Positions 1 through 64,000 of a stretch of 64,000 nucleotides of DNA are shown one piece after another (position 1 is the first letter of the stretch; every line of letters starts with the position of its first letter). The notes beneath the pieces were generated by a model, which saw nothing but the letters and a program-made list of their open reading frames with translations, was not told the origin of the DNA and made no database searches. Origin of the DNA: Bacteroidales bacterium (GTDB lineage Bacteria; Bacteroidota; Bacteroidia; Bacteroidales; Bacteroidaceae). The DNA lies in assembly GCA_012517855.1 (NCBI GenBank), contig JAAYUD010000096.1, positions 1-64,000 of the forward strand, written 5' to 3'. The translations under genes and the position numbers were made by a program.

Positions 1-36
1 ACGCTTAACCCAAACTCCAGGTTGGACATCTTATGA
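1..36 (+). CDS. 3' end of an upstream gene (partial)
   Basis: The first frame is open from base 1 and stops with TGA at 34-36, giving a last stretch of TLNPNSRLDIL. Only eleven residues are visible, so the product cannot be identified from sequence. The next gene, 26 bases downstream on the same strand, is a DUF1735-type surface lipoprotein. Such genes commonly follow a susD gene in Bacteroidales loci, so a SusD-like protein is a reasonable guess from context only. Confidence 0.5.
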   Translation, partial: TLNPNSRLDIL

Positions 37-62
37 TTGATTTTTAATACATAGAAAAAGAT

Positions 63-1079
63 ATGAAAAAGTTATATATTTTAATAACCCTACTATCATT
101 GATATTAGTGGGAACTTCATGCAATGATGAATGGAAAGACGAACAATATAGCCAATATATTGGCTTCCGCTCGCCGCTAAACAGTCAAGGGGTAACAGAA
201 ATTTATGTACCCTATAGTCGTAAAGACATCACTGGAAATTATATTATAGGCCAAGGCCGTTCCAGTTACGATCTACCCGTAATTGTAAGCGGCTCTACTA
301 CCAATCAAAAAGACATCACGGTACATGTTGCTCTCGACCCCGATACGCTGAGTACTTTAAACGAAGCACGCTATCAAAGCCGTACCGATCTGTACTATCA
401 TGAGATGAACCAGTATGCTACATTACCCGAAACAGCTCAAATTAAAGCTGGCGAAGACGTGGGTTTACTCAATATCGCTTTCGATTTCCGTGGTATTGAT
501 ATGTCGGAGAAGTGGGTTCTTCCAATTACTGTAGTCGATAATCCTTCCTATGGTTATCAGTCCAACCCTCGTAAAAACTATCGAAAAGCCTTACTCAGAA
601 TTATGCCTTTCAATAGCTTTTCTGGGGATTATTCTGGAACTACATTACTAAACTATATCAAAGGAGATGAAGGTAATGGCTCTATTGTGACAAGTACCGT
701 AACAGGTTACGCAGTAAATGAGAATACGGTATTCTTCTATGCCGGAACTATTGATGAAAACCGCACAGACCGCAAAAACTATAAGATTTATGCAACGTTC
801 AACGGAACGACCAATGGTTCTATCGCTTTTCGATGCGACAATCCCAATGTTAATTTTATAAACAACAAAGAGGCATCATTTCGCATCATAGAAGAGATGG
901 ATGATGTTCGCCCCTATTTGAAGCACCGTTATGTCATTATCAGCAATATTGATTACGAATATACAGATTATACTTCGGTGCCAGGTTCAGGTATTACATA
1001 TACAGTTAAAGGTTCTTTGACTCTTGAACGCAATATCAATACCCAAATACCTGACGAAGATCAAGCTATCGAATGGTAA
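63..1079 (+). CDS. DUF1735-type surface lipoprotein
   Basis: 338 residues with a lipoprotein signal: a hydrophobic stretch ends in LVGTSC, placing the lipidated cysteine at residue 20. Residues about 40-165 resemble the BT_3987-like DUF1735 domain (for example VHVALDPDTLSTLNEA and WVLPITVVDNPSYG). The C-terminal half is beta-rich, as in the DUF4361-type partner domain. Such proteins sit in or next to SusC/SusD loci and are thought to be outer-membrane glycan-binding or accessory proteins; no catalytic motif is visible. A strong terminator follows 50 bases after the stop, so this gene ends its transcription unit. The domain names are from recall and need an HMM search. Confidence 0.75.
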   Translation: MKKLYILITLLSLILVGTSCNDEWKDEQYSQYIGFRSPLNSQGVTEIYVPYSRKDITGNYIIGQGRSSYDLPVIVSGSTTNQKDITVHVALDPDTLSTLNEARYQSRTDLYYHEMNQYATLPETAQIKAGEDVGLLNIAFDFRGIDMSEKWVLPITVVDNPSYGYQSNPRKNYRKALLRIMPFNSFSGDYSGTTLLNYIKGDEGNGSIVTSTVTGYAVNENTVFFYAGTIDENRTDRKNYKIYATFNGTTNGSIAFRCDNPNVNFINNKEASFRIIEEMDDVRPYLKHRYVIISNIDYEYTDYTSVPGSGITYTVKGSLTLERNINTQIPDEDQAIEW

Positions 1080-1130
1080 TTTATCATTATCAGTCCAACT
1101 ATAAAACTTAACGGACTTTTGTTTGTTAAA

Positions 1131-1174
1131 AAGACTTCATCCTTTTCATATTAAAGGATGAAGTCTTATTTTTG
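1131..1174 (+). terminator. Rho-independent terminator
   Basis: A perfect 15-bp stem (AAGACTTCATCCTTT / AAAGGATGAAGTCTT) with a 7-base loop is followed by ATTTTTG. It ends the unit containing the DUF1735 lipoprotein. The tail also reads TATTTTTG at 1167-1174, which matches the Bacteroides -7 consensus TAnnTTTG and lies 22 bases before the next ATG. The same bases might therefore also start the GH43-like gene, but no clear -33 TTTG is present. Confidence 0.85.
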
Positions 1175-1195
1175 TAGACCGCTTATAATAGAATT

Positions 1196-2314
1196 ATGAA
1201 GATAAATAGACCCGTGTTATTCTTTTTATTCATTCTGCTTGCTTCATGTACCGGACATGAAAAAAACGGTGCCACCTATACCAACCCTCTTTTCACTGAA
1301 GGTTGTTATCCTCAAGCGACCTTTTATAGGGGTAAATACTATTATACGATGCAACAGCCTCAGGGCGATAAAATTGCGTTATGGGAAACTACAGACATTA
1401 CAAAAGTAGCCGAAGCAAAGCCCAAAACCGTATGGACTCCAAAAGATTCTCTTGCCAAATATCATTTATGGTCGCCAGAAATACACCGAATAGGTAACAA
1501 ATGGTATATTTATTTTGAAGCGGATGACGGTAATACCGATAATCATCAAATATATGTAATCGAAAACGATTCGCCCGATCCGATGAAAGGGAAATTCCAC
1601 CTAAGAGGGGCTATCATGACCAATCCCGAATGGAATTGGGGCATTCACCCTACAACATTTATCAATAAAGGCAAACAATATTTATTATGGTCGGGGTGGC
1701 CGAAGAGGAGGATAGAAGCCGAAACACAATGCATTTATATCGCTTCTATGAAGAACCCGTGGACGCTTGATTCAAAACGAGTGATGATATCTTATCCTAA
1801 ATACGAATGGGAAAGACAATGGATCAACCCTGACGGTATGCGAGCTGCATATCCTATCTACGTCAATGAAAATCCAGAATGTTCCTTTTCACGAGATAAA
1901 AAGAAAGTTCTCATTTTTTATTCGGCAAGCGGTTGCTGGACGTACTATAATTGTGAAGGTATGCTGTCGGCCAATGCAAACAGCGATTTATTAAATCCAA
2001 CATCATGGACAAAAAGCAGAGAACCCGTTTTCATGCAATCGGAAAGGAACGGTTTGTTTGGACCGGCAAGTGTATCATTTGTTCCTTCTCCCGACAACAG
2101 CGAATGGTTTATTTTGTATCAAGTCAAAACGGTCACCAAAAATACGAATGCAACAATGATCCGTGAAGAAGGTGTAGTAAACAGTATCCGAATACAAAAA
2201 ATGAATTGGAATTCGCAAGGGATACCAGTACTCGGCAAACCGGCCCCCACAGATTCTGTAATGCCAAAACCTTCGGGAACAGAACAAGGGCAGAATACTT
2301 TCGGAAAAAAATAG
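1196..2314 (+). CDS. GH43-like lipoprotein with altered catalytic positions
   Basis: 372 residues; the lipobox LLASC puts the lipid cysteine at residue 18. The body resembles a five-bladed-propeller GH43 enzyme: YTNPLF at the start, LWSPEIHRIGNKWYIYFEAD at about 91-110, TTFINKGKQYLLWSG and VNENPE at about 223-228. In active GH43 enzymes the opening NP block is followed by a DP motif whose Asp is the general base. Here the equivalent stretch reads GCYPQA (residues 36-41), with no acid. The block that often reads LDATTF reads GIHPTTF. The Glu of the VNE block, the usual general acid, is kept (E225). It could be an inactive binder, or belong to a subgroup with a shifted base. It lies behind its neighbour's terminator. 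Confidence 0.75.
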   Translation: MKINRPVLFFLFILLASCTGHEKNGATYTNPLFTEGCYPQATFYRGKYYYTMQQPQGDKIALWETTDITKVAEAKPKTVWTPKDSLAKYHLWSPEIHRIGNKWYIYFEADDGNTDNHQIYVIENDSPDPMKGKFHLRGAIMTNPEWNWGIHPTTFINKGKQYLLWSGWPKRRIEAETQCIYIASMKNPWTLDSKRVMISYPKYEWERQWINPDGMRAAYPIYVNENPECSFSRDKKKVLIFYSASGCWTYYNCEGMLSANANSDLLNPTSWTKSREPVFMQSERNGLFGPASVSFVPSPDNSEWFILYQVKTVTKNTNATMIREEGVVNSIRIQKMNWNSQGIPVLGKPAPTDSVMPKPSGTEQGQNTFGKK

Positions 2315-2436
2315 ATCCTTCAATCTTGTTGTATTCTATCATGCAGAAATAACATTTCTATCTAGAATTCACAATTCGAAAGTTCCCAACATATTACAAT
2401 CTTTTTAAAGAAAAAAACAAAATATGGACATTATCT

Positions 2437-2470
2437 ATTTGGGTGGTTCGAATATTCGTACCTCCCAAAT
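2437..2470. terminator. Hairpin between convergent genes, probable terminator
   Basis: ATTTGGGTGGT pairs with ACCTCCCAAAT (10 of 11 positions) around a loop that contains the palindrome CGAATATTCG. It lies midway between the convergent GH43-like gene (+) and the metallophosphoesterase gene (-), and so can end transcription from either side. There is no long T-run on either strand, so efficiency is uncertain. Confidence 0.55.
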
Positions 2471-2511
2471 CTATTGCCAAATTTATCATCTACTATATTA
2501 GTACTATCTAT

Positions 2512-3501
2512 CTAGAGAGCCTTCCATGGAAGAAGCATATAATTAATTGAAGGTTCTATCACCTTAAAATCACCTTTTCCATCCAGCACACTACATGTTT
2601 CTATTGAAACAGCATTTCCCTTTATGCGTAATACGGCAAAAGAACCAGGTCCATCATCATCCTTCCAAGCATTGTTAACCTGATAAATTGTATGACCTCG
2701 AAAATGTTCTAACGTAGCAGTATGAGCATGGCCTACGAAAACAGCTACAAGATTGAATTTTTCTAATATATCAAATAAGCGATTACGGCTCGATTCAGGC
2801 CACCAATCGAGCGCCCACTTATCAAAGCCATAGTGTTGAATATAAACCACAGGTGCACCACAAGAAGCATATTTTTTCAAATCTTTTTCAAGCCATTCAA
2901 AATTACTTTTACAATAAGTAGTATCTCCAGCACAACATTCACCATTAATAAAATGTACATTGCCTACATTCCATGAATAGCTACGACTTGACGAATCCAA
3001 ATTCAATATTTCACCTTTCAGTAATTTAGCATTCAACACAGAATCAATATAATGAAAAGTATAGGCACGTCCTTTCAAATTATCGGCACCTTTGTCAGAT
3101 ACCCCCGGATTTATATCATGATTGCCCAAGCCAGGAAAAACATTATAATGAATACGACGTTCTCCCACCCCTTTTTCATAGCGCTGACGATATAAATTGA
3201 GAATTTCGGGACGCGATTTATCAAACATATCACCAGCCAATGCCACACAATCCAATTTTTTTAGCAATTCTCCAGCAATACCCTGCGGAGCAGTCTTTGG
3301 AAAACGGAAGTGATTTTCCAAATGATTGATAGCGACCACATGAAAGTATTGATCTGTTTCGGGCAATAAATCAAAATGCAAATCCGAAGCGATGACTACC
3401 GTACAATCATATTTCACCGATTTACTTCTGAAAGATGAATGTGGATAACATAGACCACAGACGAAGACAGTCACTAAAAATAATATCTTTTTTCTCATCA
3501 T
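2512..3501 (-). CDS. Secreted calcineurin-like metallophosphoesterase
   Basis: About 329 residues. The ORF track starts at a TTG; the ATG at 3501 (or the next, 3498) is preferred. A signal peptide is followed by all metal-site motifs of the calcineurin-like phosphoesterase fold in order: SDLHFD (about 40), GDMFDKSRPE, GLGNHD, YIQHYG and GHAHTATLEH. This predicts a dinuclear-metal phosphomonoesterase or phosphodiesterase acting outside the inner membrane. It is the last gene of the SusC-SusD-alkaline phosphatase-GH63-like unit, starting 9 bases after the previous stop. It is a distant relative, not a close copy, of the phosphoesterases at 11575 and 19388. The substrate is unknown; the setting suggests a phosphorylated glycan. 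Confidence 0.88.
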   Translation of the reverse strand: MMRKKILFLVTVFVCGLCYPHSSFRSKSVKYDCTVVIASDLHFDLLPETDQYFHVVAINHLENHFRFPKTAPQGIAGELLKKLDCVALAGDMFDKSRPEILNLYRQRYEKGVGERRIHYNVFPGLGNHDINPGVSDKGADNLKGRAYTFHYIDSVLNAKLLKGEILNLDSSSRSYSWNVGNVHFINGECCAGDTTYCKSNFEWLEKDLKKYASCGAPVVYIQHYGFDKWALDWWPESSRNRLFDILEKFNLVAVFVGHAHTATLEHFRGHTIYQVNNAWKDDDGPGSFAVLRIKGNAVSIETCSVLDGKGDFKVIEPSINYMLLPWKAL

Positions 3502-3510
3502 CAAAAACGC

Positions 3511-5124
3511 TTAAAATGTTTGCTTACCAACTTTCACATTCGAAACCGTTTTATGATCGCCCCACATCAAAGTAAGTTCAAAAGGTACATTGGTCTCAAT
3601 TGTGACACAAGGTTTTTCTTCGGCAGACGTTCTTTTTTTCACCTTAATAGAAACTAGCCCATCTTTTCCGAATGGATAACGAGATATGCCATAACCATCA
3701 GTAAGATGTACATCAATTACCATCTTACCATCCTGAACATTAGCACGAATACCAAACAAATATTCTATTAAAACAGAAATAGGTGGAAGACCTGTCCAAC
3801 CGACAAAATCCTTACGAGCCATAAATCCCGGTTCAGCTTTTTCGGGAGCATAATATTCCCAAAAAGTTCCCGTGTTCTTATATACCTGAAAGACATTATC
3901 ATAATGATTGCGGGCAATGTCGAAGGCCAGTTGGCGGTATCCCTTATCAACTAAACCCGATATCACCATATAATCTGTCGGTGCCCAAACGCCACCAACC
4001 CAATAGCGCCCATTTGCCTTGTACTTAGGATGATTGGCCGCCAACGAGGCAACTCTATGAGGACGGTTGAATGTCGTTGTATCTTCAAGATGACTAACTA
4101 AAGAGTCCAATCGACTTTTTGGTAGCACATCAGTATGCAATGCCCAATAGGCATATATACCTTTTGTTTTACTCAAGCTACCGTCAGCATATTGATCATA
4201 CAAGAAATGATCTTTCGGGCTCCACATATTTTGATTAATATATGCAGACAAATGCTTCACATCATCTTCAAATTCTTCTATCTCTTGCCAACGCTCCAAA
4301 TAAAAGCCCATCTTCAACAATATATTGGCCATAAATATCTGTTGTAGAGAAGCATCCAACCAAATCATGTGCCCATTACTATAAATAGTATTATAGCCCT
4401 CTGGAACACGAGGCATATTATCCATACCTGTTCCCCATCCGCTACTCCAATAAGTGCCATTGCGCCACGTACGGTTCAATTTCAACCATTTATAATAAGC
4501 AGATAACACCGGAAAGACTTTATTGAGACGTTCCATATCACCAAACTGAGTAAAATAAAGCCATTCAGACCATGGCAAAAGATTAGGCCCTGTACTTACA
4601 GGATCATAACGTTCAAAACAGTCCGAACCATCTGCATGAATCTCCCTACAAATAAATCCGTCGGGGTGCTGTTTTGCATAGAAGTTGTCCAGAGTACGTT
4701 GAAACGGAAAGAAATTCCGACCATAGCGGCAAAACATTGTAATAAAGGAATCGTCCCACATAAATATATTGCCATTGTACGCAGGAGCAATATAACTACA
4801 GACGAAGCCCGATTCATCTATTGGCTGGCAGATATTAGTCAATGCGATCTTCCACGCTTTCCAATACATTTCTATCTCCTTATCATGTCCTTCCCAATAA
4901 GGCGAAGGCAATACAGCACGAGCCTTCTCATAAGTACCCGGTTTTATCGATTCAACCTTAGCCGTCCGAAAAGTATTCTCCGTAACTAACGTTTGCATTA
5001 TATAAGTATCCTTATAGGGCAGTTTGTATTTAGGAGAACCCGCTGAAATTGTATTTTGAGCTCCAGTATCAACTGAATATGAAAACACGGCAATGATAAC
5101 TGCAAGCCAATAGATTCTTTTCAT
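3511..5124 (-). CDS. GH63/MGH1-like (alpha/alpha)6-barrel glycosidase
   Basis: 537 residues with an N-terminal signal sequence. The body matches the (alpha/alpha)6-barrel group of mannosylglycerate hydrolase/GH63-like enzymes: YNGNIFMWDDSFITMF (about 116-131), WSSGWGTGMDNMPR (about 226-239, with D235 in the position of the general acid), and TFWEYYAPE followed by FVGWTGLPP near the C-terminus, where the Glu fits the inverting general base. It likely removes an alpha-linked sugar (glucose or mannose by family precedent) from an oligosaccharide in the periplasm. It starts 10 bases after the alkaline phosphatase stop, so the two are co-transcribed. Trehalase-like GH37 is an alternative label; the specificity cannot be read from sequence. 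Confidence 0.82.
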   Translation of the reverse strand: MKRIYWLAVIIAVFSYSVDTGAQNTISAGSPKYKLPYKDTYIMQTLVTENTFRTAKVESIKPGTYEKARAVLPSPYWEGHDKEIEMYWKAWKIALTNICQPIDESGFVCSYIAPAYNGNIFMWDDSFITMFCRYGRNFFPFQRTLDNFYAKQHPDGFICREIHADGSDCFERYDPVSTGPNLLPWSEWLYFTQFGDMERLNKVFPVLSAYYKWLKLNRTWRNGTYWSSGWGTGMDNMPRVPEGYNTIYSNGHMIWLDASLQQIFMANILLKMGFYLERWQEIEEFEDDVKHLSAYINQNMWSPKDHFLYDQYADGSLSKTKGIYAYWALHTDVLPKSRLDSLVSHLEDTTTFNRPHRVASLAANHPKYKANGRYWVGGVWAPTDYMVISGLVDKGYRQLAFDIARNHYDNVFQVYKNTGTFWEYYAPEKAEPGFMARKDFVGWTGLPPISVLIEYLFGIRANVQDGKMVIDVHLTDGYGISRYPFGKDGLVSIKVKKRTSAEEKPCVTIETNVPFELTLMWGDHKTVSNVKVGKQTF

Positions 5125-5134
5125 ATTATCTAAA

Positions 5135-6262
5135 CTATAAATTCATTAACTTTTTTATTTTCCAAAAGATATCAGTATTTTCCATCATACCAGTAAAATT
5201 CTCAGATCCAGGTCCAAAAGCATAAACAGGCACCATAACACCAGAATGTTCATTTGTTGAAAATTTGCAAACAATTTCTCCCTTTTGCAAATCACCATCG
5301 ACCAAAGTCAATCCTCCAGTTTCATGATCAGCAGTAACAACCACCAATGTTTCACCATCTTGAGCAGCCCATTTCATCACTTCACCCACTGTACGATCAA
5401 AATCATGAATTTCTTGCATCAACATGCCCAAATCATTGTAATGTCCATAATCATCAAGCTGAGAACCCTCAACCATCATAAAAAAGCCATTTTTATTTTG
5501 ATTCAACAAATTAATGCCTTTCAGAGAAGCACGAGCCAAAAGGTCTCCTCTCTCCGCAGGTACAGGCGTATCAACATCATAGGGAACGGCAAAGACTTTG
5601 CCCGATTTAAAATTCTTCAGATCGTCCCATGACCTAGAAATATGATACCCCTCTTTCTCCAGTTCTTTAAACAGATTACGTCCATCGTCACGATGTTCAA
5701 AATATTTGGCACCACCTCCGAAAGCATAATCTATACCACATTTGACATAGCCCGTTGTAACATCCTGTTCTTTATCTCGATCAATATTATGACAACAAAA
5801 ATCAGCAGGAGTTGCATCCCACAAACGGCATGTCACAGCTATACCAGTAGCTTTTTTCTTATCTTTTGCCAATGCACACAACGACTTCAATGGTTTACCA
5901 TTAGGATCTACACCAACGGCATGATAACAAGTTTTATAGCCTGTTGCCAAAGCCGTACCGCCGGCACCAGAGTCTGTAATCAACTTATTGGTACAATAAG
6001 TTTTAGAAAGTCCTATATATTGAGCGTTTTCCAACCACAATTTACCTCTATTAGCCGTCCATGCTGAATATACGTCCATAAGGCTCATTCCATCGCCAAT
6101 CATCAAAATAACATTTTTCACTTTATGTCCTTTCGGAGGAGTTATTTTCTGAACCGCATATGGCTGTGATAAAACATATGTTTGAGGATTATAGTTTTGT
6201 GATAAGACAGGCTGTACCATCACCCCAACAGCAAGCCCCAACAATAACATTTTTATTTTCAT
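5135..6262 (-). CDS. Alkaline phosphatase, secreted
   Basis: 375 residues with a signal peptide (LLGLAVGVMVQPVLSQ). The alkaline phosphatase signature is complete: VILMIGDGM (metal Asp), TDSGAGGTALATG (the Ser is the phosphorylated nucleophile), EGSQLDDYGHYND (metal ligands), TADHETGGL and NEHSG. It should hydrolyse phosphomonoesters in the periplasm. It sits in a sugar-uptake operon, not in a visible phosphate-starvation setting. The likely task is removing phosphate from oligosaccharides after import or after phosphodiester cleavage by a neighbouring metallophosphoesterase. A hairpin lies between it and the upstream susD-like gene. Confidence 0.93.
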   Translation of the reverse strand: MKIKMLLLGLAVGVMVQPVLSQNYNPQTYVLSQPYAVQKITPPKGHKVKNVILMIGDGMSLMDVYSAWTANRGKLWLENAQYIGLSKTYCTNKLITDSGAGGTALATGYKTCYHAVGVDPNGKPLKSLCALAKDKKKATGIAVTCRLWDATPADFCCHNIDRDKEQDVTTGYVKCGIDYAFGGGAKYFEHRDDGRNLFKELEKEGYHISRSWDDLKNFKSGKVFAVPYDVDTPVPAERGDLLARASLKGINLLNQNKNGFFMMVEGSQLDDYGHYNDLGMLMQEIHDFDRTVGEVMKWAAQDGETLVVVTADHETGGLTLVDGDLQKGEIVCKFSTNEHSGVMVPVYAFGPGSENFTGMMENTDIFWKIKKLMNL

Positions 6263-6328
6263 TCCTTTTAAATTTTATATAATTACCTGTCAGTATCTTC
6301 TCTATTTTAGAGGAGTGCTTTTAAAATA

Positions 6329-6361
6329 GTATCCTTGTCCTATATTTTAGGACAAGGATAC
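6329..6361 (-). terminator. Intra-operon hairpin after the susD-like gene
   Basis: A perfect 12-bp stem (GTATCCTTGTCC / GGACAAGGATAC) with a 9-base loop lies 18 bases after the SusD-like stop. On the minus strand it is followed by TATTTTAAAAG. The tail is short, so it may end only part of the transcripts. That would leave SusC/SusD more abundant than the phosphatase and glycosidase downstream. Confidence 0.7.
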
Positions 6362-6378
6362 AACATCTCTATTATTTA

Positions 6379-8088
6379 TTACTTAGAAGCGTAACCACTA
6401 TTCTGAATTAATTTCCCATTTGATTTAATTACCTGATTGATTTCGTATGGCAATACACTATAAGTTCCTCCAGGAGTATAATTTTTAGCTTTCATATTAG
6501 CTAATTCTATAACACCCTGGAATGTTTTACCATTAATAACCATTGTAGTACCATTTGTTGTATCAAGATCTGAACTTGGATTCGAACGATCCACATGTTT
6601 CAAACCATGTTTTGCTGTTTTGATCTTGGCTAATGCATCCAAATTCCATGTATCAGAGCCTTCAGCCGCCCATCGTTTTAAGTCCATCAACCGATCAGCA
6701 TACTCTCCAGCCAATTCACAACGACGTTCGTGCATCAAATCCATCATTGTCGGAGCCGTATAAGTGATTCCTTCTTTAGCACGGTTGGCTATTCGATTCA
6801 ATGGGTCTGCCGCCTCTGAATTCTTAGTTTGCATAATTAAAGCCTCTGCCTTAAAAAGAAGCAATTCTGAGAAACGCATCAAAGGCACATTCAAATCAGT
6901 AGTAGGACGGTCTCCATTAGTAGAAATATGAGAATTGTTTTCTCCCACGCCACTAGCATTCAAATCGCCAAAAGAATAAGGGTTCATATATTTATTAAAC
7001 TGAAAACCACATTCATTATCTGAAGAAGAGTAGTATTTTTTATTTGTTCCAAAATAAGTAAACTGATCTCCATATTTCAATATGGTAGCCGAGCGACGTG
7101 CATCCTGATCATTATATTCTGCATATAGTTCAAGAGTAGGTTTAAAGTTTCCCCAACCATTATAAGCGCCCCAACCTTTATTCTCGAGCATAATACCCGG
7201 AAATTCACTACCAGCATAATTATTGCCGCTTGAGTTTACAGACCAAATATACTCTTTACTCCAATTATTGGCAATGGTAAAGACATCCGCGAAATTATCC
7301 AAAAGCCCACGACCACCTTCATTCTCTATTTTGTCAACAAGAGTTGGAATATTAGCCCATTGAGAAGCATCATGCTGAGCCCAATAAGCATACGCTTTTA
7401 CCATATAACCATATGCAGCATCTTTCGTTGGGCGTCCATAATTGTCTGATGAATAATCTTTAAACCAAGGCAACAAATTCGCAGCCGATTGGAAATCTTC
7501 AATAATATATTTATAATTATCCATCACGGTCTTTTGTTGAGTTGGAATATCGTTCACTTGCGATTCATAATTAGTCAACTCTTCATAGCGCACATACGGA
7601 ACACCATTATCAGCACGACCATAACGGTAAGCAATCATAAAGTGAGAAAAGGCTCTCATAAAATAAGCTTCACCCAAAGAGTGTTTTACAATAGCTGAGC
7701 GATCGGCCTCTTTTATCTTCAATGCATGATATATAATATTATTAGCAATAGCCATAGTAGTATACATTTCATTATATATATCCTTAATACTACCTTCTGT
7801 ATTACCATCCATATTAAGATTGGCCAAGTTCATTTGAGCATTACCTCGAGTACGCGCAAAAAAGATATCATCGCTAGCACCCTGCTCCCAAAACAAGTTA
7901 CGTCCCCATGTTTCTTCTAACGAAAAACAATAATAAAGACTTGTAGTAGCCGATGTAAAATCGGCATCAGATTTCCAATAATTATTTTCCGTTGGACTAC
8001 CTTCGTTTGTTGTATCCAGCCAACTCCCTGTACAAGAAGTACAGAAGCCAGCAACCAACAATAACAGTAATAATATATTTCGCTTCAT
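6379..8088 (-). CDS. SusD/RagB-family outer-membrane lipoprotein
   Basis: 569 residues, the usual SusD length, with lipobox VAGFCTSC and SusD-like features: WLDTTNEGSPTENNYWKS at the N-terminus, YFMRAFSHFMIAYRYG (about 140-155), RFSELLLFKAEALI, and the C-terminal ERRCELAGEYADRLMDLKRW. SusD proteins cap the SusC channel at the cell surface and bind the glycan. The gene starts 21 bases after its SusC partner, and the pair is the transport core of the 2.5-11.3 kb unit. TPR-like helices are expected. The ligand cannot be deduced from sequence. Confidence 0.94.
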   Translation of the reverse strand: MKRNILLLLLLVAGFCTSCTGSWLDTTNEGSPTENNYWKSDADFTSATTSLYYCFSLEETWGRNLFWEQGASDDIFFARTRGNAQMNLANLNMDGNTEGSIKDIYNEMYTTMAIANNIIYHALKIKEADRSAIVKHSLGEAYFMRAFSHFMIAYRYGRADNGVPYVRYEELTNYESQVNDIPTQQKTVMDNYKYIIEDFQSAANLLPWFKDYSSDNYGRPTKDAAYGYMVKAYAYWAQHDASQWANIPTLVDKIENEGGRGLLDNFADVFTIANNWSKEYIWSVNSSGNNYAGSEFPGIMLENKGWGAYNGWGNFKPTLELYAEYNDQDARRSATILKYGDQFTYFGTNKKYYSSSDNECGFQFNKYMNPYSFGDLNASGVGENNSHISTNGDRPTTDLNVPLMRFSELLLFKAEALIMQTKNSEAADPLNRIANRAKEGITYTAPTMMDLMHERRCELAGEYADRLMDLKRWAAEGSDTWNLDALAKIKTAKHGLKHVDRSNPSSDLDTTNGTTMVINGKTFQGVIELANMKAKNYTPGGTYSVLPYEINQVIKSNGKLIQNSGYASK

Positions 8089-8109
8089 AATTAATCTAAA
8101 TTGAGTAAG

Positions 8110-11100
8110 TTAAAATTTAAGTTTAAGAGCCACAGAAACAGTTCTTGATATAGGATACTGACAACAATCCAATCCCGTTCCACCTACTTCCGGATCAATG
8201 CCAGAATATGGAGTAATGGTTAACAGATTATCACAGCTAAGAGTCATATCAAAAGAACCTCTGCGATCGTTAAAATAACGAAGCTTTCTTAGTAAATCAG
8301 TAAATGAGTAGCTAATAGAAACATTCTTAATTCTCAAATAAGAACCATTTTCAAGATAATAATCCGAAATAGTTGAGAAGTTACCATTGGGGTCACTCAT
8401 TGTGATACGAGGGACCTCTGAGTTAGGGCCATCCAATGCTTTCAATATCTTATTAGAACGGTTGAAGTTACCCAACGATTCATTTAGCGTAGTATACTTA
8501 TAAGCATTGTATAATTTTACGCCAGCTACGCCTTGAAGCATCATGTCAAAAGAAAATTTCTTCCATGTAAAACCGGCATTGAAAGCATAACTCAACTTCG
8601 GCATCGCATTGCCTCTGAATTCATAGTCACCACTACCGATAGAACCATCACCGTCTTTATCAACAAACTTCAAGTCTCCTGCCTTAGCATTAGGTTGAAT
8701 CATTTTACCATCCTTATTAACATAAGAGCTTGCTTCAGCATCAGTCTTAAAGACACCCGCAGTACGGATCAAATAGAAAGAATAAAGAGGTTTGCCTTCA
8801 ATTGTTCTATAGGGATTCATCTCTTTATAGGTGCCACCCGATGTCCATACAGGTTTATTACCTTGAGCATCAGCCGCACCGATATAAGAAACACGATTTC
8901 TCAAAGTAGCGATATTACCACCAATATAATAACTCCAATCCTTATTAATCTTATCTGCCCAATTTATCGAAAGTTCCAAACCACGGTTGTTTACTTTTCC
9001 ATCATTAATATACTGGGCAGAAATACCAATAGTAGTCGGCCAGTTAGTATCTTGTTGTTTAATCAAACCTTTCGTATTTTTATCAAAATAGTCGAGAGTA
9101 ACAGACATACGATTACCAAATAGCGAAGCGTCTAAACCAAAGTCGACTTGCTCTGATGTTTCCCAAGTAAGGTTCGCATTGTAGCCATTTGCCAAATATA
9201 TACCATTCATAATTGGAGTTGATATACCTATTTGATTTCCCACATCTCCTCCACCAATGATACGTGTAGATAAAGTAGGATTACCATAACCATAACTAAT
9301 AGACCCCAAGTTACCAATTTTACCCCAACTGGCACGAAGTTTCAATAAGTTTAATTGTTTTGATTTAGGCATCCACGGTTCAGAAGTAATTTTCCATGCA
9401 GCTGTCACAGAAGGGAAATCACCATATTTATGTCCTTGTGGTAGACGTCCCGCATAATCACGACGCAAAGAAGCGGTAAAGAAGTAGCGGTCTGCATAAC
9501 TATATGATGCCCTTCCTACCATAGAAAAGTTACGATCTTTGTAATATGCATCTGTAGCATTATCAAAATAGCCTGCTTGTGCAAAATACATCATCGAAGG
9601 AATTTCACTTGCAAAATCATGTCCTGTTACCGAAAAATTACGATACTGATATTCTTCTGCCGTTGTTGAAGCCATCAAACCTATATTATGGGCACCGAAT
9701 ACTCTGTTATATGTCAATGTATTCTCCCAATTCCATTCCGGTTCACGATAGCTAATATATTCCAATGAATTATTATCATTCGGTTTGCCAGCTTCCAAAC
9801 GGCGAGTACTATAGTAACGTTCAAAATAATTACTTTGTTTATAGGTAAAGCGAGAAGTAAAATTCAGTCCCTTAATAGGCTCCATAATATCCAAGAACGT
9901 GGAAGAAGTCATCGTAGAAAGATGATTATTATCATAGGCAGCGTCCAAGATTCTTACAGGATTAATACAGTCACCGTGTATATCGGCGTAAGTTTGCCCG
10001 TATTTAGTAATATAATCGGCCGATGTTGGAACTGTTCCACTATATGAGCCATCGGCATTGTAAACAAATACATTTCGAGGCATCATTAAAGCAGCCAAGA
10101 TAACGCCCGATTCAGCACTGGTCGTGTTAACATCACGAACCTGAGTATCGCGCCAACTCAAATCTTCACGAATACGAACATACTTGCTAAGTTTCCACAT
10201 GGAGTTTAAGCGAGCAATAATTTTCTTACTATAAGTATTAATCAGAGTACCTTGTGTATCGTTATATTCTAACGAGAGCCGATTCGAGATTTCGTCCGTG
10301 CCACCAGAAATAGCTATATTATGACGATAGAAAGGAGCTGTTCGGAATATCTCACCTATCCAATCCGTATTGGTTTTACCATATACAGGATCTTCACTAA
10401 TACGATCCCAACCAATAGGTAATGAACTTCCGGCATCCGCATAAGAAGCTTTACGCACTTTATATTCCTGCTCCCAAGTCAGAGATTGGGGAAGATTCGT
10501 TGCTTTCGATGCGCCGAAAAGCCCATTATATTCTACCGTAGTACGCCCGGGAGCCGCCTGCTTGGTTGTCACCAAAATAACACCAGCCGAACCGGCATAA
10601 GCACCATAAATAGCAGCAGAAGCAGCATCTTTTAAAACGGTAATAGAGGTTACATCACTCAAATTAAATGGAGCGCCAGGCACACCATCTACAACATAAA
10701 GAGGAGATTCACCGTTAGGAGAACCCATACCGCGGATGGTGATTGTTGGTTCAGAGCTGAAATGCCCACCATTCGATACAACAGACACACCGGGTATTTG
10801 GCCTTGCAGCATCTGAGAGACATTGCTTACAGGACGTTCCTGTAGCTTGTCCATATTGGCAACCGTAGCAACAGCTGCCGACAAATCACCCTTCTTCATT
10901 TTACCATATCCGACAACAACAACTTCGTTTAGCAGTTTATTGTCTTCGATAAGTACGACAACAACATTTCTCTTTTCACCCACTTTCACCTTCTGAGAAG
11001 TATATCCCACCGAAGTGATCTGCAATACATCGCCAGATGAGACTGAAAGAGAGAATTTACCATTAACATCTGTTATTTGCCCCTTTGTTGAGCCGATCAC

Positions 11101-11316
11101 AGATACTGAAGCCCCGATAATCGGTTCACCATTACTATCCTGAACAGTTCCGCTAACAATACGGTTTTTTGATTGTTGCATTTCATTTTGGATAGTAACT
11201 ACATTATTTACTGCATAGAGCAATGCAACCGTTGGAGAAAATAAGGTTACAACTGACAAAGCAACGACTTTAAGAAGTCGAGATTTGCCACCAAAGGTTA
11301 ATCTACTTTTTTTCAT
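8110..11316 (-). CDS. SusC/RagA-family TonB-dependent transporter
   Basis: 1068 residues from the ATG at 11316. The longer ORF start at 11475 would add 53 residues ahead of the signal peptide and run through the promoter region, so it is rejected. After the signal come a carboxypeptidase-like domain (VSGTVQDSNGEPIIGASVSV), a TonB-box-like EVVVVGYGKMKKGDLSAAV, the plug domain (GQIPGVSVVSNGG, TIRGMGSPNGESPLYVVDGVPG, SITVLKDAASAAIYG) and a 22-strand barrel ending SVALKLKF. It imports oligosaccharides across the outer membrane with its SusD lid. A TAATTTTG box about 195 bases upstream can serve as promoter. Confidence 0.95.
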   Translation of the reverse strand: MKKSRLTFGGKSRLLKVVALSVVTLFSPTVALLYAVNNVVTIQNEMQQSKNRIVSGTVQDSNGEPIIGASVSVIGSTKGQITDVNGKFSLSVSSGDVLQITSVGYTSQKVKVGEKRNVVVVLIEDNKLLNEVVVVGYGKMKKGDLSAAVATVANMDKLQERPVSNVSQMLQGQIPGVSVVSNGGHFSSEPTITIRGMGSPNGESPLYVVDGVPGAPFNLSDVTSITVLKDAASAAIYGAYAGSAGVILVTTKQAAPGRTTVEYNGLFGASKATNLPQSLTWEQEYKVRKASYADAGSSLPIGWDRISEDPVYGKTNTDWIGEIFRTAPFYRHNIAISGGTDEISNRLSLEYNDTQGTLINTYSKKIIARLNSMWKLSKYVRIREDLSWRDTQVRDVNTTSAESGVILAALMMPRNVFVYNADGSYSGTVPTSADYITKYGQTYADIHGDCINPVRILDAAYDNNHLSTMTSSTFLDIMEPIKGLNFTSRFTYKQSNYFERYYSTRRLEAGKPNDNNSLEYISYREPEWNWENTLTYNRVFGAHNIGLMASTTAEEYQYRNFSVTGHDFASEIPSMMYFAQAGYFDNATDAYYKDRNFSMVGRASYSYADRYFFTASLRRDYAGRLPQGHKYGDFPSVTAAWKITSEPWMPKSKQLNLLKLRASWGKIGNLGSISYGYGNPTLSTRIIGGGDVGNQIGISTPIMNGIYLANGYNANLTWETSEQVDFGLDASLFGNRMSVTLDYFDKNTKGLIKQQDTNWPTTIGISAQYINDGKVNNRGLELSINWADKINKDWSYYIGGNIATLRNRVSYIGAADAQGNKPVWTSGGTYKEMNPYRTIEGKPLYSFYLIRTAGVFKTDAEASSYVNKDGKMIQPNAKAGDLKFVDKDGDGSIGSGDYEFRGNAMPKLSYAFNAGFTWKKFSFDMMLQGVAGVKLYNAYKYTTLNESLGNFNRSNKILKALDGPNSEVPRITMSDPNGNFSTISDYYLENGSYLRIKNVSISYSFTDLLRKLRYFNDRRGSFDMTLSCDNLLTITPYSGIDPEVGGTGLDCCQYPISRTVSVALKLKF

Positions 11317-11516
11317 TAATTTCACGATTTTAGAACAATTAATTAAACAAGGTCTCAATAATACTCTAATATAAGAATAAGCATCAAACAAACAATACAC
11401 TTTTAAGAAAGCATCAGTTTCTCGCATTTTGTGTATTATCTTTTCCGACGTGTTAAAATTAGATATAAAATTCATAGGCCTTATATTATTTCACGCATAG
11501 AATTCTTCTTTTTGCG

Positions 11517-11524
11517 CAAAATTA
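11517..11524 (-). promoter_or_regulatory. Putative promoter -7 box upstream of the SusC-like gene
   Basis: On the minus strand this reads TAATTTTG, a full match to the Bacteroidales -7 consensus TAnnTTTG. It implies a leader of roughly 195 bases before the ATG at 11316. No good -33 TTTG is visible at the expected distance. It suggests that the SusC-SusD unit can be transcribed separately from the phosphoesterase gene upstream. Confidence 0.5.
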
Positions 11525-11574
11525 CATATAAGCTATTTCATCGACGTTTAGATACAGTGACAATGATATTTCAA

Positions 11575-12522
11575 CTATGGTCGACTGATTCCTTGTAGTG
11601 TTCTTATGTAAGTATCCATGGTACCGTCCTCTTTTAGTACAATAATCCTTGCACCTTTTGGATATTTTCCATACGAGAGATAGCCTGTTTTGCGGCCATA
11701 ACATAACTGAATACCGGCAAGTGGAGCAACAAAATCATTTTCGTGATCATGTCCTACAAAAATGGCTTTAACATCTCTCTGCTTCCAAAATTGGTAAAAC
11801 AATCCTGTATTTATAATAGGAGAACAAACTTCTTCATTCTTATGCCCCATCGTAGTAGGACGAGTACGAACATATTCAAATTCGGGCAAAGGAATATGAA
11901 AGAAAGCCAGAGCCGGAACAATACGCTTATTGACAGCTTTAATATGAGTACTTTCTCTGACATACCATGCTACTTGATTTTCTTTAATCCAATCATACTC
12001 TCCCAATATCGAATCATGAATATCCGAATGAGAATCAAACAAGAAAAGATTCCATGTGTTGTGCATTTTGGAAGAGTATATAGGAATAACGCAATTCCCA
12101 TAGCCATCTACACCATGGCCGGCGTTAGTTGTAAGATTGTATGGCTTCTTTATTAAATAATTAAAGATAGTACGCTCAGAGATTCCATGCTGGGCATCGT
12201 GATTACCAAATGTAACGGCATAAGGTATTTTGCGAAGAATAACCGGAGCCAAACACTCATCCCAGCCCCTATAGGCATTCTCCGAGACAACGATATCGCC
12301 TGTGTAAACTACGAAATCAGGTTTTTCTTTATCGAGTACTTCGTTTATTACTCTAAAAGTACTATCATTCTTTTGCGAATTCTTATCGCCCGTCATCCAA
12401 TGCATGTCAGTGAACTGAACTATTTTAAATGTTTTTCCACAAAACTTCAATACGGGTTTGGCAGGATATGCCAACACGAATAGCATCAAAAAGAGGGCGA
12501 AGAATAAATTTCTTTTCATCAT
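11575..12522 (-). CDS. Secreted calcineurin-like metallophosphoesterase
   Basis: 315 residues with a signal peptide. The metallophosphoesterase motifs are complete: FTDMHW (38-42), YTGDIVVS (about 75), FGNHDAQHG (about 105), FFHIPLPEFEY and GHDHENDF, then CYGRKTGY. The same order and wording occur in the N-terminal half of the fusion at 19388-21559 (LTDLHW, TGDVVVS, FGNHDEE, FFHIPLPEY, GHDHNDD, AYGRKTGY). The two are therefore paralogues of one subfamily, distinct from the protein at 2512. It stands alone between its own -7 box and the SusC leader. A periplasmic phosphodiesterase or phosphatase acting on the locus substrate is inferred. Confidence 0.9.
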   Translation of the reverse strand: MMKRNLFFALFLMLFVLAYPAKPVLKFCGKTFKIVQFTDMHWMTGDKNSQKNDSTFRVINEVLDKEKPDFVVYTGDIVVSENAYRGWDECLAPVILRKIPYAVTFGNHDAQHGISERTIFNYLIKKPYNLTTNAGHGVDGYGNCVIPIYSSKMHNTWNLFLFDSHSDIHDSILGEYDWIKENQVAWYVRESTHIKAVNKRIVPALAFFHIPLPEFEYVRTRPTTMGHKNEEVCSPIINTGLFYQFWKQRDVKAIFVGHDHENDFVAPLAGIQLCYGRKTGYLSYGKYPKGARIIVLKEDGTMDTYIRTLQGISRP

Positions 12523-12624
12523 TAATCAGATTTTAATTATTAAAATAAACACAGGCTATACACCTCTCTAAAGAAATGTACATTATAAAAAAATTGATTT
12601 TAGAAAAGACCTTGTTTGTTTCAA

Positions 12625-12632
12625 CAAAAGTA
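12625..12632 (-). promoter_or_regulatory. Putative promoter -7 box for the metallophosphoesterase gene
   Basis: The minus strand reads TACTTTTG, a full match to TAnnTTTG, about 100 bases upstream of the ATG at 12522. An ATTG sits further upstream at a slightly long distance from the expected -33 position. Confidence 0.5.
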
Positions 12633-12880
12633 GTAATAATAATTTTAAACCCGTGCAATATTTTCACAAACATCTATCGAAAATTCATGCCAGCTCTCGT
12701 GTCATCGCTATTTCCATCCAGTCAACTCATCCTCGGCATCTGACACAAGGAGTATCTATACATCCATTTATGTAGAAGCAGATGACGCTAAAATAACTAA
12801 AGCATGTCTCATTGAAAACATACAGATGTAGTTGCCATAACTAAAGATACATACGCTATTTACATCCGTTAGTTATTTGC

Positions 12881-12964
12881 GTCTCACGGCTGTGATACAG
12901 TCGTCTCACCCGTGTGATACACCTGTCGCACACGAGTGAGACACTTGTCTCACATCTGTGAGAC
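12881..12964. repeat. Four tandem 22-bp hairpin units (GTCTCAC-N4-GTGAKAC-N4)
   Basis: Four units follow each other at an exact 22-bp period: GTCTCAC-ggct-GTGATAC, GTCTCAC-ccgt-GTGATAC, GTCGCAC-acga-GTGAGAC and GTCTCAC-atct-GTGAGAC, each separated by four variable bases. The 7-base arms are conserved and self-complementary or nearly so, while the loops and spacers vary freely. That is the pattern expected if the paired arms are under selection. The array lies downstream of the GH2 terminator and upstream of the next promoter. It could be a multi-site protein-binding array, an RNA hairpin series, or a remnant of a small mobile element. Confidence 0.9.
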
Positions 12965-13061
12965 GGTAAATACTAATAATAGTTTTGCGAGAAACATGCT
13001 TATGTAAAAACCAAAACAAACAGATGTTAACCATGTATGTTGCTTTAGTAAATAAAAGAAC

Positions 13062-13108
13062 TTGCGTGTAATGAATAAGTATTATGCTAACTTATTCATT
13101 ACACGCAA
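13062..13108 (-). terminator. Rho-independent terminator of the 20-kb operon
   Basis: A perfect 19-bp stem (TTGCGTGTAATGAATAAGT / ACTTATTCATTACACGCAA) with a 9-base loop lies 20 bases after the GH2 stop. On the minus strand it continues into GTTCTTTTATTT. It marks the end of the SusC-to-GH2 transcription unit. Confidence 0.88.
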
Positions 13109-13128
13109 AGTATGAATTGAAGAGACTT

Positions 13129-15906
13129 CTATTTTGCCCCGCAATTATTTATCTGCAATTGAGGGGTTGCTACGCCCGCATCGCAAGTTGCCACATAAGC
13201 TCTGATTTGCTTTTTCTCGCCAGGGAATAGCGTCACGAAGTTATCACTCCAAAAGACAGGATGAAGTTCGTTTCCTTTTTCATCCAATAATGCCAGCTGA
13301 TTGAAAAAGGACAATTGCTGCGTGTTGTTCTCAAGCTGAATGTCGCAGATATATTCTCCATCTTTTTTCGTCACAGAGATACCTGTTTTCAGCTGAGGGC
13401 TTTTAAAGGCGGTCAAACCTACCAGATCGATATGCTGAGAGTAAAACCAATATAAATTATCGGATAACAATTTTCCTCCGGCATTTTTCAACTCCAATTT
13501 CACGAAATAAGGATCGGTATACATTCCTTGTTGTGGCACAGCTACCATTTCTTTATAACTATTGGCCTCAACGCTATCTATTTTGGTGGCGTACTGCCAA
13601 ACCACGTTCAGATTCTTATCTACAACCTTGGCAGTAAGTTCAACGTTCCGCAAAGGATTTAATGTGGCATTGATGACAGATAGCTTAAAATCGTTTGCAT
13701 TCAGTTGCACATGAATGGGTTCCATGGCCTTCTTTGCAAAATAATATGCAGCGTTGGGATTCAAATACCAATCGTAAATTTGCCACCCCACGTCCGGCCA
13801 ACAAGAATTAAGTTTCCATATCATTACGCCCGACGTAATATCCCACATGCGATGATTGGCGGCTTCGAACATAGCTCTATAACCGTCGGCATTGAGGTAT
13901 TGAGCCCATTGCGAATACTGCTTGGCATCTTTAGGATCGCCAAACATCGTTCGGATAGCGTTATCGTAAGCGCGATAGCAATAGTTATCTACATCCCATG
14001 CCCCATGTTCTGCCCATATACTATCAAGTGGGAAATAAGGTTTGTCTATGTCTTTATGATCGGCTACAGTAGGTATAAACTTCTTCAAACTAGCGTATAA
14101 AGGCATTGAAGGCATGCCCAGTTCATTTCTGAACATCTGTAGATGCACTTCTCTGACTTTATCGAAGAAGTAATTTGACGGAGCCCATCCATAATCGGGA
14201 GCGCCGTCGTCTGTGGTACCGGTAGGCGTATCTTCGAGCATATAGGGCGTTTGCTTCTCCACATCCCAACTGATGCTTGTAGTGGGGATATAGGGGCGGG
14301 TGGTGTCCAATTGCTTTACCTTCTGTTTCATCGCCCGATAAAGTTGTTCGTCGGGAACTACTTCATTGACACCGAACCATGAAATAATGGAAGGATGATT
14401 GCGATACCTCAACACCATATCTTCGACACCGCGCACCGCCAAATCGTGATCTAGCGGATAATGTTCGGTTTCCGTACCCGGATACATGCGCCAACATTGC
14501 AAAAACACGTGCCATACCATGATGCCATACTTATCGCAACTTTCCAACCAAGCATCATCGGGCGAAGGCATGTCCTCGCTACCTATCAAATTGACGTTGG
14601 CGTCGGCAATGAGACGCATCTGGTCGTAAATCCTTTTTTCAGAATCGTCCAACAACATATCGGGTTGTATCCATCCACCTTTGCAAAACACCTTTCGGCC
14701 ATTGACGTAATAGACCAGTCCTGCCTCTTTTCCGATGTACTTGAGCTCTTTCTTCACCTCTCTGAGGCCGAAGTCGAGTTCTTTCTCATCAGATATTCCT
14801 CCTTTTGCCAACAGTTGCAGTTTCAAATGATGTAAATATTGCTGCCCATAACCGTTCGGATACCACAGATATGGTTTCTGTATTCTTAATTGCGGATAAT
14901 CGGCCGACGAGAATTCGATGACTTGGTGAGACTGGGGAGCTAAGGATACCTTTTGAGACAATGTAATTGGACGCATACGCCCTTCCATCGTTTTTGTATA
15001 CGAAGGAAATTGTACCTCATTGAGCAGATTGATAGATACCCGAAGCTTTCCGTTGATCGCCTTATCGGAAACATTTCGGACATCAACCCTTACCTTGACA
15101 TCTGCCAACGAGGTATCTCCGTTGGGCAATGTAGTCACCACAAACGGATTCTCCAATAGCGCATCACCGGTGGCCTCTATCGCTACTTTCTGATAAACGC
15201 CCATATTGCGGTCGCGCACTACCGGTGCACAATCCCATCCTCCGGACATTTTCAGCGTCTCGTCTTTGAATATATCCGTAGCGTGCCCTCGTGTAGGACC
15301 AAAGAACTTGAGTTGAGTGCCGGGAGTAGGAACACCCGGATGATCTACCTGATATACCTTGAGTGCAATACAATTGTGCGCCCCCGATACAACATAACGG
15401 GTAATATCCAACTTGAAGCGACGAAACATGCCATATATACTATTCTTATCTGCCACCAGATGCCCATTGACCCAAACATCTGCACGGTAATTGATTCCGT
15501 ACAATTTGAGCCACAGTTTTTTGCCTTTATACGAACGAGGCACATCGACTACCGTACGATACCAATAAGGATCTTGCCATGGGTTACGCCCATTCTTAAG
15601 ATAGTTGTACTTGCTCAGACCCATTTTTTGGTTGAATTCGTCCGAGACGTCGGGAATGAGATAATTGTTCATCCCCACACGCGGATCGGGATAAACTCCA
15701 TTCTTTACCAACGCATTCAACACGGTAGAGGGAACCGTAGTCTTGTACCAATTGTGAGGTAGATACGACGTGTCGGACACTTTATCATCAGAAGCCTCAA
15801 CATCGGACGAGTTCTTTATCTCCCAATGCGTCAATGTCTTTTCTTGGGCGCAAGCGATGGTATAACATCCCAATAGCGCCAATATTGCAATAACCGTCTT
15901 TCTCAT
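13129..15906 (-). CDS. GH2 glycosidase, exo-beta-glucosaminidase-like
   Basis: 925 residues with a signal peptide. GH2 architecture: a sugar-binding domain (YWYRT about 114-118, WVNG about 145), Ig-like domains and a TIM barrel with GGWIQPDMLL (about 410), FGVNE (general acid/base E515) and FRNELGMP (nucleophile E595). The stretch SGVMIWKLNSCWPDVGWQIYD near the end of the barrel resembles the exo-beta-D-glucosaminidase (CsxA) branch more than beta-galactosidases. Beta-mannosidase is the main alternative. It overlaps the ROK kinase stop by 4 bases, so translation is coupled. With the SIS and ROK genes it fits release and use of an amino sugar. Confidence 0.88.
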   Translation of the reverse strand: MRKTVIAILALLGCYTIACAQEKTLTHWEIKNSSDVEASDDKVSDTSYLPHNWYKTTVPSTVLNALVKNGVYPDPRVGMNNYLIPDVSDEFNQKMGLSKYNYLKNGRNPWQDPYWYRTVVDVPRSYKGKKLWLKLYGINYRADVWVNGHLVADKNSIYGMFRRFKLDITRYVVSGAHNCIALKVYQVDHPGVPTPGTQLKFFGPTRGHATDIFKDETLKMSGGWDCAPVVRDRNMGVYQKVAIEATGDALLENPFVVTTLPNGDTSLADVKVRVDVRNVSDKAINGKLRVSINLLNEVQFPSYTKTMEGRMRPITLSQKVSLAPQSHQVIEFSSADYPQLRIQKPYLWYPNGYGQQYLHHLKLQLLAKGGISDEKELDFGLREVKKELKYIGKEAGLVYYVNGRKVFCKGGWIQPDMLLDDSEKRIYDQMRLIADANVNLIGSEDMPSPDDAWLESCDKYGIMVWHVFLQCWRMYPGTETEHYPLDHDLAVRGVEDMVLRYRNHPSIISWFGVNEVVPDEQLYRAMKQKVKQLDTTRPYIPTTSISWDVEKQTPYMLEDTPTGTTDDGAPDYGWAPSNYFFDKVREVHLQMFRNELGMPSMPLYASLKKFIPTVADHKDIDKPYFPLDSIWAEHGAWDVDNYCYRAYDNAIRTMFGDPKDAKQYSQWAQYLNADGYRAMFEAANHRMWDITSGVMIWKLNSCWPDVGWQIYDWYLNPNAAYYFAKKAMEPIHVQLNANDFKLSVINATLNPLRNVELTAKVVDKNLNVVWQYATKIDSVEANSYKEMVAVPQQGMYTDPYFVKLELKNAGGKLLSDNLYWFYSQHIDLVGLTAFKSPQLKTGISVTKKDGEYICDIQLENNTQQLSFFNQLALLDEKGNELHPVFWSDNFVTLFPGEKKQIRAYVATCDAGVATPQLQINNCGAK

Positions 15907-16799
15907 TCTTCAGTGGAATTTATAACTGAAAGAGCAGCTCCGATTACACCGGCGTAGTCGCCCAACAAAGCCGTCTTCAGCAGTACCGTATTGACCAATG
16001 GCGAACTGATATACTGACGAAACAACTTGTCCGTCTTCTCTAAAAACAGATCGGCCGACTTAACCAGCGAGCCACCTAAAATAACAACAGCAGGATCTGT
16101 CATATTAACCGTCCAAGAAAGCACATAAGCCAGATCGGCGGCAAACATATTCCATGTCTCTACAGCCCTGCGGTTTCCTTTGCGCGCCAATTCGGCCACT
16201 TCGGTAGCCGAGCACTCTTTTCCAACCAACTGATTGTAAGATTTGGAAATTGCTTTCCCAGATACATAATCTTCAATAATACCATCCTTATAGGGAGAAG
16301 TCCATATTTCGCCAAAACAACCTGTAGTGCCTTGTTTTATTTTACCGGAATCGACAAAGGCACACCCTAGTCCGGTGCCCAATGTAAATCCAAGCACAGA
16401 AGAAGCATTCTGCCCCCCTCCATAAACAGCTTCGCCCAAAATGTAGTCGTTGGCATCATTATCAAAAACGATGTTCGTCTTAAAATCTTTGAGCAACCTA
16501 TCTTTCAGCGGATAGTTTTTGAGTGTAGGCAGATTGGCAACATCAAGAATTATCCCTCTTTCATTATCTATAGGACCCGTACATCCAATACCGATACCTT
16601 TAATATCGTAGACTTGAGCCTCTTGCCATACTTCTCCCAAAAGGCGCACAAAGTTATTCACGATCTTAGTGGGCGAACATTGCGCATTAGTCGGAATACT
16701 CTTAATAATACCAATTGGAACGCCATCTGCACCGATAATACCCACGCGAATACTTGTTCCGCCTATATCAACCCCTATTGCTATTCTTTGTTTCTCCAT
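15903..16799 (-). CDS. ROK-family sugar kinase
   Basis: 298 residues, cytoplasmic. Motifs: IGVDIGGTSIRVGII (ATP-binding loop), IGIGCTGPID, FDNDANDYILGEAVYGGG (catalytic Asp in NDAN), LGFTLGTGLGCAFVD and the second phosphate loop VVILGGSLV. The zinc-binding Cys cluster found in many ROK proteins is missing: the region reads GCFGEIWTS. There is no N-terminal helix-turn-helix, so it is a kinase and not a repressor. It starts 1 base after the SIS gene and overlaps the GH2 gene by 4. Phosphorylation of a hexose or hexosamine released by the locus is inferred; which sugar cannot be read. Confidence 0.9.
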   Translation of the reverse strand: MEKQRIAIGVDIGGTSIRVGIIGADGVPIGIIKSIPTNAQCSPTKIVNNFVRLLGEVWQEAQVYDIKGIGIGCTGPIDNERGIILDVANLPTLKNYPLKDRLLKDFKTNIVFDNDANDYILGEAVYGGGQNASSVLGFTLGTGLGCAFVDSGKIKQGTTGCFGEIWTSPYKDGIIEDYVSGKAISKSYNQLVGKECSATEVAELARKGNRRAVETWNMFAADLAYVLSWTVNMTDPAVVILGGSLVKSADLFLEKTDKLFRQYISSPLVNTVLLKTALLGDYAGVIGAALSVINSTEE

Positions 16800-16800
16800 T

Positions 16801-17874
16801 TTACTCGATAACAGTTACTTTGCCTCCATGTGAAAAATCTCCGGGTGTCATTCCTTTTATTTTAGCCCAATCAATGACCATCATTTGAATAGGAATAACG
16901 GACAGTATGCTCCATATATCCGGATCCTCGCCCTTTATTTCTATTTCGAACAGATTGTCGTGCCGAATACCGGTTTTCTTGTCTGTTACAAAGATTACTT
17001 TCCCCTCAAATTTCAATATATTATCTACTAAACGAACCATAGCAGGATATGTTTCGGAATGAGAATTAGAGAAAACCACGCCACGAAAGTTCTTCGCAAC
17101 CATCTCTAGCGGGCCATGACGAAATTCGCCTCCCAACATTGCCGACGCAAAAGTATTTGTTGCCTCCATAAACATCAAAGCACTCTGTAGAGCAACGGCA
17201 ATATCTGTTCCGCGTCCAATAAATAATAACGATTGACAGTCTTCAAAGAATGGCCTCACATTTTCCATCAACACATCACTTTCTTCCAAAATACGAGAAG
17301 TGGCATCGGGTAATGAACTGATCAGAGTTTGAGCCTGATCGCCAATAATGGCATGAACCAATAAATAAGCCACCAACATAGACGAAGTAAAAGTCTTCGT
17401 CGAAGTCATCAGTTCCTTTCCGGCAACCGACAACAAGGTATAATCGGCCCGAGCAGCCAAAGAACTTTCTTTTTCATTGCAGATAGCTACCATAGTAATA
17501 CCGGCAGGCAGCTGTTGTATCAACTGCACCACCTCGTAACTCTCTCCCGATTGAGATATGCAAACCAACAATGTATTTGACCGAACAATAGGGAGTTGAT
17601 AGTGCAACAATTCGCTTGCGCTAAGAGCAAATGCCGGCACACCTTGAGCTGCCAACATAGAGGCTGTAGATTGCGATATAAAATAAGAGCTTCCCATTCC
17701 GGTCAATATCAGTTTATCGTATTTACCGGAATGCCACAACTCTGAAACATGACTCAATATACCGCTTCCTTCACCGTCTTTATAATACGATATGGTATTG
17801 TGTAAGGCTTGTGGTTGTTCTTCGATTTCTTCTAAAAATTTATTTTTCATATAACTACTATTCATTAATTCCAT
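16801..17874 (-). CDS. Double-SIS-domain sugar-phosphate isomerase/deaminase-like protein
   Basis: 357 residues from the first ATG; a later ATG at 17850 is also possible. It resembles the isomerase half of glucosamine-6-phosphate synthase without the glutaminase domain: LILTGMGSSYF (about 55), CISQSGESYEVV (first SIS sugar-phosphate loop), STKTFTSSM, then FIGRGTDIAVALQSALMFMEATN and GGEFRHGPLEMV (second SIS). Such free-standing proteins include amino-sugar-phosphate deaminases/isomerases and fructosamine-6-phosphate deglycases. Directly followed by a ROK kinase and a glucosaminidase-like GH2, an amino-sugar-phosphate role is the best reading. Confidence 0.85.
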   Translation of the reverse strand: MELMNSSYMKNKFLEEIEEQPQALHNTISYYKDGEGSGILSHVSELWHSGKYDKLILTGMGSSYFISQSTASMLAAQGVPAFALSASELLHYQLPIVRSNTLLVCISQSGESYEVVQLIQQLPAGITMVAICNEKESSLAARADYTLLSVAGKELMTSTKTFTSSMLVAYLLVHAIIGDQAQTLISSLPDATSRILEESDVLMENVRPFFEDCQSLLFIGRGTDIAVALQSALMFMEATNTFASAMLGGEFRHGPLEMVAKNFRGVVFSNSHSETYPAMVRLVDNILKFEGKVIFVTDKKTGIRHDNLFEIEIKGEDPDIWSILSVIPIQMMVIDWAKIKGMTPGDFSHGGKVTVIE

Positions 17875-17889
17875 TGTTTATCTATCTTT

Positions 17890-19383
17890 TTATTTTTCGC
17901 AGGACGGATTTATATATATCTCGTCTATATATACCGGCTGAGGTGCATTAAAGGCTATTTTAAGGTATCTGGCATTCTTGTTGATCTGATTGATAAAGAT
18001 GCCATCAATCCATGCATCATGATTAGTATTGGGAAAGTATGGAGCATCTTTAACAGCAGCCAAGCTATACGAATCTCCTTGATCCGAAAGATATAAATAA
18101 ACCTTGAGTGGCATTCCTATATTACCCGGATGATAGTTCAGCAATCTCATAAATATCTTTTGAATATCCTTTTGATGTTTCATATCGACGACTATTTCAT
18201 GATAACCTTTATCGAACTTGACCCAATGCGCATCGTTCATGTTTTCTTCGGCAAGCTGACCATCAAACAACTCTCTATCTGAAGACATTGAAGTATCTGC
18301 CGTATTCTTGAGCCTCCCCATCAAACTAGCTTCAAAAAGCGACCAATATTCATCTCCCTTTCTCCATGCCTTATAATCGTTATATACTTTTTGCGACCAC
18401 ACAGGTTGCCCCAAATGATAGTTTGTATTGGGCGAATCTATGATACCACAAACACTGAACGAAATGATATTGTCTACCGGAGCCTGAGAAGCAATAGCCA
18501 GTTGAGACAACAACCGTGGGAAAGCGGCAGGTATCAATGCCGAAGTTCTATCGTTGGTTGCCCCTTCCCAAGTAAATGATTCACAATTGGCCCACAACTC
18601 TATATGCAATCTTTGGTGAATATCTCTCAACAACTTCCAATGTTTCTTTAGATTGGGTATGGGGAAAGGTTCTCTGACGCACCCAACCTCGTCTTGATAA
18701 GCAATGATATCTACCTTGAGTTTAGCCAATTGTTTTTCGAATGCAGGGTCTTCGAAAGCAGATTCATAAATGCCATAGGGAGAAATCATAATCTTTTTAG
18801 TGGGAGTCAATGTACGGGCACGTTCGCTTAGTTCATTGACAGCTTTCACAGCATGCTCGGCAAACACCGGACAAAGACAATCTTCGACAGGCAGATACCA
18901 ACCATAAAAGGAAGGACGATGCCCATAAATAGAAGCCACTTCTTTCATAATATCTAACTGTCGCTGTTTAATCTCGGGCTTACGAAGATCATCGTCCTGA
19001 TTTTGTGCCCAACCTATGCTCATGAAGACCTTCATCTTGAGGCGATCGGCTTCATCCATAATAGCATCTACAGGACTTTCGCGCTTTTTATCGTAAATCC
19101 AGGGCATTATCTTGGAAGGGTAATAAGACTGTCCTTCATTGGCAATAGCCATAAATACGAGATACTCAATGCCCATATCATGCAACTCTCTGACCTTGGC
19201 TTTCCACATATCGGGATCGGTGTTATCAAAATATTGAGGATCCATATACTTATTGCGTACATCCTGATATGCTAGATTAATAAATGTGCCTTTGATAGGC
19301 TGTATCTTATCATTGGTTGCAAAAGTAGGTATGGTAACAAACCAACCTATCAATAATAATGAATATAAATACTTACTGAACAT
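17890..19383 (-). CDS. DUF4434-type TIM-barrel protein with C-terminal beta-sandwich
   Basis: 497 residues from the ATG at 19383, which lies 4 bases beyond the preceding stop; the track start at 19419 would overlap the upstream gene. After a signal peptide, residues about 28-300 form the DUF4434-type barrel with three acidic motifs: FYGWYLPVED (E167), IIAYQDEVG (D231) and LWANCESF (E268). Residues about 375-497 look like a discoidin/F5-8-type sandwich (VKFDKGYHEIVVDM, ARYLKIAFNAPQPVYIDEIYI) that could bind sugar. I know of no assigned activity for this domain. The surrounding genes suggest a periplasmic glycosidase. DUF5109 is a possible name for the C-terminal part. Confidence 0.8.
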   Translation of the reverse strand: MFSKYLYSLLLIGWFVTIPTFATNDKIQPIKGTFINLAYQDVRNKYMDPQYFDNTDPDMWKAKVRELHDMGIEYLVFMAIANEGQSYYPSKIMPWIYDKKRESPVDAIMDEADRLKMKVFMSIGWAQNQDDDLRKPEIKQRQLDIMKEVASIYGHRPSFYGWYLPVEDCLCPVFAEHAVKAVNELSERARTLTPTKKIMISPYGIYESAFEDPAFEKQLAKLKVDIIAYQDEVGCVREPFPIPNLKKHWKLLRDIHQRLHIELWANCESFTWEGATNDRTSALIPAAFPRLLSQLAIASQAPVDNIISFSVCGIIDSPNTNYHLGQPVWSQKVYNDYKAWRKGDEYWSLFEASLMGRLKNTADTSMSSDRELFDGQLAEENMNDAHWVKFDKGYHEIVVDMKHQKDIQKIFMRLLNYHPGNIGMPLKVYLYLSDQGDSYSLAAVKDAPYFPNTNHDAWIDGIFINQINKNARYLKIAFNAPQPVYIDEIYINPSCEK

Positions 19384-19387
19384 ATTT

Positions 19388-21559
19388 TTAGTTTTTTGCT
19401 TCAACTTTTTGAGATTCATTGCCTATCGCATCATAAGCGGCAACTTCATATTGTCCTATCGCAGTGTCGGAGGTTTTATGAAGATATTCAGAGGGGATTT
19501 CATTTGCTTTCACTCCGACTCTCATCAACAGTGCCCCATTGTAATAAATGGAGAAACCGGCAATATGATCGTTCTTTTCAGCTGTCCACTTAACAAGTAC
19601 GCCTTGCTTCGTTTTCTGAGCAGATACACTCTGAACAGCCTGAGGAGCATCGCATTGAGGTAGGACTCCTTCTTTGCAATAATCTAAATAAGCCTTATGA
19701 TACGTATTGCTCACTACGTACGGACTATCATAATGACTATAAGCAAAACATATAAAATTGCTGACATAGCGATTCGTTGTCTCCAGCTGTTGTTTGACTC
19801 TGGATAAAGGAGCACTTGTCCAGAAACGTTGGTCGAAAGTCTCTACATTACTCCAGAACTTAAGTCCAGGCTTTGTATTGACGGCCATCTTCAACTTATA
19901 AAACCAATCTTCCAAATGTTCCAAAGTCAACCCGCCGGCTCCAATACAATCTTGAGGAGCAAATATATCGTTGTTTCTGAAATGAGTTTGAGCAAATACA
20001 TTTTGCCACAGCTTCCCACACTCATCAGAAGTTCCTAATTTTTCATTCATGAAAGGAGACAGCAACAGGGGCATATCAGGAGCAATCTTCGTCAGATGAT
20101 CCAAGTTTGTATTCAATGCCTGAGCAAGAACAGCTTGGCGTTCGGGTGTTTTGCATGCTACATTATCTACTTCCCATACCCAGTACCAGCCATACATGGC
20201 ATCTGGATATTTCTTTTTGTATAAAGCGACCAATTCATCGGCGACTTTATTTCCAATTTTCATTTGATCAATCAACCAATCGGCACTATAATCTACCTTC
20301 CACCATCTCTCGTTGAAGTTTAATCCTATGAATATCTTAATGCCATTTCTCTGAGCACTGGCAAGACATTTTTCTAAAGTCTTATCATAGTTCTTACATA
20401 AAGACGTAGGATAGCAGGCGAAAGTCTTTTTCTCATCAGTTTCTAAGGCCGGAGCATAAATTAAATACTTCATTCCAGCCTCCTTCAACATTTTCATTTC
20501 CATATCCCAACGATTGCTGTCCCAATGAGCAACCAACTCACGTTGGATAAACGAACCATTGAACTGTGGAATATCGGTACCCTTATTCTTTTGCTCAAAC
20601 GAGTATCTGTCATGTATTCCTTTTAAGTCGAGAATATAAGTATCAAAAGCAGCCTCATTCTCACGCAAGTTGATGACACGGCCTCCCCTATCCAATATTT
20701 CTTTATAAGCTGCCGGATAACCGGTTTTGCGGCCATAAGCCAATGCAAGGTAACCATTAAAATCAACTAAATAATCATCGTTGTGATCGTGTCCGGCAAA
20801 TGTACCGATCACATCCTTTTGCTCTAGGAATGCAGCACAAAGTCCACTATTGATGGAAGGTGAACACACATCTTCCCCTTTCGTACCAATTGGTGCACAA
20901 TAGGACAATACGGAACTATACTCCGGCAACGGAATATGAAAGAACGCCAATGAAGGCAACCTCCGACCATTACGTGCCGTCACCTCATTACTTGTCCTTC
21001 TATACCAATCTATCTGATCGTGGTGTATCCAATCGTAATATCCAAGTGCGTAATCTTTGACTAAATTGTGCGAATCGAACAAATACAACATCCATTTTTC
21101 AGCATTTTCGTTTGAAGAATAAATAGGAAGAGCACAATTCCCCGAACCGCTTAATTTCTCCGCATCATAAGTTAAATTGTAAGGTATGGTACGAAGGAAG
21201 TTCAATACTTGAGCATTATTGACATCGGTCTCTTCATCATGATTTCCGAATGTAACAGCAAAATAAGTCTTCTCGTTTACAAAAAGATCCGTTATTTTTT
21301 TCCACGCCACCAACGCATTCCTGGAAACGACAACATCACCGGTTAGAACAACAAGGTCGGGATGCTCTATCTGAAGCATATTTTGTATCAAATGATAAGT
21401 GCTATCATCACGAGACCGATATGTCTCGTCTTCTATCCAATGTAAATCTGTAAGCTGTAAAATTTTAAACTTCCCATTATGGAATCTCAGTTTAGGCGTT
21501 TGAGCCTGTAAGAATAATCCATACAGGCAGCATAAAAGTAACAATAAATATTTCTTCAT
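19388..21559 (-). CDS. Metallophosphoesterase-DUF4434-FN3-like fusion protein
   Basis: 723 residues with a signal peptide. Residues about 25-320 are a complete calcineurin-like phosphoesterase (LTDLHW at 36, TGDVVVS at 73, FGNHDEE at 104, FFHIPLPEY at 206, GHDHNDD at 256). Residues about 335-620 are a DUF4434-type barrel with YGWYWVWE (E463), FAPQDCIG (D537) and FWSNVETF (E573). Residues about 640-720 look like a fibronectin type III-like sandwich (LVKWTAEKNDHIAGFSIYYNG). Each half has a stand-alone relative in this locus: the phosphoesterase at 11575 and the DUF4434-FN3 protein at 37016. Fusion implies that both activities meet the same substrate. Confidence 0.88.
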   Translation of the reverse strand: MKKYLLLLLCCLYGLFLQAQTPKLRFHNGKFKILQLTDLHWIEDETYRSRDDSTYHLIQNMLQIEHPDLVVLTGDVVVSRNALVAWKKITDLFVNEKTYFAVTFGNHDEETDVNNAQVLNFLRTIPYNLTYDAEKLSGSGNCALPIYSSNENAEKWMLYLFDSHNLVKDYALGYYDWIHHDQIDWYRRTSNEVTARNGRRLPSLAFFHIPLPEYSSVLSYCAPIGTKGEDVCSPSINSGLCAAFLEQKDVIGTFAGHDHNDDYLVDFNGYLALAYGRKTGYPAAYKEILDRGGRVINLRENEAAFDTYILDLKGIHDRYSFEQKNKGTDIPQFNGSFIQRELVAHWDSNRWDMEMKMLKEAGMKYLIYAPALETDEKKTFACYPTSLCKNYDKTLEKCLASAQRNGIKIFIGLNFNERWWKVDYSADWLIDQMKIGNKVADELVALYKKKYPDAMYGWYWVWEVDNVACKTPERQAVLAQALNTNLDHLTKIAPDMPLLLSPFMNEKLGTSDECGKLWQNVFAQTHFRNNDIFAPQDCIGAGGLTLEHLEDWFYKLKMAVNTKPGLKFWSNVETFDQRFWTSAPLSRVKQQLETTNRYVSNFICFAYSHYDSPYVVSNTYHKAYLDYCKEGVLPQCDAPQAVQSVSAQKTKQGVLVKWTAEKNDHIAGFSIYYNGALLMRVGVKANEIPSEYLHKTSDTAIGQYEVAAYDAIGNESQKVEAKN

Positions 21560-21576
21560 ATTTTTATTTTTTAGTA

Positions 21577-22518
21577 TTAATTCTCGTATAATTCTGATAT
21601 TCCTTGGCTAGTCCCCAGATAAATACAATTACCGAAAGTGGCAATCGTTTGTACCCGGTTATCTACCAAAGAACTATTGTTTCTATTATAGTGTACCCAT
21701 CTTTTACTATCAAAGCGGTTGACACCATTATCGGTACCAACCCATATATTCCCTTTGTGATCCTCAGCAATGCAATAAATGAAGTTGGAAGAAAGAGAAG
21801 TATTATTCGTATTATAAAGCACCCATTCCTGGCGATAATAGCACAACAGACCTTTCATTGTTCCTATCCACACTCTTTTCTTAGAATCGACACAAAGAGT
21901 ATATATATCATTAGTCGGCAAGATACTATTAGAAGTATTGAACGTTTTTGAACCCACATTGCGATGATATACACTCACACCATGATAAGTAGCGATCCAA
22001 ACATTGTCATCAGAATCGGACACAACAGAAGTAACAGTACTATCACCAGTACTAAGGTTATCAACCTGTTGTTTGGTATGTGTTTTACCATTCAAAACAA
22101 GTAGTCCATTATAACAATCGCCTATCCATAATTCATCTCTTTTGTCTACGTAAATACAGTTCACATTAGAAACCATCTTGCTTAAAACACTCCATGATTT
22201 ACTTGAAGTATTTTTTATAAATAGTCCATTCCCCCATGTACCGGCTAATAGATTATCATTGCGGTCAAGAATAAGAGTTTGAATATAATGATTCTCAAGT
22301 CCATCCGAAATCCACTCACCATCAACGAACTTGTATATACCCTTCCATGTACCAACCCACATGCCACCGTTTTTAGCAAAGACAATAGCGCTAATATCAT
22401 TTTGAGAAGACAGAGAATCGGTAATCAAAACATTTCTCCAATGATATTGAGCGCTCATGATTGTGGGAGCGTACAATAAAAGGATAAAAAACAATCTCTT
22501 AATATGCAATTTCACCAT
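21577..22518 (-). CDS. Secreted beta-propeller of the two-component-regulator type, free-standing
   Basis: 313 residues with a signal peptide (LFFILLLYAPTIMSAQ). The rest is a run of propeller repeats with the typical WVGT/WIGT strands: GGMWVGTWKGIYKF, NLLAGTWGNGLFI, ELWIGDCYNGLLVL, NVWIATYHGVSVY, RVWIGTMKGLL, NIWVGTDNGVNRF and IYLGTSQGISEL. These repeats normally form the periplasmic sensor of hybrid two-component systems. Here there is no Y_Y_Y domain, membrane segment, kinase or receiver. It overlaps the upstream DUF4434 gene by 7 bases, so the two are translationally coupled. It may bind glycan or assist its neighbours; no catalytic residues are evident. Confidence 0.85.
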   Translation of the reverse strand: MVKLHIKRLFFILLLYAPTIMSAQYHWRNVLITDSLSSQNDISAIVFAKNGGMWVGTWKGIYKFVDGEWISDGLENHYIQTLILDRNDNLLAGTWGNGLFIKNTSSKSWSVLSKMVSNVNCIYVDKRDELWIGDCYNGLLVLNGKTHTKQQVDNLSTGDSTVTSVVSDSDDNVWIATYHGVSVYHRNVGSKTFNTSNSILPTNDIYTLCVDSKKRVWIGTMKGLLCYYRQEWVLYNTNNTSLSSNFIYCIAEDHKGNIWVGTDNGVNRFDSKRWVHYNRNNSSLVDNRVQTIATFGNCIYLGTSQGISELYEN

Positions 22519-23582
22519 AACTTATTTTTAAGTCCTTGTCTATACCAATGATCATAAGCTTCATATAAATGAACTGAATCAGGATGTCCTGCAAAAGCTG
22601 TAGCCCCAGGTTTATTCATCAAACCGATATATTGATAGATCAATATATTGTCTACAAATGGAGAGACATCTTCAATTTGCTTCTGAATACGATTAAAATC
22701 GGCAGGTATCAATGCACTCTTATAAACGTCTCCTTCAAATCCGAAGATCTCCATATCAGCCCATATTTTTGCTCTTCCTGCCTTTTTATGAGCCGAACAT
22801 AATGCTTCGAAATACTTACCGGCATATCCTGCTCTGGTTTTCTTAACACCAACTTCGTCCTGATAAGCTATAATATCAATATCCAACTGCTCAAGCTTTC
22901 TAACGTATTCATCATCTGCACGAACAGACTTAGTACCATAAGGAGCAATCAAATTGACACACTTAGGCATTAATTGACGGGCAATTCTACTGCAATTATT
23001 CACATAGTTAAGCGTTAAATCATCGATCGTATTCCATAAGCCCGATTCATTGGGATAGTACCACCCATAAAAGCTGCTATGATGACCGTATTTCTCAACA
23101 ATCTCTATCATTGCTCTTTCGCGCAAAGCAGCAATGTCCTTGTCGGTCATCATCTTGTATGTATCGTCACTATTACCCCAGAAATCGTTACTGACAAAAA
23201 ATTTAATGCCACAAAGATCGGCTTCGGATAGTACAGCTTCCAGAGGATCGTTACATACATAATCGTACTGAGGTTGCAACGTTGAAGGATAAAATGTCTT
23301 TCCATTATTTGCCACCGCCATCAGAACAAGATACTGCATACCCATATCACTCATCTCTCTAATCTTGGCACGCCATTGCGTCTCAGAGAATCCGGGCAGG
23401 ACAGCATTCCAATACTTACCTTCGGCATCTGAGCCATGAAGAAATTCAAACCAAGATCCTGTGATCGGCTTAACAATATGTTGTTTCTCTGTTGTCTCTA
23501 TCCGATTAGCCAAAACATCATTGCTCAAAAGCAATGATGTCGAAACCAATCCACATGTTTTTATAAATTTGCGTCTATCCAT
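22512..23582 (-). CDS. DUF4434-type TIM-barrel protein with twin-arginine-like signal
   Basis: 356 residues from the ATG at 23582. The track start at 23624 would put 14 residues ahead of the signal MDRRKFIKTCGLVSTSLLL, which has an RR motif and a hydrophobic core. The barrel starts at SGSWFEF-like wording (about 41) and carries FYGWYYPNES (E179), IIAYQDEVG (D242) and IWADMEIF (E278). It is clearly paralogous to the protein at 39728. Its stop overlaps the start of the propeller gene. No activity is known to me; a glycoside hydrolase role is inferred from the fold, conserved acids and PUL position. Confidence 0.82.
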   Translation of the reverse strand: MDRRKFIKTCGLVSTSLLLSNDVLANRIETTEKQHIVKPITGSWFEFLHGSDAEGKYWNAVLPGFSETQWRAKIREMSDMGMQYLVLMAVANNGKTFYPSTLQPQYDYVCNDPLEAVLSEADLCGIKFFVSNDFWGNSDDTYKMMTDKDIAALRERAMIEIVEKYGHHSSFYGWYYPNESGLWNTIDDLTLNYVNNCSRIARQLMPKCVNLIAPYGTKSVRADDEYVRKLEQLDIDIIAYQDEVGVKKTRAGYAGKYFEALCSAHKKAGRAKIWADMEIFGFEGDVYKSALIPADFNRIQKQIEDVSPFVDNILIYQYIGLMNKPGATAFAGHPDSVHLYEAYDHWYRQGLKNKLW

Positions 23583-23674
23583 GTACCATAAAATAAATCC
23601 AAAATTATCCTGAAAAATAATCAATTTTGCCTTATAAAAACCAACCTCTAAAGAAAAACATATAACATCAACCT

Positions 23675-24886
23675 TTAATTATACAACTTTAACATGAGTG
23701 ACTGATTCTTAGCTAGTTTAAAGCTCAGTATTCTACTTATAGTTCCAATTGTCTTATGAGTGTACAAATCTCTCAACTTGTATATTTTATTTTTAGTGAA
23801 AGTTACAGCATAATTAAAATCAGGATCTTTAATAGTTTCTCCTAGCCAATTGTATTTTAAATCGACTGTTTGATCCGAGTTATTAAAGAAACATACGGCC
23901 CATTCATCATTTACTAATGGACGTATCCAAATTTCCACAGATCCCTGAACTATCTTATATCGGAATCCTTGTATACCGAGTTTATCTTGATTGACAGCTA
24001 TAACATCGGTATTTTTAATAATATCCAACGTAGAAGGAGAAATATTTCTTAAATCGTTCCCCAAAATAAGAGGAGAAGCCAAAATGGCCCATAATGCAAA
24101 ATGAGTTTCCTCCTCAAAATGCGTCAATCCCCCATTGCCTATTTCGAGCATATCCATATCGTTCCAATGTCCAGGTCCTGCAACTTTGCGCAGCATAGCC
24201 TGATCGCGATTGGTAAGTACCTCCAATACTCCATAACGATCTTTTGATCCGTTAAAGCAATTATTTATATCCCCAGTCGTACGCCAACTATGACCTACAT
24301 TTTTCGCCCATTTCCATGGCTGATTATCTCCCCACTCGCAAAGGCTGAATAAAACAGGACGATTGGCTGCATGAAGAGCGTCTCTCATAGTCTTATAAGC
24401 TTCGTATGCGTTCATCATATTGGCATAACACCAATCAAACTTCAAATAATCGACACCCCATTCGGCAAACTTCAATGCATCCTGATATTCATGTCCTCTA
24501 CTACCTGGATATCCTGCACATGTGCTATCCCCAACGCAACTATATAAGCCAAATTTCAAACCCTTAGAATGAATATAATCGGCAAGAGCCTTCATACCAT
24601 GAGGAAATTTATCTGGATTGGCCACAAAATTCCCTTGATCATCTCTATGCATCCCCATCCAGCCATCATCCAAAATAATATATTGATAGCCCATCTCTTT
24701 TAGACCCAGCTTCACAAAAGCATCTGCTATACCTTTTATTTTCTCTTCATTAATATCACAACCAAATTTATTCCAACTATTCCACCCCATCTGTGGAGTC
24801 AATGCTAAATTAGCAAATTTCTGTGCAAAAGAAACGACACAACAACACAATAACAAACTGAGGGTTAGTATTCTTCTAATATTCAT
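23675..24886 (-). CDS. GH27 alpha-galactosidase
   Basis: 403 residues with a signal peptide. GH27/clan D motifs are complete: TPQMGWNSWNKFGC (30-43), ILDDGWM (71-77), YLKFDWCY with the nucleophile D151, WRTTGDI with the acid/base D206, and GHWNDMDML. A C-terminal beta domain follows (about 310-403). It should release terminal alpha-linked galactose (or alpha-N-acetylgalactosamine, a known GH27 activity) in the periplasm. It lies 33 bases downstream of a second GH27 gene. Having two GH27 enzymes in one operon suggests two different galactosyl linkages or positions. Confidence 0.93.
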   Translation of the reverse strand: MNIRRILTLSLLLCCCVVSFAQKFANLALTPQMGWNSWNKFGCDINEEKIKGIADAFVKLGLKEMGYQYIILDDGWMGMHRDDQGNFVANPDKFPHGMKALADYIHSKGLKFGLYSCVGDSTCAGYPGSRGHEYQDALKFAEWGVDYLKFDWCYANMMNAYEAYKTMRDALHAANRPVLFSLCEWGDNQPWKWAKNVGHSWRTTGDINNCFNGSKDRYGVLEVLTNRDQAMLRKVAGPGHWNDMDMLEIGNGGLTHFEEETHFALWAILASPLILGNDLRNISPSTLDIIKNTDVIAVNQDKLGIQGFRYKIVQGSVEIWIRPLVNDEWAVCFFNNSDQTVDLKYNWLGETIKDPDFNYAVTFTKNKIYKLRDLYTHKTIGTISRILSFKLAKNQSLMLKLYN

Positions 24887-24919
24887 ATTTCAAATAAAAT
24901 TAATTTTAAATATTAAAGT

Positions 24920-26905
24920 TCACTTCTCTTGAGTAACCTTTATAAATCGGACTCCATGATAAGGGACCTTTGTTTTATAACATCCATCAAATATTCCAAT
25001 ATCTTGTTGCCTCCATAAATCTCTAACTTTAGCTTTTCCTTTGATACCAAGCGCTGAAAAATCTATTTTAAGATCATACAAACATCTTTGTACCTTTTCT
25101 CCTTCCTTTTGATTCCACAGAATGTAATATGGATCTATTTGAAAAAGTCCTACAGCATACGAACCATCGTATAACTTTTTATACCATATTTGTCCGTCAC
25201 GAGTCAGTATCTTTTTTGCCGGCGAAACGATAGAATCTTGATCCACGGCAATAACTTCATTATTAGTAAGCAGATTTAAAGTAAAATCATCCATATTTGC
25301 CATATCGCAACCAATTAACAAAGGTGCTGACAAAATAGACCACAACGAGATATGTGAATATTGTTCGTCGGCTGTCAGATAAGAATCATGAATATTTCCC
25401 CAAGGCTTGCCAAGTGTTCCAACAACCAGCATGTCAGGATCATTGTATTTTCCAGGGGCACTGGACTTAGCACAAACGTCTTGAAAACAACCAATAGCTG
25501 TGACGACATTCCACTCATCAGTAATATCGCGTGTGGTACGCCACTGATTACCTCCAGCTTCTTCTCCCCACTTCCATACGTTGGGAGCACCATAGCCTAT
25601 ACAATAAACAATATCCCTATTCACCTTATCTAAAGCTTTGCGCATGGTAATATATGGCTCTTGAATCGTTTTCTCCTCCGAATTTCTCTGCACACTCGAA
25701 TATCCACAATAGTCGTATTTCAGATAATCCACTCCTTGTGAAGCCCACGTCTTTGCATCTATATCCTCATGCTGATAGCTACCGATATAACCGCCACAAG
25801 TAGTTGGACCGGGAGAAGAGTAAATACCAAACTTCAACCCCAAAGAATGGATATAGTCAGTGAGGCCTCTAAAATCGGGAAACTTTTCATTCGCAAGAAT
25901 TTCTCCATTCTTTGTTCGATTCGCAGCTTCCCAACCATCGTCAATATTCACGTAATTCCATCCATAGTTGTATAATTTCTGATGCATCACACGAGCGGCA
26001 TCGCGCACTTTGCTGTCATCTACCGCAAGCGCCCAACAATTCCAACTATTCCATCCCATTGGAGGAGTCAACGCAATATCTTTACCAATCTTAATAGTAA
26101 TCGCTTTTTTATCTATTCCTTTTTTATTTGTAGCAGTCAGAACAACCTTATAATTCCCATCTTTAAGAGCAACTCCGGTAATTAAACCACTATTCGGATC
26201 TATACTAAGTCCTTCGGGTAAACCGGAGGCACTGAAAGTCATAGGGCGAATACCCGTTGTCATTACTCCCCATAAAAAGGGATTGCCTTTGCGTGCACCA
26301 TATACCAAGGGATTGTTGATACAAGGATTTTCACTCGCTGCAGGCGTGAGAATATACTTTTCTTTCTGAATAGTTTTTGGGACGGCAGGAATAGGCACAA
26401 TTTTATCTTTTGTTATAAATCTTACATTTAACCAATCGGCATGATCGTACATGATACCATCTCCGCACTCTTCAACTAAGAACAAGACTTCGCGGATACC
26501 CGACAGACTAACATTGAATTTCTTCGGAGCATCACCTTTCTTCATTATTCCACTTCTCCAGAGAATTTTCTTATCACCCAATATCTTGAACTGAAGATGC
26601 CCTGCAAAAAGATTATTGTCGTCTGCACCGGCTAAACCAGAAACAGAAAGAGCTTTACTATTTAAATCAAGAAGTATACGACTAATAGAATGGGCACCCA
26701 CTCCATGTTTATAAACGACACCCTTAACTTTAAGCGGAGTTCCCAACACGGACTTATTCATTTGCGGAGTACCCCAATCTTGAACATAATAGGCACTTTG
26801 TCCCAATTGATCCAACCAGACATATTTAAGATGTGAATTTCCTGTAGCAAAAGAGCTGTTAAAAGAAATCAACAAGATAAATCCCAAAAGTATATTAGTT
26901 CTCAT
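24920..26905 (-). CDS. GH27 alpha-galactosidase with NPCBM and Ig-like domains
   Basis: 661 residues with a signal peptide. Residues about 25-165 are an NPCBM-type carbohydrate-binding domain (VYKHGVGAHS, HADWLNVRF). Residues about 195-275 are a putative Ig domain (FSASGLPEGLSIDPNSGLITG). Residues about 280-660 are a full GH27 domain with TPPMGWNSWNCWA, NIDDGWE, YLKYDYCG (nucleophile D398), WRTTRD (acid/base D460) and YNDPDMLVVG. The added domains may anchor the enzyme on a large substrate, so this copy could act on polymer while the shorter GH27 trims oligosaccharides (inference). It is the first gene after the hairpin that follows the SusC-SusD-binding protein trio. Confidence 0.92.
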   Translation of the reverse strand: MRTNILLGFILLISFNSSFATGNSHLKYVWLDQLGQSAYYVQDWGTPQMNKSVLGTPLKVKGVVYKHGVGAHSISRILLDLNSKALSVSGLAGADDNNLFAGHLQFKILGDKKILWRSGIMKKGDAPKKFNVSLSGIREVLFLVEECGDGIMYDHADWLNVRFITKDKIVPIPAVPKTIQKEKYILTPAASENPCINNPLVYGARKGNPFLWGVMTTGIRPMTFSASGLPEGLSIDPNSGLITGVALKDGNYKVVLTATNKKGIDKKAITIKIGKDIALTPPMGWNSWNCWALAVDDSKVRDAARVMHQKLYNYGWNYVNIDDGWEAANRTKNGEILANEKFPDFRGLTDYIHSLGLKFGIYSSPGPTTCGGYIGSYQHEDIDAKTWASQGVDYLKYDYCGYSSVQRNSEEKTIQEPYITMRKALDKVNRDIVYCIGYGAPNVWKWGEEAGGNQWRTTRDITDEWNVVTAIGCFQDVCAKSSAPGKYNDPDMLVVGTLGKPWGNIHDSYLTADEQYSHISLWSILSAPLLIGCDMANMDDFTLNLLTNNEVIAVDQDSIVSPAKKILTRDGQIWYKKLYDGSYAVGLFQIDPYYILWNQKEGEKVQRCLYDLKIDFSALGIKGKAKVRDLWRQQDIGIFDGCYKTKVPYHGVRFIKVTQEK

Positions 26906-26928
26906 AAAAGTAACAATATAATATAAAG

Positions 26929-26971
26929 AAGGATAGCTGTTACAACAAACTTACTGATAACAGCCATCCTT
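26929..26971 (-). terminator. Intra-operon hairpin after the glycan-binding protein gene
   Basis: AAGGATAGCTGTTA pairs with TAACAGCCATCCTT (14 bp; the one mismatch is a G-U pair in the minus-strand RNA), with a 15-base loop. It begins 8 bases after the stop and is followed on the minus strand by TTTATATTATATTG. It probably reduces read-through into the enzyme genes, as the hairpin at 6329-6361 may do in the other unit. Confidence 0.7.
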
Positions 26972-26979
26972 TCCAAACA

Positions 26980-28098
26980 CTACTTCTCGGATAACCTAAA
27001 ATTATCAAAACTCATATCCACATTTTCATCGCTTTCGACTCTTATATTTAAAGAACCAGCACTCGATGCGTCGCTGGCACCCACAGGAAGAATCTTTTCA
27101 AACGGTATAGATATTGTCTGCCATGTACCATAATTTTGGACTGTAAAGCAATCGTTTCCAATAGCATTAGGAGCATGATTCCAATAAAAATAGATATAAA
27201 ACTTAGTACCTTTTATAGGATATCCCATATTCAATTCAAATTTCAACACATATTTATCTGGATGTTGTTCCATATCATCAGTATAGTTAAAACCATTGCT
27301 TGTAATATATAACCAACCGAAATCCACTGGATGAGTTGCATCCGCTAACAAACGGAGGAAATTACCGGATATCGGATATGGCCTTTGTTTTTTATTATGC
27401 TGATCCTGGACAATAAAACTTGAGCTATTGTCTCCAACGCCATCATAATCAGCAATCATCCATTTGTTATCCCGATAGCGTCCAGAACATATAGCATCTA
27501 CATTATACTTCGAATTATGTATTGATACTTGAGCATTCGACGCAGCATCAGCGGGGACTTTGGCTGTAATATAAGTATCGGTAGACTTAATAACAGGAGT
27601 TTCTTTATCTCCAAATTTCACCGTCGAATTCGAGCTATTCACTTCATAAAGTTGTAAATATTTACCATATATTTTTATTGTATCCCCAGGTTGAGTATAC
27701 TCACAAAACATTCCAGTCAGTTGCAAATCTGGAATATTCACTTTAAAACCGTAAGAGATATCACCCCCTTTTGATTTTAATGTAAGTTTGTCGTTTACCT
27801 GCTTTGGTATTTTTACCGGGACTTGCAAATACAACACACTATCTTCCGAATAAAAATCTTTAGGAAGGACTGAAACATCATTAAACATGACCGAGTCTAC
27901 AGAATTAAGATGAGCACCACTAATAGCAATCCAATCTCCCATACTTCCACTTGAAAGAGAAGTACTCAAATCTTTAATTGGAGTAACTTTATTAAAGACA
28001 GGAGCGACTTCGGAATCCTTATCACTACATGAACCAGCTATAAATATAAACAGCAGTCCGAATAGAATATATGTTATATTATCTTTTAATCGTTTCAT
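26980..28098 (-). CDS. IPT/TIG-containing surface glycan-binding lipoprotein
   Basis: 372 residues with a lipoprotein signal (LFIFIAGSC). Residues about 35-115 and 120-200 read like IPT/TIG Ig-like repeats (STSLSSGSMGDWIAISGAHL, MFCEYTQPGDTIKIYGKYL). The C-terminal part (about 210-372) resembles the binding domain of PUL surface glycan-binding proteins (WMIADYDGVGDN, VSFEKILP-like IPFEKILPVG, ending MSFDNFRLSEK). Third position after SusC and SusD is the classic place for such a protein. It would hold the polysaccharide at the cell surface; it is not an enzyme. Confidence 0.85.
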   Translation of the reverse strand: MKRLKDNITYILFGLLFIFIAGSCSDKDSEVAPVFNKVTPIKDLSTSLSSGSMGDWIAISGAHLNSVDSVMFNDVSVLPKDFYSEDSVLYLQVPVKIPKQVNDKLTLKSKGGDISYGFKVNIPDLQLTGMFCEYTQPGDTIKIYGKYLQLYEVNSSNSTVKFGDKETPVIKSTDTYITAKVPADAASNAQVSIHNSKYNVDAICSGRYRDNKWMIADYDGVGDNSSSFIVQDQHNKKQRPYPISGNFLRLLADATHPVDFGWLYITSNGFNYTDDMEQHPDKYVLKFELNMGYPIKGTKFYIYFYWNHAPNAIGNDCFTVQNYGTWQTISIPFEKILPVGASDASSAGSLNIRVESDENVDMSFDNFRLSEK

Positions 28099-28124
28099 AA
28101 TAATTATTTTAATAAAAGGTTAGA

Positions 28125-29855
28125 TTACCACCCTGGATTATTTTTATCAATATAAATATTCGTATTTACTTCATTTGCAGGAAGAGGCAACAACAAATGT
28201 TTCTTTTCGCGACGTTTCACATTACCATTTTCATCCAATCCGTCAATAGGACTGATTGAATTCATAGTTTGCAAGTAGATACCCCAGCGCAATAAATCGA
28301 ATCGACGTATACCTTCAGCCGCAAATTCTTTCGCTCTTTCTTGTAATATGTAAGACCTAAAATATTCCTGATTAGCCGTGATAAGGGTTTGTCCCATTTT
28401 AACACCAGACACTAAAGGACTCTTGTTCCGACTATTCAGTTTTTCCACTTGTTGAATAGCGTATTGCGATGGCGTTCCATTTACTTCATTGTCAGCCTCT
28501 GCATAGAGAAGCAAAACCTCTGCATAGCGCATGAATGGGAAATTGAAGTCAGTTCTATTACCGGTGAGAGGCGCACTAACTTGTCTAAATTTCATCAACT
28601 TAGAACCATACAAGTGAGCATCGTATCTGAGCTCATCAGTAGGTTGATATCCATCTAATCCTAATCTAACTTTTACGCTATCTTTAGCAGGATAGTAGCA
28701 ATAATATAATTTCCCTTGATATTCACTATATGGATATCTGTGAATGACTCCCCAGGTTATTCGATCGTCGCCATCATCAAATGTCTGATACCAATGATCT
28801 CTCTGAACATAATAACCATCCGTAAGGTATGTAGCCCCATCTGCTGTATACCAATAACCCGCATAATCTGTAGCTACATAATTGCTCAAATCATCGTTTC
28901 CAGCCAATGTCTGCAAGGTAAAGATAAACTCTTTTCCATTCTTGCTCGAAACATCCCACAGTGTTTTTTGAGATGGGTAAAGATCAAACTCTCCAGAATC
29001 AATCACTTCTTTGGCTTTGTCCATACCCAACTTATAATATGCTTTGGAATCAAACTCCTCGTATCCGGCGACTTGATCTTTAGAAAATGTCTGCCAGGAT
29101 GGATAAGGGACTCTAATATGATTTCCATCAGCATCTTTCGTATAGGCAGGTCCCCCCATAACAGATATTTGACTTCCCGCAGCCATAGACGCAGAACCAA
29201 TAGTACAATAGACCTTTGCCAATAATGCTCGAGCGGCTCCACGGCATACATGACCAGACTGATAAGAAGCATCCTGACGTGTATACAAGTGTTCTTCTGC
29301 AGCTTTCAGCTCGCTAATGATATAGTCATAGACATCTTTCACCGAAGAACGCGGTTTATAAAAATCAGCACCCTCAGAAACACTATAAGTATACAAAGGA
29401 AGTGGCCCATAGAACTGAACTAAGTTAAAATAAGACCAAGCTGTTAAAAACTCCAGCTCACCAACAGCATTATTTTTCACTTTTTCTGCGAGATCCATCT
29501 TCTTAATTAAAGAAGCATGATATTGTGCTCTATGAATCGCTTGATAATAATAGATCCAAAAGTTATTCACACTGCCATTTTCATAAAAATTACCAGCGCC
29601 CATATCTGTAAAAGCCCACGTAGGTCCCGTTTGGTAATCCGTATCAAAGTTTACTACCGTATGATAGTTTCCCCATTGAAAGGGATAAGCCAATACCGTA
29701 TATGCTCCCGAAACAAGTTCTGAATAACTTTTATTTGAGACTAATTCATCACCGGAAACGAATGTGTATACCTTTTCGTCTAACAAATTAGAACAAGAAG
29801 AAGTTGTTAAAACGGCAAGAGCAACTACGGCATATTTAATAAAATTAGATTTCAT
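28125..29855 (-). CDS. SusD/RagB-family outer-membrane lipoprotein
   Basis: 576 residues, with lipobox LAVLTTSSC and the SusD fold signature: ELEFLTAWSYFNLVQFYGPLPLYT (about 135-158), RGAARALLAKVY, FPFMRYAEVLLLYAEA, and the C-terminal ERAKEFAAEGIRRFDLLRWG ending in KNNPGW. It forms the surface lid of the adjacent SusC channel. It starts 25 bases after the SusC stop and has low similarity to the other SusD here. The two pairs are therefore likely to take up different oligosaccharides, or arrived separately. Confidence 0.95.
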   Translation of the reverse strand: MKSNFIKYAVVALAVLTTSSCSNLLDEKVYTFVSGDELVSNKSYSELVSGAYTVLAYPFQWGNYHTVVNFDTDYQTGPTWAFTDMGAGNFYENGSVNNFWIYYYQAIHRAQYHASLIKKMDLAEKVKNNAVGELEFLTAWSYFNLVQFYGPLPLYTYSVSEGADFYKPRSSVKDVYDYIISELKAAEEHLYTRQDASYQSGHVCRGAARALLAKVYCTIGSASMAAGSQISVMGGPAYTKDADGNHIRVPYPSWQTFSKDQVAGYEEFDSKAYYKLGMDKAKEVIDSGEFDLYPSQKTLWDVSSKNGKEFIFTLQTLAGNDDLSNYVATDYAGYWYTADGATYLTDGYYVQRDHWYQTFDDGDDRITWGVIHRYPYSEYQGKLYYCYYPAKDSVKVRLGLDGYQPTDELRYDAHLYGSKLMKFRQVSAPLTGNRTDFNFPFMRYAEVLLLYAEADNEVNGTPSQYAIQQVEKLNSRNKSPLVSGVKMGQTLITANQEYFRSYILQERAKEFAAEGIRRFDLLRWGIYLQTMNSISPIDGLDENGNVKRREKKHLLLPLPANEVNTNIYIDKNNPGW

Positions 29856-29880
29856 TTCTTCAATTTTTAAATCAAATTAG

Positions 29881-32800
29881 TTAGAAAGATAATTGTACAC
29901 CAAGATTGAAAGTTCTCGCACTTGGATAAGAATCCATATCAACGCCACGACGGGTTGGGTCACTACCAAAAGCATTTACATCAGGATCATACCAACGATA
30001 CTTGGTGATAGTAAACAAATTGTTCACGGAGAATGTAATATTAACCGTTTCAACACCTTCTATAGGATTGTTGAAACGATATCCCATCGTAATATTCTTC
30101 ATCCGTAAGAAAGAGCCATTTTCGACGAAACGATCAGAGGCTTTCAATGCCCTAGTATAAGTAATATCGGCACGTGGGAATTGAGCATTTTTTCTATTCG
30201 TATCGGTCCAGCGGTTGTCCCAAACAAACTTAGGCATATTACTAGTCCCAGACATATCATAACCTACTAAATTTGCATTCAATATATCATTTCCTTGAAT
30301 ACCCTGAATAAAGAAACTTAACGTAAAATCTTTATACGTAAAAGTATTGGTCAAACCATAAATAAAATCAGGGTTTGTATTGCCGATCACCACTTTGTCG
30401 CGGCTGTCAATGGTGCCATTATGGTCAATATCTTTATATTTTACCTGACCAATCATACTCCGGACAACATTGTCTGCAGCATCTTTATATTGAGGATTAG
30501 CCCGAACTTCCGCTTCATTATCGAAGTAACCATCTTCTTTGTATCCATATATTGTACCCATAGACATTCCATTACGACGAATGAACATACTTTCTAACCC
30601 CCAACATACATCTGAGAACTGATCTGCAGGAAGATTACATACTTTATTTTTATTAAACGAAATATTAGCATCAATTTTCCACATAAAACGCCTATTATTA
30701 ACAGGGATGAAATTTCCTGTGATTTCCAAACCGCTATTTTTAATATTCGAATAATTGGAGGGGACAGTATTAAATCCAGTGGAGTAAGGTATATATAAGT
30801 TTTGCAATAAGCCTGTCGTATTTTTACGATAATAGTCAATTACGAAATTCACTCTATTGTTTAAAATCGACATATCTAAACCGACATTATACTGCTTCGT
30901 ATTTTCCCATTTCAAATTTGGAGCAGCAGGGCCCGCCCAACGATCTTCAGCATATCCACCAGAGAGCACTCCATTATAAGTGTAAGGATATGCTACCATT
31001 TGAGAACGTGTTGAATAAGAATTAATACTTTGATTACCGGTCTCACCATAACCGATACGCAATTTCAGGTTATCAAAGAAATTAAGTTTCTTAATGAAAC
31101 TCTCTTCCGACAATCTCCAAGCAAACGCTCCTGAATAGAAATCAGCCCATCTGTGGAAAGCCAAACGGCTGGAGCCATCGCGACGCCATGATGCCGTAAA
31201 CAAATATTTATCCATCAAAATGTAGTTTGCACGAGCTAAATAAGACATTAAACTGCTGCGTCCTCTACTCGAAGAAGGAGTATCGTACTTAGTTGCCCCA
31301 CCCATGTCATATTCTTCATTAATATCAGTGGCAAAACCAGAGCCGGACATTGACTTGCCACCCCAATCGACTTTTTCATAAGTAGTACCAAGTACAGCGT
31401 CCACATGATGAATGCCAAAATTTTTATTGAAAGATAAGGTCGTTTCTGAAGACATACTTTGATACCAATAATCAGACTGCGAGGCATAACCATTTATAGG
31501 TGTTACACCACCTTGAATATATCTATTATAATATTGATCCCTCTTGGACTGACTATATCCATACCCGAAACTTTCTTTCAAATTTAAGAAATCAAAGAAA
31601 TTGATTTGCCCATAAGTAGAGTTGTAGAAATCTATTGACTCCAATATATTTTTTGCTGTCTGCGCATAAAGATACGGATTAGAACGGCTATTTCCATAAT
31701 CCTCCGAAAAGCCGGAAGGGTGGTCAGGGTCGTAAATACCTTTAGTTGGAGTGAAAGAGATGGCATCGTTGATAATGCCAAATGTCTCAGAATTCGTTCT
31801 CGTCATACGGTTTTGAGACTTAGATGCAGTTAAGAAGTTACCGAACTGAAACCATTTAGTCACTTTTCTTTCTATATTCGAACGTATATTATAACGTTTG
31901 TAATAAGAATTGACAATGATACCCTGCTGATCTAATGCTCCTATTGAAAATGTATAAGAACCTTTCTGATCACCACCGGACAAACCTAAATTATAGTCTT
32001 GTGTAAAAGCGGTATGGAATATTTGATCTTGCCAATTGGTATTGAAACACCATTGCTTACCATTCGCAAAATAACCGGTTCTATAATCGTCTGGGCTACC
32101 ATTATAAGTACTATCGGTTCGAGCAATAATTTGCCCAGTTGCCGGATCGGTGACAGTTCTAAAAGTCCATCTTCCGGGAACAGGATAAGGCAATAGATTA
32201 TCCGGAGTATATTCACCACCATCGTATGTATATTTATTACGCGCTTCTTCATTTCTAAATTCAGCGTATGTACCGGCATCCAATACCTTCATCTTCTTAA
32301 TAGCATTTGTAATGGAGTAGTTCGCACTGAATTCGACTTTAGTTTTTTCTCCCAATTTACCACGTTTAGTCGTAATAAGAACAACACCATTAGCCCCACG
32401 AGAACCATAAATCGCCGTAGCCGAGGCATCTTTCAATACTTCAATAGACTCTACATCACGAGGATTCAAAAAGCTCAAAGGATTATTGGTCTGTTTAGTA
32501 GCATAGTCAGTGCCTGGAGCAGATCCTGTATTAAACGGTACACCGTCGACTACATACAAAGGTTCTGCAGACGTAGTGAAAGAGTTTGCTCCACGAATCT
32601 GAATACTGATCCCTGCCCCAGGAGCTCCATCGGATTGCATAACTTGTACACCGGCAATTTTTCCCTGTAAAGCCTGATTAACATTAACAGGGTTTGTCTT
32701 TAGCAACTCATCCCCTTTAATAGAAGCGACAGAACCGGTTAAATCCCTTTTCTTCACAGTTCCATAGCCAATTGCAACGACTTCTCCTAAAGTAGTCACT

Positions 32801-33132
32801 TCTTCTTGCATGTGCACAGTCAAAGATTTATGCCCATTAACAACGACCATCTTTGTTTTATATCCAATACACGAGAATTTCAACACAGATTTCTGAACGT
32901 TCTTCACAGAAATTGAAAACCGTCCATCCATATCGGACATTGTACCATTCTTTGCCCCCATCTCTACTATAGAGACGCCATTAAAAGGAGAATCTTTTTC
33001 ATCTAAAACCACTCCCTTTACCACTGTTTCTTGTGAGAACACAGAAGGAAGACAAAATAGAAGCAGAAAGACTGATAGTATACCAACTTTCAGTACTTCA
33101 CAACAATAAAAACTTTTCTTTTTGATTTTCAT
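29881..33132 (-). CDS. SusC/RagA-family TonB-dependent transporter
   Basis: 1083 residues. Signal peptide, carboxypeptidase-like domain (VKGVVLDEKDSPFNGVSIV), TonB-box-like EVVAIGYGTVKKRDLTGSV, plug (GKIAGVQVMQSDGAPG, IQIRGANSFTTSAEPLYVVDGVPF, ESIEVLKDASATAIYGSRGANGVV) and a barrel ending FNLGVQLSF. First gene of a 12-gene unit that runs without a gap above 92 bases to the terminator at 13062. It imports the degraded glycan through the outer membrane. The 321-base upstream region probably holds its promoter and a long leader. Confidence 0.95.
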   Translation of the reverse strand: MKIKKKSFYCCEVLKVGILSVFLLLFCLPSVFSQETVVKGVVLDEKDSPFNGVSIVEMGAKNGTMSDMDGRFSISVKNVQKSVLKFSCIGYKTKMVVVNGHKSLTVHMQEEVTTLGEVVAIGYGTVKKRDLTGSVASIKGDELLKTNPVNVNQALQGKIAGVQVMQSDGAPGAGISIQIRGANSFTTSAEPLYVVDGVPFNTGSAPGTDYATKQTNNPLSFLNPRDVESIEVLKDASATAIYGSRGANGVVLITTKRGKLGEKTKVEFSANYSITNAIKKMKVLDAGTYAEFRNEEARNKYTYDGGEYTPDNLLPYPVPGRWTFRTVTDPATGQIIARTDSTYNGSPDDYRTGYFANGKQWCFNTNWQDQIFHTAFTQDYNLGLSGGDQKGSYTFSIGALDQQGIIVNSYYKRYNIRSNIERKVTKWFQFGNFLTASKSQNRMTRTNSETFGIINDAISFTPTKGIYDPDHPSGFSEDYGNSRSNPYLYAQTAKNILESIDFYNSTYGQINFFDFLNLKESFGYGYSQSKRDQYYNRYIQGGVTPINGYASQSDYWYQSMSSETTLSFNKNFGIHHVDAVLGTTYEKVDWGGKSMSGSGFATDINEEYDMGGATKYDTPSSSRGRSSLMSYLARANYILMDKYLFTASWRRDGSSRLAFHRWADFYSGAFAWRLSEESFIKKLNFFDNLKLRIGYGETGNQSINSYSTRSQMVAYPYTYNGVLSGGYAEDRWAGPAAPNLKWENTKQYNVGLDMSILNNRVNFVIDYYRKNTTGLLQNLYIPYSTGFNTVPSNYSNIKNSGLEITGNFIPVNNRRFMWKIDANISFNKNKVCNLPADQFSDVCWGLESMFIRRNGMSMGTIYGYKEDGYFDNEAEVRANPQYKDAADNVVRSMIGQVKYKDIDHNGTIDSRDKVVIGNTNPDFIYGLTNTFTYKDFTLSFFIQGIQGNDILNANLVGYDMSGTSNMPKFVWDNRWTDTNRKNAQFPRADITYTRALKASDRFVENGSFLRMKNITMGYRFNNPIEGVETVNITFSVNNLFTITKYRWYDPDVNAFGSDPTRRGVDMDSYPSARTFNLGVQLSF

Positions 33133-33453
33133 AATAAGAATTTTGCATTACAAATATTAAACTTCCATATACATAAACATTTTAGGAATATCCAACCCAA
33201 TATTTCCACGAAATAGAATTCCCGGAAATTAAAAGTGCACTATTCAGAGAATATCAATATTTAATTTAATTAACCACAAAAAGCAAATGCAATTTAACAA
33301 TACAAAAACACATACAATAAATAAATAACTAAATAACAGTATATTATGTATAAATCAAATTTTAAACAAAGCATCAAGATTCCTGTTTAAAAAGCGCATA
33401 CAAAGCTATTTAAACAATATTTCAATAATGTTGCTACTATGTTACAAAATGAT
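33133..33453. other. 321-bp AT-rich leader/promoter region of the 20-kb operon
   Basis: No gene is supported. A hairpin at 33385-33415 (GTTTAAAAAGC / GCTATTTAAAC, one mismatch) may be a weak terminator for the permease gene. It overlaps a possible minus-strand -7 box, TAGCTTTG (33401-33408), which would give a leader of about 260 bases before SusC. No convincing -33 element or operator was seen. Confidence 0.5.
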
Positions 33454-34464
33454 TTAGTTTGCTCCTGAAAGAATAATAAGAGCCAGTCCTAAAGCATACA
33501 GAACAAACATAAGCACCAATAAAGTATTAACCGTTTTACTTCTATGAGAAAACTCATGCCATACAAAAACACCCCAAAAAGCGGCAATCATAGGAGCCCC
33601 TTGCCCTAGAGCATAAGATATAGCAGGACTAGCCTTGCCCGCAGAGATATAACTCAAAGATGTACCAAGCGCCCAAATAATGCCACCTAATATTCCTACG
33701 CTATGCAATTTTAATGGAGCAGAAAAATAAGTTTTATAGCTAACAGGAAGTCCAACAAATGGCTTCTTCATCAAAACAGAATTAAAAACAAAGTTACTCA
33801 AGAACACGCCGATTGAAAAGACAAAAATAGCAGAATAGGGTGTCATCATACCAACTGCCGGCGATTCAAAATTCTGAACATCCATACCCTTTATTACAAA
33901 TCTATAAAACAAGGACATTAAAACACCGGCAACTAAAGCTACAACAACGCCTTTTCTGTTAGCACTTTTTTCTATAGAGTTTGTTTGCGTCTTACCAGAT
34001 GCAACTCCATTACAAATAATGGCAATTGTTATTAGCACAACTCCACTAAAAAGCAAAATAGGGTTTCCTCCCGGAATTCCTATATAATTTATAATTACAC
34101 CAAGCACCAATGCTATTCCAACCCCCAAAGGAAAGGCCACTGCCATACCTGCCAATGAAATTGAAGCAGATAGCAGAATATTAGAAGCATTAAATATAAT
34201 ACCTCCAAGCAGAACCCACATAACACTTTGCAGAGAAACTTGAAGTAAATCTTGAACAAATGGTCTCCCCATCTCTCCATGGCTACCCATCGTAAAGCCA
34301 AGCAAGACAGTAAACAAGACCATTCCAATCACATAGTCCCAATAATAAAGCTCATACCGCCAATTGCTAGAGACTAATTTTTGTGTATTACCCCACGACC
34401 CCCAACAGATCATTGTAATCACACAAAAAAGAACAGCAATCAAGTAACTACTAACTGTAAACAT
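33454..34464 (-). CDS. Sugar permease of the GRP/DMT superfamily (RbsU/RusT-like)
   Basis: 336 residues with about ten hydrophobic helices and no signal cleavage site, so an inner-membrane permease. The wording (CWGSWGNTQKL, YYWDYVIGMVLFT, GGIIFNASNILLSASISLAGMAVAFPLGVGIALVLG, SYALGQGAPMIAAFWGVFVWHEF) fits the glucose/ribose uptake (GRP/RbsU) branch of the drug/metabolite transporter superfamily, often misnamed multidrug permease. It is the last gene of the unit, 36 bases after the ribokinase gene. Uptake of a pentose such as ribose into the cytoplasm is the natural reading. Confidence 0.82.
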   Translation of the reverse strand: MFTVSSYLIAVLFCVITMICWGSWGNTQKLVSSNWRYELYYWDYVIGMVLFTVLLGFTMGSHGEMGRPFVQDLLQVSLQSVMWVLLGGIIFNASNILLSASISLAGMAVAFPLGVGIALVLGVIINYIGIPGGNPILLFSGVVLITIAIICNGVASGKTQTNSIEKSANRKGVVVALVAGVLMSLFYRFVIKGMDVQNFESPAVGMMTPYSAIFVFSIGVFLSNFVFNSVLMKKPFVGLPVSYKTYFSAPLKLHSVGILGGIIWALGTSLSYISAGKASPAISYALGQGAPMIAAFWGVFVWHEFSHRSKTVNTLLVLMFVLYALGLALIILSGAN

Positions 34465-34500
34465 AACATTAGATATTTATAAATGATCAACAAATAAAAT

Positions 34501-35430
34501 TCACACAAAAGTATTGCCTATTTCATTCCTAAAAGGAATAGATCCCTGTGCGCCCATTCTTGTTACACAAATCGAGGCAGCCTTCGTTCCAAATTGGACA
34601 GCCTCGAATACTGTTTTACCTTCTGCCAAAGCGACACATACTCCACCACAGAAAGTATCACCTGCCGCAGTAGTATCAACAGCTTCTACGCTATAAGCAG
34701 GAATCTGTTTGTATTTTCCATCATGAAAGACAATAGTTCCTTTCGATCCCAGAGTGACAATCACCGTTTTAACACCCTTGGATATTATCTCTCCAATAGC
34801 ATCTTGAGCAGACTTCAAATCCGCAACACATCTTTTCGTAATAGTTTCCATTTCAGGCGAATTTGGTATTATAACATCTACATTCGACAATAATTCAGAA
34901 GGCAATGCCTCTTTTGGAGCAGGAGCAGGATTAAGTACAACTATTGCACCATGCTGCTTAGCCATACGAGCCGCATAAGTCACGGTGAGGACAGGAATCT
35001 CGAGTTGTAATAAAACGATAGCTGCGTTTTTGATAATTGGTTCCGCACGGTTTATATCTTCTTCAGATAAACAATAGTTAGCTCCAGAAGCCACAGATAT
35101 GCAATTTTCTCCCTTTTGATCTATATTAATAAGAGCAACGCCCGAGGGCTGTTCAGATGAAACACTTACATGCTCTACATTTATATGATCCTCATTATAT
35201 TTCGCGATAGCTTCCTTGCCAAACATATCATTACCCACTTTGCAAATAAATGAGACATCGCCTCCCAAACGAGTGGCAGCAACGGCTTGATTTGCACCTT
35301 TCCCGCCTGGATTCATCAAAAATTCTCCACCCAAAACGGTTTCTCCCGGTTTGGGGAAATGATCAGATTTAATGACCATATCTGTATTACTACTTCCAAT
35401 AACAACTATTTTTTTCTTTATATTGCTCAT
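34501..35430 (-). CDS. rbsK: Ribokinase-type PfkB kinase
   Basis: 309 residues from the ATG at 35430 (MSNIKKKIVVIG); the longer track start would overlap the preceding gene. PfkB/ribokinase motifs: GSSNTDMVIK, NPGGKGANQAVAATRLGG (sugar-binding GGKGANQA), LEIPVLTVTYAA, NPAPAPKEALP, VIPNSPEMETIT and VDTTAAGDTFCGGVCVALAEG with the catalytic Asp in AAGD. It phosphorylates D-ribose, or a close pentose, to the 5-phosphate. With a GRP-type permease after it and an ADP-ribosylglycohydrolase-family gene before it, the setting resembles the ribose utilisation (rus) locus of B. thetaiotaomicron. Confidence 0.9.
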   Translation of the reverse strand: MSNIKKKIVVIGSSNTDMVIKSDHFPKPGETVLGGEFLMNPGGKGANQAVAATRLGGDVSFICKVGNDMFGKEAIAKYNEDHINVEHVSVSSEQPSGVALINIDQKGENCISVASGANYCLSEEDINRAEPIIKNAAIVLLQLEIPVLTVTYAARMAKQHGAIVVLNPAPAPKEALPSELLSNVDVIIPNSPEMETITKRCVADLKSAQDAIGEIISKGVKTVIVTLGSKGTIVFHDGKYKQIPAYSVEAVDTTAAGDTFCGGVCVALAEGKTVFEAVQFGTKAASICVTRMGAQGSIPFRNEIGNTFV

Positions 35431-35452
35431 GATTTTAGAGGTTACATTAATT

Positions 35453-37003
35453 TTAGCGATTCTTATATAAGGTAGTATTCGGATGATCGGAATATACAAT
35501 GATGTCTCCTAAATAAATCTGAGCATCATTTTGTGGATTCAACCATCGATATTCTATTTTATGTTCTTTTAATGGCAGCTGATAATGATAGAACAAATCT
35601 ACCCGCCTATTATCTATGCAATCATCGGAAGCTGTAGGAAGATTAGCAGTTTCTAACAATTTGCCATCCACATACAATTCGACCTTTGCTACATAATTAC
35701 TGTTTCCAGAGCATTTGACATATCCTCTTTGAACAAAACCAATACCCACAAAATTTACATTTTTCTCTCCTGTCAGCATTGCATTGACTACTAATTTATC
35801 TACAGGATAATGTCCTAAAAAAGACTTTTCATATCTTACAGGTAACGGTCTTTCAGAATTAATAAGAACGCGATTACTTTCTATTTTACCTCCATTTACA
35901 ACGATTTGCTTCTGAGCATGATCAAAGCTCAATTTACAAAGCTTGTTCAAAGAAACATCTGTATATGCAAATGGCCTATCCATCACATCGTAAATACTTT
36001 CTCTGAAACGTTCAGGAATCTTCGAATATCCTAAGACAGTACCTAATATTCCTGCTGACGTTGCCGCATTACAATCAGCATCTTGCCCACAACGAGCAGC
36101 AATATCTATAGTCGTATAAAAATCTTTATGACCGTAAAGAAGCCCCATCGTCACATAAGCGCTGTTAATCTTAGCATCAATATCAAAAGGCTCAAATACC
36201 CCATCAGGGCAACCGACCTCTGAACTCCACTTCTTTTGTAGCTCAAACCAAGTACGTTTCCAATCATTCGGATACATTTTATGCCAATTGATAACATCCT
36301 TAATACATGCATAAAAATCACTTTGAGTAGGGATTGTGGCCAATGCATTTTTCACAATCCAGTCCATATCATCCGAAGAGAAAGATAATGAATAAAGTGC
36401 CCCAACATAAACTCCACCATACCATCCATCGCCGTAAGTAAACAAATGTCCTACTTTATCAGAGATTTTAGATGCACTATTGGGCATGCCAGGACACATT
36501 AAGCCAACAAAATCGGCTTCTATCTGATAATCGATATCATCGGCATGCGGATTATTTAACCAACAACCCAAAGGTTTTATATTATGAGTTATATTATACC
36601 GAGCTACCTGATTAGCATGCCAAAGAGGAAACTTCATACGAGCAAACGAATGCGCAAATGAATCGACCGGAGCATACAATCCTAAACGATCAACCACATT
36701 CACAAAAACAATATTGACATATAAATCATCATACAATCCAGGAAATGTATCATAATAATATTTTACGCTATTTTTCGACCATTTGATAGGTGTATAATCC
36801 TGAATCATTGTCCCATTATGCCTGAATTCTACGGGGCCACCATAAGTACAGCCAATTGTTTTAGCAATCCATCCACCCTTAATTTTATCAAACAGGCGTT
36901 CTTTAGAAATAGCAAATAGTTTACTTTGCGCTTTAGCAGGAGCAAAGAACATTACCTCTAAAAAAATGATACCCAAGATCATTACGACATTCTTTTTTCT
37001 CAT
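35453..37003 (-). CDS. Secreted ADP-ribosylglycohydrolase-family protein
   Basis: 516 residues with a signal peptide (ending APAKAQ), unusual for a family best known from cytoplasmic de-ADP-ribosylation enzymes. DraG/ARH-type features: RLFDKIKGGWIAKTIGCTYGGPVEF, YDDLYVNIVFV (first acidic metal motif) and IAARCGQDADCNAATSAGILG (second metal motif; the canonical form is GxDTDT). Residues about 360-516 form a beta-sandwich (VELYVDGKLLE, YHYQLPLKEHKIEYRW), possibly a binding module. Placed before a ribokinase and a sugar permease, it likely cleaves a riboside bond in the periplasm. ADP-ribose, a nucleoside or a ribosylated glycan are all possible. Confidence 0.88.
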   Translation of the reverse strand: MRKKNVVMILGIIFLEVMFFAPAKAQSKLFAISKERLFDKIKGGWIAKTIGCTYGGPVEFRHNGTMIQDYTPIKWSKNSVKYYYDTFPGLYDDLYVNIVFVNVVDRLGLYAPVDSFAHSFARMKFPLWHANQVARYNITHNIKPLGCWLNNPHADDIDYQIEADFVGLMCPGMPNSASKISDKVGHLFTYGDGWYGGVYVGALYSLSFSSDDMDWIVKNALATIPTQSDFYACIKDVINWHKMYPNDWKRTWFELQKKWSSEVGCPDGVFEPFDIDAKINSAYVTMGLLYGHKDFYTTIDIAARCGQDADCNAATSAGILGTVLGYSKIPERFRESIYDVMDRPFAYTDVSLNKLCKLSFDHAQKQIVVNGGKIESNRVLINSERPLPVRYEKSFLGHYPVDKLVVNAMLTGEKNVNFVGIGFVQRGYVKCSGNSNYVAKVELYVDGKLLETANLPTASDDCIDNRRVDLFYHYQLPLKEHKIEYRWLNPQNDAQIYLGDIIVYSDHPNTTLYKNR

Positions 37004-37015
37004 ATCTTTTTCTTT

Positions 37016-38308
37016 CTATTTATTTTCAACTTTAGAAGATTCATTGCCGATAGCATTATAAACAGAAACTTCATAACTTCCTACCGCACTTGATTGTTTA
37101 TCAACATATTCTTTCGGATAATATCCTCCACGTTGTTGCAACATCATAATCAACATTCCATTTCTATATATATTATATCCCGCAGCTTCTGCAAAATCAT
37201 CAGCTAGCCATGAAATTTTTATCCCGTCATCAACTTTTGAGACCGTTACGCTTTCCACCGGTTGAGGAGTGGGCAATAGAGGGAGTACACCTTTGCTACA
37301 ATAATGGATATAAGAATCGTTGTAGTCTTTATGCACAATCAAAGGACTGTTATAATGATCATAAGCAAAACTTATAAAATTTTCCACATAAGGTTTTTCT
37401 GCTTTCAACTGCTCCGCAACACGAGACAAAGGAGCACTAACGCCGTACGGACTAATAAAGGTTTCTACATTACCCCAAAACTTCAACCCGGACTTTGTAT
37501 CAACTGCTTGTTTCAATTTAGAGAACCACATCGGCACACTGGATAGTTCCAATCCACCTGCCCCAACACAGTCTTGAGGAACAAACACATCACCTTTTCT
37601 AAAGTTTGTTTGCGCAAAGATATTAATCCAAAACTGTTTATATCCATCAGCATCCAATCCGCCTGCCTTTTCATTCATAAAAGGAGATAGCCACAAAGGC
37701 ATATTTGGACTAACAGACGAAAGATGTCCCAGATTTGTATTCAACGCATTAACAAGCGCAACTTGGCGGTCATTTGAAATCCAATTGACATTATCTACTT
37801 CCCAAACCCAATACCAACCATACATCGTATCACCATATTTACTTTTATATAATGATAATAATTCATCGGCAACAGAATTTCCAATATTCATTTGATTAAC
37901 AAGCCAATCAGCACTAACTTTAGAGTTCCACCACTTATCATTAAAATTCAATCCCAATAAAATTTTAATGCCATATTTATGAGCGCTCTCCAAGCACTTG
38001 CCAATACTTTCATTTTGAGTTGACGGGCTGAATAATTTTGATGGATAACAAGTTGTAAGTTGCCCATTGAGATCCATAGACCAAGCCGGTCCATAAATAA
38101 GATATTGAATACCTGCATTTTTCAACATATTCATTTCTTGTTCCCATCGAGCCATATCCCAGTCGGAAGATAACCATGGTTGCAAAAAAGAGCCACAAAA
38201 ACGGGGAGTGGAGAGACCCCCGTTTTCTTGTTTTTCAGAAGAATTGGAAGAAGAACAGCCAACTATGAAAAACAAAAGACCTATTATGAATACGATAATC
38301 TTTTTCAT
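37016..38308 (-). CDS. DUF4434-FN3-like lipoprotein
   Basis: 430 residues; the lipoprotein signal LLFFIVGCSS puts the lipid cysteine at residue 18. The DUF4434-type barrel (about 36-330) opens with FCGSFLQPWL and carries YGWYWVWEVDNV (E170), FVPQDCVGAGG (D246) and FWGNVETF (E282). A fibronectin type III-like domain follows (about 350-430, IKISWLADDFAEAAGYNIYRNG, SYEVSVYNAIGNES). The whole protein matches the C-terminal half of the fusion at 19388 nearly motif for motif. It starts inside the end of the acetylesterase gene (4-base overlap). A surface or periplasmic carbohydrate-active enzyme is inferred. Confidence 0.82.
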   Translation of the reverse strand: MKKIIVFIIGLLFFIVGCSSSNSSEKQENGGLSTPRFCGSFLQPWLSSDWDMARWEQEMNMLKNAGIQYLIYGPAWSMDLNGQLTTCYPSKLFSPSTQNESIGKCLESAHKYGIKILLGLNFNDKWWNSKVSADWLVNQMNIGNSVADELLSLYKSKYGDTMYGWYWVWEVDNVNWISNDRQVALVNALNTNLGHLSSVSPNMPLWLSPFMNEKAGGLDADGYKQFWINIFAQTNFRKGDVFVPQDCVGAGGLELSSVPMWFSKLKQAVDTKSGLKFWGNVETFISPYGVSAPLSRVAEQLKAEKPYVENFISFAYDHYNSPLIVHKDYNDSYIHYCSKGVLPLLPTPQPVESVTVSKVDDGIKISWLADDFAEAAGYNIYRNGMLIMMLQQRGGYYPKEYVDKQSSAVGSYEVSVYNAIGNESSKVENK

Positions 38309-39708
38309 TTACAATCTGTACGAAAAGGTGCCAAAGGCAAACCATTAATATCAAACAAATCAGGAACAGCATCATTGCTGAAACAATATCTAACCCCTTT
38401 AGGTTTCATAACATCATTCGAAGACACACTTATTAAACCATCATGCAATAATTTAGCCTGAGCAGGATAACATTTTCCTGTTTCATCAACCACCTCAAAA
38501 TGTTGTATCGTCTTTCCCTTGCAAACTAATTTCCCGATAGCAGTTGTAGTTACTACTACTTTATTGCCCTTTATCTTGAAACTTTTCAGCATTGGAGAAA
38601 ATGGATTTACTTCTTTATGATTGTACTTTTCATACAGGGCCATATTTCCCAAACGAAATCCGACTTCCTTTTTCAAAGCAGGATGAATATCCGATATATC
38701 ATTCACCAAATCTCCAATGGTCACCATACCGACATTAGTCATACGAGTCAACATATTTGATTGTTGTTCACGCAAGCAAGCTCCATTTTGGGCAGAGTAA
38801 CCATTCCAAGGTGCTATTTGCACATAATAAAAAGGAAGAAAATGACGATTAGCATTTCTCCATCCCTTAATTAAACCACCAAATAAATCACCATAATCTG
38901 CGGCCCGTTCATTATTTCCTTCGCCCTGATACCAAATAACACCAGCTATCGTATAATTAATAATAGGAGATATCATCGCATTGTATATAGAAGAGGGAGC
39001 TATTGGAGTCCAACCAAGAGACTGCTTATGGGCTTTCTGATACAATGAGTTCTCCAGCTTATATGACGAATCAGGGATCCACGGTTCGATAGAAGTTCCT
39101 CCCCAATAAGAACCAATTAAACCCACCGGAACATTTAGTTTCTCATTTAAACGATAACCGAAGTAATATGCGACGACGCTAAAATTCTGACATGTTTCGG
39201 GAGAGCATATTTCCCATTTTCCAGCAATCTGGTCTTGCGGATATTCGGAAGTTGCTTTGGAGACTTTAAAGAAACGAATACTTTTACCGGTAAGGTCTTC
39301 TTTTACATTCTTGGCATCATCTACACGCCACATGAAACAGTATTCCATATTAGACTGTCCAGAGCATAACCATGTTTCCCCAATTAGTATATCATCAACT
39401 GTCTTTACTAATTTATTGTCCCAACCATAGAAACGAATCTGAAAAGGACCTGATTCGGAAGGGGTATGAATATAAGACTCCCATTTGCAATACTCGTTAG
39501 AAGAGGTATGAATAGTATCGGTTGGATTCCAGCTACACACAATTTTCAGATCCCACGTACCTGGACACCAGCCCCACAACTTCACTTCTGCATTACGCTG
39601 CATTACAGCATGATCACTAATAATAGAAGGTAAAGCAAACTCTTCATTTTGCGACAAGACATCGACAAAAGGCAGCAAAAATAAAATTAGATATACAAAT
39701 CTCTTCAT
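38305..39708 (-). CDS. Sialate O-acetylesterase-like carbohydrate esterase (SASA family)
   Basis: 467 residues with a signal peptide. SGNH/SASA motifs: IISDHAVMQRNAEVKLWGW, GETWLCSGQSNMEYCF (nucleophile Ser119 in GQSN), IWYQGEGNN (oxyanion-hole block) and DISDIHPALKKEVG (catalytic Asp and His). The family removes O-acetyl groups from sialic acids, and in PULs often from xylan or other acetylated glycans. No sialidase or sialic-acid catabolic gene is visible here, so a non-sialic acetylated sugar is more likely. It overlaps the next gene by 4 bases. Confidence 0.9.
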   Translation of the reverse strand: MKRFVYLILFLLPFVDVLSQNEEFALPSIISDHAVMQRNAEVKLWGWCPGTWDLKIVCSWNPTDTIHTSSNEYCKWESYIHTPSESGPFQIRFYGWDNKLVKTVDDILIGETWLCSGQSNMEYCFMWRVDDAKNVKEDLTGKSIRFFKVSKATSEYPQDQIAGKWEICSPETCQNFSVVAYYFGYRLNEKLNVPVGLIGSYWGGTSIEPWIPDSSYKLENSLYQKAHKQSLGWTPIAPSSIYNAMISPIINYTIAGVIWYQGEGNNERAADYGDLFGGLIKGWRNANRHFLPFYYVQIAPWNGYSAQNGACLREQQSNMLTRMTNVGMVTIGDLVNDISDIHPALKKEVGFRLGNMALYEKYNHKEVNPFSPMLKSFKIKGNKVVVTTTAIGKLVCKGKTIQHFEVVDETGKCYPAQAKLLHDGLISVSSNDVMKPKGVRYCFSNDAVPDLFDINGLPLAPFRTDCK

Positions 39709-39727
39709 AATAAAATATCTATTATAT

Positions 39728-40789
39728 TTAGATCTTTTGTTTTTTATACCAACCCATATATTGGTTATATAATCTAACCGTTTCGTCTCTCAATCCGGCA
39801 TAAGCCTTTGAAGCTGGTTTATTCATAATTCCCAAATATTGATATACCAATATTTTATCGACAAAAGGCGAAATGTCGGACATCTGATGAAGAATCCGAT
39901 TGAAGTCGGCTGGAATTAGATTTCCACTCACACCACGTTCAAAATAAAAGAGTTCCATATCTGCCCAAATTCTTGAACGGGCAGCTTTCTGATGAGCCTT
40001 GTACAAAGACTCAAAGTAACGAGCCGGCTCACCCAATTTTGTAGAGTTCACTCCAACACCATCTTGATATGCCACAATTTCAATATTCATACGCTCCAAT
40101 TGACGAACATAATTATCGTCAGCTTTTTCTGCTTTAATATTATAAGGTGCTATCAGATTCACACAATTAGGATTCAACCTCTTTGCACGCTGAGCGCAGT
40201 CATTCACATAATCAATATAGAATTCATCAAAATAAGGATGCAAATATGATTCATTGGGAAAATACCAACCATAAAAACTTTTATGATGTCCATACTTCGT
40301 TGCAACTTCTTCCATCGCCTTAGCTCGCATGTAAGCAATATCTTTATCTTTCATCATGCGATCGGGATCTGTACCATCGCCCCAAAAGTCATTACTAATA
40401 AAGAACTTGATACCTACTTCATCGGCAGCAGACAAAATAGCTTCCAACGGATCTTCGCATGTCAATTTAAACTTGGGAGCCAAACTTGTATCATAAAAAG
40501 CTTTACCAAAAGCGGCAATACTCATCAGAACCAAATATTCCAATCCCACCTCATGTATTTCGTATATTTTATCTTTCCATTGCTGGGCAGTGAAATGAGC
40601 CAAATCTTTATCCCAATATTCACTCTCAGTAGGCAATAAATGTTGAAACTCAAACCAGGAACCCGATATCGGTTTAATCTTTCCATTATAAGATTCACAT
40701 TGCTTCAAAAAACTACTGCGAGCAAATTGAGGAATTAATAAACCTGCCGTTCCTAATCCAAATGTGCTTAAAAAGTTCCTTCTATTCAT
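39728..40789 (-). CDS. DUF4434-type TIM-barrel protein with twin-arginine-like signal
   Basis: 353 residues. The N-terminus MNRRNFLSTFGLGTAGLLIP has an RR-x-F-L motif with a hydrophobic core. The barrel shows SGSWFEFQ (42-49), FYGWYFPNES (E180), IVAYQDGVG (D243) and IWADMELF (E279). It is a close paralogue of the protein at 22512. It is the first gene of the six-gene unit that ends with the permease, and lies divergent from a LacI-family regulator. Unlike that paralogue, the D motif reads QDGVG rather than QDEVG. No known activity; a hydrolase is inferred. Confidence 0.82.
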   Translation of the reverse strand: MNRRNFLSTFGLGTAGLLIPQFARSSFLKQCESYNGKIKPISGSWFEFQHLLPTESEYWDKDLAHFTAQQWKDKIYEIHEVGLEYLVLMSIAAFGKAFYDTSLAPKFKLTCEDPLEAILSAADEVGIKFFISNDFWGDGTDPDRMMKDKDIAYMRAKAMEEVATKYGHHKSFYGWYFPNESYLHPYFDEFYIDYVNDCAQRAKRLNPNCVNLIAPYNIKAEKADDNYVRQLERMNIEIVAYQDGVGVNSTKLGEPARYFESLYKAHQKAARSRIWADMELFYFERGVSGNLIPADFNRILHQMSDISPFVDKILVYQYLGIMNKPASKAYAGLRDETVRLYNQYMGWYKKQKI

Positions 40790-40838
40790 AATAATGATTA
40801 ATTAGCCTACAAATAACACTATTCTTATTTCTTTTATC

Positions 40839-40848
40839 AAAACGTTTT
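40839..40848. promoter_or_regulatory. Candidate LacI-family operator (AAAACGTTTT)
   Basis: A perfect 10-bp palindrome centred on CG lies 50 bases upstream of the DUF4434-first operon and 160 bases upstream of the divergent LacI-type gene. A-rich half-sites around a central CG are typical of LacI-family operators. It would let the regulator control the ribokinase-containing unit and perhaps itself. Confidence 0.5.
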
Positions 40849-41008
40849 TATAATTTTATTCCGAAGAACCTTATTTTATTATCATATTTATATTCAAAAG
40901 CGATACATAGAACATAAACACTTTACAAAAGTGAATATATTATAAAGAAAAAACAAATTAAACACAAACATTTTTAAATATTTTTTTAACCAACCCTAAT
41001 AAAAACTA

Positions 41009-42013
41009 ATGAAACGAAGTACACTTACCGATATATCAAAACAAACAGGGTATTCCATATCCACTATTTCCAGGGCGCTCAACGGGAAAAGTAAGGATTA
41101 TAGAATCAGCCAAGAAGCTGTTGAAAAGATCATTAAAGTTGCTGAGAATTTGAAATTTAGGTCCGATTTTCATGCACAAAATTTGTGCAGACCCAATACA
41201 CGCACAATAGGACTACTTGTCCCTCATATAGAAAACCCCTTTTTCGCAGAAATTGCCAAAACGATAATCCACGAGGCACAAAAGAACGGATACATTATTA
41301 TTGTTATCGACACAATGGATAAAGTCGAAATAGAAAAGCGTGCTTTGGAATCTTTATTAGTGCGCAACGTTGATGGAATTATTATAGTACCGACAACCGA
41401 CGATCCCCTATTTCTGGAAAAAATCAGCCTTAAGATTCCAGTCGTACTAGCCGACCGTTACTTCGAGCAAACGCCACTACCTTATATTTCTACTGACAAT
41501 TATCAAGGAGCATATACTGCTACTAACCTACTATTGAATGCCAAGCACCATCGAATTCTTTGCATTCAAGGAAACAGAAACTCCATTACAAACAAAGAAC
41601 GCATCCATGGATTTATGGATGCAATGCACATATCAGGTCATGAAAGCGAAGCAATGATTAGAGGAAACGATTTCTCTGCCAGAAACGGATACATCGAGAC
41701 CAAATTGGCTCTAAAAGATATAAGACCTACAGCCATTTTCACATTAAGCAGCACGATTCTATTAGGGACTCTCAAAGCATTAAACGAATACAAGTTGAAT
41801 ATACCAAAAGACATTTCTGTCGTTTCTTTCGACAACAATTCATACATGGATTATTTAAGCCCTTCCATCACTAGCATCGCACAGCCTGTAGAGCAAATGG
41901 GCATCAGAGCATTCAACATGATAATTAAAATGATTTCGGGTAAAAAAATCATTCACCCCGACATACTACTCCCACCATCTATTGTAAAACGCGATTCCAT
42001 CCGAACCATTTAA
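41009..42013 (+). CDS. LacI/GalR-family transcriptional regulator
   Basis: 334 residues. The N-terminal helix-turn-helix is canonical (LTDISKQTGYSISTISRALNGKSKDYRIS), followed by the hinge and a periplasmic-binding-protein-like effector domain (TIGLLVPHIENPFFAEIAKTI, IPVVLADRYFE, ISTDNYQGAYTATNLL, ISVVSFDNNSYMDYLSPSITSIAQPVEQMG). It senses a sugar or sugar phosphate. It faces away from the six-gene unit with ribokinase and permease across 219 bases containing a palindrome. Local control of that unit is likely, with a ribose-type effector as the first guess. It is the only regulator visible in the whole 2.5-42 kb region. Confidence 0.93.
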   Translation: MKRSTLTDISKQTGYSISTISRALNGKSKDYRISQEAVEKIIKVAENLKFRSDFHAQNLCRPNTRTIGLLVPHIENPFFAEIAKTIIHEAQKNGYIIIVIDTMDKVEIEKRALESLLVRNVDGIIIVPTTDDPLFLEKISLKIPVVLADRYFEQTPLPYISTDNYQGAYTATNLLLNAKHHRILCIQGNRNSITNKERIHGFMDAMHISGHESEAMIRGNDFSARNGYIETKLALKDIRPTAIFTLSSTILLGTLKALNEYKLNIPKDISVVSFDNNSYMDYLSPSITSIAQPVEQMGIRAFNMIIKMISGKKIIHPDILLPPSIVKRDSIRTI

Positions 42014-42055
42014 ACCTTAAGCAAACGTGTAGAATAGAATAGTTTAGCTTCCATT

Positions 42056-44158
42056 TCACCGTAGCCTGTTCATATCAGCTTCAGACACATGACTTCCTTT
42101 ATAAGCCGATTTGTTTTTATGAAAACGATAAGTGACGGTAATGATCAATTGACGGCTATCCGGGATTTTATGTTTACTATAACTAAGCTTTTCTCCATAT
42201 AGTCGCATATTAGTCCGACTGGTGGCAAAAGCATCTGTCAACTGCACATTAATATCCAAACAGTCCTTCAACATAGTCTTTCGTATACCCAAGTCTATAC
42301 TTTCATCAGGCCGCATATAGCCATCGGCAATGTTGCCACAACTTTGATAGTGTCCATCAAGAGAAACAAAGGTCTTATCCGGCAGTTCAAATGTATTGGC
42401 AAGATCGAAATAGATATTCGGACTATTCATAGTTTTGTTTTTATTCTCATTCCGTATCGTCAGAAAAGGTTTACCCACTTCGAATCCCCAGACAGGCTTC
42501 CAGCACTTCAACGCAGGACTTAGATAAAAAGAAGCATTCAACACCCGATAGCTATTGAAATTGTCAACGGTAAAGATAGCCACATCAGGATCTTTGTCAT
42601 AGCTCTTAGCTTGAAACAAAATAGCATCTTTTGTGTAATGATAGCCTAATGACAATTGCATCCAATGATATCCCAATTGGAAATTCAATAAATACAGAGT
42701 GGAAGGCCTCAACAAAGGATTACCACCTTCATAAATATAACGATTATTATAGTTCATGCTACTGCGCAAGGAGAAAAAAGAAGGACGTTCCTTTTTCACT
42801 ATATAACTAAGTGAAGTCTGTACAGCATTTATCGGTAGGTTCAACGATATATTAGGTAACCAATCATTATATCTCCTACTTTGCTCCGGAACATAAACGC
42901 CGGCATCCCAATAATTGGAAATAGCGTGTTCGTAACGCAGTCCGGTAATGACTTCGAGTTTGCCAACGCACCACGACCATTCGGCAAAACCGGCTATTTT
43001 ACTTTCGTGTATCAGGCTATTGGTCGTAGGCAATACAGCTTGTGGATTATCGAATAGGTCTCGTCGTCTAATAAAAGTATAATCGGCACCCCACTTCAGT
43101 CGTCCATTCCCCGCAGCACGAGAGACCACAAGTTTAGCAGCATACATATTATTATAAGCTTTCGTATTTGAAGTTATTCGAGAAGCTACATCCAAAGCAT
43201 TTGTCTCATCCGACAGTTGGTCTGTATTATCTCTATCAATAACAATATCAGTAGTAAAATCTACCTTCCATTTATTTACCTCTCCTTGATAGAAGGCATT
43301 AATCAAATGTCCGACACCTCCTTGCGCGCTGAGCGATAAATATTTCACTTGGTCCTGCTTTGAACCGTTACGCCATACAGCATAATCGGAATAATCATCA
43401 AAATAAAAATGGGGAAGATCATTCACTTGATAAGACACACCGGCCGAATGCTGGGAGCTGAAATCAAAATTCATACCCAAGTTTCCACCCAACATCAGTC
43501 CTCGTTGATAAAACTTACTAGAGCTATTGACCTGCAGATTATCGGTCGATACAATATTGTATTGAGTGTCCTGCCGATGGTTGCTTTTCGAGCGATTACA
43601 ATAAATATCGCCGAATAATGACAACTTATGATGCCTATAGCCAAGATCCAATTGTTCGTTGAGATTAGCACAGCGACCTTGAACATAGTTATTTTTCAGA
43701 CTTGCGCTCATGAAGTCTTCCAAATGACGAATAGTATAAATACGAATAACAGCCTTTACCGTCGCTTCATATTCGGCACCCGGATTGGTGATAATCTCTA
43801 CCTTTTCAATATTTCGAGATGAAAGTCGTTCAATCTCACTTTTGTCATTCACCCGATGTCCATCGATATATATAGTAGGTTCTCCTCGCCCGAATACCTG
43901 ATACCCTTCGTCCGAATATTGCACTCCAGGCAAATGCTGCAACACATCTCGTCCATTACCCACTGAAGCAAGATTGGAATGGTTTACTTTAGCTATAAGT
44001 ATACCATTTTTGAGAGATAACGGCCGCCTCTGCCCCTTAACAGTAATTTCGTTTAAAACCACATTTTTCAAAGAATCGATCTCTACGTTTTTCACCGATT
44101 GTGCTCTACCCGACAAAAAGAAACACCAGAGAATAAAAAGAAGCATTAAATATTTCAT
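42056..44158 (-). CDS. TonB-receptor-like outer-membrane beta-barrel protein
   Basis: 700 residues with a signal peptide (LFILWCFFLSGRAQS). A TonB-plug-like domain lies at about 30-150 (LNEITVKGQRRPLSLKNG, DVLQHLPGVQYSDEGYQVFGRGEPTIYIDG, IEKVEIITNPGAEYEA), followed by a barrel with the final strand QLIITVTYRFHKNK. It lacks the carboxypeptidase-like N-terminal domain and any SusD partner, so it belongs to the outer-membrane beta-barrel family often found next to membrane-tethered winged-helix regulators. Such a regulator is encoded 1.1 kb upstream. The ligand is unknown, and it is probably not part of the PUL. Confidence 0.85.
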   Translation of the reverse strand: MKYLMLLFILWCFFLSGRAQSVKNVEIDSLKNVVLNEITVKGQRRPLSLKNGILIAKVNHSNLASVGNGRDVLQHLPGVQYSDEGYQVFGRGEPTIYIDGHRVNDKSEIERLSSRNIEKVEIITNPGAEYEATVKAVIRIYTIRHLEDFMSASLKNNYVQGRCANLNEQLDLGYRHHKLSLFGDIYCNRSKSNHRQDTQYNIVSTDNLQVNSSSKFYQRGLMLGGNLGMNFDFSSQHSAGVSYQVNDLPHFYFDDYSDYAVWRNGSKQDQVKYLSLSAQGGVGHLINAFYQGEVNKWKVDFTTDIVIDRDNTDQLSDETNALDVASRITSNTKAYNNMYAAKLVVSRAAGNGRLKWGADYTFIRRRDLFDNPQAVLPTTNSLIHESKIAGFAEWSWCVGKLEVITGLRYEHAISNYWDAGVYVPEQSRRYNDWLPNISLNLPINAVQTSLSYIVKKERPSFFSLRSSMNYNNRYIYEGGNPLLRPSTLYLLNFQLGYHWMQLSLGYHYTKDAILFQAKSYDKDPDVAIFTVDNFNSYRVLNASFYLSPALKCWKPVWGFEVGKPFLTIRNENKNKTMNSPNIYFDLANTFELPDKTFVSLDGHYQSCGNIADGYMRPDESIDLGIRKTMLKDCLDINVQLTDAFATSRTNMRLYGEKLSYSKHKIPDSRQLIITVTYRFHKNKSAYKGSHVSEADMNRLR

Positions 44159-44181
44159 TTTTTATGTCTTTTATTTTAGTG

Positions 44182-44189
44182 CAAAAGTA
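44182..44189 (-). promoter_or_regulatory. Putative promoter -7 box for the outer-membrane barrel gene
   Basis: The minus strand reads TACTTTTG (TAnnTTTG consensus) 24 bases upstream of the ATG at 44158, giving a short leader. No clear -33 element was seen. Confidence 0.5.
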
Positions 44190-44355
44190 GAGCACGCTAT
44201 ACATAGGGTAATAAATAATTCCCTGACATTTATCATACATTTAACTGACATCTTACCAGACATTGACTATTATCATGATTCTATGTAAAAATCGCCACAC
44301 ATCCCCACAACTATACTTTGCAGTACACCACACAGCAACATACAGTTGATTTTTT

Positions 44356-44460
44356 GCAATATTGTCGTATGTTAGTTTTCCCGATGATGTCCTTAAGTTT
44401 TTTTGAAAACGTATGGACGTCAACAAATTTAGGTCCATACGTGGTTTTGAGTGGTAAGAA
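44356..44460 (+). repeat. Degenerate copy of a dispersed approximately 106-bp inverted-repeat element
   Basis: It shares long blocks with 56811-56916: ATTGTCGTATGTTAGTTTT, then TCCTTAAGTTTT, and later CATACGTGGTTTT versus CATATGTGGTTTT, in the same order and spacing. Here the second arm of the main stem has diverged. A different 9-bp stem, CGTATGGAC/GTCCATACG, is present instead. The outer inverted repeats of the other copy are degraded here. Confidence 0.8.
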
Positions 44461-44509
44461 TTCACTGTGGTAATTCCAAGACCATGAAATCCATCTGCAT
44501 TTCAACCTT

Positions 44510-44543
44510 TGCCACCTCCGTATGACACCATACGGAGGTGGCA
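44510..44543. repeat. Perfect 15-bp hairpin with 4-base loop
   Basis: TGCCACCTCCGTATG and CATACGGAGGTGGCA flank the loop ACAC. It is GC-rich relative to its surroundings and has no T-run, so it is not an ordinary terminator. It lies 50 bases beyond the repeat element copy. Confidence 0.8.
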
Positions 44544-44952
44544 TACAACAGGTTAACGATGCGCCGTATACAACGCCAGCGAAAAAAGGTCCGAAAATCG
44601 GCCCTAGAGTATACTGTAGAATCCTTATTTTCAGCGGACCTCTGCTTAGAACGAGTCTAAACGATAGCCTACAGATAGTTGAGAAGCCGTTTTGCAGATA
44701 GACGAGTATTCCATCCATTGAGTATCTCATGTCACTAAATTTCCTGGAACTTTACTGAGAGTTTGAGACGCACATCCTCATTGACGCAAGATTGCGTTGA
44801 TCTAAAGTTGTGATGTGAATACTGTTTTTCAGAACGTTTTGGAAGGTGAATATAGGAAGCGATACTGATACTATTTTAACCATATCGAAGAGGTACTCCT
44901 CGATATACAAAATCGAGCTTATGTTCTCAAAAAATGATAAGGACAAACATAA

Positions 44953-45016
44953 AAATTCATAAGGACGAAACCAAAAGTTTCTCCTTATGAATTTTTAGTT
45001 TCGTCCTTATGAATTT
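44953..45016. repeat. Three-arm repeat able to form alternative hairpins
   Basis: AAATTCATAAGGACGAAAC (44953-44971) is followed by GTTTCTCCTTATGAATTT (44977-44994) and GTTTCGTCCTTATGAATTT (44998-45016). Arm 1 is a perfect complement of arm 3 (19 bp) and a near-complement of arm 2 (one base shorter), so the two hairpins exclude each other. Confidence 0.85.
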
Positions 45017-45250
45017 CTTGCTGTATATCAACGTTTTACACAGCATCCATTTATATTTTGCTTTTATTCGGCTTACATTTGAGCAAAGAGATAGTCGTAA
45101 AAATAGTGTCTTAGAAGGCCTTCTCGACAGGATTCTGATAAAAAAGTATCAGAATATAGGAGAATATTCACCCTGAGATACGTTCCGAGAATACCTTAAC
45201 AGGCATTTTTGACGAATGGTATAGAGCATTATCAATATAAGACAGTTCAA

Positions 45251-46129
45251 TCAGTATTGCTTCTCTAGCCTATATGCTCGACCTCGATCGGTTTTGATAT
45301 ACAAATTACTATTGGCTTCAATAATAGGTTTCAGTCGACGAATGAGAGTATAAAGCGTTTCGTCGGCATTGTCTTTGCCAGGCCATAAAGATTGGCAAAT
45401 TTCGGACTTGCATAGATAATGAGATGAAGATAAAAAGAACATCTTCATCAAACTATATTGCAGAGGAGTAAGCCGAATGCGATTACGCTGTTCATCATAG
45501 AAACAACTGTCGATGGTACAAAGTGACATATTGCCAACAGAAATAATACCCGCATTCATTTCTATTTTCTTGCGTCGACGATACAACAACAGAGGCATCA
45601 GCGTCCCAACCAACAGAGACAAACAAAAAACGAGAATAGGTCCATCGGGATGCGAGAGCAAAAAGATTTTCCAAAACGGACAATGTGCATATCCCCTAAA
45701 AACCAATATCGGAGGAACGGTCGAAGCTGTCTGCACAGCAGGAGACATCCACAAGATCGTATCACTCATCAGACAATCGCCCGACAACTCGTCGGTGAAA
45801 GGATGTCCATTTCGAGGAAGCAAACGGACTTGTATGCCTGACGTTGAACGAAGCGGGGCAAAAGGCAACGCCGCAGCAAAGGTCTTATCGAAGGTACGAA
45901 CAGAAACCGGATTTCCCATCATTGTTTGAATCTGAGTATAGGTCTTCAGAGTATCGGCTGTGAGCCACTTGGCAGCACGGCGCGACATCGTTTGTTGCAA
46001 AGCAACATTAAGCGAGACTTTTATTTTAGAGCGCGTTGACGAATAGTTGTGCGCTCCCCAACCAAATGAAAAAGCCAGCAACATCATTACCGCCAATAAC
46101 AAAATATTTCGTTGTAACTGATATTTCAT
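45251..46129 (-). CDS. Membrane-tethered winged-helix transcriptional regulator
   Basis: 292 residues from the ATG at 46129; the track start is a TTG. One membrane helix lies near the N-terminus (NILLLAVMMLLAFSFGWG), then an extracytoplasmic domain of about 130 residues and a second helix (ILVFCLSLLVGTLMPLLL). It ends with an OmpR-type winged helix (IRLTPLQYSLMKMFFLSSSHYLCKSEICQSLWPGKDNADETLYTLIRRLKPII, RGRAYRLEKQY). There is no receiver domain, so it senses directly across the membrane, like ToxR/CadC-style proteins. Its likely target is the outer-membrane barrel gene downstream on the same strand. Confidence 0.85.
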   Translation of the reverse strand: MKYQLQRNILLLAVMMLLAFSFGWGAHNYSSTRSKIKVSLNVALQQTMSRRAAKWLTADTLKTYTQIQTMMGNPVSVRTFDKTFAAALPFAPLRSTSGIQVRLLPRNGHPFTDELSGDCLMSDTILWMSPAVQTASTVPPILVFRGYAHCPFWKIFLLSHPDGPILVFCLSLLVGTLMPLLLYRRRKKIEMNAGIISVGNMSLCTIDSCFYDEQRNRIRLTPLQYSLMKMFFLSSSHYLCKSEICQSLWPGKDNADETLYTLIRRLKPIIEANSNLYIKTDRGRAYRLEKQY

Positions 46130-46313
46130 AAACAATACAATAGCTTATTATATACAGCAAAGCCCCAAAGACAGTGCTAACAGCGGATAAAATTACATAT
46201 TTTTTTAATTCAACAGGACAATCGGACGAAATATTTCACGATTCTTTACTTCGACAGTATAATAGAGTATTCATACAAAGCATGCTTTGCACAACAAAAC
46301 CAACAAAAAATAA

Positions 46314-46343
46314 AGCCGCAACAGAAACAAATCTATTGCGGCT
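46314..46343 (-). terminator. Rho-independent terminator of metK
   Basis: AGCCGCAA pairs with TTGCGGCT across a 14-base loop, 21 bases after the metK stop. On the minus strand it runs into TTATTTTTTGTTG. This is a standard terminator layout. Confidence 0.82.
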
Positions 46344-46364
46344 ATCCTTTTTATAAATGAAAAA

Positions 46365-47657
46365 CTAAAGTCCGAAAGCAGCTTTAATTTTATCTACATA
46401 ATCGAGTTTCTCCCACGTAAACAATTCTACAGTAACTGTTTTACTATCGGCATAATTTGAAGTAAACGTTTTGGTCACTACCTGAGATTCACGTCCCATG
46501 TGTCCATAAGAAGCAGTTTCCAAATATATCGGATTGCGCAGTTTAAGACGCTCTTCGATAGCACGAGGACGAAGATCAAAGAGCTGTCCTACCTTTCGAG
46601 CTATTTCGCCATCACTCATTTTGACATGTCCATGACCATAAGTATTGACATAAATGTTGATAGGTTCTGCAATACCGATAGCATAAGACAACTGAATGAG
46701 CACTTCGTCGGCAACACCGGCTGCAACCAAATTTTTTGCGATGTGACGGGCTGCATAAGCTGCACTACGGTCTACCTTGCTAGGATCTTTGCCCGAGAAG
46801 GCGCCACCACCATGTGCACCCTTGCCACCATAAGTATCTACAATAATCTTACGGCCAGTCAAGCCGGTATCGCCATGAGGGCCACCAATCACGAACTTAC
46901 CTGTAGGATTAACAAAATATTTGATGTTATCATCGAAAAGTTTACGAACTTTCTCGAGCGAGATAGATTCCAATACCCGAGGCATCAATATCTCAATGAC
47001 ATCTTTACGGATTTTCGCCAACATTTCTTCATCAGCTTTGAGTTGAGCCTCACAAGAAGCATCTTTCGGCTGAATAAATTCATCGTGTTGAGTCGAAACG
47101 ACAATCGTATCGATACGGACAGGTTTGTCATTATCATCATATTCAATCGTCACTTGACTCTTGGCATCAGGGCGTAAATAAGTCATCACCTTACCTTCGC
47201 GGCGTATTTCGGCCAGTACATACAATATACGATGAGCTAAGTCGAGCGAAAGCGGCATATAGTTTTCGGTCTCGTTTGTAGCATAACCAAACATCATACC
47301 TTGGTCGCCTGCCCCTTGATTCATGGGGTCTTCACGTTCAACGCCACGATTAATATCGGGACTTTGTTCATGAATAGCAGAAAGTATGCCACACGAATTA
47401 CTTTCGAACATGTATTCGCCTTTCGTATAACCGATTTTTTGAATAACTTCGCGTGCCACTCTTTGTAGGTCGATATACGCTTTAGTCTTCACTTCTCCCG
47501 CAATAACTACCTGTCCGGTAGTTACCAATGTTTCGCAAGCTACTTTAGAATTCGGGTCATAGACCAGTAGTTTATCAAGTATAGCGTCCGATATTTGATC
47601 GGCCACTTTGTCGGGGTGTCCTTCAGACACCGATTCGGATGTGAATAAATATCCCAT
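46365..47657 (-). CDS. metK: S-adenosylmethionine synthase
   Basis: 430 residues from the ATG at 47657; the track start is a TTG two codons earlier. All family signatures are present: [67 protein letters not shown] and [26 protein letters not shown]. It makes SAM from methionine and ATP in the cytoplasm. It is somewhat longer than the enterobacterial enzyme, as is usual in Bacteroidetes. It has its own promoter and terminator, and the leader carries a SAM-II riboswitch, so feedback control by SAM is expected. Confidence 0.98.
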
Positions 47658-47749
47658 TGTCAATTGGAATTTAAAAAATTAATGTATAAAATAGAATGTA
47701 GTGTAGAGGATGAAAAGCTGTGCGAACGCACAATAATTAAGATTATATT

Positions 47750-47793
47750 TTAGCATTTTTTCTTGTGGTTGCAAGCGATTCAAATCTTTCCAC
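47750..47793 (-). ncRNA. SAM-II riboswitch in the metK leader
   Basis: Read on the minus strand: GTGG-aaa-GATTTG-aatc-GCTTGCAA-CCAC-aagaaaaaat-GCTAAA. The GTGG/CCAC pair forms P1. The conserved GATTTG, GCTTGCAnCCAC and distal GCTAAA blocks match the SAM-II H-type pseudoknot aptamer as I know it. It lies between a TACCTTTG -7 box and metK (about 90 bases before the ATG), a fitting place for SAM feedback. A small GTGCG-ttcg-CGCAC-like hairpin lies between aptamer and gene. Ligand and fold assignment are by motif only; a covariance-model search would settle it. Confidence 0.82.
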
Positions 47794-47808
47794 TAACATT
47801 TTCGGGTA

Positions 47809-47816
47809 CAAAGGTA
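47809..47816 (-). promoter_or_regulatory. metK: Putative metK promoter -7 box
   Basis: The minus strand reads TACCTTTG (TAnnTTTG). The expected start of transcription falls a few bases before the riboswitch P1 stem, so the leader would begin with the aptamer. No clear -33 TTTG. Confidence 0.6.
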
Positions 47817-47840
47817 GATATAATTTCGATACTTAGAATA

Positions 47841-48305
47841 TTACTGTATGGAAATTAACAATTCTTTAATGCTTTTTCCCAAGACAGGATGCATGAGTCC
47901 GGGAGCGATCTCGCAGAGGGGTTGCATTACAAAAAGTCGTTGTGTCATTAATGGATGAGGAATAATTAAATCGTCTTCTTCAACAATCCAGTCGTCGTAA
48001 AGTAGTATATCAATATCAATAATGCGATCCTCATACCGCCCTTCAGATGACTTACGAGCCCTGCCCATCTGCCGTTCTATCTCTTTTGTCGCATACAAAA
48101 CATTGCGTGGCAACAGTACCGTTTCAACCCCAACGGCTACATTGATAAAACTATTTTCCGAACAAAATCCCCAAGGTTCGGTAATGTAAAGAGCCGATCG
48201 GGAAATGACTTTTCCGACCAGCTCTTCTATATGGTTGACAGCCGTTCTGATGTGCTGCTCTTTATCACCAAGATTGGTACCAATGCTGAGATAAAGCACA
48301 GCCAT
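47841..48305 (-). CDS. folK: 2-amino-4-hydroxy-6-hydroxymethyldihydropteridine pyrophosphokinase
   Basis: 154 residues, the usual HPPK length. Motifs: YLSIGTNLGDKEQHI at the N-terminus, SALYITEPWGFCSENSFINVAVGVET (substrate site with the EPWG-type loop) and GRYEDRIIDIDILLYDD, matching the HPPK signature RxxDxDxLxY. It transfers pyrophosphate from ATP to the pterin in folate synthesis. It lies 5 bases after queA, at the end of the ftsX-uppP-truB-queA unit. Confidence 0.95.
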   Translation of the reverse strand: MAVLYLSIGTNLGDKEQHIRTAVNHIEELVGKVISRSALYITEPWGFCSENSFINVAVGVETVLLPRNVLYATKEIERQMGRARKSSEGRYEDRIIDIDILLYDDWIVEEDDLIIPHPLMTQRLFVMQPLCEIAPGLMHPVLGKSIKELLISIQ

Positions 48306-48310
48306 CTCGT

Positions 48311-49366
48311 TTAATCGATTATAAGCATGGCATCGCCATACGTACCGAAACGATAATCTTCTTTTAACGCAACATCATAGGCGTGCATTACTTCATCGTA
48401 TCCGCCAAAGGCAGCCTGGAGCATCAATAACGTAGACAACGGCATGTGAAAATTAGAGATCATACTATTGGCAACCGTAAAATTGTAGGGCGGGAAAATA
48501 AATTTATTCGTCCACCCGTCAAAAGGTTTGATCCGTCCATAAGTATTGACTGTACTCTCTATAGCCCGCATCACCGTCGTACCAACAGCACAGACATTAT
48601 GACCAATATCCTTTGCCTTATTGACTACAGAAACAGCCTCTTCGCCAACGAGCATTTGCTCGGAGTCGGTTTTATGTTTAGTCAAGTCTTCAACATCTAT
48701 TTCGCGGAAATTGCCCAAACCAGCATGAAGTGTTACAAAAGCAAAGTTAATGCCTTTTATCTCGAGACGTTTCATCAATTCGCGACTGAAATGTAGTCCT
48801 GCAGTAGGAGCTGTCACAGCACCTTCATTCTTGGCAAAGATACATTGAAAATCTTCTGCGTCTTCAGGTCTAAGCTCCCGTTTGATGATGCTATGTGGCA
48901 ACGGTGTTTCGCCAAGAGCATACAATGCATTCTTAAATTCCTCGTGCGGTCCGTCGTAAAGGAAACGAAGAGTACGCCCGCGAGAAGTGGTATTGTCTAT
49001 TACTTCGGCAACCATCGAATCATCTTCACCGAAGTAGAGTTTATTTCCGATACGTATCTTACGCGCCGGATCTACAAGAACATCCCATAAGCGCAATTTC
49101 TCGTTCAATTCGCGCAACAAAAACACTTCAATGCGCGCTCCGGTCTTCTCTTTATTACCATAAAGACGAGCTGGAAATACTTTGGTATCATTGAAGATAA
49201 AGCAATCTTTATCATCGAAATAGTCAATAACATCTTTAAATATTCTATGTTCAATCTCACCTGTCTTCCGATGAAGTACCATCAGTTTTGCTTCATCCCG
49301 GAAATGAGCCGGGTGTTGAGCGATTTTTTCTTCCGGTAATTTAAATTTGAATTGCGACAGCTTCAT
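48311..49366 (-). CDS. queA: S-adenosylmethionine:tRNA ribosyltransferase-isomerase
   Basis: 351 residues. QueA motifs: [56 protein letters not shown] and [21 protein letters not shown]. It adds the ribosyl moiety of SAM to tRNA preQ1 to make epoxyqueuosine. It lies 33 bases after truB in a unit with other core genes and is followed at once by folK. Confidence 0.97.
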
Positions 49367-49399
49367 AATTGTTTTTATTTTTGTTGTTTATAGTTTCAT

Positions 49400-50119
49400 C
49401 TAATTATTTATTTCTTCCTCTTGTTCTATCTCTTGATGGTCGAGCCATTCGCCGAACAGAAGCGGATCAAGACATTTGTCTACCGTTATATCCCCTACTC
49501 TAGTACGCCGTAGCGAAGTAAGGTATGCTCCACTGTGCAGTGCTTCGCCAATATCGCGGGCCAGTGCTCTGATGTATGTACCTTTACTGCAAACGACCCT
49601 TATTTTAATGTTCGGAATATCACACTCCAACAGTTCTATTTCGTCAATAACCAATGTTTTCGGTTTGAGTGTCACCTCTTTCCCTTTACGAGCCTTCAAA
49701 TAAGCAGGCTGTCCATCTATCTTACAAGCCGAAAAAGAGGGAGGTATTTGCTGAATTTCACCAACGAACTTAACCAGCGTCTGCTCTATCAATTCTTTGG
49801 TAATATGCTCCGTAGGATAAGTGGCATCTATTTCATGTTCCATATCAAACGAAACGGTGGTGGCTCCCAACCGAAGTCCTGCTATATATTCTTTTGTATG
49901 ACTTTGCAGTTCTTCAATTCTTTTGGTAGCTCTACCAGTACATACAACCAATACACCCGTAGCAAGCGGATCGAGCGTTCCCGCATGTCCTACTTTCAAT
50001 TCTTTTTTTTTCAAACCGAGCTTTGCGCAAAGTTGGAACCGTATCATCGACACCACTTTGAAAGAAGTCATACGGTATGGTTTATCAAAACAAAGAACTT
50101 CTCCTTTTCTAAATTTCAT
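49400..50119 (-). CDS. truB: tRNA pseudouridine-55 synthase
   Basis: 239 residues. [25 protein letters not shown] carries the catalytic Asp. [22 protein letters not shown] and [21 protein letters not shown] are the other TruB blocks. It converts U55 in the T-loop of tRNAs. Its ATG overlaps the uppP stop by 4 bases, so translation is coupled. A glutamate-rich tail ends the protein. Confidence 0.97.
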
Positions 50120-50976
50120 CCGGCAATATTCATAGGGTGACCGCTTAACAGCCAGATTAGAATAAACACGCCCACAATGATACGATAAACGCCGAAAGCC
50201 TTGAATCCATATTTAGTCAGAAAATCAATAAAGCCCTTTATAGCTACCATAGCCACAAAAAAAGCAATCACACTTCCCAATAGCAAAATAAAAATATTAT
50301 TCGACGTGATAGCGCCCGCATCACCTGATTTATACAATTTAAAAATATCTAGTACCGTAGCGGCAAACATAGTAGGCACAGCCAGAAAGAAAGAGAATTC
50401 GGCAGCATCCTTGCGAGTGAATTTCTGAGACATACCACCCACAATAGTAGCCATCGAACGAGAGACTCCCGGTATCATGGCAATACATTGGAAAAGGCCG
50501 ATATTAAAAGCTTTCTTTTCGGTCATCACCGTCCGTTCATTACCCTTATTGAAAATACGGTCGCAGAAAAGCATAAAGATTCCACCTACTACCAGCATCG
50601 ACGCCACTACTGTGACACTACCCAAAAGTTCGTCCACTATTTTATTTCCCAATCCACCGATAACGATAGCGGGAATAAAAGCGACAAACAGTTTCCAATA
50701 AAAGTCCCATTTATGCAAGAACTTCTGTACTGAAGAAACCCCTTCGGGAGCGGAAGTATGATTAAGGCGAAAAAAACGTTTATAGTAAAGTACAATAACC
50801 GACAAAATAGCACCAAACTGAATAATCACCGTAAAAGCCTTAACAAATGGAGTACTTTCTATTCCCATCAAGTTCTGAGCAATAATCATGTGTCCTGTCG
50901 ACGAAACCGGCAAAAATTCGGTCAGCCCTTCAACAATAGCCAGAATGATTGTTTGAATAATTGTCAATCCACCCAT
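50116..50976 (-). CDS. uppP: Undecaprenyl-diphosphate phosphatase
   Basis: 286 residues with about eight membrane helices. Both BacA/UppP signatures are present: [17 protein letters not shown] near the N-terminus and [16 protein letters not shown] about midway. It regenerates undecaprenyl phosphate for cell-wall and glycan synthesis in the inner membrane. It overlaps its neighbours by 1 base (upstream DUF3098 gene) and 4 bases (truB). Confidence 0.97.
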
Positions 50977-51242
50977 TATTTATCATCTTTTGGTTTACGC
51001 AAAATAGCAAAGATGATAGAGAGGTAGCCCAATAGGCAAACAACCGGAGCTACTTTTATACGGCGAAAGCTAAAAATATCAGGTTCGTAATGTGTCTCGC
51101 TCGAATTGGGACCAACCATCAATAAAAAACCTATAATGACAACCGCTACGCCGATAGCCAACATGACATAGTTGGTCTTATCAAAAGCGAATTTTCTTTT
51201 GTCTTCCACACCGTTATTTGTATCTGTCTGTTTCATAAACAT
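50976..51242 (-). CDS. DUF3098 small membrane protein
   Basis: 88 residues with two membrane helices ([20 protein letters not shown] and [18 protein letters not shown]) separated by a short polar loop ending [10 protein letters not shown]. It matches the Bacteroidetes-specific DUF3098 family, which almost always sits between ftsX and uppP. Function unknown; a link to division or envelope work is suggested only by its neighbours. A second ATG two codons in is also possible. Confidence 0.85.
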
Positions 51243-51248
51243 TGAGTT

Positions 51249-52133
51249 TTAAACATAATATAAAGTACTAGCTTTCATTCGTAAATACTTATTGATGGAC
51301 AGGTATGCGCATAATAAGGTAATCAGCACGCCGAAAACCAAAACACTAAGCGTCACCACAGCCATCACATTCCACGTGAGTATATCACCGAGTGTCGGTT
51401 CCAAATTAACCAACCAATACACGCCGATCCATAAAATAGCATTGGCAAAGACTCCGGCAATAAGCCCCCCCCAAGCACTTCGCAACAAAAAAGGCTTGCG
51501 AATAAATCCCCAACTGGCACCTACCAGTTTCATGGTATGTATTAAAAAACGCTTGGAATGAATACTCTGTCTAATCGTATTATTAATAAGGGCAAACGAA
51601 ATGAGCGTCAGCAAGAATGCCAATCCCAACAGCACAGCACTGATATTGCGAATATTGCTATTCACCGCATCCAGCAAGCCTTGTTGGTAAAGCACATCTT
51701 TCACATTGCTGTTATGTCTTATTGCATTCGATATTTTGGTAATACTATCCGAATTGGCATAAGCCGAATGAAGTTTCACTTCGACCGAAGCGGTAAACGG
51801 ATTATAGCCTAAAAAGTCGGATGGATTAGTACCCATTGCGGCCGTTTGTTCTTTCAAGGCCTGGTCTTTCGAAATATATTGCAAATTCTTCACATAAGGT
51901 TGCTTACGCAATTCATGCATCAACTGCATAGCTTGTTGCGGCGATGTCTCGTCGCTCAACAAGAAAGAGAAGTTGATATTTTCTCGTACATAAACCGAAA
52001 GATTATTGGCCGTTAGTGAAAAAGCCACTACCAAGCCCAACAATATCAACACCATCGTAGTGCTAATATTCGACGTAACAAATTGCATGTCGGAATGAGA
52101 CGATTTCTTTTTTGTTTTCTTTTGCTTCACCAT
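51249..52133 (-). CDS. ftsX: Cell-division protein FtsX (permease-like)
   Basis: 294 residues with one N-terminal and three C-terminal membrane helices. An extracytoplasmic domain lies between them (VRENINFSFLLSDE, YISKDQALKEQ, DFLGYNPFTASVEVKL). The C-terminal block includes NNTIRQSIHSKRFLIHTMKLVGASWGFIRKPFL, typical of FtsX. With the ATPase FtsE (not in this window) it controls cell-wall hydrolases at the septum. It lies 6 bases before the DUF3098 gene. Confidence 0.94.
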   Translation of the reverse strand: MVKQKKTKKKSSHSDMQFVTSNISTTMVLILLGLVVAFSLTANNLSVYVRENINFSFLLSDETSPQQAMQLMHELRKQPYVKNLQYISKDQALKEQTAAMGTNPSDFLGYNPFTASVEVKLHSAYANSDSITKISNAIRHNSNVKDVLYQQGLLDAVNSNIRNISAVLLGLAFLLTLISFALINNTIRQSIHSKRFLIHTMKLVGASWGFIRKPFLLRSAWGGLIAGVFANAILWIGVYWLVNLEPTLGDILTWNVMAVVTLSVLVFGVLITLLCAYLSINKYLRMKASTLYYV

Positions 52134-52137
52134 CGTT

Positions 52138-53031
52138 TTACTTTCTGAATATATAGATTATAGAACTGCTAAGTTCCTTGTGTCCCACGGTATGGAGATA
52201 GGCACGCAAGCCGTTCCATAATCCCCTAACAAAAGGACACGAATGTTTCAAATTTTTCTCGCTCAACATTGATACATAGAAGGCATCGAAAGGCATCGGA
52301 TAGTATGCCGCCAATTTAAATCCATGGCGCTCACCTTCGGCCCTCATAGTATCGAGAGTAAAATGCCACAAATGACGAGGCACATCATAAGGAGCCCATT
52401 CCTTGCCATATATCCGGGCATCACAAGAGGCACAATTTGGAACAGCAATGACCAGCACACCGTCTTCTTTCAGAAGTCGTTCGAACACACTCCATGCCTC
52501 ATCCAGCTTTTCCAAATGTTCCATCACATGCCACAAAGTTATCACATCGAAAGAACGGGCAGCAAAAGTCTCGAGTGCATCGTCTTCTTTCACCGGCAAA
52601 GAGAAGTGTTTCAAAGCGAAATCACGCGCTGCGGCATTCTTTTCTACGGCCTCGACCTGCCATCCTCTACGTTGCATAGCATGCGGGAAATAACCCGTAC
52701 CTGTACCTATATCAAGCAAACGCCCTGTTTTGCAATGAAGTTCATTCTCGATAAGGCAGGCTTTGCGTCGTAACATCATGCATCGCACCCAATGATAAAT
52801 GGTATTCATTGCACCCTTACGCGTATCGGAATGAGAGATATAGTCGGGCGACTCATAATATCGTCCTATCTCTGACTCTCCAGGTGCATTCTGAGTGAAA
52901 GTAAAGCCACAATCATCACAATGATAAACCTCAAATGTTTCTCTTGTAGCATAATAGTCCGTACATTCCATCACGGAATGAATACGACTTCCCTTGCACA
53001 GCGGACAAAATGTATGATTTAGTTTATTCAT
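52138..53031 (-). CDS. Class I SAM-dependent methyltransferase with N-terminal zinc-ribbon-like motif
   Basis: 297 residues from the ATG at 53031; the track start is a TTG with no signal of coding before it. Residues about 8-45 hold paired cysteines (FCPLCKG ... HCDDCGF) likely to bind zinc. The Rossmann domain follows with GRLLDIGTGTGYFPHAM (SAM loop), VITLWHVMEHLEKLDEA and VLVIAVPNC. This fits the Methyltransf_23-type family, many of which modify sugars or lipid-linked compounds. The substrate is unknown. It starts the ftsX-uppP-truB-queA-folK unit (4-base gap to ftsX). Confidence 0.85.
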   Translation of the reverse strand: MNKLNHTFCPLCKGSRIHSVMECTDYYATRETFEVYHCDDCGFTFTQNAPGESEIGRYYESPDYISHSDTRKGAMNTIYHWVRCMMLRRKACLIENELHCKTGRLLDIGTGTGYFPHAMQRRGWQVEAVEKNAAARDFALKHFSLPVKEDDALETFAARSFDVITLWHVMEHLEKLDEAWSVFERLLKEDGVLVIAVPNCASCDARIYGKEWAPYDVPRHLWHFTLDTMRAEGERHGFKLAAYYPMPFDAFYVSMLSEKNLKHSCPFVRGLWNGLRAYLHTVGHKELSSSIIYIFRK

Positions 53032-53124
53032 TATCTGATACGTATTACGGCATTCCTCCCAAATTTGGTGCAAAGTAACAAATAAATAGTGATGTAAGAT
53101 ATATTCTTTAAGGAGATTTAATAC

Positions 53125-55476
53125 TTACGACTTTTTAGCAGACTTGGCAGTAGCTTTCCGGCGTGGCGAAGCTTTCTTCTTTTCGCCCTGCTCGGCTATG
53201 ATTTTTTGGCATCCGGCTAAGTCGAGTTCCTCGGGAACCGTACCTTTTGGTATCTTATAATTACTTCCTTTATATGAGATATAGGGACCAAATCGACCAT
53301 TGAGAATTGCTAAATCGGGATCTTCGTCAAACGATTTGATATGCCGCTTGGCTTCAGCCTCTCGTTTTGCTAAAATCAACTCTACCGACTCATCGAAAGT
53401 AATGGTCATCGGATCTTTCTCTTTGGGCATAGAAGCATATAAGGAACCGTGACGTACATAAGGACCAAAACGTCCTATATTTACCGAAACAGGTTTATCT
53501 TCGTATTCTCCCAATGTGCGAGGCAACTTGAACATTTCGAGAGCTTCTTCCATCGTAATGGCTTCCATCGAAATACCTTTCGGCATCTGCGCAAAGCGGG
53601 GTTTCTCTTCGTCGTTGGCAGAGCCCACCTGTATCATCGGACCGAAACGGCCTATCTTCACCGACACTACCTTGCCGGTAGCAGGTTCGTTGCCCAATAT
53701 TCTTTCTCCCACCTTATGCTCGGTCTTGATCGCCAGCGTAGCCTCAACAGAAGGATGAAACGTTCCATAGAACTTCTTCAGTATCTCGGTCCATTTTTTC
53801 TGTCCTTCTGCTACTTCATCAAACTCTTTTTCGACATGGGCAGTGAAATGATAGTCCAATATATCTGGAAAATACTGATTCAAGAAATCATTCACCACCA
53901 GTCCTATATCGGTAGGTATGAGTTTCGACTTCTCGGCGCCCACCATTTCGGTGTTCACCTTGCCCGTTATTTCGCCTTTCTCCAGTTTCAACACCGTAGC
54001 CTCGCGTTTCTCACCTTCCTTGTTGTCCTTGTCCACATAGCCTCTTTGCTGTATGGTCGAGATAATCGGAGCATACGTAGAAGGACGGCCTATGCCAAGT
54101 TCCTCCAGTTTGCGCACCAAACTTGCCTCCGTATAGCGAGGTGGATGTTGTGTAAAACGTTCTGTCGCTGTTATATTTTGATGACTGAGTATTTGATTTT
54201 TTTCCAATGGCGGCAACAACCCACTCTCTTCTTCTTGCGTATTATCGTCGTCATACGATTCCCGATAAACACGAATGAAACCGTCAAAGGTTATCACCTC
54301 TCCGGTAACCGTAAACTTATCGCCATGACTGCTCATAATGGTTACCGTCGTTTTCTCTAGTTCGGCATCCGCCATTTGCGAAGCAATGGTACGTTTCCAT
54401 ATCAAATCGTATAAACGCTTTTCCTGAGCCGAGCCCGAGACAGAAGCATCCCCTATATTAGTAGGCCTGATAGCCTCATGAGCTTCCTGAGCACCAAGAG
54501 TTTTGGTCGTAAACTGACGCGAATGGGAATATTGTTCGCCCATCTGTTCGCCTATCACCCGCTTACAGGTAGCCAAAGCCAACGAGGATAAATCCACAGA
54601 GTCGGTACGCATATAGGTTATCAATCCTGATTCATACAAGTTCTGAGCCACCATCATGGTACGATTCACCGTGAAGCCCAATTTACGAGCAGCTTCCTGT
54701 TGCAACGTAGAAGTGGTAAAAGGAGGAGCCGGCGAACGTTTGACAGGCTTAACTACCTTATCGGCAATCGTAAAGGTAGCGCCCTTGCAACTTTCCAGAA
54801 AAGCTTCGGCCTCGGCCTTCGTTTTAGGACGTCGAGCCAGTTCAGCTTTCAGTTCCACCAGTTTGCCGTTTTCGCCAGGCACGATAAACGTAGCAAGTAC
54901 TCTATACGACGATTCACTTTTGAAAGCCTGAATTTCTCTTTCCTTATCCACCACCAGACGAACAGCCACCGATTGTACACGACCGGCCGAAAGTGCAGGT
55001 TTCACCTTGCGCCAGAGAATAGGCGACAATTCAAAGCCCACAATACGATCCAATATGCGTCGAGCCTGTTGGGCATCCACAAGATTTGTATCTATCTTCC
55101 GCGGATGCTGAATGGCATTCAGTATAGCGGTTTTGGTAATTTCATGAAAAACGATACGTTTGGTATTCTCGGGTTTCAGTTTCAGCACTTCATACAAATG
55201 CCACGAAATAGCCTCTCCCTCGCGGTCCTCATCGGATGCTAGCCAAACCGTACTTGCTTTGCCAGCCTCCGTTTTAAGCTTAGAAACCAATTCTTTCTTC
55301 TCTGCAGGAATTTCATATTTCGGAGCAAAATCATTCTTTACATCGATGCTGAATTCTTTTTTCTTCAGATCACGAATATGTCCATAACTCGAGAGCACTT
55401 CGTAATCATCGCCCAAGAATTTACCTATTGTTTTCGCCTTTGCAGGAGACTCTACTATAACCAGATTTTTTTGCAT
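53125..55476 (-). CDS. topA: DNA topoisomerase I
   Basis: 783 residues. TOPRIM domain at the N-terminus (LVIVESPAKAKTIGKFLG, WLASDEDREGEAISWHL), catalytic tyrosine in GLITYMRTDSVDLS, RPTNIGD, and LGIGRPSTYAPIISTIQQRGYV. The C-terminal third has topoisomerase C-terminal repeats (GRFGPMIQVG, GRFGPYVRHGS, GRFGPYISYKG) in place of zinc fingers and ends in a basic KKKASPRRKATAKSAKKS tail. It relaxes negative supercoils. It is monocistronic, with its own -7 box. Confidence 0.98.
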   Translation of the reverse strand: MQKNLVIVESPAKAKTIGKFLGDDYEVLSSYGHIRDLKKKEFSIDVKNDFAPKYEIPAEKKELVSKLKTEAGKASTVWLASDEDREGEAISWHLYEVLKLKPENTKRIVFHEITKTAILNAIQHPRKIDTNLVDAQQARRILDRIVGFELSPILWRKVKPALSAGRVQSVAVRLVVDKEREIQAFKSESSYRVLATFIVPGENGKLVELKAELARRPKTKAEAEAFLESCKGATFTIADKVVKPVKRSPAPPFTTSTLQQEAARKLGFTVNRTMMVAQNLYESGLITYMRTDSVDLSSLALATCKRVIGEQMGEQYSHSRQFTTKTLGAQEAHEAIRPTNIGDASVSGSAQEKRLYDLIWKRTIASQMADAELEKTTVTIMSSHGDKFTVTGEVITFDGFIRVYRESYDDDNTQEEESGLLPPLEKNQILSHQNITATERFTQHPPRYTEASLVRKLEELGIGRPSTYAPIISTIQQRGYVDKDNKEGEKREATVLKLEKGEITGKVNTEMVGAEKSKLIPTDIGLVVNDFLNQYFPDILDYHFTAHVEKEFDEVAEGQKKWTEILKKFYGTFHPSVEATLAIKTEHKVGERILGNEPATGKVVSVKIGRFGPMIQVGSANDEEKPRFAQMPKGISMEAITMEEALEMFKLPRTLGEYEDKPVSVNIGRFGPYVRHGSLYASMPKEKDPMTITFDESVELILAKREAEAKRHIKSFDEDPDLAILNGRFGPYISYKGSNYKIPKGTVPEELDLAGCQKIIAEQGEKKKASPRRKATAKSAKKS

Positions 55477-55783
55477 AACTAATACTTTGATGAAAAGGAG
55501 TTCACCTATTTATAACCGCAAAAGTAGAAAAAAAACAATTCTTATACCTTATAAATAAAGGATAATCTATTTTTTTTTAGAAAAAAAGGACATTAATAGA
55601 ATCTTTTAGACTAAAAACGGCCAATATGCTTCTGCTCCCTTCAAAAAACAGATTGAAAGGCCTCTCGCCCAAATCAGGAAGTAACCTTCCCTAAATTCGC
55701 ACACCAGATTGTATAGGACTATTGTGATCGTAACCTAAGCACGAATAGCCCGGACAAGCATGTTCATACAAACCCGACCTGCA
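55477..55783. other. 307-bp region between topA and the Yip1-like gene
   Basis: It contains the topA leader with a -7 box and poly-A/T tracts next to it. The remainder (55600-55780) has no gene I can support. GGAAGTAACCTTCC (55678-55691) is a small imperfect palindrome and not a convincing terminator for the Yip1-like gene. Confidence 0.6.
55519..55526 (-). promoter_or_regulatory. topA: Putative topA promoter -7 box
   Basis: The minus strand reads TACTTTTG (TAnnTTTG) 43 bases before the topA ATG. Long A/T tracts lie just upstream. No clear -33 TTTG. Confidence 0.5.
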
Positions 55784-56353
55784 TTATTGAATAAAATAAA
55801 CTAACACTTTAGAAATGATTTCCGAAACGAAGAAAGCAACAACAAAAGAAACGATCAACTTATTACCCTTCATATTGAACGACACTTTAAAACCGTTTAC
55901 CATTAGTGTAATTTCCCATGCCACAACCAACAGACTTAACAGCCCGAAGATAATTAAAGAAGGAGATACGATAAACAAAAGTGGTTTTTTCATGATTTCT
56001 TCGGGTGTTATATGCACATAAAAACCTGCAAGAGCAGGCAACAATAAAGGTATTCTTGCAAATACCATTGTACCTAAAACATCGATAAACCGAAATCCTT
56101 TAGAAACGATCAATCCGGTAATACACATCACCAGGACCAACGTAAAAGTAGAAATTAATTGCATCGCCAATGCGCTGCCTAAAGTAAGGTGCTTTGACAT
56201 ATGAATATCCCATACTCCATCAAAACATACATAGCTGTATCTGCCGATTATAGCCGATAGAACAACTATCACCAATCCGATTGCAAAACGTTCCCAACCG
56301 GTAATCCTTGAAAAAGGATTAATCATTAAGCGGAATAGATTTTTACTTTTCAT
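55784..56353 (-). CDS. Yip1-family membrane protein
   Basis: 189 residues with five hydrophobic helices after an amphipathic start (LFRLMINPFSRITGWERFAIGLVIVVLSAIIG). The layout and the loop FRFIDVLGTMVFARIPLLLPALAGFY fit the bacterial Yip1-domain family. No catalytic motif; function in bacteria is unclear. It is a single gene with gene-free DNA on both sides (307 and 716 bp), so no context helps. A generic five-helix membrane protein is the fallback description. Confidence 0.7.
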   Translation of the reverse strand: MKSKNLFRLMINPFSRITGWERFAIGLVIVVLSAIIGRYSYVCFDGVWDIHMSKHLTLGSALAMQLISTFTLVLVMCITGLIVSKGFRFIDVLGTMVFARIPLLLPALAGFYVHITPEEIMKKPLLFIVSPSLIIFGLLSLLVVAWEITLMVNGFKVSFNMKGNKLIVSFVVAFFVSEIISKVLVYFIQ

Positions 56354-57069
56354 ACGATTCTATTTTTATAAGATCACCTAACATGCTTCCACTCGTCGGA
56401 TAATTTAACTTTAATTCCGAACTCATACTCTTTAAACTTTCGCTACTAATTACGAAACGAACAACAAATTATTGTATTTCTTCAGGCAAACGGTGCCAAT
56501 ACAGTCAAATGGAACGAACCGCTACCTTCATTTGGTATTCTTTGCATTAAAAGTTCTTCACTTTGAACCGTGCATGGTAACTCAGGCAATGCATCGCATT
56601 ATTGAAATCTTTCTCTTACAAATATAGTCATTGTTTCTAACAAATTAAATACAAAATAAATAATATTCAATAATTAGTGAGTGTTGATATACATTCAGAG
56701 TCATTGATACATAATCTTTAGGCAAAAACAACAGGTACACTATGAAAACAAAAGACTTTATTGGACACAAAGTCCTAAGATAAATGTAGTTTAAAAATGA
56801 CTTCTATATCTTGCAAAATTGTCGTATGTTAGTTTTTTCGACGACGTCCTTAAGTTTTCAAAAAAACTAACATACGACAACATTTTTAGGGGCATATGTG
56901 GTTTTTGCAAGATAAGAGGGCTTGCATTCAGCCTCTAAAAGCCACTTCTTTGTGACTAAAGGAAGAGTAATAGTGCAAAAACAACAATTCGAAGATTCTA
57001 CAATTATATCAGCACAGCGTTGTCACCGTGACAAATTGTAGTTCAACCATATAAAAGAAAATCAAATCA
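56354..57069. other. 716-bp gene-free region with an inverted-repeat element
   Basis: No gene is supported. It holds a possible -7 box for the Yip1-like gene (minus-strand TATATTTG, 56619-56626), the intact repeat element at 56808-56913, and a palindrome TTGTCAC-c-GTGACAA at 57020-57034. The palindrome is flanked by CTACAATT/AATTGTAG (56998-57005 and 57034-57041). It lies just beyond the NUDIX stop and could act as a terminator stem or protein site; it has no T-run. Confidence 0.65.
56808..56913. repeat. 106-bp element with nested perfect inverted repeats
   Basis: The outer ends are an 11-bp perfect inverted repeat, ATCTTGCAAAA and TTTTGCAAGAT. Inside lies a 20-bp perfect inverted repeat (TTGTCGTATGTTAGTTTTTT at 56819-56838 and its complement at 56861-56880) with a 22-base loop. 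A second, degenerate copy is at 44356-44460. The end symmetry and dispersed copies fit a small non-autonomous mobile element or a repeat of the REP/MITE kind. It encodes nothing. Confidence 0.85.
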
Positions 57070-57603
57070 TTAGACAATGATTCGTTCGTCAATGATTTTC
57101 TGCAATCCACGGCGTATGGAAGCTAATCCGAAATCTTGCGGATTGATATCCTTAAGAGGGATAAAAAAGGCGGCGGCAACATCGTCGTGAGCAGCGATAT
57201 GATCTGTCTGTACTACGGAACAACGATAAAACATATCAAGAGTATGAACTAGAAATCCGGAATAAGGATACAGATTGGGTAGTGAAAACAGAAAAGCTGC
57301 TTTCACTACCTTCAATCCGGTTTCTTCCATTACTTCGCGAGCTACGCCTTCTTCGCCGGTCTCGTTGCAGTCCACAAAACCGCCCGGCAAGTCGAGTGTA
57401 CCTTTTTGGGGTTCTTTGGCACGACGGCACACCAATAGTTCACCCTGCTCGTTGACGATAAGGGCAACCGTTGCCGACGAGGGGTTAAAGTAGTAAACAA
57501 AGCCACAATCAAGGCACTGTTTCGCCTTTGCATTGCGTTCTACAAAACGAGCCGAACCGCACTTTGGGCAATAGCTGAATTGAGATAACGGATGTTCTGT
57601 CAT
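57070..57603 (-). CDS. NUDIX hydrolase with zinc ribbon
   Basis: 177 residues. An N-terminal zinc ribbon (YCPKCGSARF ... QCLDCGF) precedes a NUDIX domain with the complete box GGFVDCNETGEEGVAREVMEETGLKV. The ribbon-NUDIX layout resembles the NudC/ADP-ribose-type pyrophosphatases. The substrate, a nucleoside diphosphate derivative, is not fixed by sequence. It starts 31 bases after the aminopeptidase P gene, so the two form an operon. Confidence 0.93.
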   Translation of the reverse strand: MTEHPLSQFSYCPKCGSARFVERNAKAKQCLDCGFVYYFNPSSATVALIVNEQGELLVCRRAKEPQKGTLDLPGGFVDCNETGEEGVAREVMEETGLKVVKAAFLFSLPNLYPYSGFLVHTLDMFYRCSVVQTDHIAAHDDVAAAFFIPLKDINPQDFGLASIRRGLQKIIDERIIV

Positions 57604-57634
57604 TCTTTATTTTTCTATCATTTATAGCTGTCGG

Positions 57635-59008
57635 CTACCGAACAGCCTCAATAGCTTCGGGTTCTTTTGGAACGACCTTGCCCAAGCGTTTGGAGCCTGT
57701 CTCGGTGATGAGATAATCGGACTCGTTGCGTACGCCACCAAAATCTTTGTATGTCTCAGCCAAGTCGTAATTAACAAAATCGGTGAATTTCTTCTCGGCA
57801 CGCCACTGATCAATGAGTTGAGGAATGAAATAAATTCCCGGCTCAACCGTATGCACAAAGCCCGGTTGGAGAGGAATAGCAAGACGAAGCGATTTGCGTC
57901 CGAACTGCGTGCTCTTGGGCTGGCCATTGTATCCGACCCAAACCTCACCCAAATTCTCCATATCGTGTACGTCAAGTCCCATCATGTGACCTAGCCCATG
58001 AACATAGAACAAAGCAAAAGCGCCACTTTCGAGACAGTCATCAGTATTGCCTTTCATTAATCCGATTTCTTTCATGCGTTCTATCATGACACGAGCACTC
58101 AAATCGTGAACATCGCGATAAGGCACACCAGGTTTAAGAGCCTTCACTGCCTCGTCGTACATGGCATTTTGAATACTAATAATCTGTTTCTGGCGTTCGG
58201 TAAACTTCTTACCGACACAGATGGTAGACGACATGTCACCGGCATAGCCCATTTCAGTTTCGGCACCGGCATCGATCAAAAATAGATCGCCTTCGCGCAC
58301 GAGATGCTCATGAGTATGATTGTGCAACGTTTCGCCGTGAACGGTAGCGATAGTGGCAAAAGAGAATTCATAATTGGCACGACGTGCCACAGCTTCCATT
58401 TCGGCTACTACATCGAACTCGTGCATACCAGGACGCAGCATCTTCATCGCTGCAAGGTGCATATCGGCAGTAACATTACAAGCCTTTTCGATCTCGGCCA
58501 CTTCCTCGGCCGATTTATAATTGCGCTGTTTGACAATAGCCCGAATAAAAGCCACCGAACCTTGTTGATGAACAGGGAGCACACCCAGCCAATCCATGAG
58601 TTTGAGTTTGTGTTCAGGGCGATATGGAGGCAGATAATGAATAACCTGCCCTTTGCAGACAGCCTGATGAAGATAGCCGACAATGCTTGCCGAAGGACGT
58701 GTGTCTCGAACACCTATCATATCGGCCTTTTCGTGTAAGGTAGGCTGATTGCCCATCCAAACAATGTCGTCGATAGTTAGTTCGTCACCAAAAACGATCT
58801 CTTTATCTTCGTCGATGTCGATAACAGCCGACAAGCCCGCGAAAGATAATCCGAAAAAGTATAAAAAGGTTGAATCTTGACGGTAGCGGAAAGTATTGTC
58901 TTCATAGTTCAGACCACACTCGTCATTTCCTAAGAATAGCAAAACGCCCGATTTAAGTTCTTCTTTCAAGAGCTTCCGGCGCTGGATATACGTTTCTTTC
59001 TTGAACAT
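57635..59008 (-). CDS. Aminopeptidase P family metallopeptidase (Xaa-Pro aminopeptidase)
   Basis: 457 residues. It has an N-terminal AMP_N domain (VLLFLGNDECGLNYEDNTFRYRQDSTFLYFFGL). The pita-bread M24 domain carries the metal ligands in FLIDAGAETEMGYAGDMSSTI, the HGLGHMMGLDVHDM block, and VHTVEPGIYFIP. It removes N-terminal residues next to proline, in the cytoplasm (no signal peptide). It is the first gene of a two-gene unit with the NUDIX hydrolase and lies divergent from rpoN. Confidence 0.94.
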   Translation of the reverse strand: MFKKETYIQRRKLLKEELKSGVLLFLGNDECGLNYEDNTFRYRQDSTFLYFFGLSFAGLSAVIDIDEDKEIVFGDELTIDDIVWMGNQPTLHEKADMIGVRDTRPSASIVGYLHQAVCKGQVIHYLPPYRPEHKLKLMDWLGVLPVHQQGSVAFIRAIVKQRNYKSAEEVAEIEKACNVTADMHLAAMKMLRPGMHEFDVVAEMEAVARRANYEFSFATIATVHGETLHNHTHEHLVREGDLFLIDAGAETEMGYAGDMSSTICVGKKFTERQKQIISIQNAMYDEAVKALKPGVPYRDVHDLSARVMIERMKEIGLMKGNTDDCLESGAFALFYVHGLGHMMGLDVHDMENLGEVWVGYNGQPKSTQFGRKSLRLAIPLQPGFVHTVEPGIYFIPQLIDQWRAEKKFTDFVNYDLAETYKDFGGVRNESDYLITETGSKRLGKVVPKEPEAIEAVR

Positions 59009-59203
59009 AATGATAGTATTTTAATATAATCTGCGGTAAAGATAGTGTAAGCGAAGCGCAATACAAAGAATAAATCCCAAAAAATATCCGTTAATTGTCA
59101 AGGCACGTGCTATTTGACGACTAAATAAGTAGAAACATAAAAATAGCAAAAGGAAAGAATAAATATTAATAGAATAATGTGAGCCAGATTGGAAACATTT
59201 CAC

Positions 59204-59211
59204 TAATTTTG
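59204..59211 (+). promoter_or_regulatory. rpoN: Putative rpoN promoter -7 box
   Basis: TAATTTTG is a full match to TAnnTTTG, 27 bases before the ATG at 59239. It lies downstream of the track's GTG start at 59179, which argues against that start. No clear -33 TTTG. Confidence 0.55.
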
Positions 59212-59238
59212 CAGCATCATAATTATCGTTTTGTTATT

Positions 59239-60726
59239 ATGTCAGAGAGTTTCAAACAAGTTCAGTCGCAATCGCAGCAACAAGTACAGACGTTGTCACC
59301 CCAGCAGGTACTGGTCGTAAAGTTGCTCGAGCTTCCCACTGTCGAATTGGAAGACAGGGTACGCTCCGAAGTGCTTGAGAATCCGGCCCTCGAAGAAGGA
59401 AAGGACGATGACATACCCGGTAACGACGAGAACATGGAAGAAGACGAGTTCGGTAGCAACATGACCATAGACGAAGATAGTGGTACCTCCGACTACAACT
59501 CACGGGACGACTACCTCAGTGACGACGATGTACCGGACTACAAGCTACAACAACCGCGCCCCACAAAAGATCAAATAGCCGAAGAGATTCCATTCTCGGA
59601 CGCAACATCTTTTTACGAAACGCTGAAAGAACAACTCAACGAACGCGAACTAAGCGATAAAGAGCGCGAATTAGCAAACTACCTTATAGGTTCGCTCGAT
59701 GACGACGGGCTACTACGCAAAGCACTCAACAATCTTTGTGACGAGTTAGCCATCTATATGGGAATAGAGACGGATACTAAGGAACTGGAAAAAATACTGA
59801 AAGTAATACAAGACTTCGACCCTGCTGGTATTGGGGCAAGAAGCTTGCAAGAGTGCCTGCAAATACAAGTAAAACGCAAGGAAAACAGCGCACTTAAACA
59901 AATAGAGTTGACGATGCTAAGTAAATGCTACGAGGACTTCACTCGCAAACATTGGGACAAGATCAAACAACGCCTTAATTTGGATGAAGAGACGTTCTCG
60001 GCGGCAATAGAAGAAATAAAAAAGCTGAATCCACGTCCTGGAGCTTCGCTAGGAGAAGCCTTGGGGAGAAACTATCAGCAAATAGTACCGGACTTCATCG
60101 TAGAGACCGAAGAGGATGGCAGCATCAATCTGAGCCTAAACGGTCGCAACACGCCGCAACTCCATCTGAACAGAGAATTTCGCGATATGATGGAAGAACA
60201 TACCAAGAACAAGGCGAACCAAAGCAAAGAGGCCAAAGAAACTTACACCTTTCTGAAACAAAAGATAGATGCCGCCCAAGGCTTCATAGAAGCTGTAAAA
60301 CAACGCAAGAATACGCTAGTAACAACCATGCAAGCCATTATAGATCTACAGCGGCCGTTTTTTATAGAGGGTGACGAATCATTGTTGCGCCCCATGATAC
60401 TGAAAGATGTAGCAGAGAGGACGAACCTCGACATATCGACCATATCGAGAGTGAGCAACAGCAAATACGTACAGACCAACTTCGGGATATTCTCGCTAAA
60501 GATGTTCTTCAGCGACAGCTATACGACCGAGGACGGTGAAGAACTATCGACACGTGCCATACGTAATGCTTTAAAAGAATATGTGGACAATGAAGATAAA
60601 AAGAATCCGCTGACCGACGACGAATTGGCAGCCAGATTGAAAGAAAAAGGTTATCCGGTAGCTAGGCGTACCGTAGCAAAATATCGTCAACAACTTAATA
60701 TTCCAGTAGCCAGATTGAGAAAATGA
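59239..60726 (+). CDS. rpoN: RNA polymerase sigma-54 factor
   Basis: 495 residues from the ATG at 59239 (MSESFKQVQSQSQQQ). Region I is glutamine-rich (QVQTLSPQQVLVVKLLELP), region II is acidic (EEGKDDDIPGNDEN), and the core-binding and helix-turn-helix regions follow (LRPMILKDVAERTNLDISTISRVSNSKYVQT). The RpoN box ARRTVAKYRQQLNIP is intact at the C-terminus. It directs transcription from -24/-12 promoters with AAA+ activators; none of these is in the window. Its stop overlaps the PAP2 gene by 4 bases. Confidence 0.97.
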   Translation: MSESFKQVQSQSQQQVQTLSPQQVLVVKLLELPTVELEDRVRSEVLENPALEEGKDDDIPGNDENMEEDEFGSNMTIDEDSGTSDYNSRDDYLSDDDVPDYKLQQPRPTKDQIAEEIPFSDATSFYETLKEQLNERELSDKERELANYLIGSLDDDGLLRKALNNLCDELAIYMGIETDTKELEKILKVIQDFDPAGIGARSLQECLQIQVKRKENSALKQIELTMLSKCYEDFTRKHWDKIKQRLNLDEETFSAAIEEIKKLNPRPGASLGEALGRNYQQIVPDFIVETEEDGSINLSLNGRNTPQLHLNREFRDMMEEHTKNKANQSKEAKETYTFLKQKIDAAQGFIEAVKQRKNTLVTTMQAIIDLQRPFFIEGDESLLRPMILKDVAERTNLDISTISRVSNSKYVQTNFGIFSLKMFFSDSYTTEDGEELSTRAIRNALKEYVDNEDKKNPLTDDELAARLKEKGYPVARRTVAKYRQQLNIPVARLRK

Positions 60727-61439
60727 AAAATGAAATAACGCTAAACATTGTTATCAACAAGATGACTGACAAAATAAAAGAAGAACGTATCACAGCCGAC
60801 AGAACGCTGATTAATATAGCGAGAATTATCTCGTTCATATTCACTCCGTTCTTCATTCCGATGCTAGCATTCATCATTTTATTCCTATTCTCCTATCTCC
60901 ATATGCTGCCGTTGGGATACAAACTGATAGTTACGTGGATCGTTTATTGTTTTACGATTCTCATTCCGACACTGACCATTTATATATTCAGAAAGGTGAA
61001 CGGCTTTAAACTAGTAGAACTCAACGAACGCAAGAAGCGCTATGTCCCATTCCTCCTAACCATTTTATCGTATGTGTGCTGCCTGCTGATGATGCGCAGA
61101 ATGAGCATACCTTGGTATATGACCGGAATCATTCTGACAGCCCTGATGATATCAATTGTATGCGTCATAGCCAATCTAAAATGGAAATTGAGTGAACACA
61201 TGGCAGGATGTGGCGGTATAGTAGGCGGTCTGATATCATTCAGTGCACTCTTTGGGTACAACCCTGTGTGGTGGCTCTGTCTGTTCATCTTTACCTCGGG
61301 CACGTTAGGCTCGGCACGCATCATATTGGGGCATCACACATTGGGCGAAGTGATAAGTGGATTTGTCGTAGGCTTTATTTGCTCGCTACTCATCCTACAC
61401 CCCATCAGTAATATACTATTTAGAGTTTTCTTATTTTAA
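60723..61439 (+). CDS. PAP2-superfamily membrane phosphatase
   Basis: 238 residues with about six membrane helices. The C-terminal part has the PAP2 phosphatase signature: KWKLSEHMAGCGGIVGG (Ser/His block) and SARIILGHHTLGEVISGFVVG, corresponding to SRxxxGxHxxxxVxxG. It probably dephosphorylates a lipid or lipid-linked pyrophosphate at the inner membrane. It starts inside rpoN (ATGA overlap), so translation is coupled. An internal ATG at codon 14 is an alternative start. Confidence 0.85.
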   Translation: MKNEITLNIVINKMTDKIKEERITADRTLINIARIISFIFTPFFIPMLAFIILFLFSYLHMLPLGYKLIVTWIVYCFTILIPTLTIYIFRKVNGFKLVELNERKKRYVPFLLTILSYVCCLLMMRRMSIPWYMTGIILTALMISIVCVIANLKWKLSEHMAGCGGIVGGLISFSALFGYNPVWWLCLFIFTSGTLGSARIILGHHTLGEVISGFVVGFICSLLILHPISNILFRVFLF

Positions 61440-61476
61440 TAATAATATAAACCTTAATTTTTTAAATTTCTTAGTT

Positions 61477-61851
61477 ATTAACATTCCAGCAAATTTAAAG
61501 TACACCAACGAACACGAATGGGTTCGTGTTGAAGGTGATATCGTTTATGTAGGTATCACCGATTACGCTCAAGAACAATTGGGCGACATCGTTTTTGTTG
61601 ACATACCAACAGTAGGCGAGACATTGAATGCCGGTGATACGATAGGTACCATCGAAGTTGTAAAAACCATATCAGACATCTTCTGCCCTGTTTCTGGAGA
61701 AGTGCTCGAAGTAAACGAAGCTTTGGAAGAAAATCCGGCACTTGTCAACCAAGATCCTTATGGAGAAGGTTGGTTGGTAAAGATCAAGCCAGCTGCCGAT
61801 ACAGACTTCGAGGCTCTGCTTGATGCCGAAGCATACAAAGCTTTATTATAA
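61477..61851 (+). CDS. gcvH: Glycine cleavage system H protein, apparent AUU start
   Basis: 124 residues if started at ATT (61477): INIPANLKYTNEHEWVRVEGD, which lines up with the normal GcvH N-terminus (M-N-x-P-A-x-L-K-Y). The lipoyl domain has GTIEVVKTISDIFCPVSGEVLEVN with the lipoylated lysine, then NPYGEGW-like QDPYGEGWLVKIKP. There is no in-frame ATG, GTG or TTG between the preceding gene and 61579. A start at 61579 (TTG) would cut off the conserved first third. H protein carries the aminomethyl group between the P, T and L proteins. It lies in the rpoN-PAP2-gcvH-purE-ispG series. Confidence 0.9.
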   Translation: MNIPANLKYTNEHEWVRVEGDIVYVGITDYAQEQLGDIVFVDIPTVGETLNAGDTIGTIEVVKTISDIFCPVSGEVLEVNEALEENPALVNQDPYGEGWLVKIKPAADTDFEALLDAEAYKALL

Positions 61852-61874
61852 TATAGAATATAACCAGAAAGAAA

Positions 61875-62381
61875 ATGAAACCAGTTGTTAGTATTATCGT
61901 AGGCAGCACATCCGATCTTCCTATTATGGAGAAGGCTGCCGCATTTCTCAACGACATGCAGGTGCCTTTTGAAATGAACGCACTCTCTGCCCACCGTACC
62001 CCCGAAGCTGTTCGCGAATTTGCCGAATCGGCTCAAAAAAGAGGGTTGCAGGTGATTATTGCCGCTGCAGGAATGGCTGCCCATCTGCCAGGTGTGATTG
62101 CCGCATCAACTTTGGTGCCGGTTATCGGCGTTCCTATCAAATCGTCCATCGAGGGTATGGATGCCCTTCTAGCTATTGTTCAGATGCCTCCGGGTATACC
62201 AGTAGCCACTGTAGGCATAAACGGTGCACTCAATGCTGCCATCTTGGCTGTTCAGATTCTTTCGGTAGCCGATAAAGTACTCGAAAAACGTTTCGCCACT
62301 TATAAAGAGAGACTGAAACAAAAAATCGTGAAGGCTAATGAACAATTGAAAGAGGTAAAATACGATTATAAAACAAATTAA
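61875..62381 (+). CDS. purE: N5-carboxyaminoimidazole ribonucleotide mutase
   Basis: 168 residues. PurE class I motifs: IIVGSTSDLPIMEKA (phosphate loop), ALSAHRTPEAV (the AHRTP block with the catalytic His), IAAAGMAAHLPGVIAA and GVPIKSSIEGMDALLAIVQMPPGIPVATVGING. It converts N5-CAIR to CAIR in purine synthesis. Its stop TAA overlaps the ispG start by 1 base (TAATG), which suggests translational coupling. Confidence 0.97.
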   Translation: MKPVVSIIVGSTSDLPIMEKAAAFLNDMQVPFEMNALSAHRTPEAVREFAESAQKRGLQVIIAAAGMAAHLPGVIAASTLVPVIGVPIKSSIEGMDALLAIVQMPPGIPVATVGINGALNAAILAVQILSVADKVLEKRFATYKERLKQKIVKANEQLKEVKYDYKTN

Positions 62382-64000
62382 TGGATCTCTTTAATTACGT
62401 TCGAAGAAAATCATCGATTGTAAATATTGGAGCCACTCAAATGGGTGGCTCTAATCCTATCCGCATCCAGTCGATGACGAACACCTCGACTTTGGATACG
62501 GAAGGAAGTATAGCTCAGGCCAAACGTATTGCCGATGCCGGTGGTGAACTAGTGAGGCTTACCACGCAAGGCATCCGCGAAGCGGAAAATCTGAAAAACA
62601 TAAATGCAGGGTTGAGAAAAGACAGTTATATGATACCGCTGGTAGCTGATGTCCATTTCAATCCACGCGTGGCAGACGTAGCAGCACTTTATGCCGAAAA
62701 AGTACGCATCAATCCGGGAAACTATGTAGATGCAGCACGCACTTTCAAACACCTAGAGTATACTGACGAAGAATATGCCGCCGAGATACAAAAAATTCGT
62801 GAGCGCTTTATTCCTTTTCTGAATATCTGCAAGAAGAATCATACAGCCATTCGGATAGGAGTAAACCACGGTTCATTATCGGACCGCATCATGTCGCGCT
62901 ATGGTGATACGCCAAGAGGCATGGTAGAATCGTGCATGGAATTTCTTCGGATATGCCAAGACTATCAGTTTACGGATGTAGTGATATCCATTAAATCGTC
63001 CAACACAACGGTGATGGTAAAGACCGTCCGGCTACTTGTTGAAACAATGGCAAAAGAAGCCATGACGTTTCCATTGCATCTTGGTGTGACTGAAGCAGGC
63101 GACGGGGAAGATGGGCGTATAAAATCGGCATTCGGCATAGGCGCTTTATTGGCAGACGGTATTGGAGATACGATACGAGTCTCTTTAAGCGAAGCTCCAG
63201 AAGCGGAGATACCGGTCGCAGCAAAATTGGCAGATTATATTACTGTTCAATCTTTTCATCCTCACATCGAAACCGAAGCTGCCGCTTCATTTGACTATCT
63301 AAACCCAAGTCGGCGCCAAACAAAATCCGTGCACAACATAGGAGGAGACAAGGTTCCGGTAGTATTATCTTGCAGATTGGAAGATAACAAGGGCGAAATA
63401 GACAATGCTTTCAAGCCCGACTATATCTATGTAGGCAGCCGACTGCCCGAAACGTTGTTACCCGACACAGACTATATTATCGACGCTGACAATTGGGATG
63501 GAACCGAACATACATATCCAGCATTCAACTTCAATCATTTCCCCTTTATTGCATCCTGCAAGGCTGACCTAAAGTTCCTATTCCTCCCCTATTCCATGCT
63601 CAATGAAGAAGCCGTTGCCTGCCTGAGGATACATCCTGAAATAGTAGTGATATCGCAAAGCAATAGCCCACATCGTTTAGGAGAACATCGGGCGTTGGTA
63701 CACAAAATGATGAATGAAGGATTGCAAAATCCCGTAGTCATCTTTCAACATTATCAGGAAGATGAAGCGGAGAACTTCCAAATAAAATCGGCAGCCGACA
63801 TGGGAGCGTTAATTATTGACGGACTATGCGATGGCATTATGCTGATAAACAACGGGAAATTGCCAGCAACGACAATTGATGCCACAGCGTTCGGTATTTT
63901 ACAGGCCGGACGAACACGCACCAGCAAAACCGAATACATTTCGTGCCCTAGTTGTGGACGCACCCTGTTCGATCTACAAAAGACTATCGCCCGTATCAAA
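62381..64000 (+). CDS. ispG: 4-hydroxy-3-methylbut-2-en-1-yl diphosphate synthase (partial, 3' end outside window)
   Basis: 540 codons are open from the ATG at 62381 to the window edge with no stop, so it is absent from the ORF track. IspG wording: GGSNPIRIQSMTNTSTLD, VRLTTQGIREAENL, PLVADVHFNPRVA, VRINPGNYVD, IRIGVNHGSLSDRI and HLGVTEAGDGEDGRIKSA. The cluster cysteines begin at ISCPSCGRTLFDL near the right edge. About 250 residues lie between the TIM barrel and this motif, the long form with an inserted domain found in Bacteroidetes and plants. It makes HMBPP in the MEP isoprenoid pathway. The upstream ORF shadows on the minus strand are ignored. Confidence 0.96.
   Translation, partial: MDLFNYVRRKSSIVNIGATQMGGSNPIRIQSMTNTSTLDTEGSIAQAKRIADAGGELVRLTTQGIREAENLKNINAGLRKDSYMIPLVADVHFNPRVADVAALYAEKVRINPGNYVDAARTFKHLEYTDEEYAAEIQKIRERFIPFLNICKKNHTAIRIGVNHGSLSDRIMSRYGDTPRGMVESCMEFLRICQDYQFTDVVISIKSSNTTVMVKTVRLLVETMAKEAMTFPLHLGVTEAGDGEDGRIKSAFGIGALLADGIGDTIRVSLSEAPEAEIPVAAKLADYITVQSFHPHIETEAAASFDYLNPSRRQTKSVHNIGGDKVPVVLSCRLEDNKGEIDNAFKPDYIYVGSRLPETLLPDTDYIIDADNWDGTEHTYPAFNFNHFPFIASCKADLKFLFLPYSMLNEEAVACLRIHPEIVVISQSNSPHRLGEHRALVHKMMNEGLQNPVVIFQHYQEDEAENFQIKSAADMGALIIDGLCDGIMLINNGKLPATTIDATAFGILQAGRTRTSKTEYISCPSCGRTLFDLQKTIARIK

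Follow-up and report, generated by a model that had tools for sequence, protein, structure and literature searches.

The fusion gene at positions 19,388–21,559 of the window (the whole 64,000-nucleotide stretch of DNA from a gut-type bacterium of the Bacteroidales that was analysed) joins a metallophosphoesterase to a DUF4434 barrel. On balance we favour the view that its product is a hydrolase, secreted to the periplasm or the cell surface, that performs two steps in a ribose-recovery PUL resembling Rus: one on a phosphate ester, the other on a glycosidic bond close to it. This view starts from two domains with intact catalytic positions, a fusion that recurs, linkage to ADP-ribosylglycohydrolases, a ribokinase and permease in a subset of loci, and one triple fusion. 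Coordinates are collected in Table 1.

Table 1. Positions in the window of the fusion gene, its domains and the surrounding genes.
Feature	Position	Strand	Basis or remark
Fusion gene: signal peptide, metallophosphoesterase, DUF4434 TIM barrel and FN3-like tail	19388..21559	-	Pfam and AlphaFold2 model
Metallophosphoesterase domain, residues 31-260	20780..21469	-	Binuclear metal ligand set complete; Pfam, alignment, AlphaFold2 model, Foldseek
DUF4434 barrel, residues 334-613, acids E463/D537/E573	19721..20560	-	Pfam, model, structure alignment
FN3-like C-terminal tail, ~residues 640-723	19391..19642	-	Model and 2w1n profile match
Stand-alone metallophosphoesterase, first gene of neighbouring SusC/D operon (8110-12522)	11575..12522	-	44% identity to fused domain
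Barrel-only paralogue, lipoprotein-like N-terminus	37016..38308	-	54% identity to fusion; groups with fused barrels in tree
Secreted ADP-ribosylglycohydrolase-family protein, candidate ribosidase	35453..37003	-	Homologue fused to the pair in L040
Ribokinase	34501..35499	-	TIGR02152, 365 bits against NCBIfam cut-off of 300
RhaT/ureide-permease-like transporter	33454..34464	-	Paired with ribokinase in relatives
SusC-type TonB-dependent receptor	29881..33132	-	Fusion's own PUL
SusD-type lipoprotein	28125..29855	-	
Surface glycan-binding protein, SGBP_B-like	26980..28098	-	
GH27-type alpha-galactosidase with NPCBM domain	24920..26905	-	
GH27-type alpha-galactosidase family protein	23675..24886	-	
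DUF4434 protein	22512..23624	-	Other subfamily than fusion
DUF4434 protein	17890..19419	-	Third subfamily; start overlaps fusion gene end by 32 bp
SASA-family acetylesterase	38305..39708	-	
DUF4434 protein	39728..40789	-	Same subfamily as 22512
LacI-family regulator	41009..42013	+	Divergent from PUL

In the window's list of open reading frames the fusion is a single unbroken frame of 723 residues with an ATG start; its N-terminus is signal-peptide-like and the protein is predicted to be secreted. Both domains lie well above their Pfam cut-offs: Metallophos (PF00149) scores 51.4 bits (E 2.3e-13; cut-off 21.5) and DUF4434 (PF14488) 190.3 bits (E 6.6e-56; cut-off 30), whilst the C-terminal tail resembles the FnIII domain of NagJ (2w1n; profile E 1.7e-4). 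Together with the invariance of the metal ligands and the alignment to BT_0435 described below, these matches bear out the original prediction of one protein with a complete calcineurin-like metal site, a DUF4434 acidic triad and an FN3-like tail. An AlphaFold2 model built from a 24-sequence alignment has a mean pLDDT of 84 and domains that are individually confident; the pTM of the whole chain is only 0.68, so that a joint, fixed active site is only conjectural.

The metal ligands of the phosphoesterase half (D38, H40, D75, N106, H107, H208, H257 and H259) are invariant across an alignment of 12 sequences. When the domain was modelled alone, Foldseek returned Lmo2642, pig purple acid phosphatase, the zebrafish dimetal phosphatase 2nxf and Mre11/SbcD with approximately equal scores. 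Since monoesterase and diesterase folds score alike, the fold does not fix the type of phosphoesterase, and neither the sequence nor the modelled fold separates a monoester from a diester or a pyrophosphate as its substrate. The claimed match to the stand-alone phosphoesterase at 11575 holds as to identity (Table 1), but that enzyme belongs to a neighbouring operon with its own SusC/D and occupies a separate branch from the fused domain in the phosphoesterase tree. The window holds a third metallophosphoesterase, at 2512. The neighbouring PUL (2512–12522, minus strand) encodes two metallophosphoesterases alongside SusC/D, an alkaline phosphatase and a GH63/trehalase-like enzyme, and has the appearance of another phosphate-glycan system. 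A PUL elsewhere (L085) has SusC/D and GH63-like genes that match this neighbouring PUL, not the fusion's own, and encodes one 1120-residue protein comprising GDPD, alkaline phosphatase, metallophosphoesterase and PA14 domains (L085:8626–11985, G323).

For the barrel half the best PDB match is BT_0435 (4h41; TM 0.76 by target length), the sole DUF4434 protein found among solved structures, followed by glycosidases of the GH-A clan, for example GH158, GH39, GH51 and GH2. E463, D537 and E573 align with the three acids of BT_0435, and the same acids are found at the equivalent positions of every DUF4434 protein in the window, five in total: the fusion, its close relative at 37016, and the more distant 17890, 22512 and 39728. 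In the AlphaFold2 model the candidate catalytic residues E463 and E573 follow strands 455–460 and 567–572, respectively, a placement that may correspond to the Glu on strands 4 and 7 of retaining clan GH-A glycosidases. The predicted resemblance of the barrel half to 37016 is upheld by the identity (Table 1), and the two genes lie in the same PUL. The literature searched contained no mention of DUF4434, hence no recorded activity there, and none of a ribofuranosidase; the search for BT_0435 gave unrelated matches only.

DUF4434 proteins of the BT_0435 type often neighbour an MFS transporter or a GlcNAc-2-epimerase, and in some loci an FAD oxidoreductase lies nearby. As several subfamilies thus occur in differing contexts, the fusion is informative for one branch only. 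It had been called the most direct clue to what DUF4434 proteins act on; that holds for a single subfamily, the BT_0435 type having another context, and the ribose genes considered below are a stronger clue. Two further arrangements were seen: an ADP-ribosylglycohydrolase flanked by two divergent DUF4434 proteins, which repeats the pairing in another branch of DUF4434 (L101:7482–12290, G406), and an FAD-dependent oxidoreductase joined in one protein to a MetallophosN/C enzyme, encoded close to a GlcNAc-2-epimerase and a BT_0435-type DUF4434 protein (L094:11965–15198, G342).

A scan of species genomes gave 19 loci with the fusion's barrel subfamily, every one found via the barrel peptide MYGWYWVW, so the set is unbiased towards the phosphoesterase half; G437 (L082) was added to make the 20 loci used for counts, with the window counted apart. 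As the original prediction had proposed, the fusion was looked for in other genomes, and it occurs undivided and full length in six further Bacteroidota genomes with names (L036–L040 and L050; 49–65% identity), including isolates of Bacteroides oleiciplenus (L036, 65%) and Dysgonomonas mossii (L037, 62%). The two domains are encoded by neighbouring genes in L041, L042 and L043, with gaps of 10, 13 and 16 bp. Among 393 evenly sampled genomes of the order, one fused form and one adjacent pair were found besides the window, and the fusion was not found in the sample of genomes from the phylum; it is uncommon yet spread across several families. A single clade of all fused barrels, as a single origin of the fused state would give, was rejected (p-AU 7e-5), implying either two origins of the fusion or an ancestral fusion that was later split or lost. 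Barrel-only 37016 and L044 are nested within a group of fused barrels in the tree, as expected if their phosphoesterase half had been lost.

The association extends beyond this one architecture. In L040 a single 1126-residue frame carries Metallophos (32–263), DUF4434 (337–624) and ADP_ribosyl_GH (661–951) matches to Pfam, and in L054, from Caecibacteroides pullorum, the order is reversed, with DUF4434 (27–310) preceding MetallophosN/C (430–872). The DUF4434 domain of L054 belongs to the fusion's subfamily, and the phosphoesterase of L054 to a different phosphoesterase subfamily; with a different order and subfamily this fusion is independent, which adds weight to the Rosetta-stone argument for joint handling of a phosphate ester and a glycosidic bond. 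Separate MetallophosN/C enzymes adjoin or lie near the barrel in L046, L047, L048 and L053, and GDPD enzymes lie near it in L041, L046 and L047. Overall, a phosphoesterase is fused or no more than ~5.2 kb away in 14 of the 20 loci, a count that leaves out an opposite-strand GDPD gene in L052; the barrel is without a nearby phosphoesterase in the other six (L044, L045, L049, L051, L052 and L082), some of whose contigs end early. As background, a rough count from family searches places ~6 of 45 SusD genes in the window's genome no more than 10 kb from a Metallophos gene. The loci are related by descent, so these counts are not independent and no probability is attached to them. The predicted closeness of a phosphate ester to a glycosidic bond in the target thus gains from the recurrence and from the independent L054 fusion; the choice between diester and monoester is not settled by sequence or fold.

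Ribose, on which the original prediction did not draw here, is a stronger substrate clue than the fusion alone, given the ribokinase and linked permease of the window and the ADP-ribosylglycohydrolase, which 14 of the 20 loci encode and which is a fused domain in L040. The ADP-ribosylglycohydrolase is fused or within 205 bp in 10 loci and absent from six, where some contigs end early; for background, a family search found two in the whole 3.64-Mb genome of the window. A ribokinase and a ribose-type permease lie near the barrel in 7/20 loci, and also in the window, where they cluster with the SusC/D pair (29881, 28125, 34501 and 33454). The window permease is a putative ribose transporter, assigned only by linkage to ribokinase; among 18 clusters of its relatives most have an adjacent ribokinase, usually with no DUF4434 gene. 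The ribose system of B. thetaiotaomicron, Rus, comprises BT2803–2809 with the putative ribose transporter RusT (PMC12596196, citing Glowacki et al. 2020).

The gene run that includes the fusion ends (13129–17874, minus strand) with genes for a GH2 exo-glucosaminidase-like enzyme, a ROK kinase and a SIS-domain protein, which may indicate an amino-sugar branch in the substrate. A secreted Reg_prop beta-propeller gene (21577–22518, minus strand) sits between two DUF4434 genes, and Reg_prop homologues adjoin DUF4434 genes in L042 and L099.

In the mechanism that we propose, SusC/D would import an oligosaccharide or conjugate that contains ribose and bears phosphate, the metallophosphoesterase half would open or remove its phosphate ester, and the DUF4434 barrel, with its clan GH-A-like fold, would cleave the glycosidic bond beside the phosphate, E463 and E573 being the candidate acid/base and nucleophile. 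The ADP-ribosylglycohydrolase would afterwards release ribose, to be imported by the permease and phosphorylated by the ribokinase. The window's GH27, SASA esterase, GH2 and extra DUF4434 enzymes would remove further residues from a more heavily decorated substrate; their genes favour a decorated glycan over plain nucleotides. We infer the order of the steps, the bond types and the substrate; for the last, our guess at the likeliest concrete candidate is a ribose-containing bacterial surface polysaccharide.

The ribose genes would also fit the scavenging of nucleotide conjugates, with the phosphoesterase serving as a nucleotide phosphatase or as a pyrophosphatase of the ADP-ribose/NAD type. 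The barrel and the ADP-ribosylglycohydrolase would then hydrolyse the ribosidic bonds in ADP-ribosyl or poly(ADP-ribose)-like material, and the target would be nucleotide-derived ribose and not a polysaccharide. The DD and D-x-D metal-site motifs present in the ADP-ribosylglycohydrolase are consistent with this, as are the nucleoside hydrolase gene that adjoins the cluster in L049 and L050, the minimal loci L039, L040 and L050 that have neither GH27 nor SASA, and the third Foldseek match, 2nxf, which we take to be an ADP-ribose/CDP-alcohol diphosphatase. Lmo2642 and purple acid phosphatase, however, score level with 2nxf, and the expanded loci, that of the window among them, also carry GH27, NPCBM, GH2, SASA and several DUF4434 genes, for which a glycan is the better fit; we consider nucleotide scavenging unlikely, though still a serious rival given the minimal clusters that lack these extra genes.

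A domain fusion can equally reflect common localisation or expression and not consecutive steps. The two domains might thus be merely co-delivered, attacking different parts of one complex glycan or different substrates, with the fusion setting stoichiometry and location and no common phosphate–glycosidic site. The six loci that lack a nearby phosphoesterase, the barrel-only paralogue within the same PUL and the low whole-chain pTM despite confident domains would all suit this arrangement, but the recurrent adjacency, the triple fusion of L040 and the independent fusion of L054 argue against it, and it too seems improbable to us. An assembly artefact or chance read-through linking two genes, a concern attached to the original prediction, is easily imagined as a one-event join given the 10–16 bp gaps in L041–L043; it is ruled out for practical purposes by the full-length fusions in six other genomes, isolates among them, which show the fusion to be neither unique nor artefactual, and we give it virtually no credence.

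The preferred reading, a two-step hydrolase of a ribose-recovery PUL, can tentatively be taken further, to a proposal that we regard as possible though doubtful: that the fusion's DUF4434 subfamily is an uncharacterised glycosidase family specific for the bond beside the phosphate in ribofuranose-containing phosphoglycans (for example ribitol- or glycerol-phosphate-linked polymers of bacterial surfaces). Phosphoesterase, DUF4434 and ADP-ribosylglycohydrolase would then work as a line of three enzymes, joined in a single protein in L040, to degrade such a polymer to free ribose. If true, this would be a PUL employing ADP-ribosylglycohydrolase-family enzymes as ordinary glycan ribosidases. Taken together, the conserved fusion, the triple fusion and the ribose genes restrict the candidate substrates, which could otherwise be any glycan, to ribose compounds that bear phosphate, and the fusions supply expressible test proteins for DUF4434, a domain whose structure has been solved.

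Compared with known enzymes, the phosphoesterase half has the same fold and metal ligands as purple acid phosphatase, Lmo2642 and SbcD/Mre11, at ~10–16% identity, but belongs to a secreted, PUL-encoded and barrel-fused protein. BT_0435, deposited as a putative alpha-L-fucosidase, has the Pfam family, fold and three aligned acids in common with the fusion barrel, whereas its identity is 18%, its subfamily and gene context are different, and it has no phosphoesterase domain. The multidomain GDPD–alkaline phosphatase–metallophosphoesterase–PA14 proteins (L061/L085) likewise contain a related, PUL-borne phosphoesterase fused to other phosphate-releasing enzymes but, unlike the window fusion, have no DUF4434 domain. 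The closest parallel to the whole system is Rus, which we take to combine SusC/D-type import, a ribokinase, a dedicated ribose permease and a nucleoside hydrolase. By gene content alone, the window PUL resembles it in having SusC/D-type import, ribokinase and ribose permease genes in one cluster, and L049 and L050 in their nucleoside hydrolase; to these the window PUL adds the phosphoesterase–DUF4434 fusion, the ADP-ribosylglycohydrolase, GH27 and SASA.
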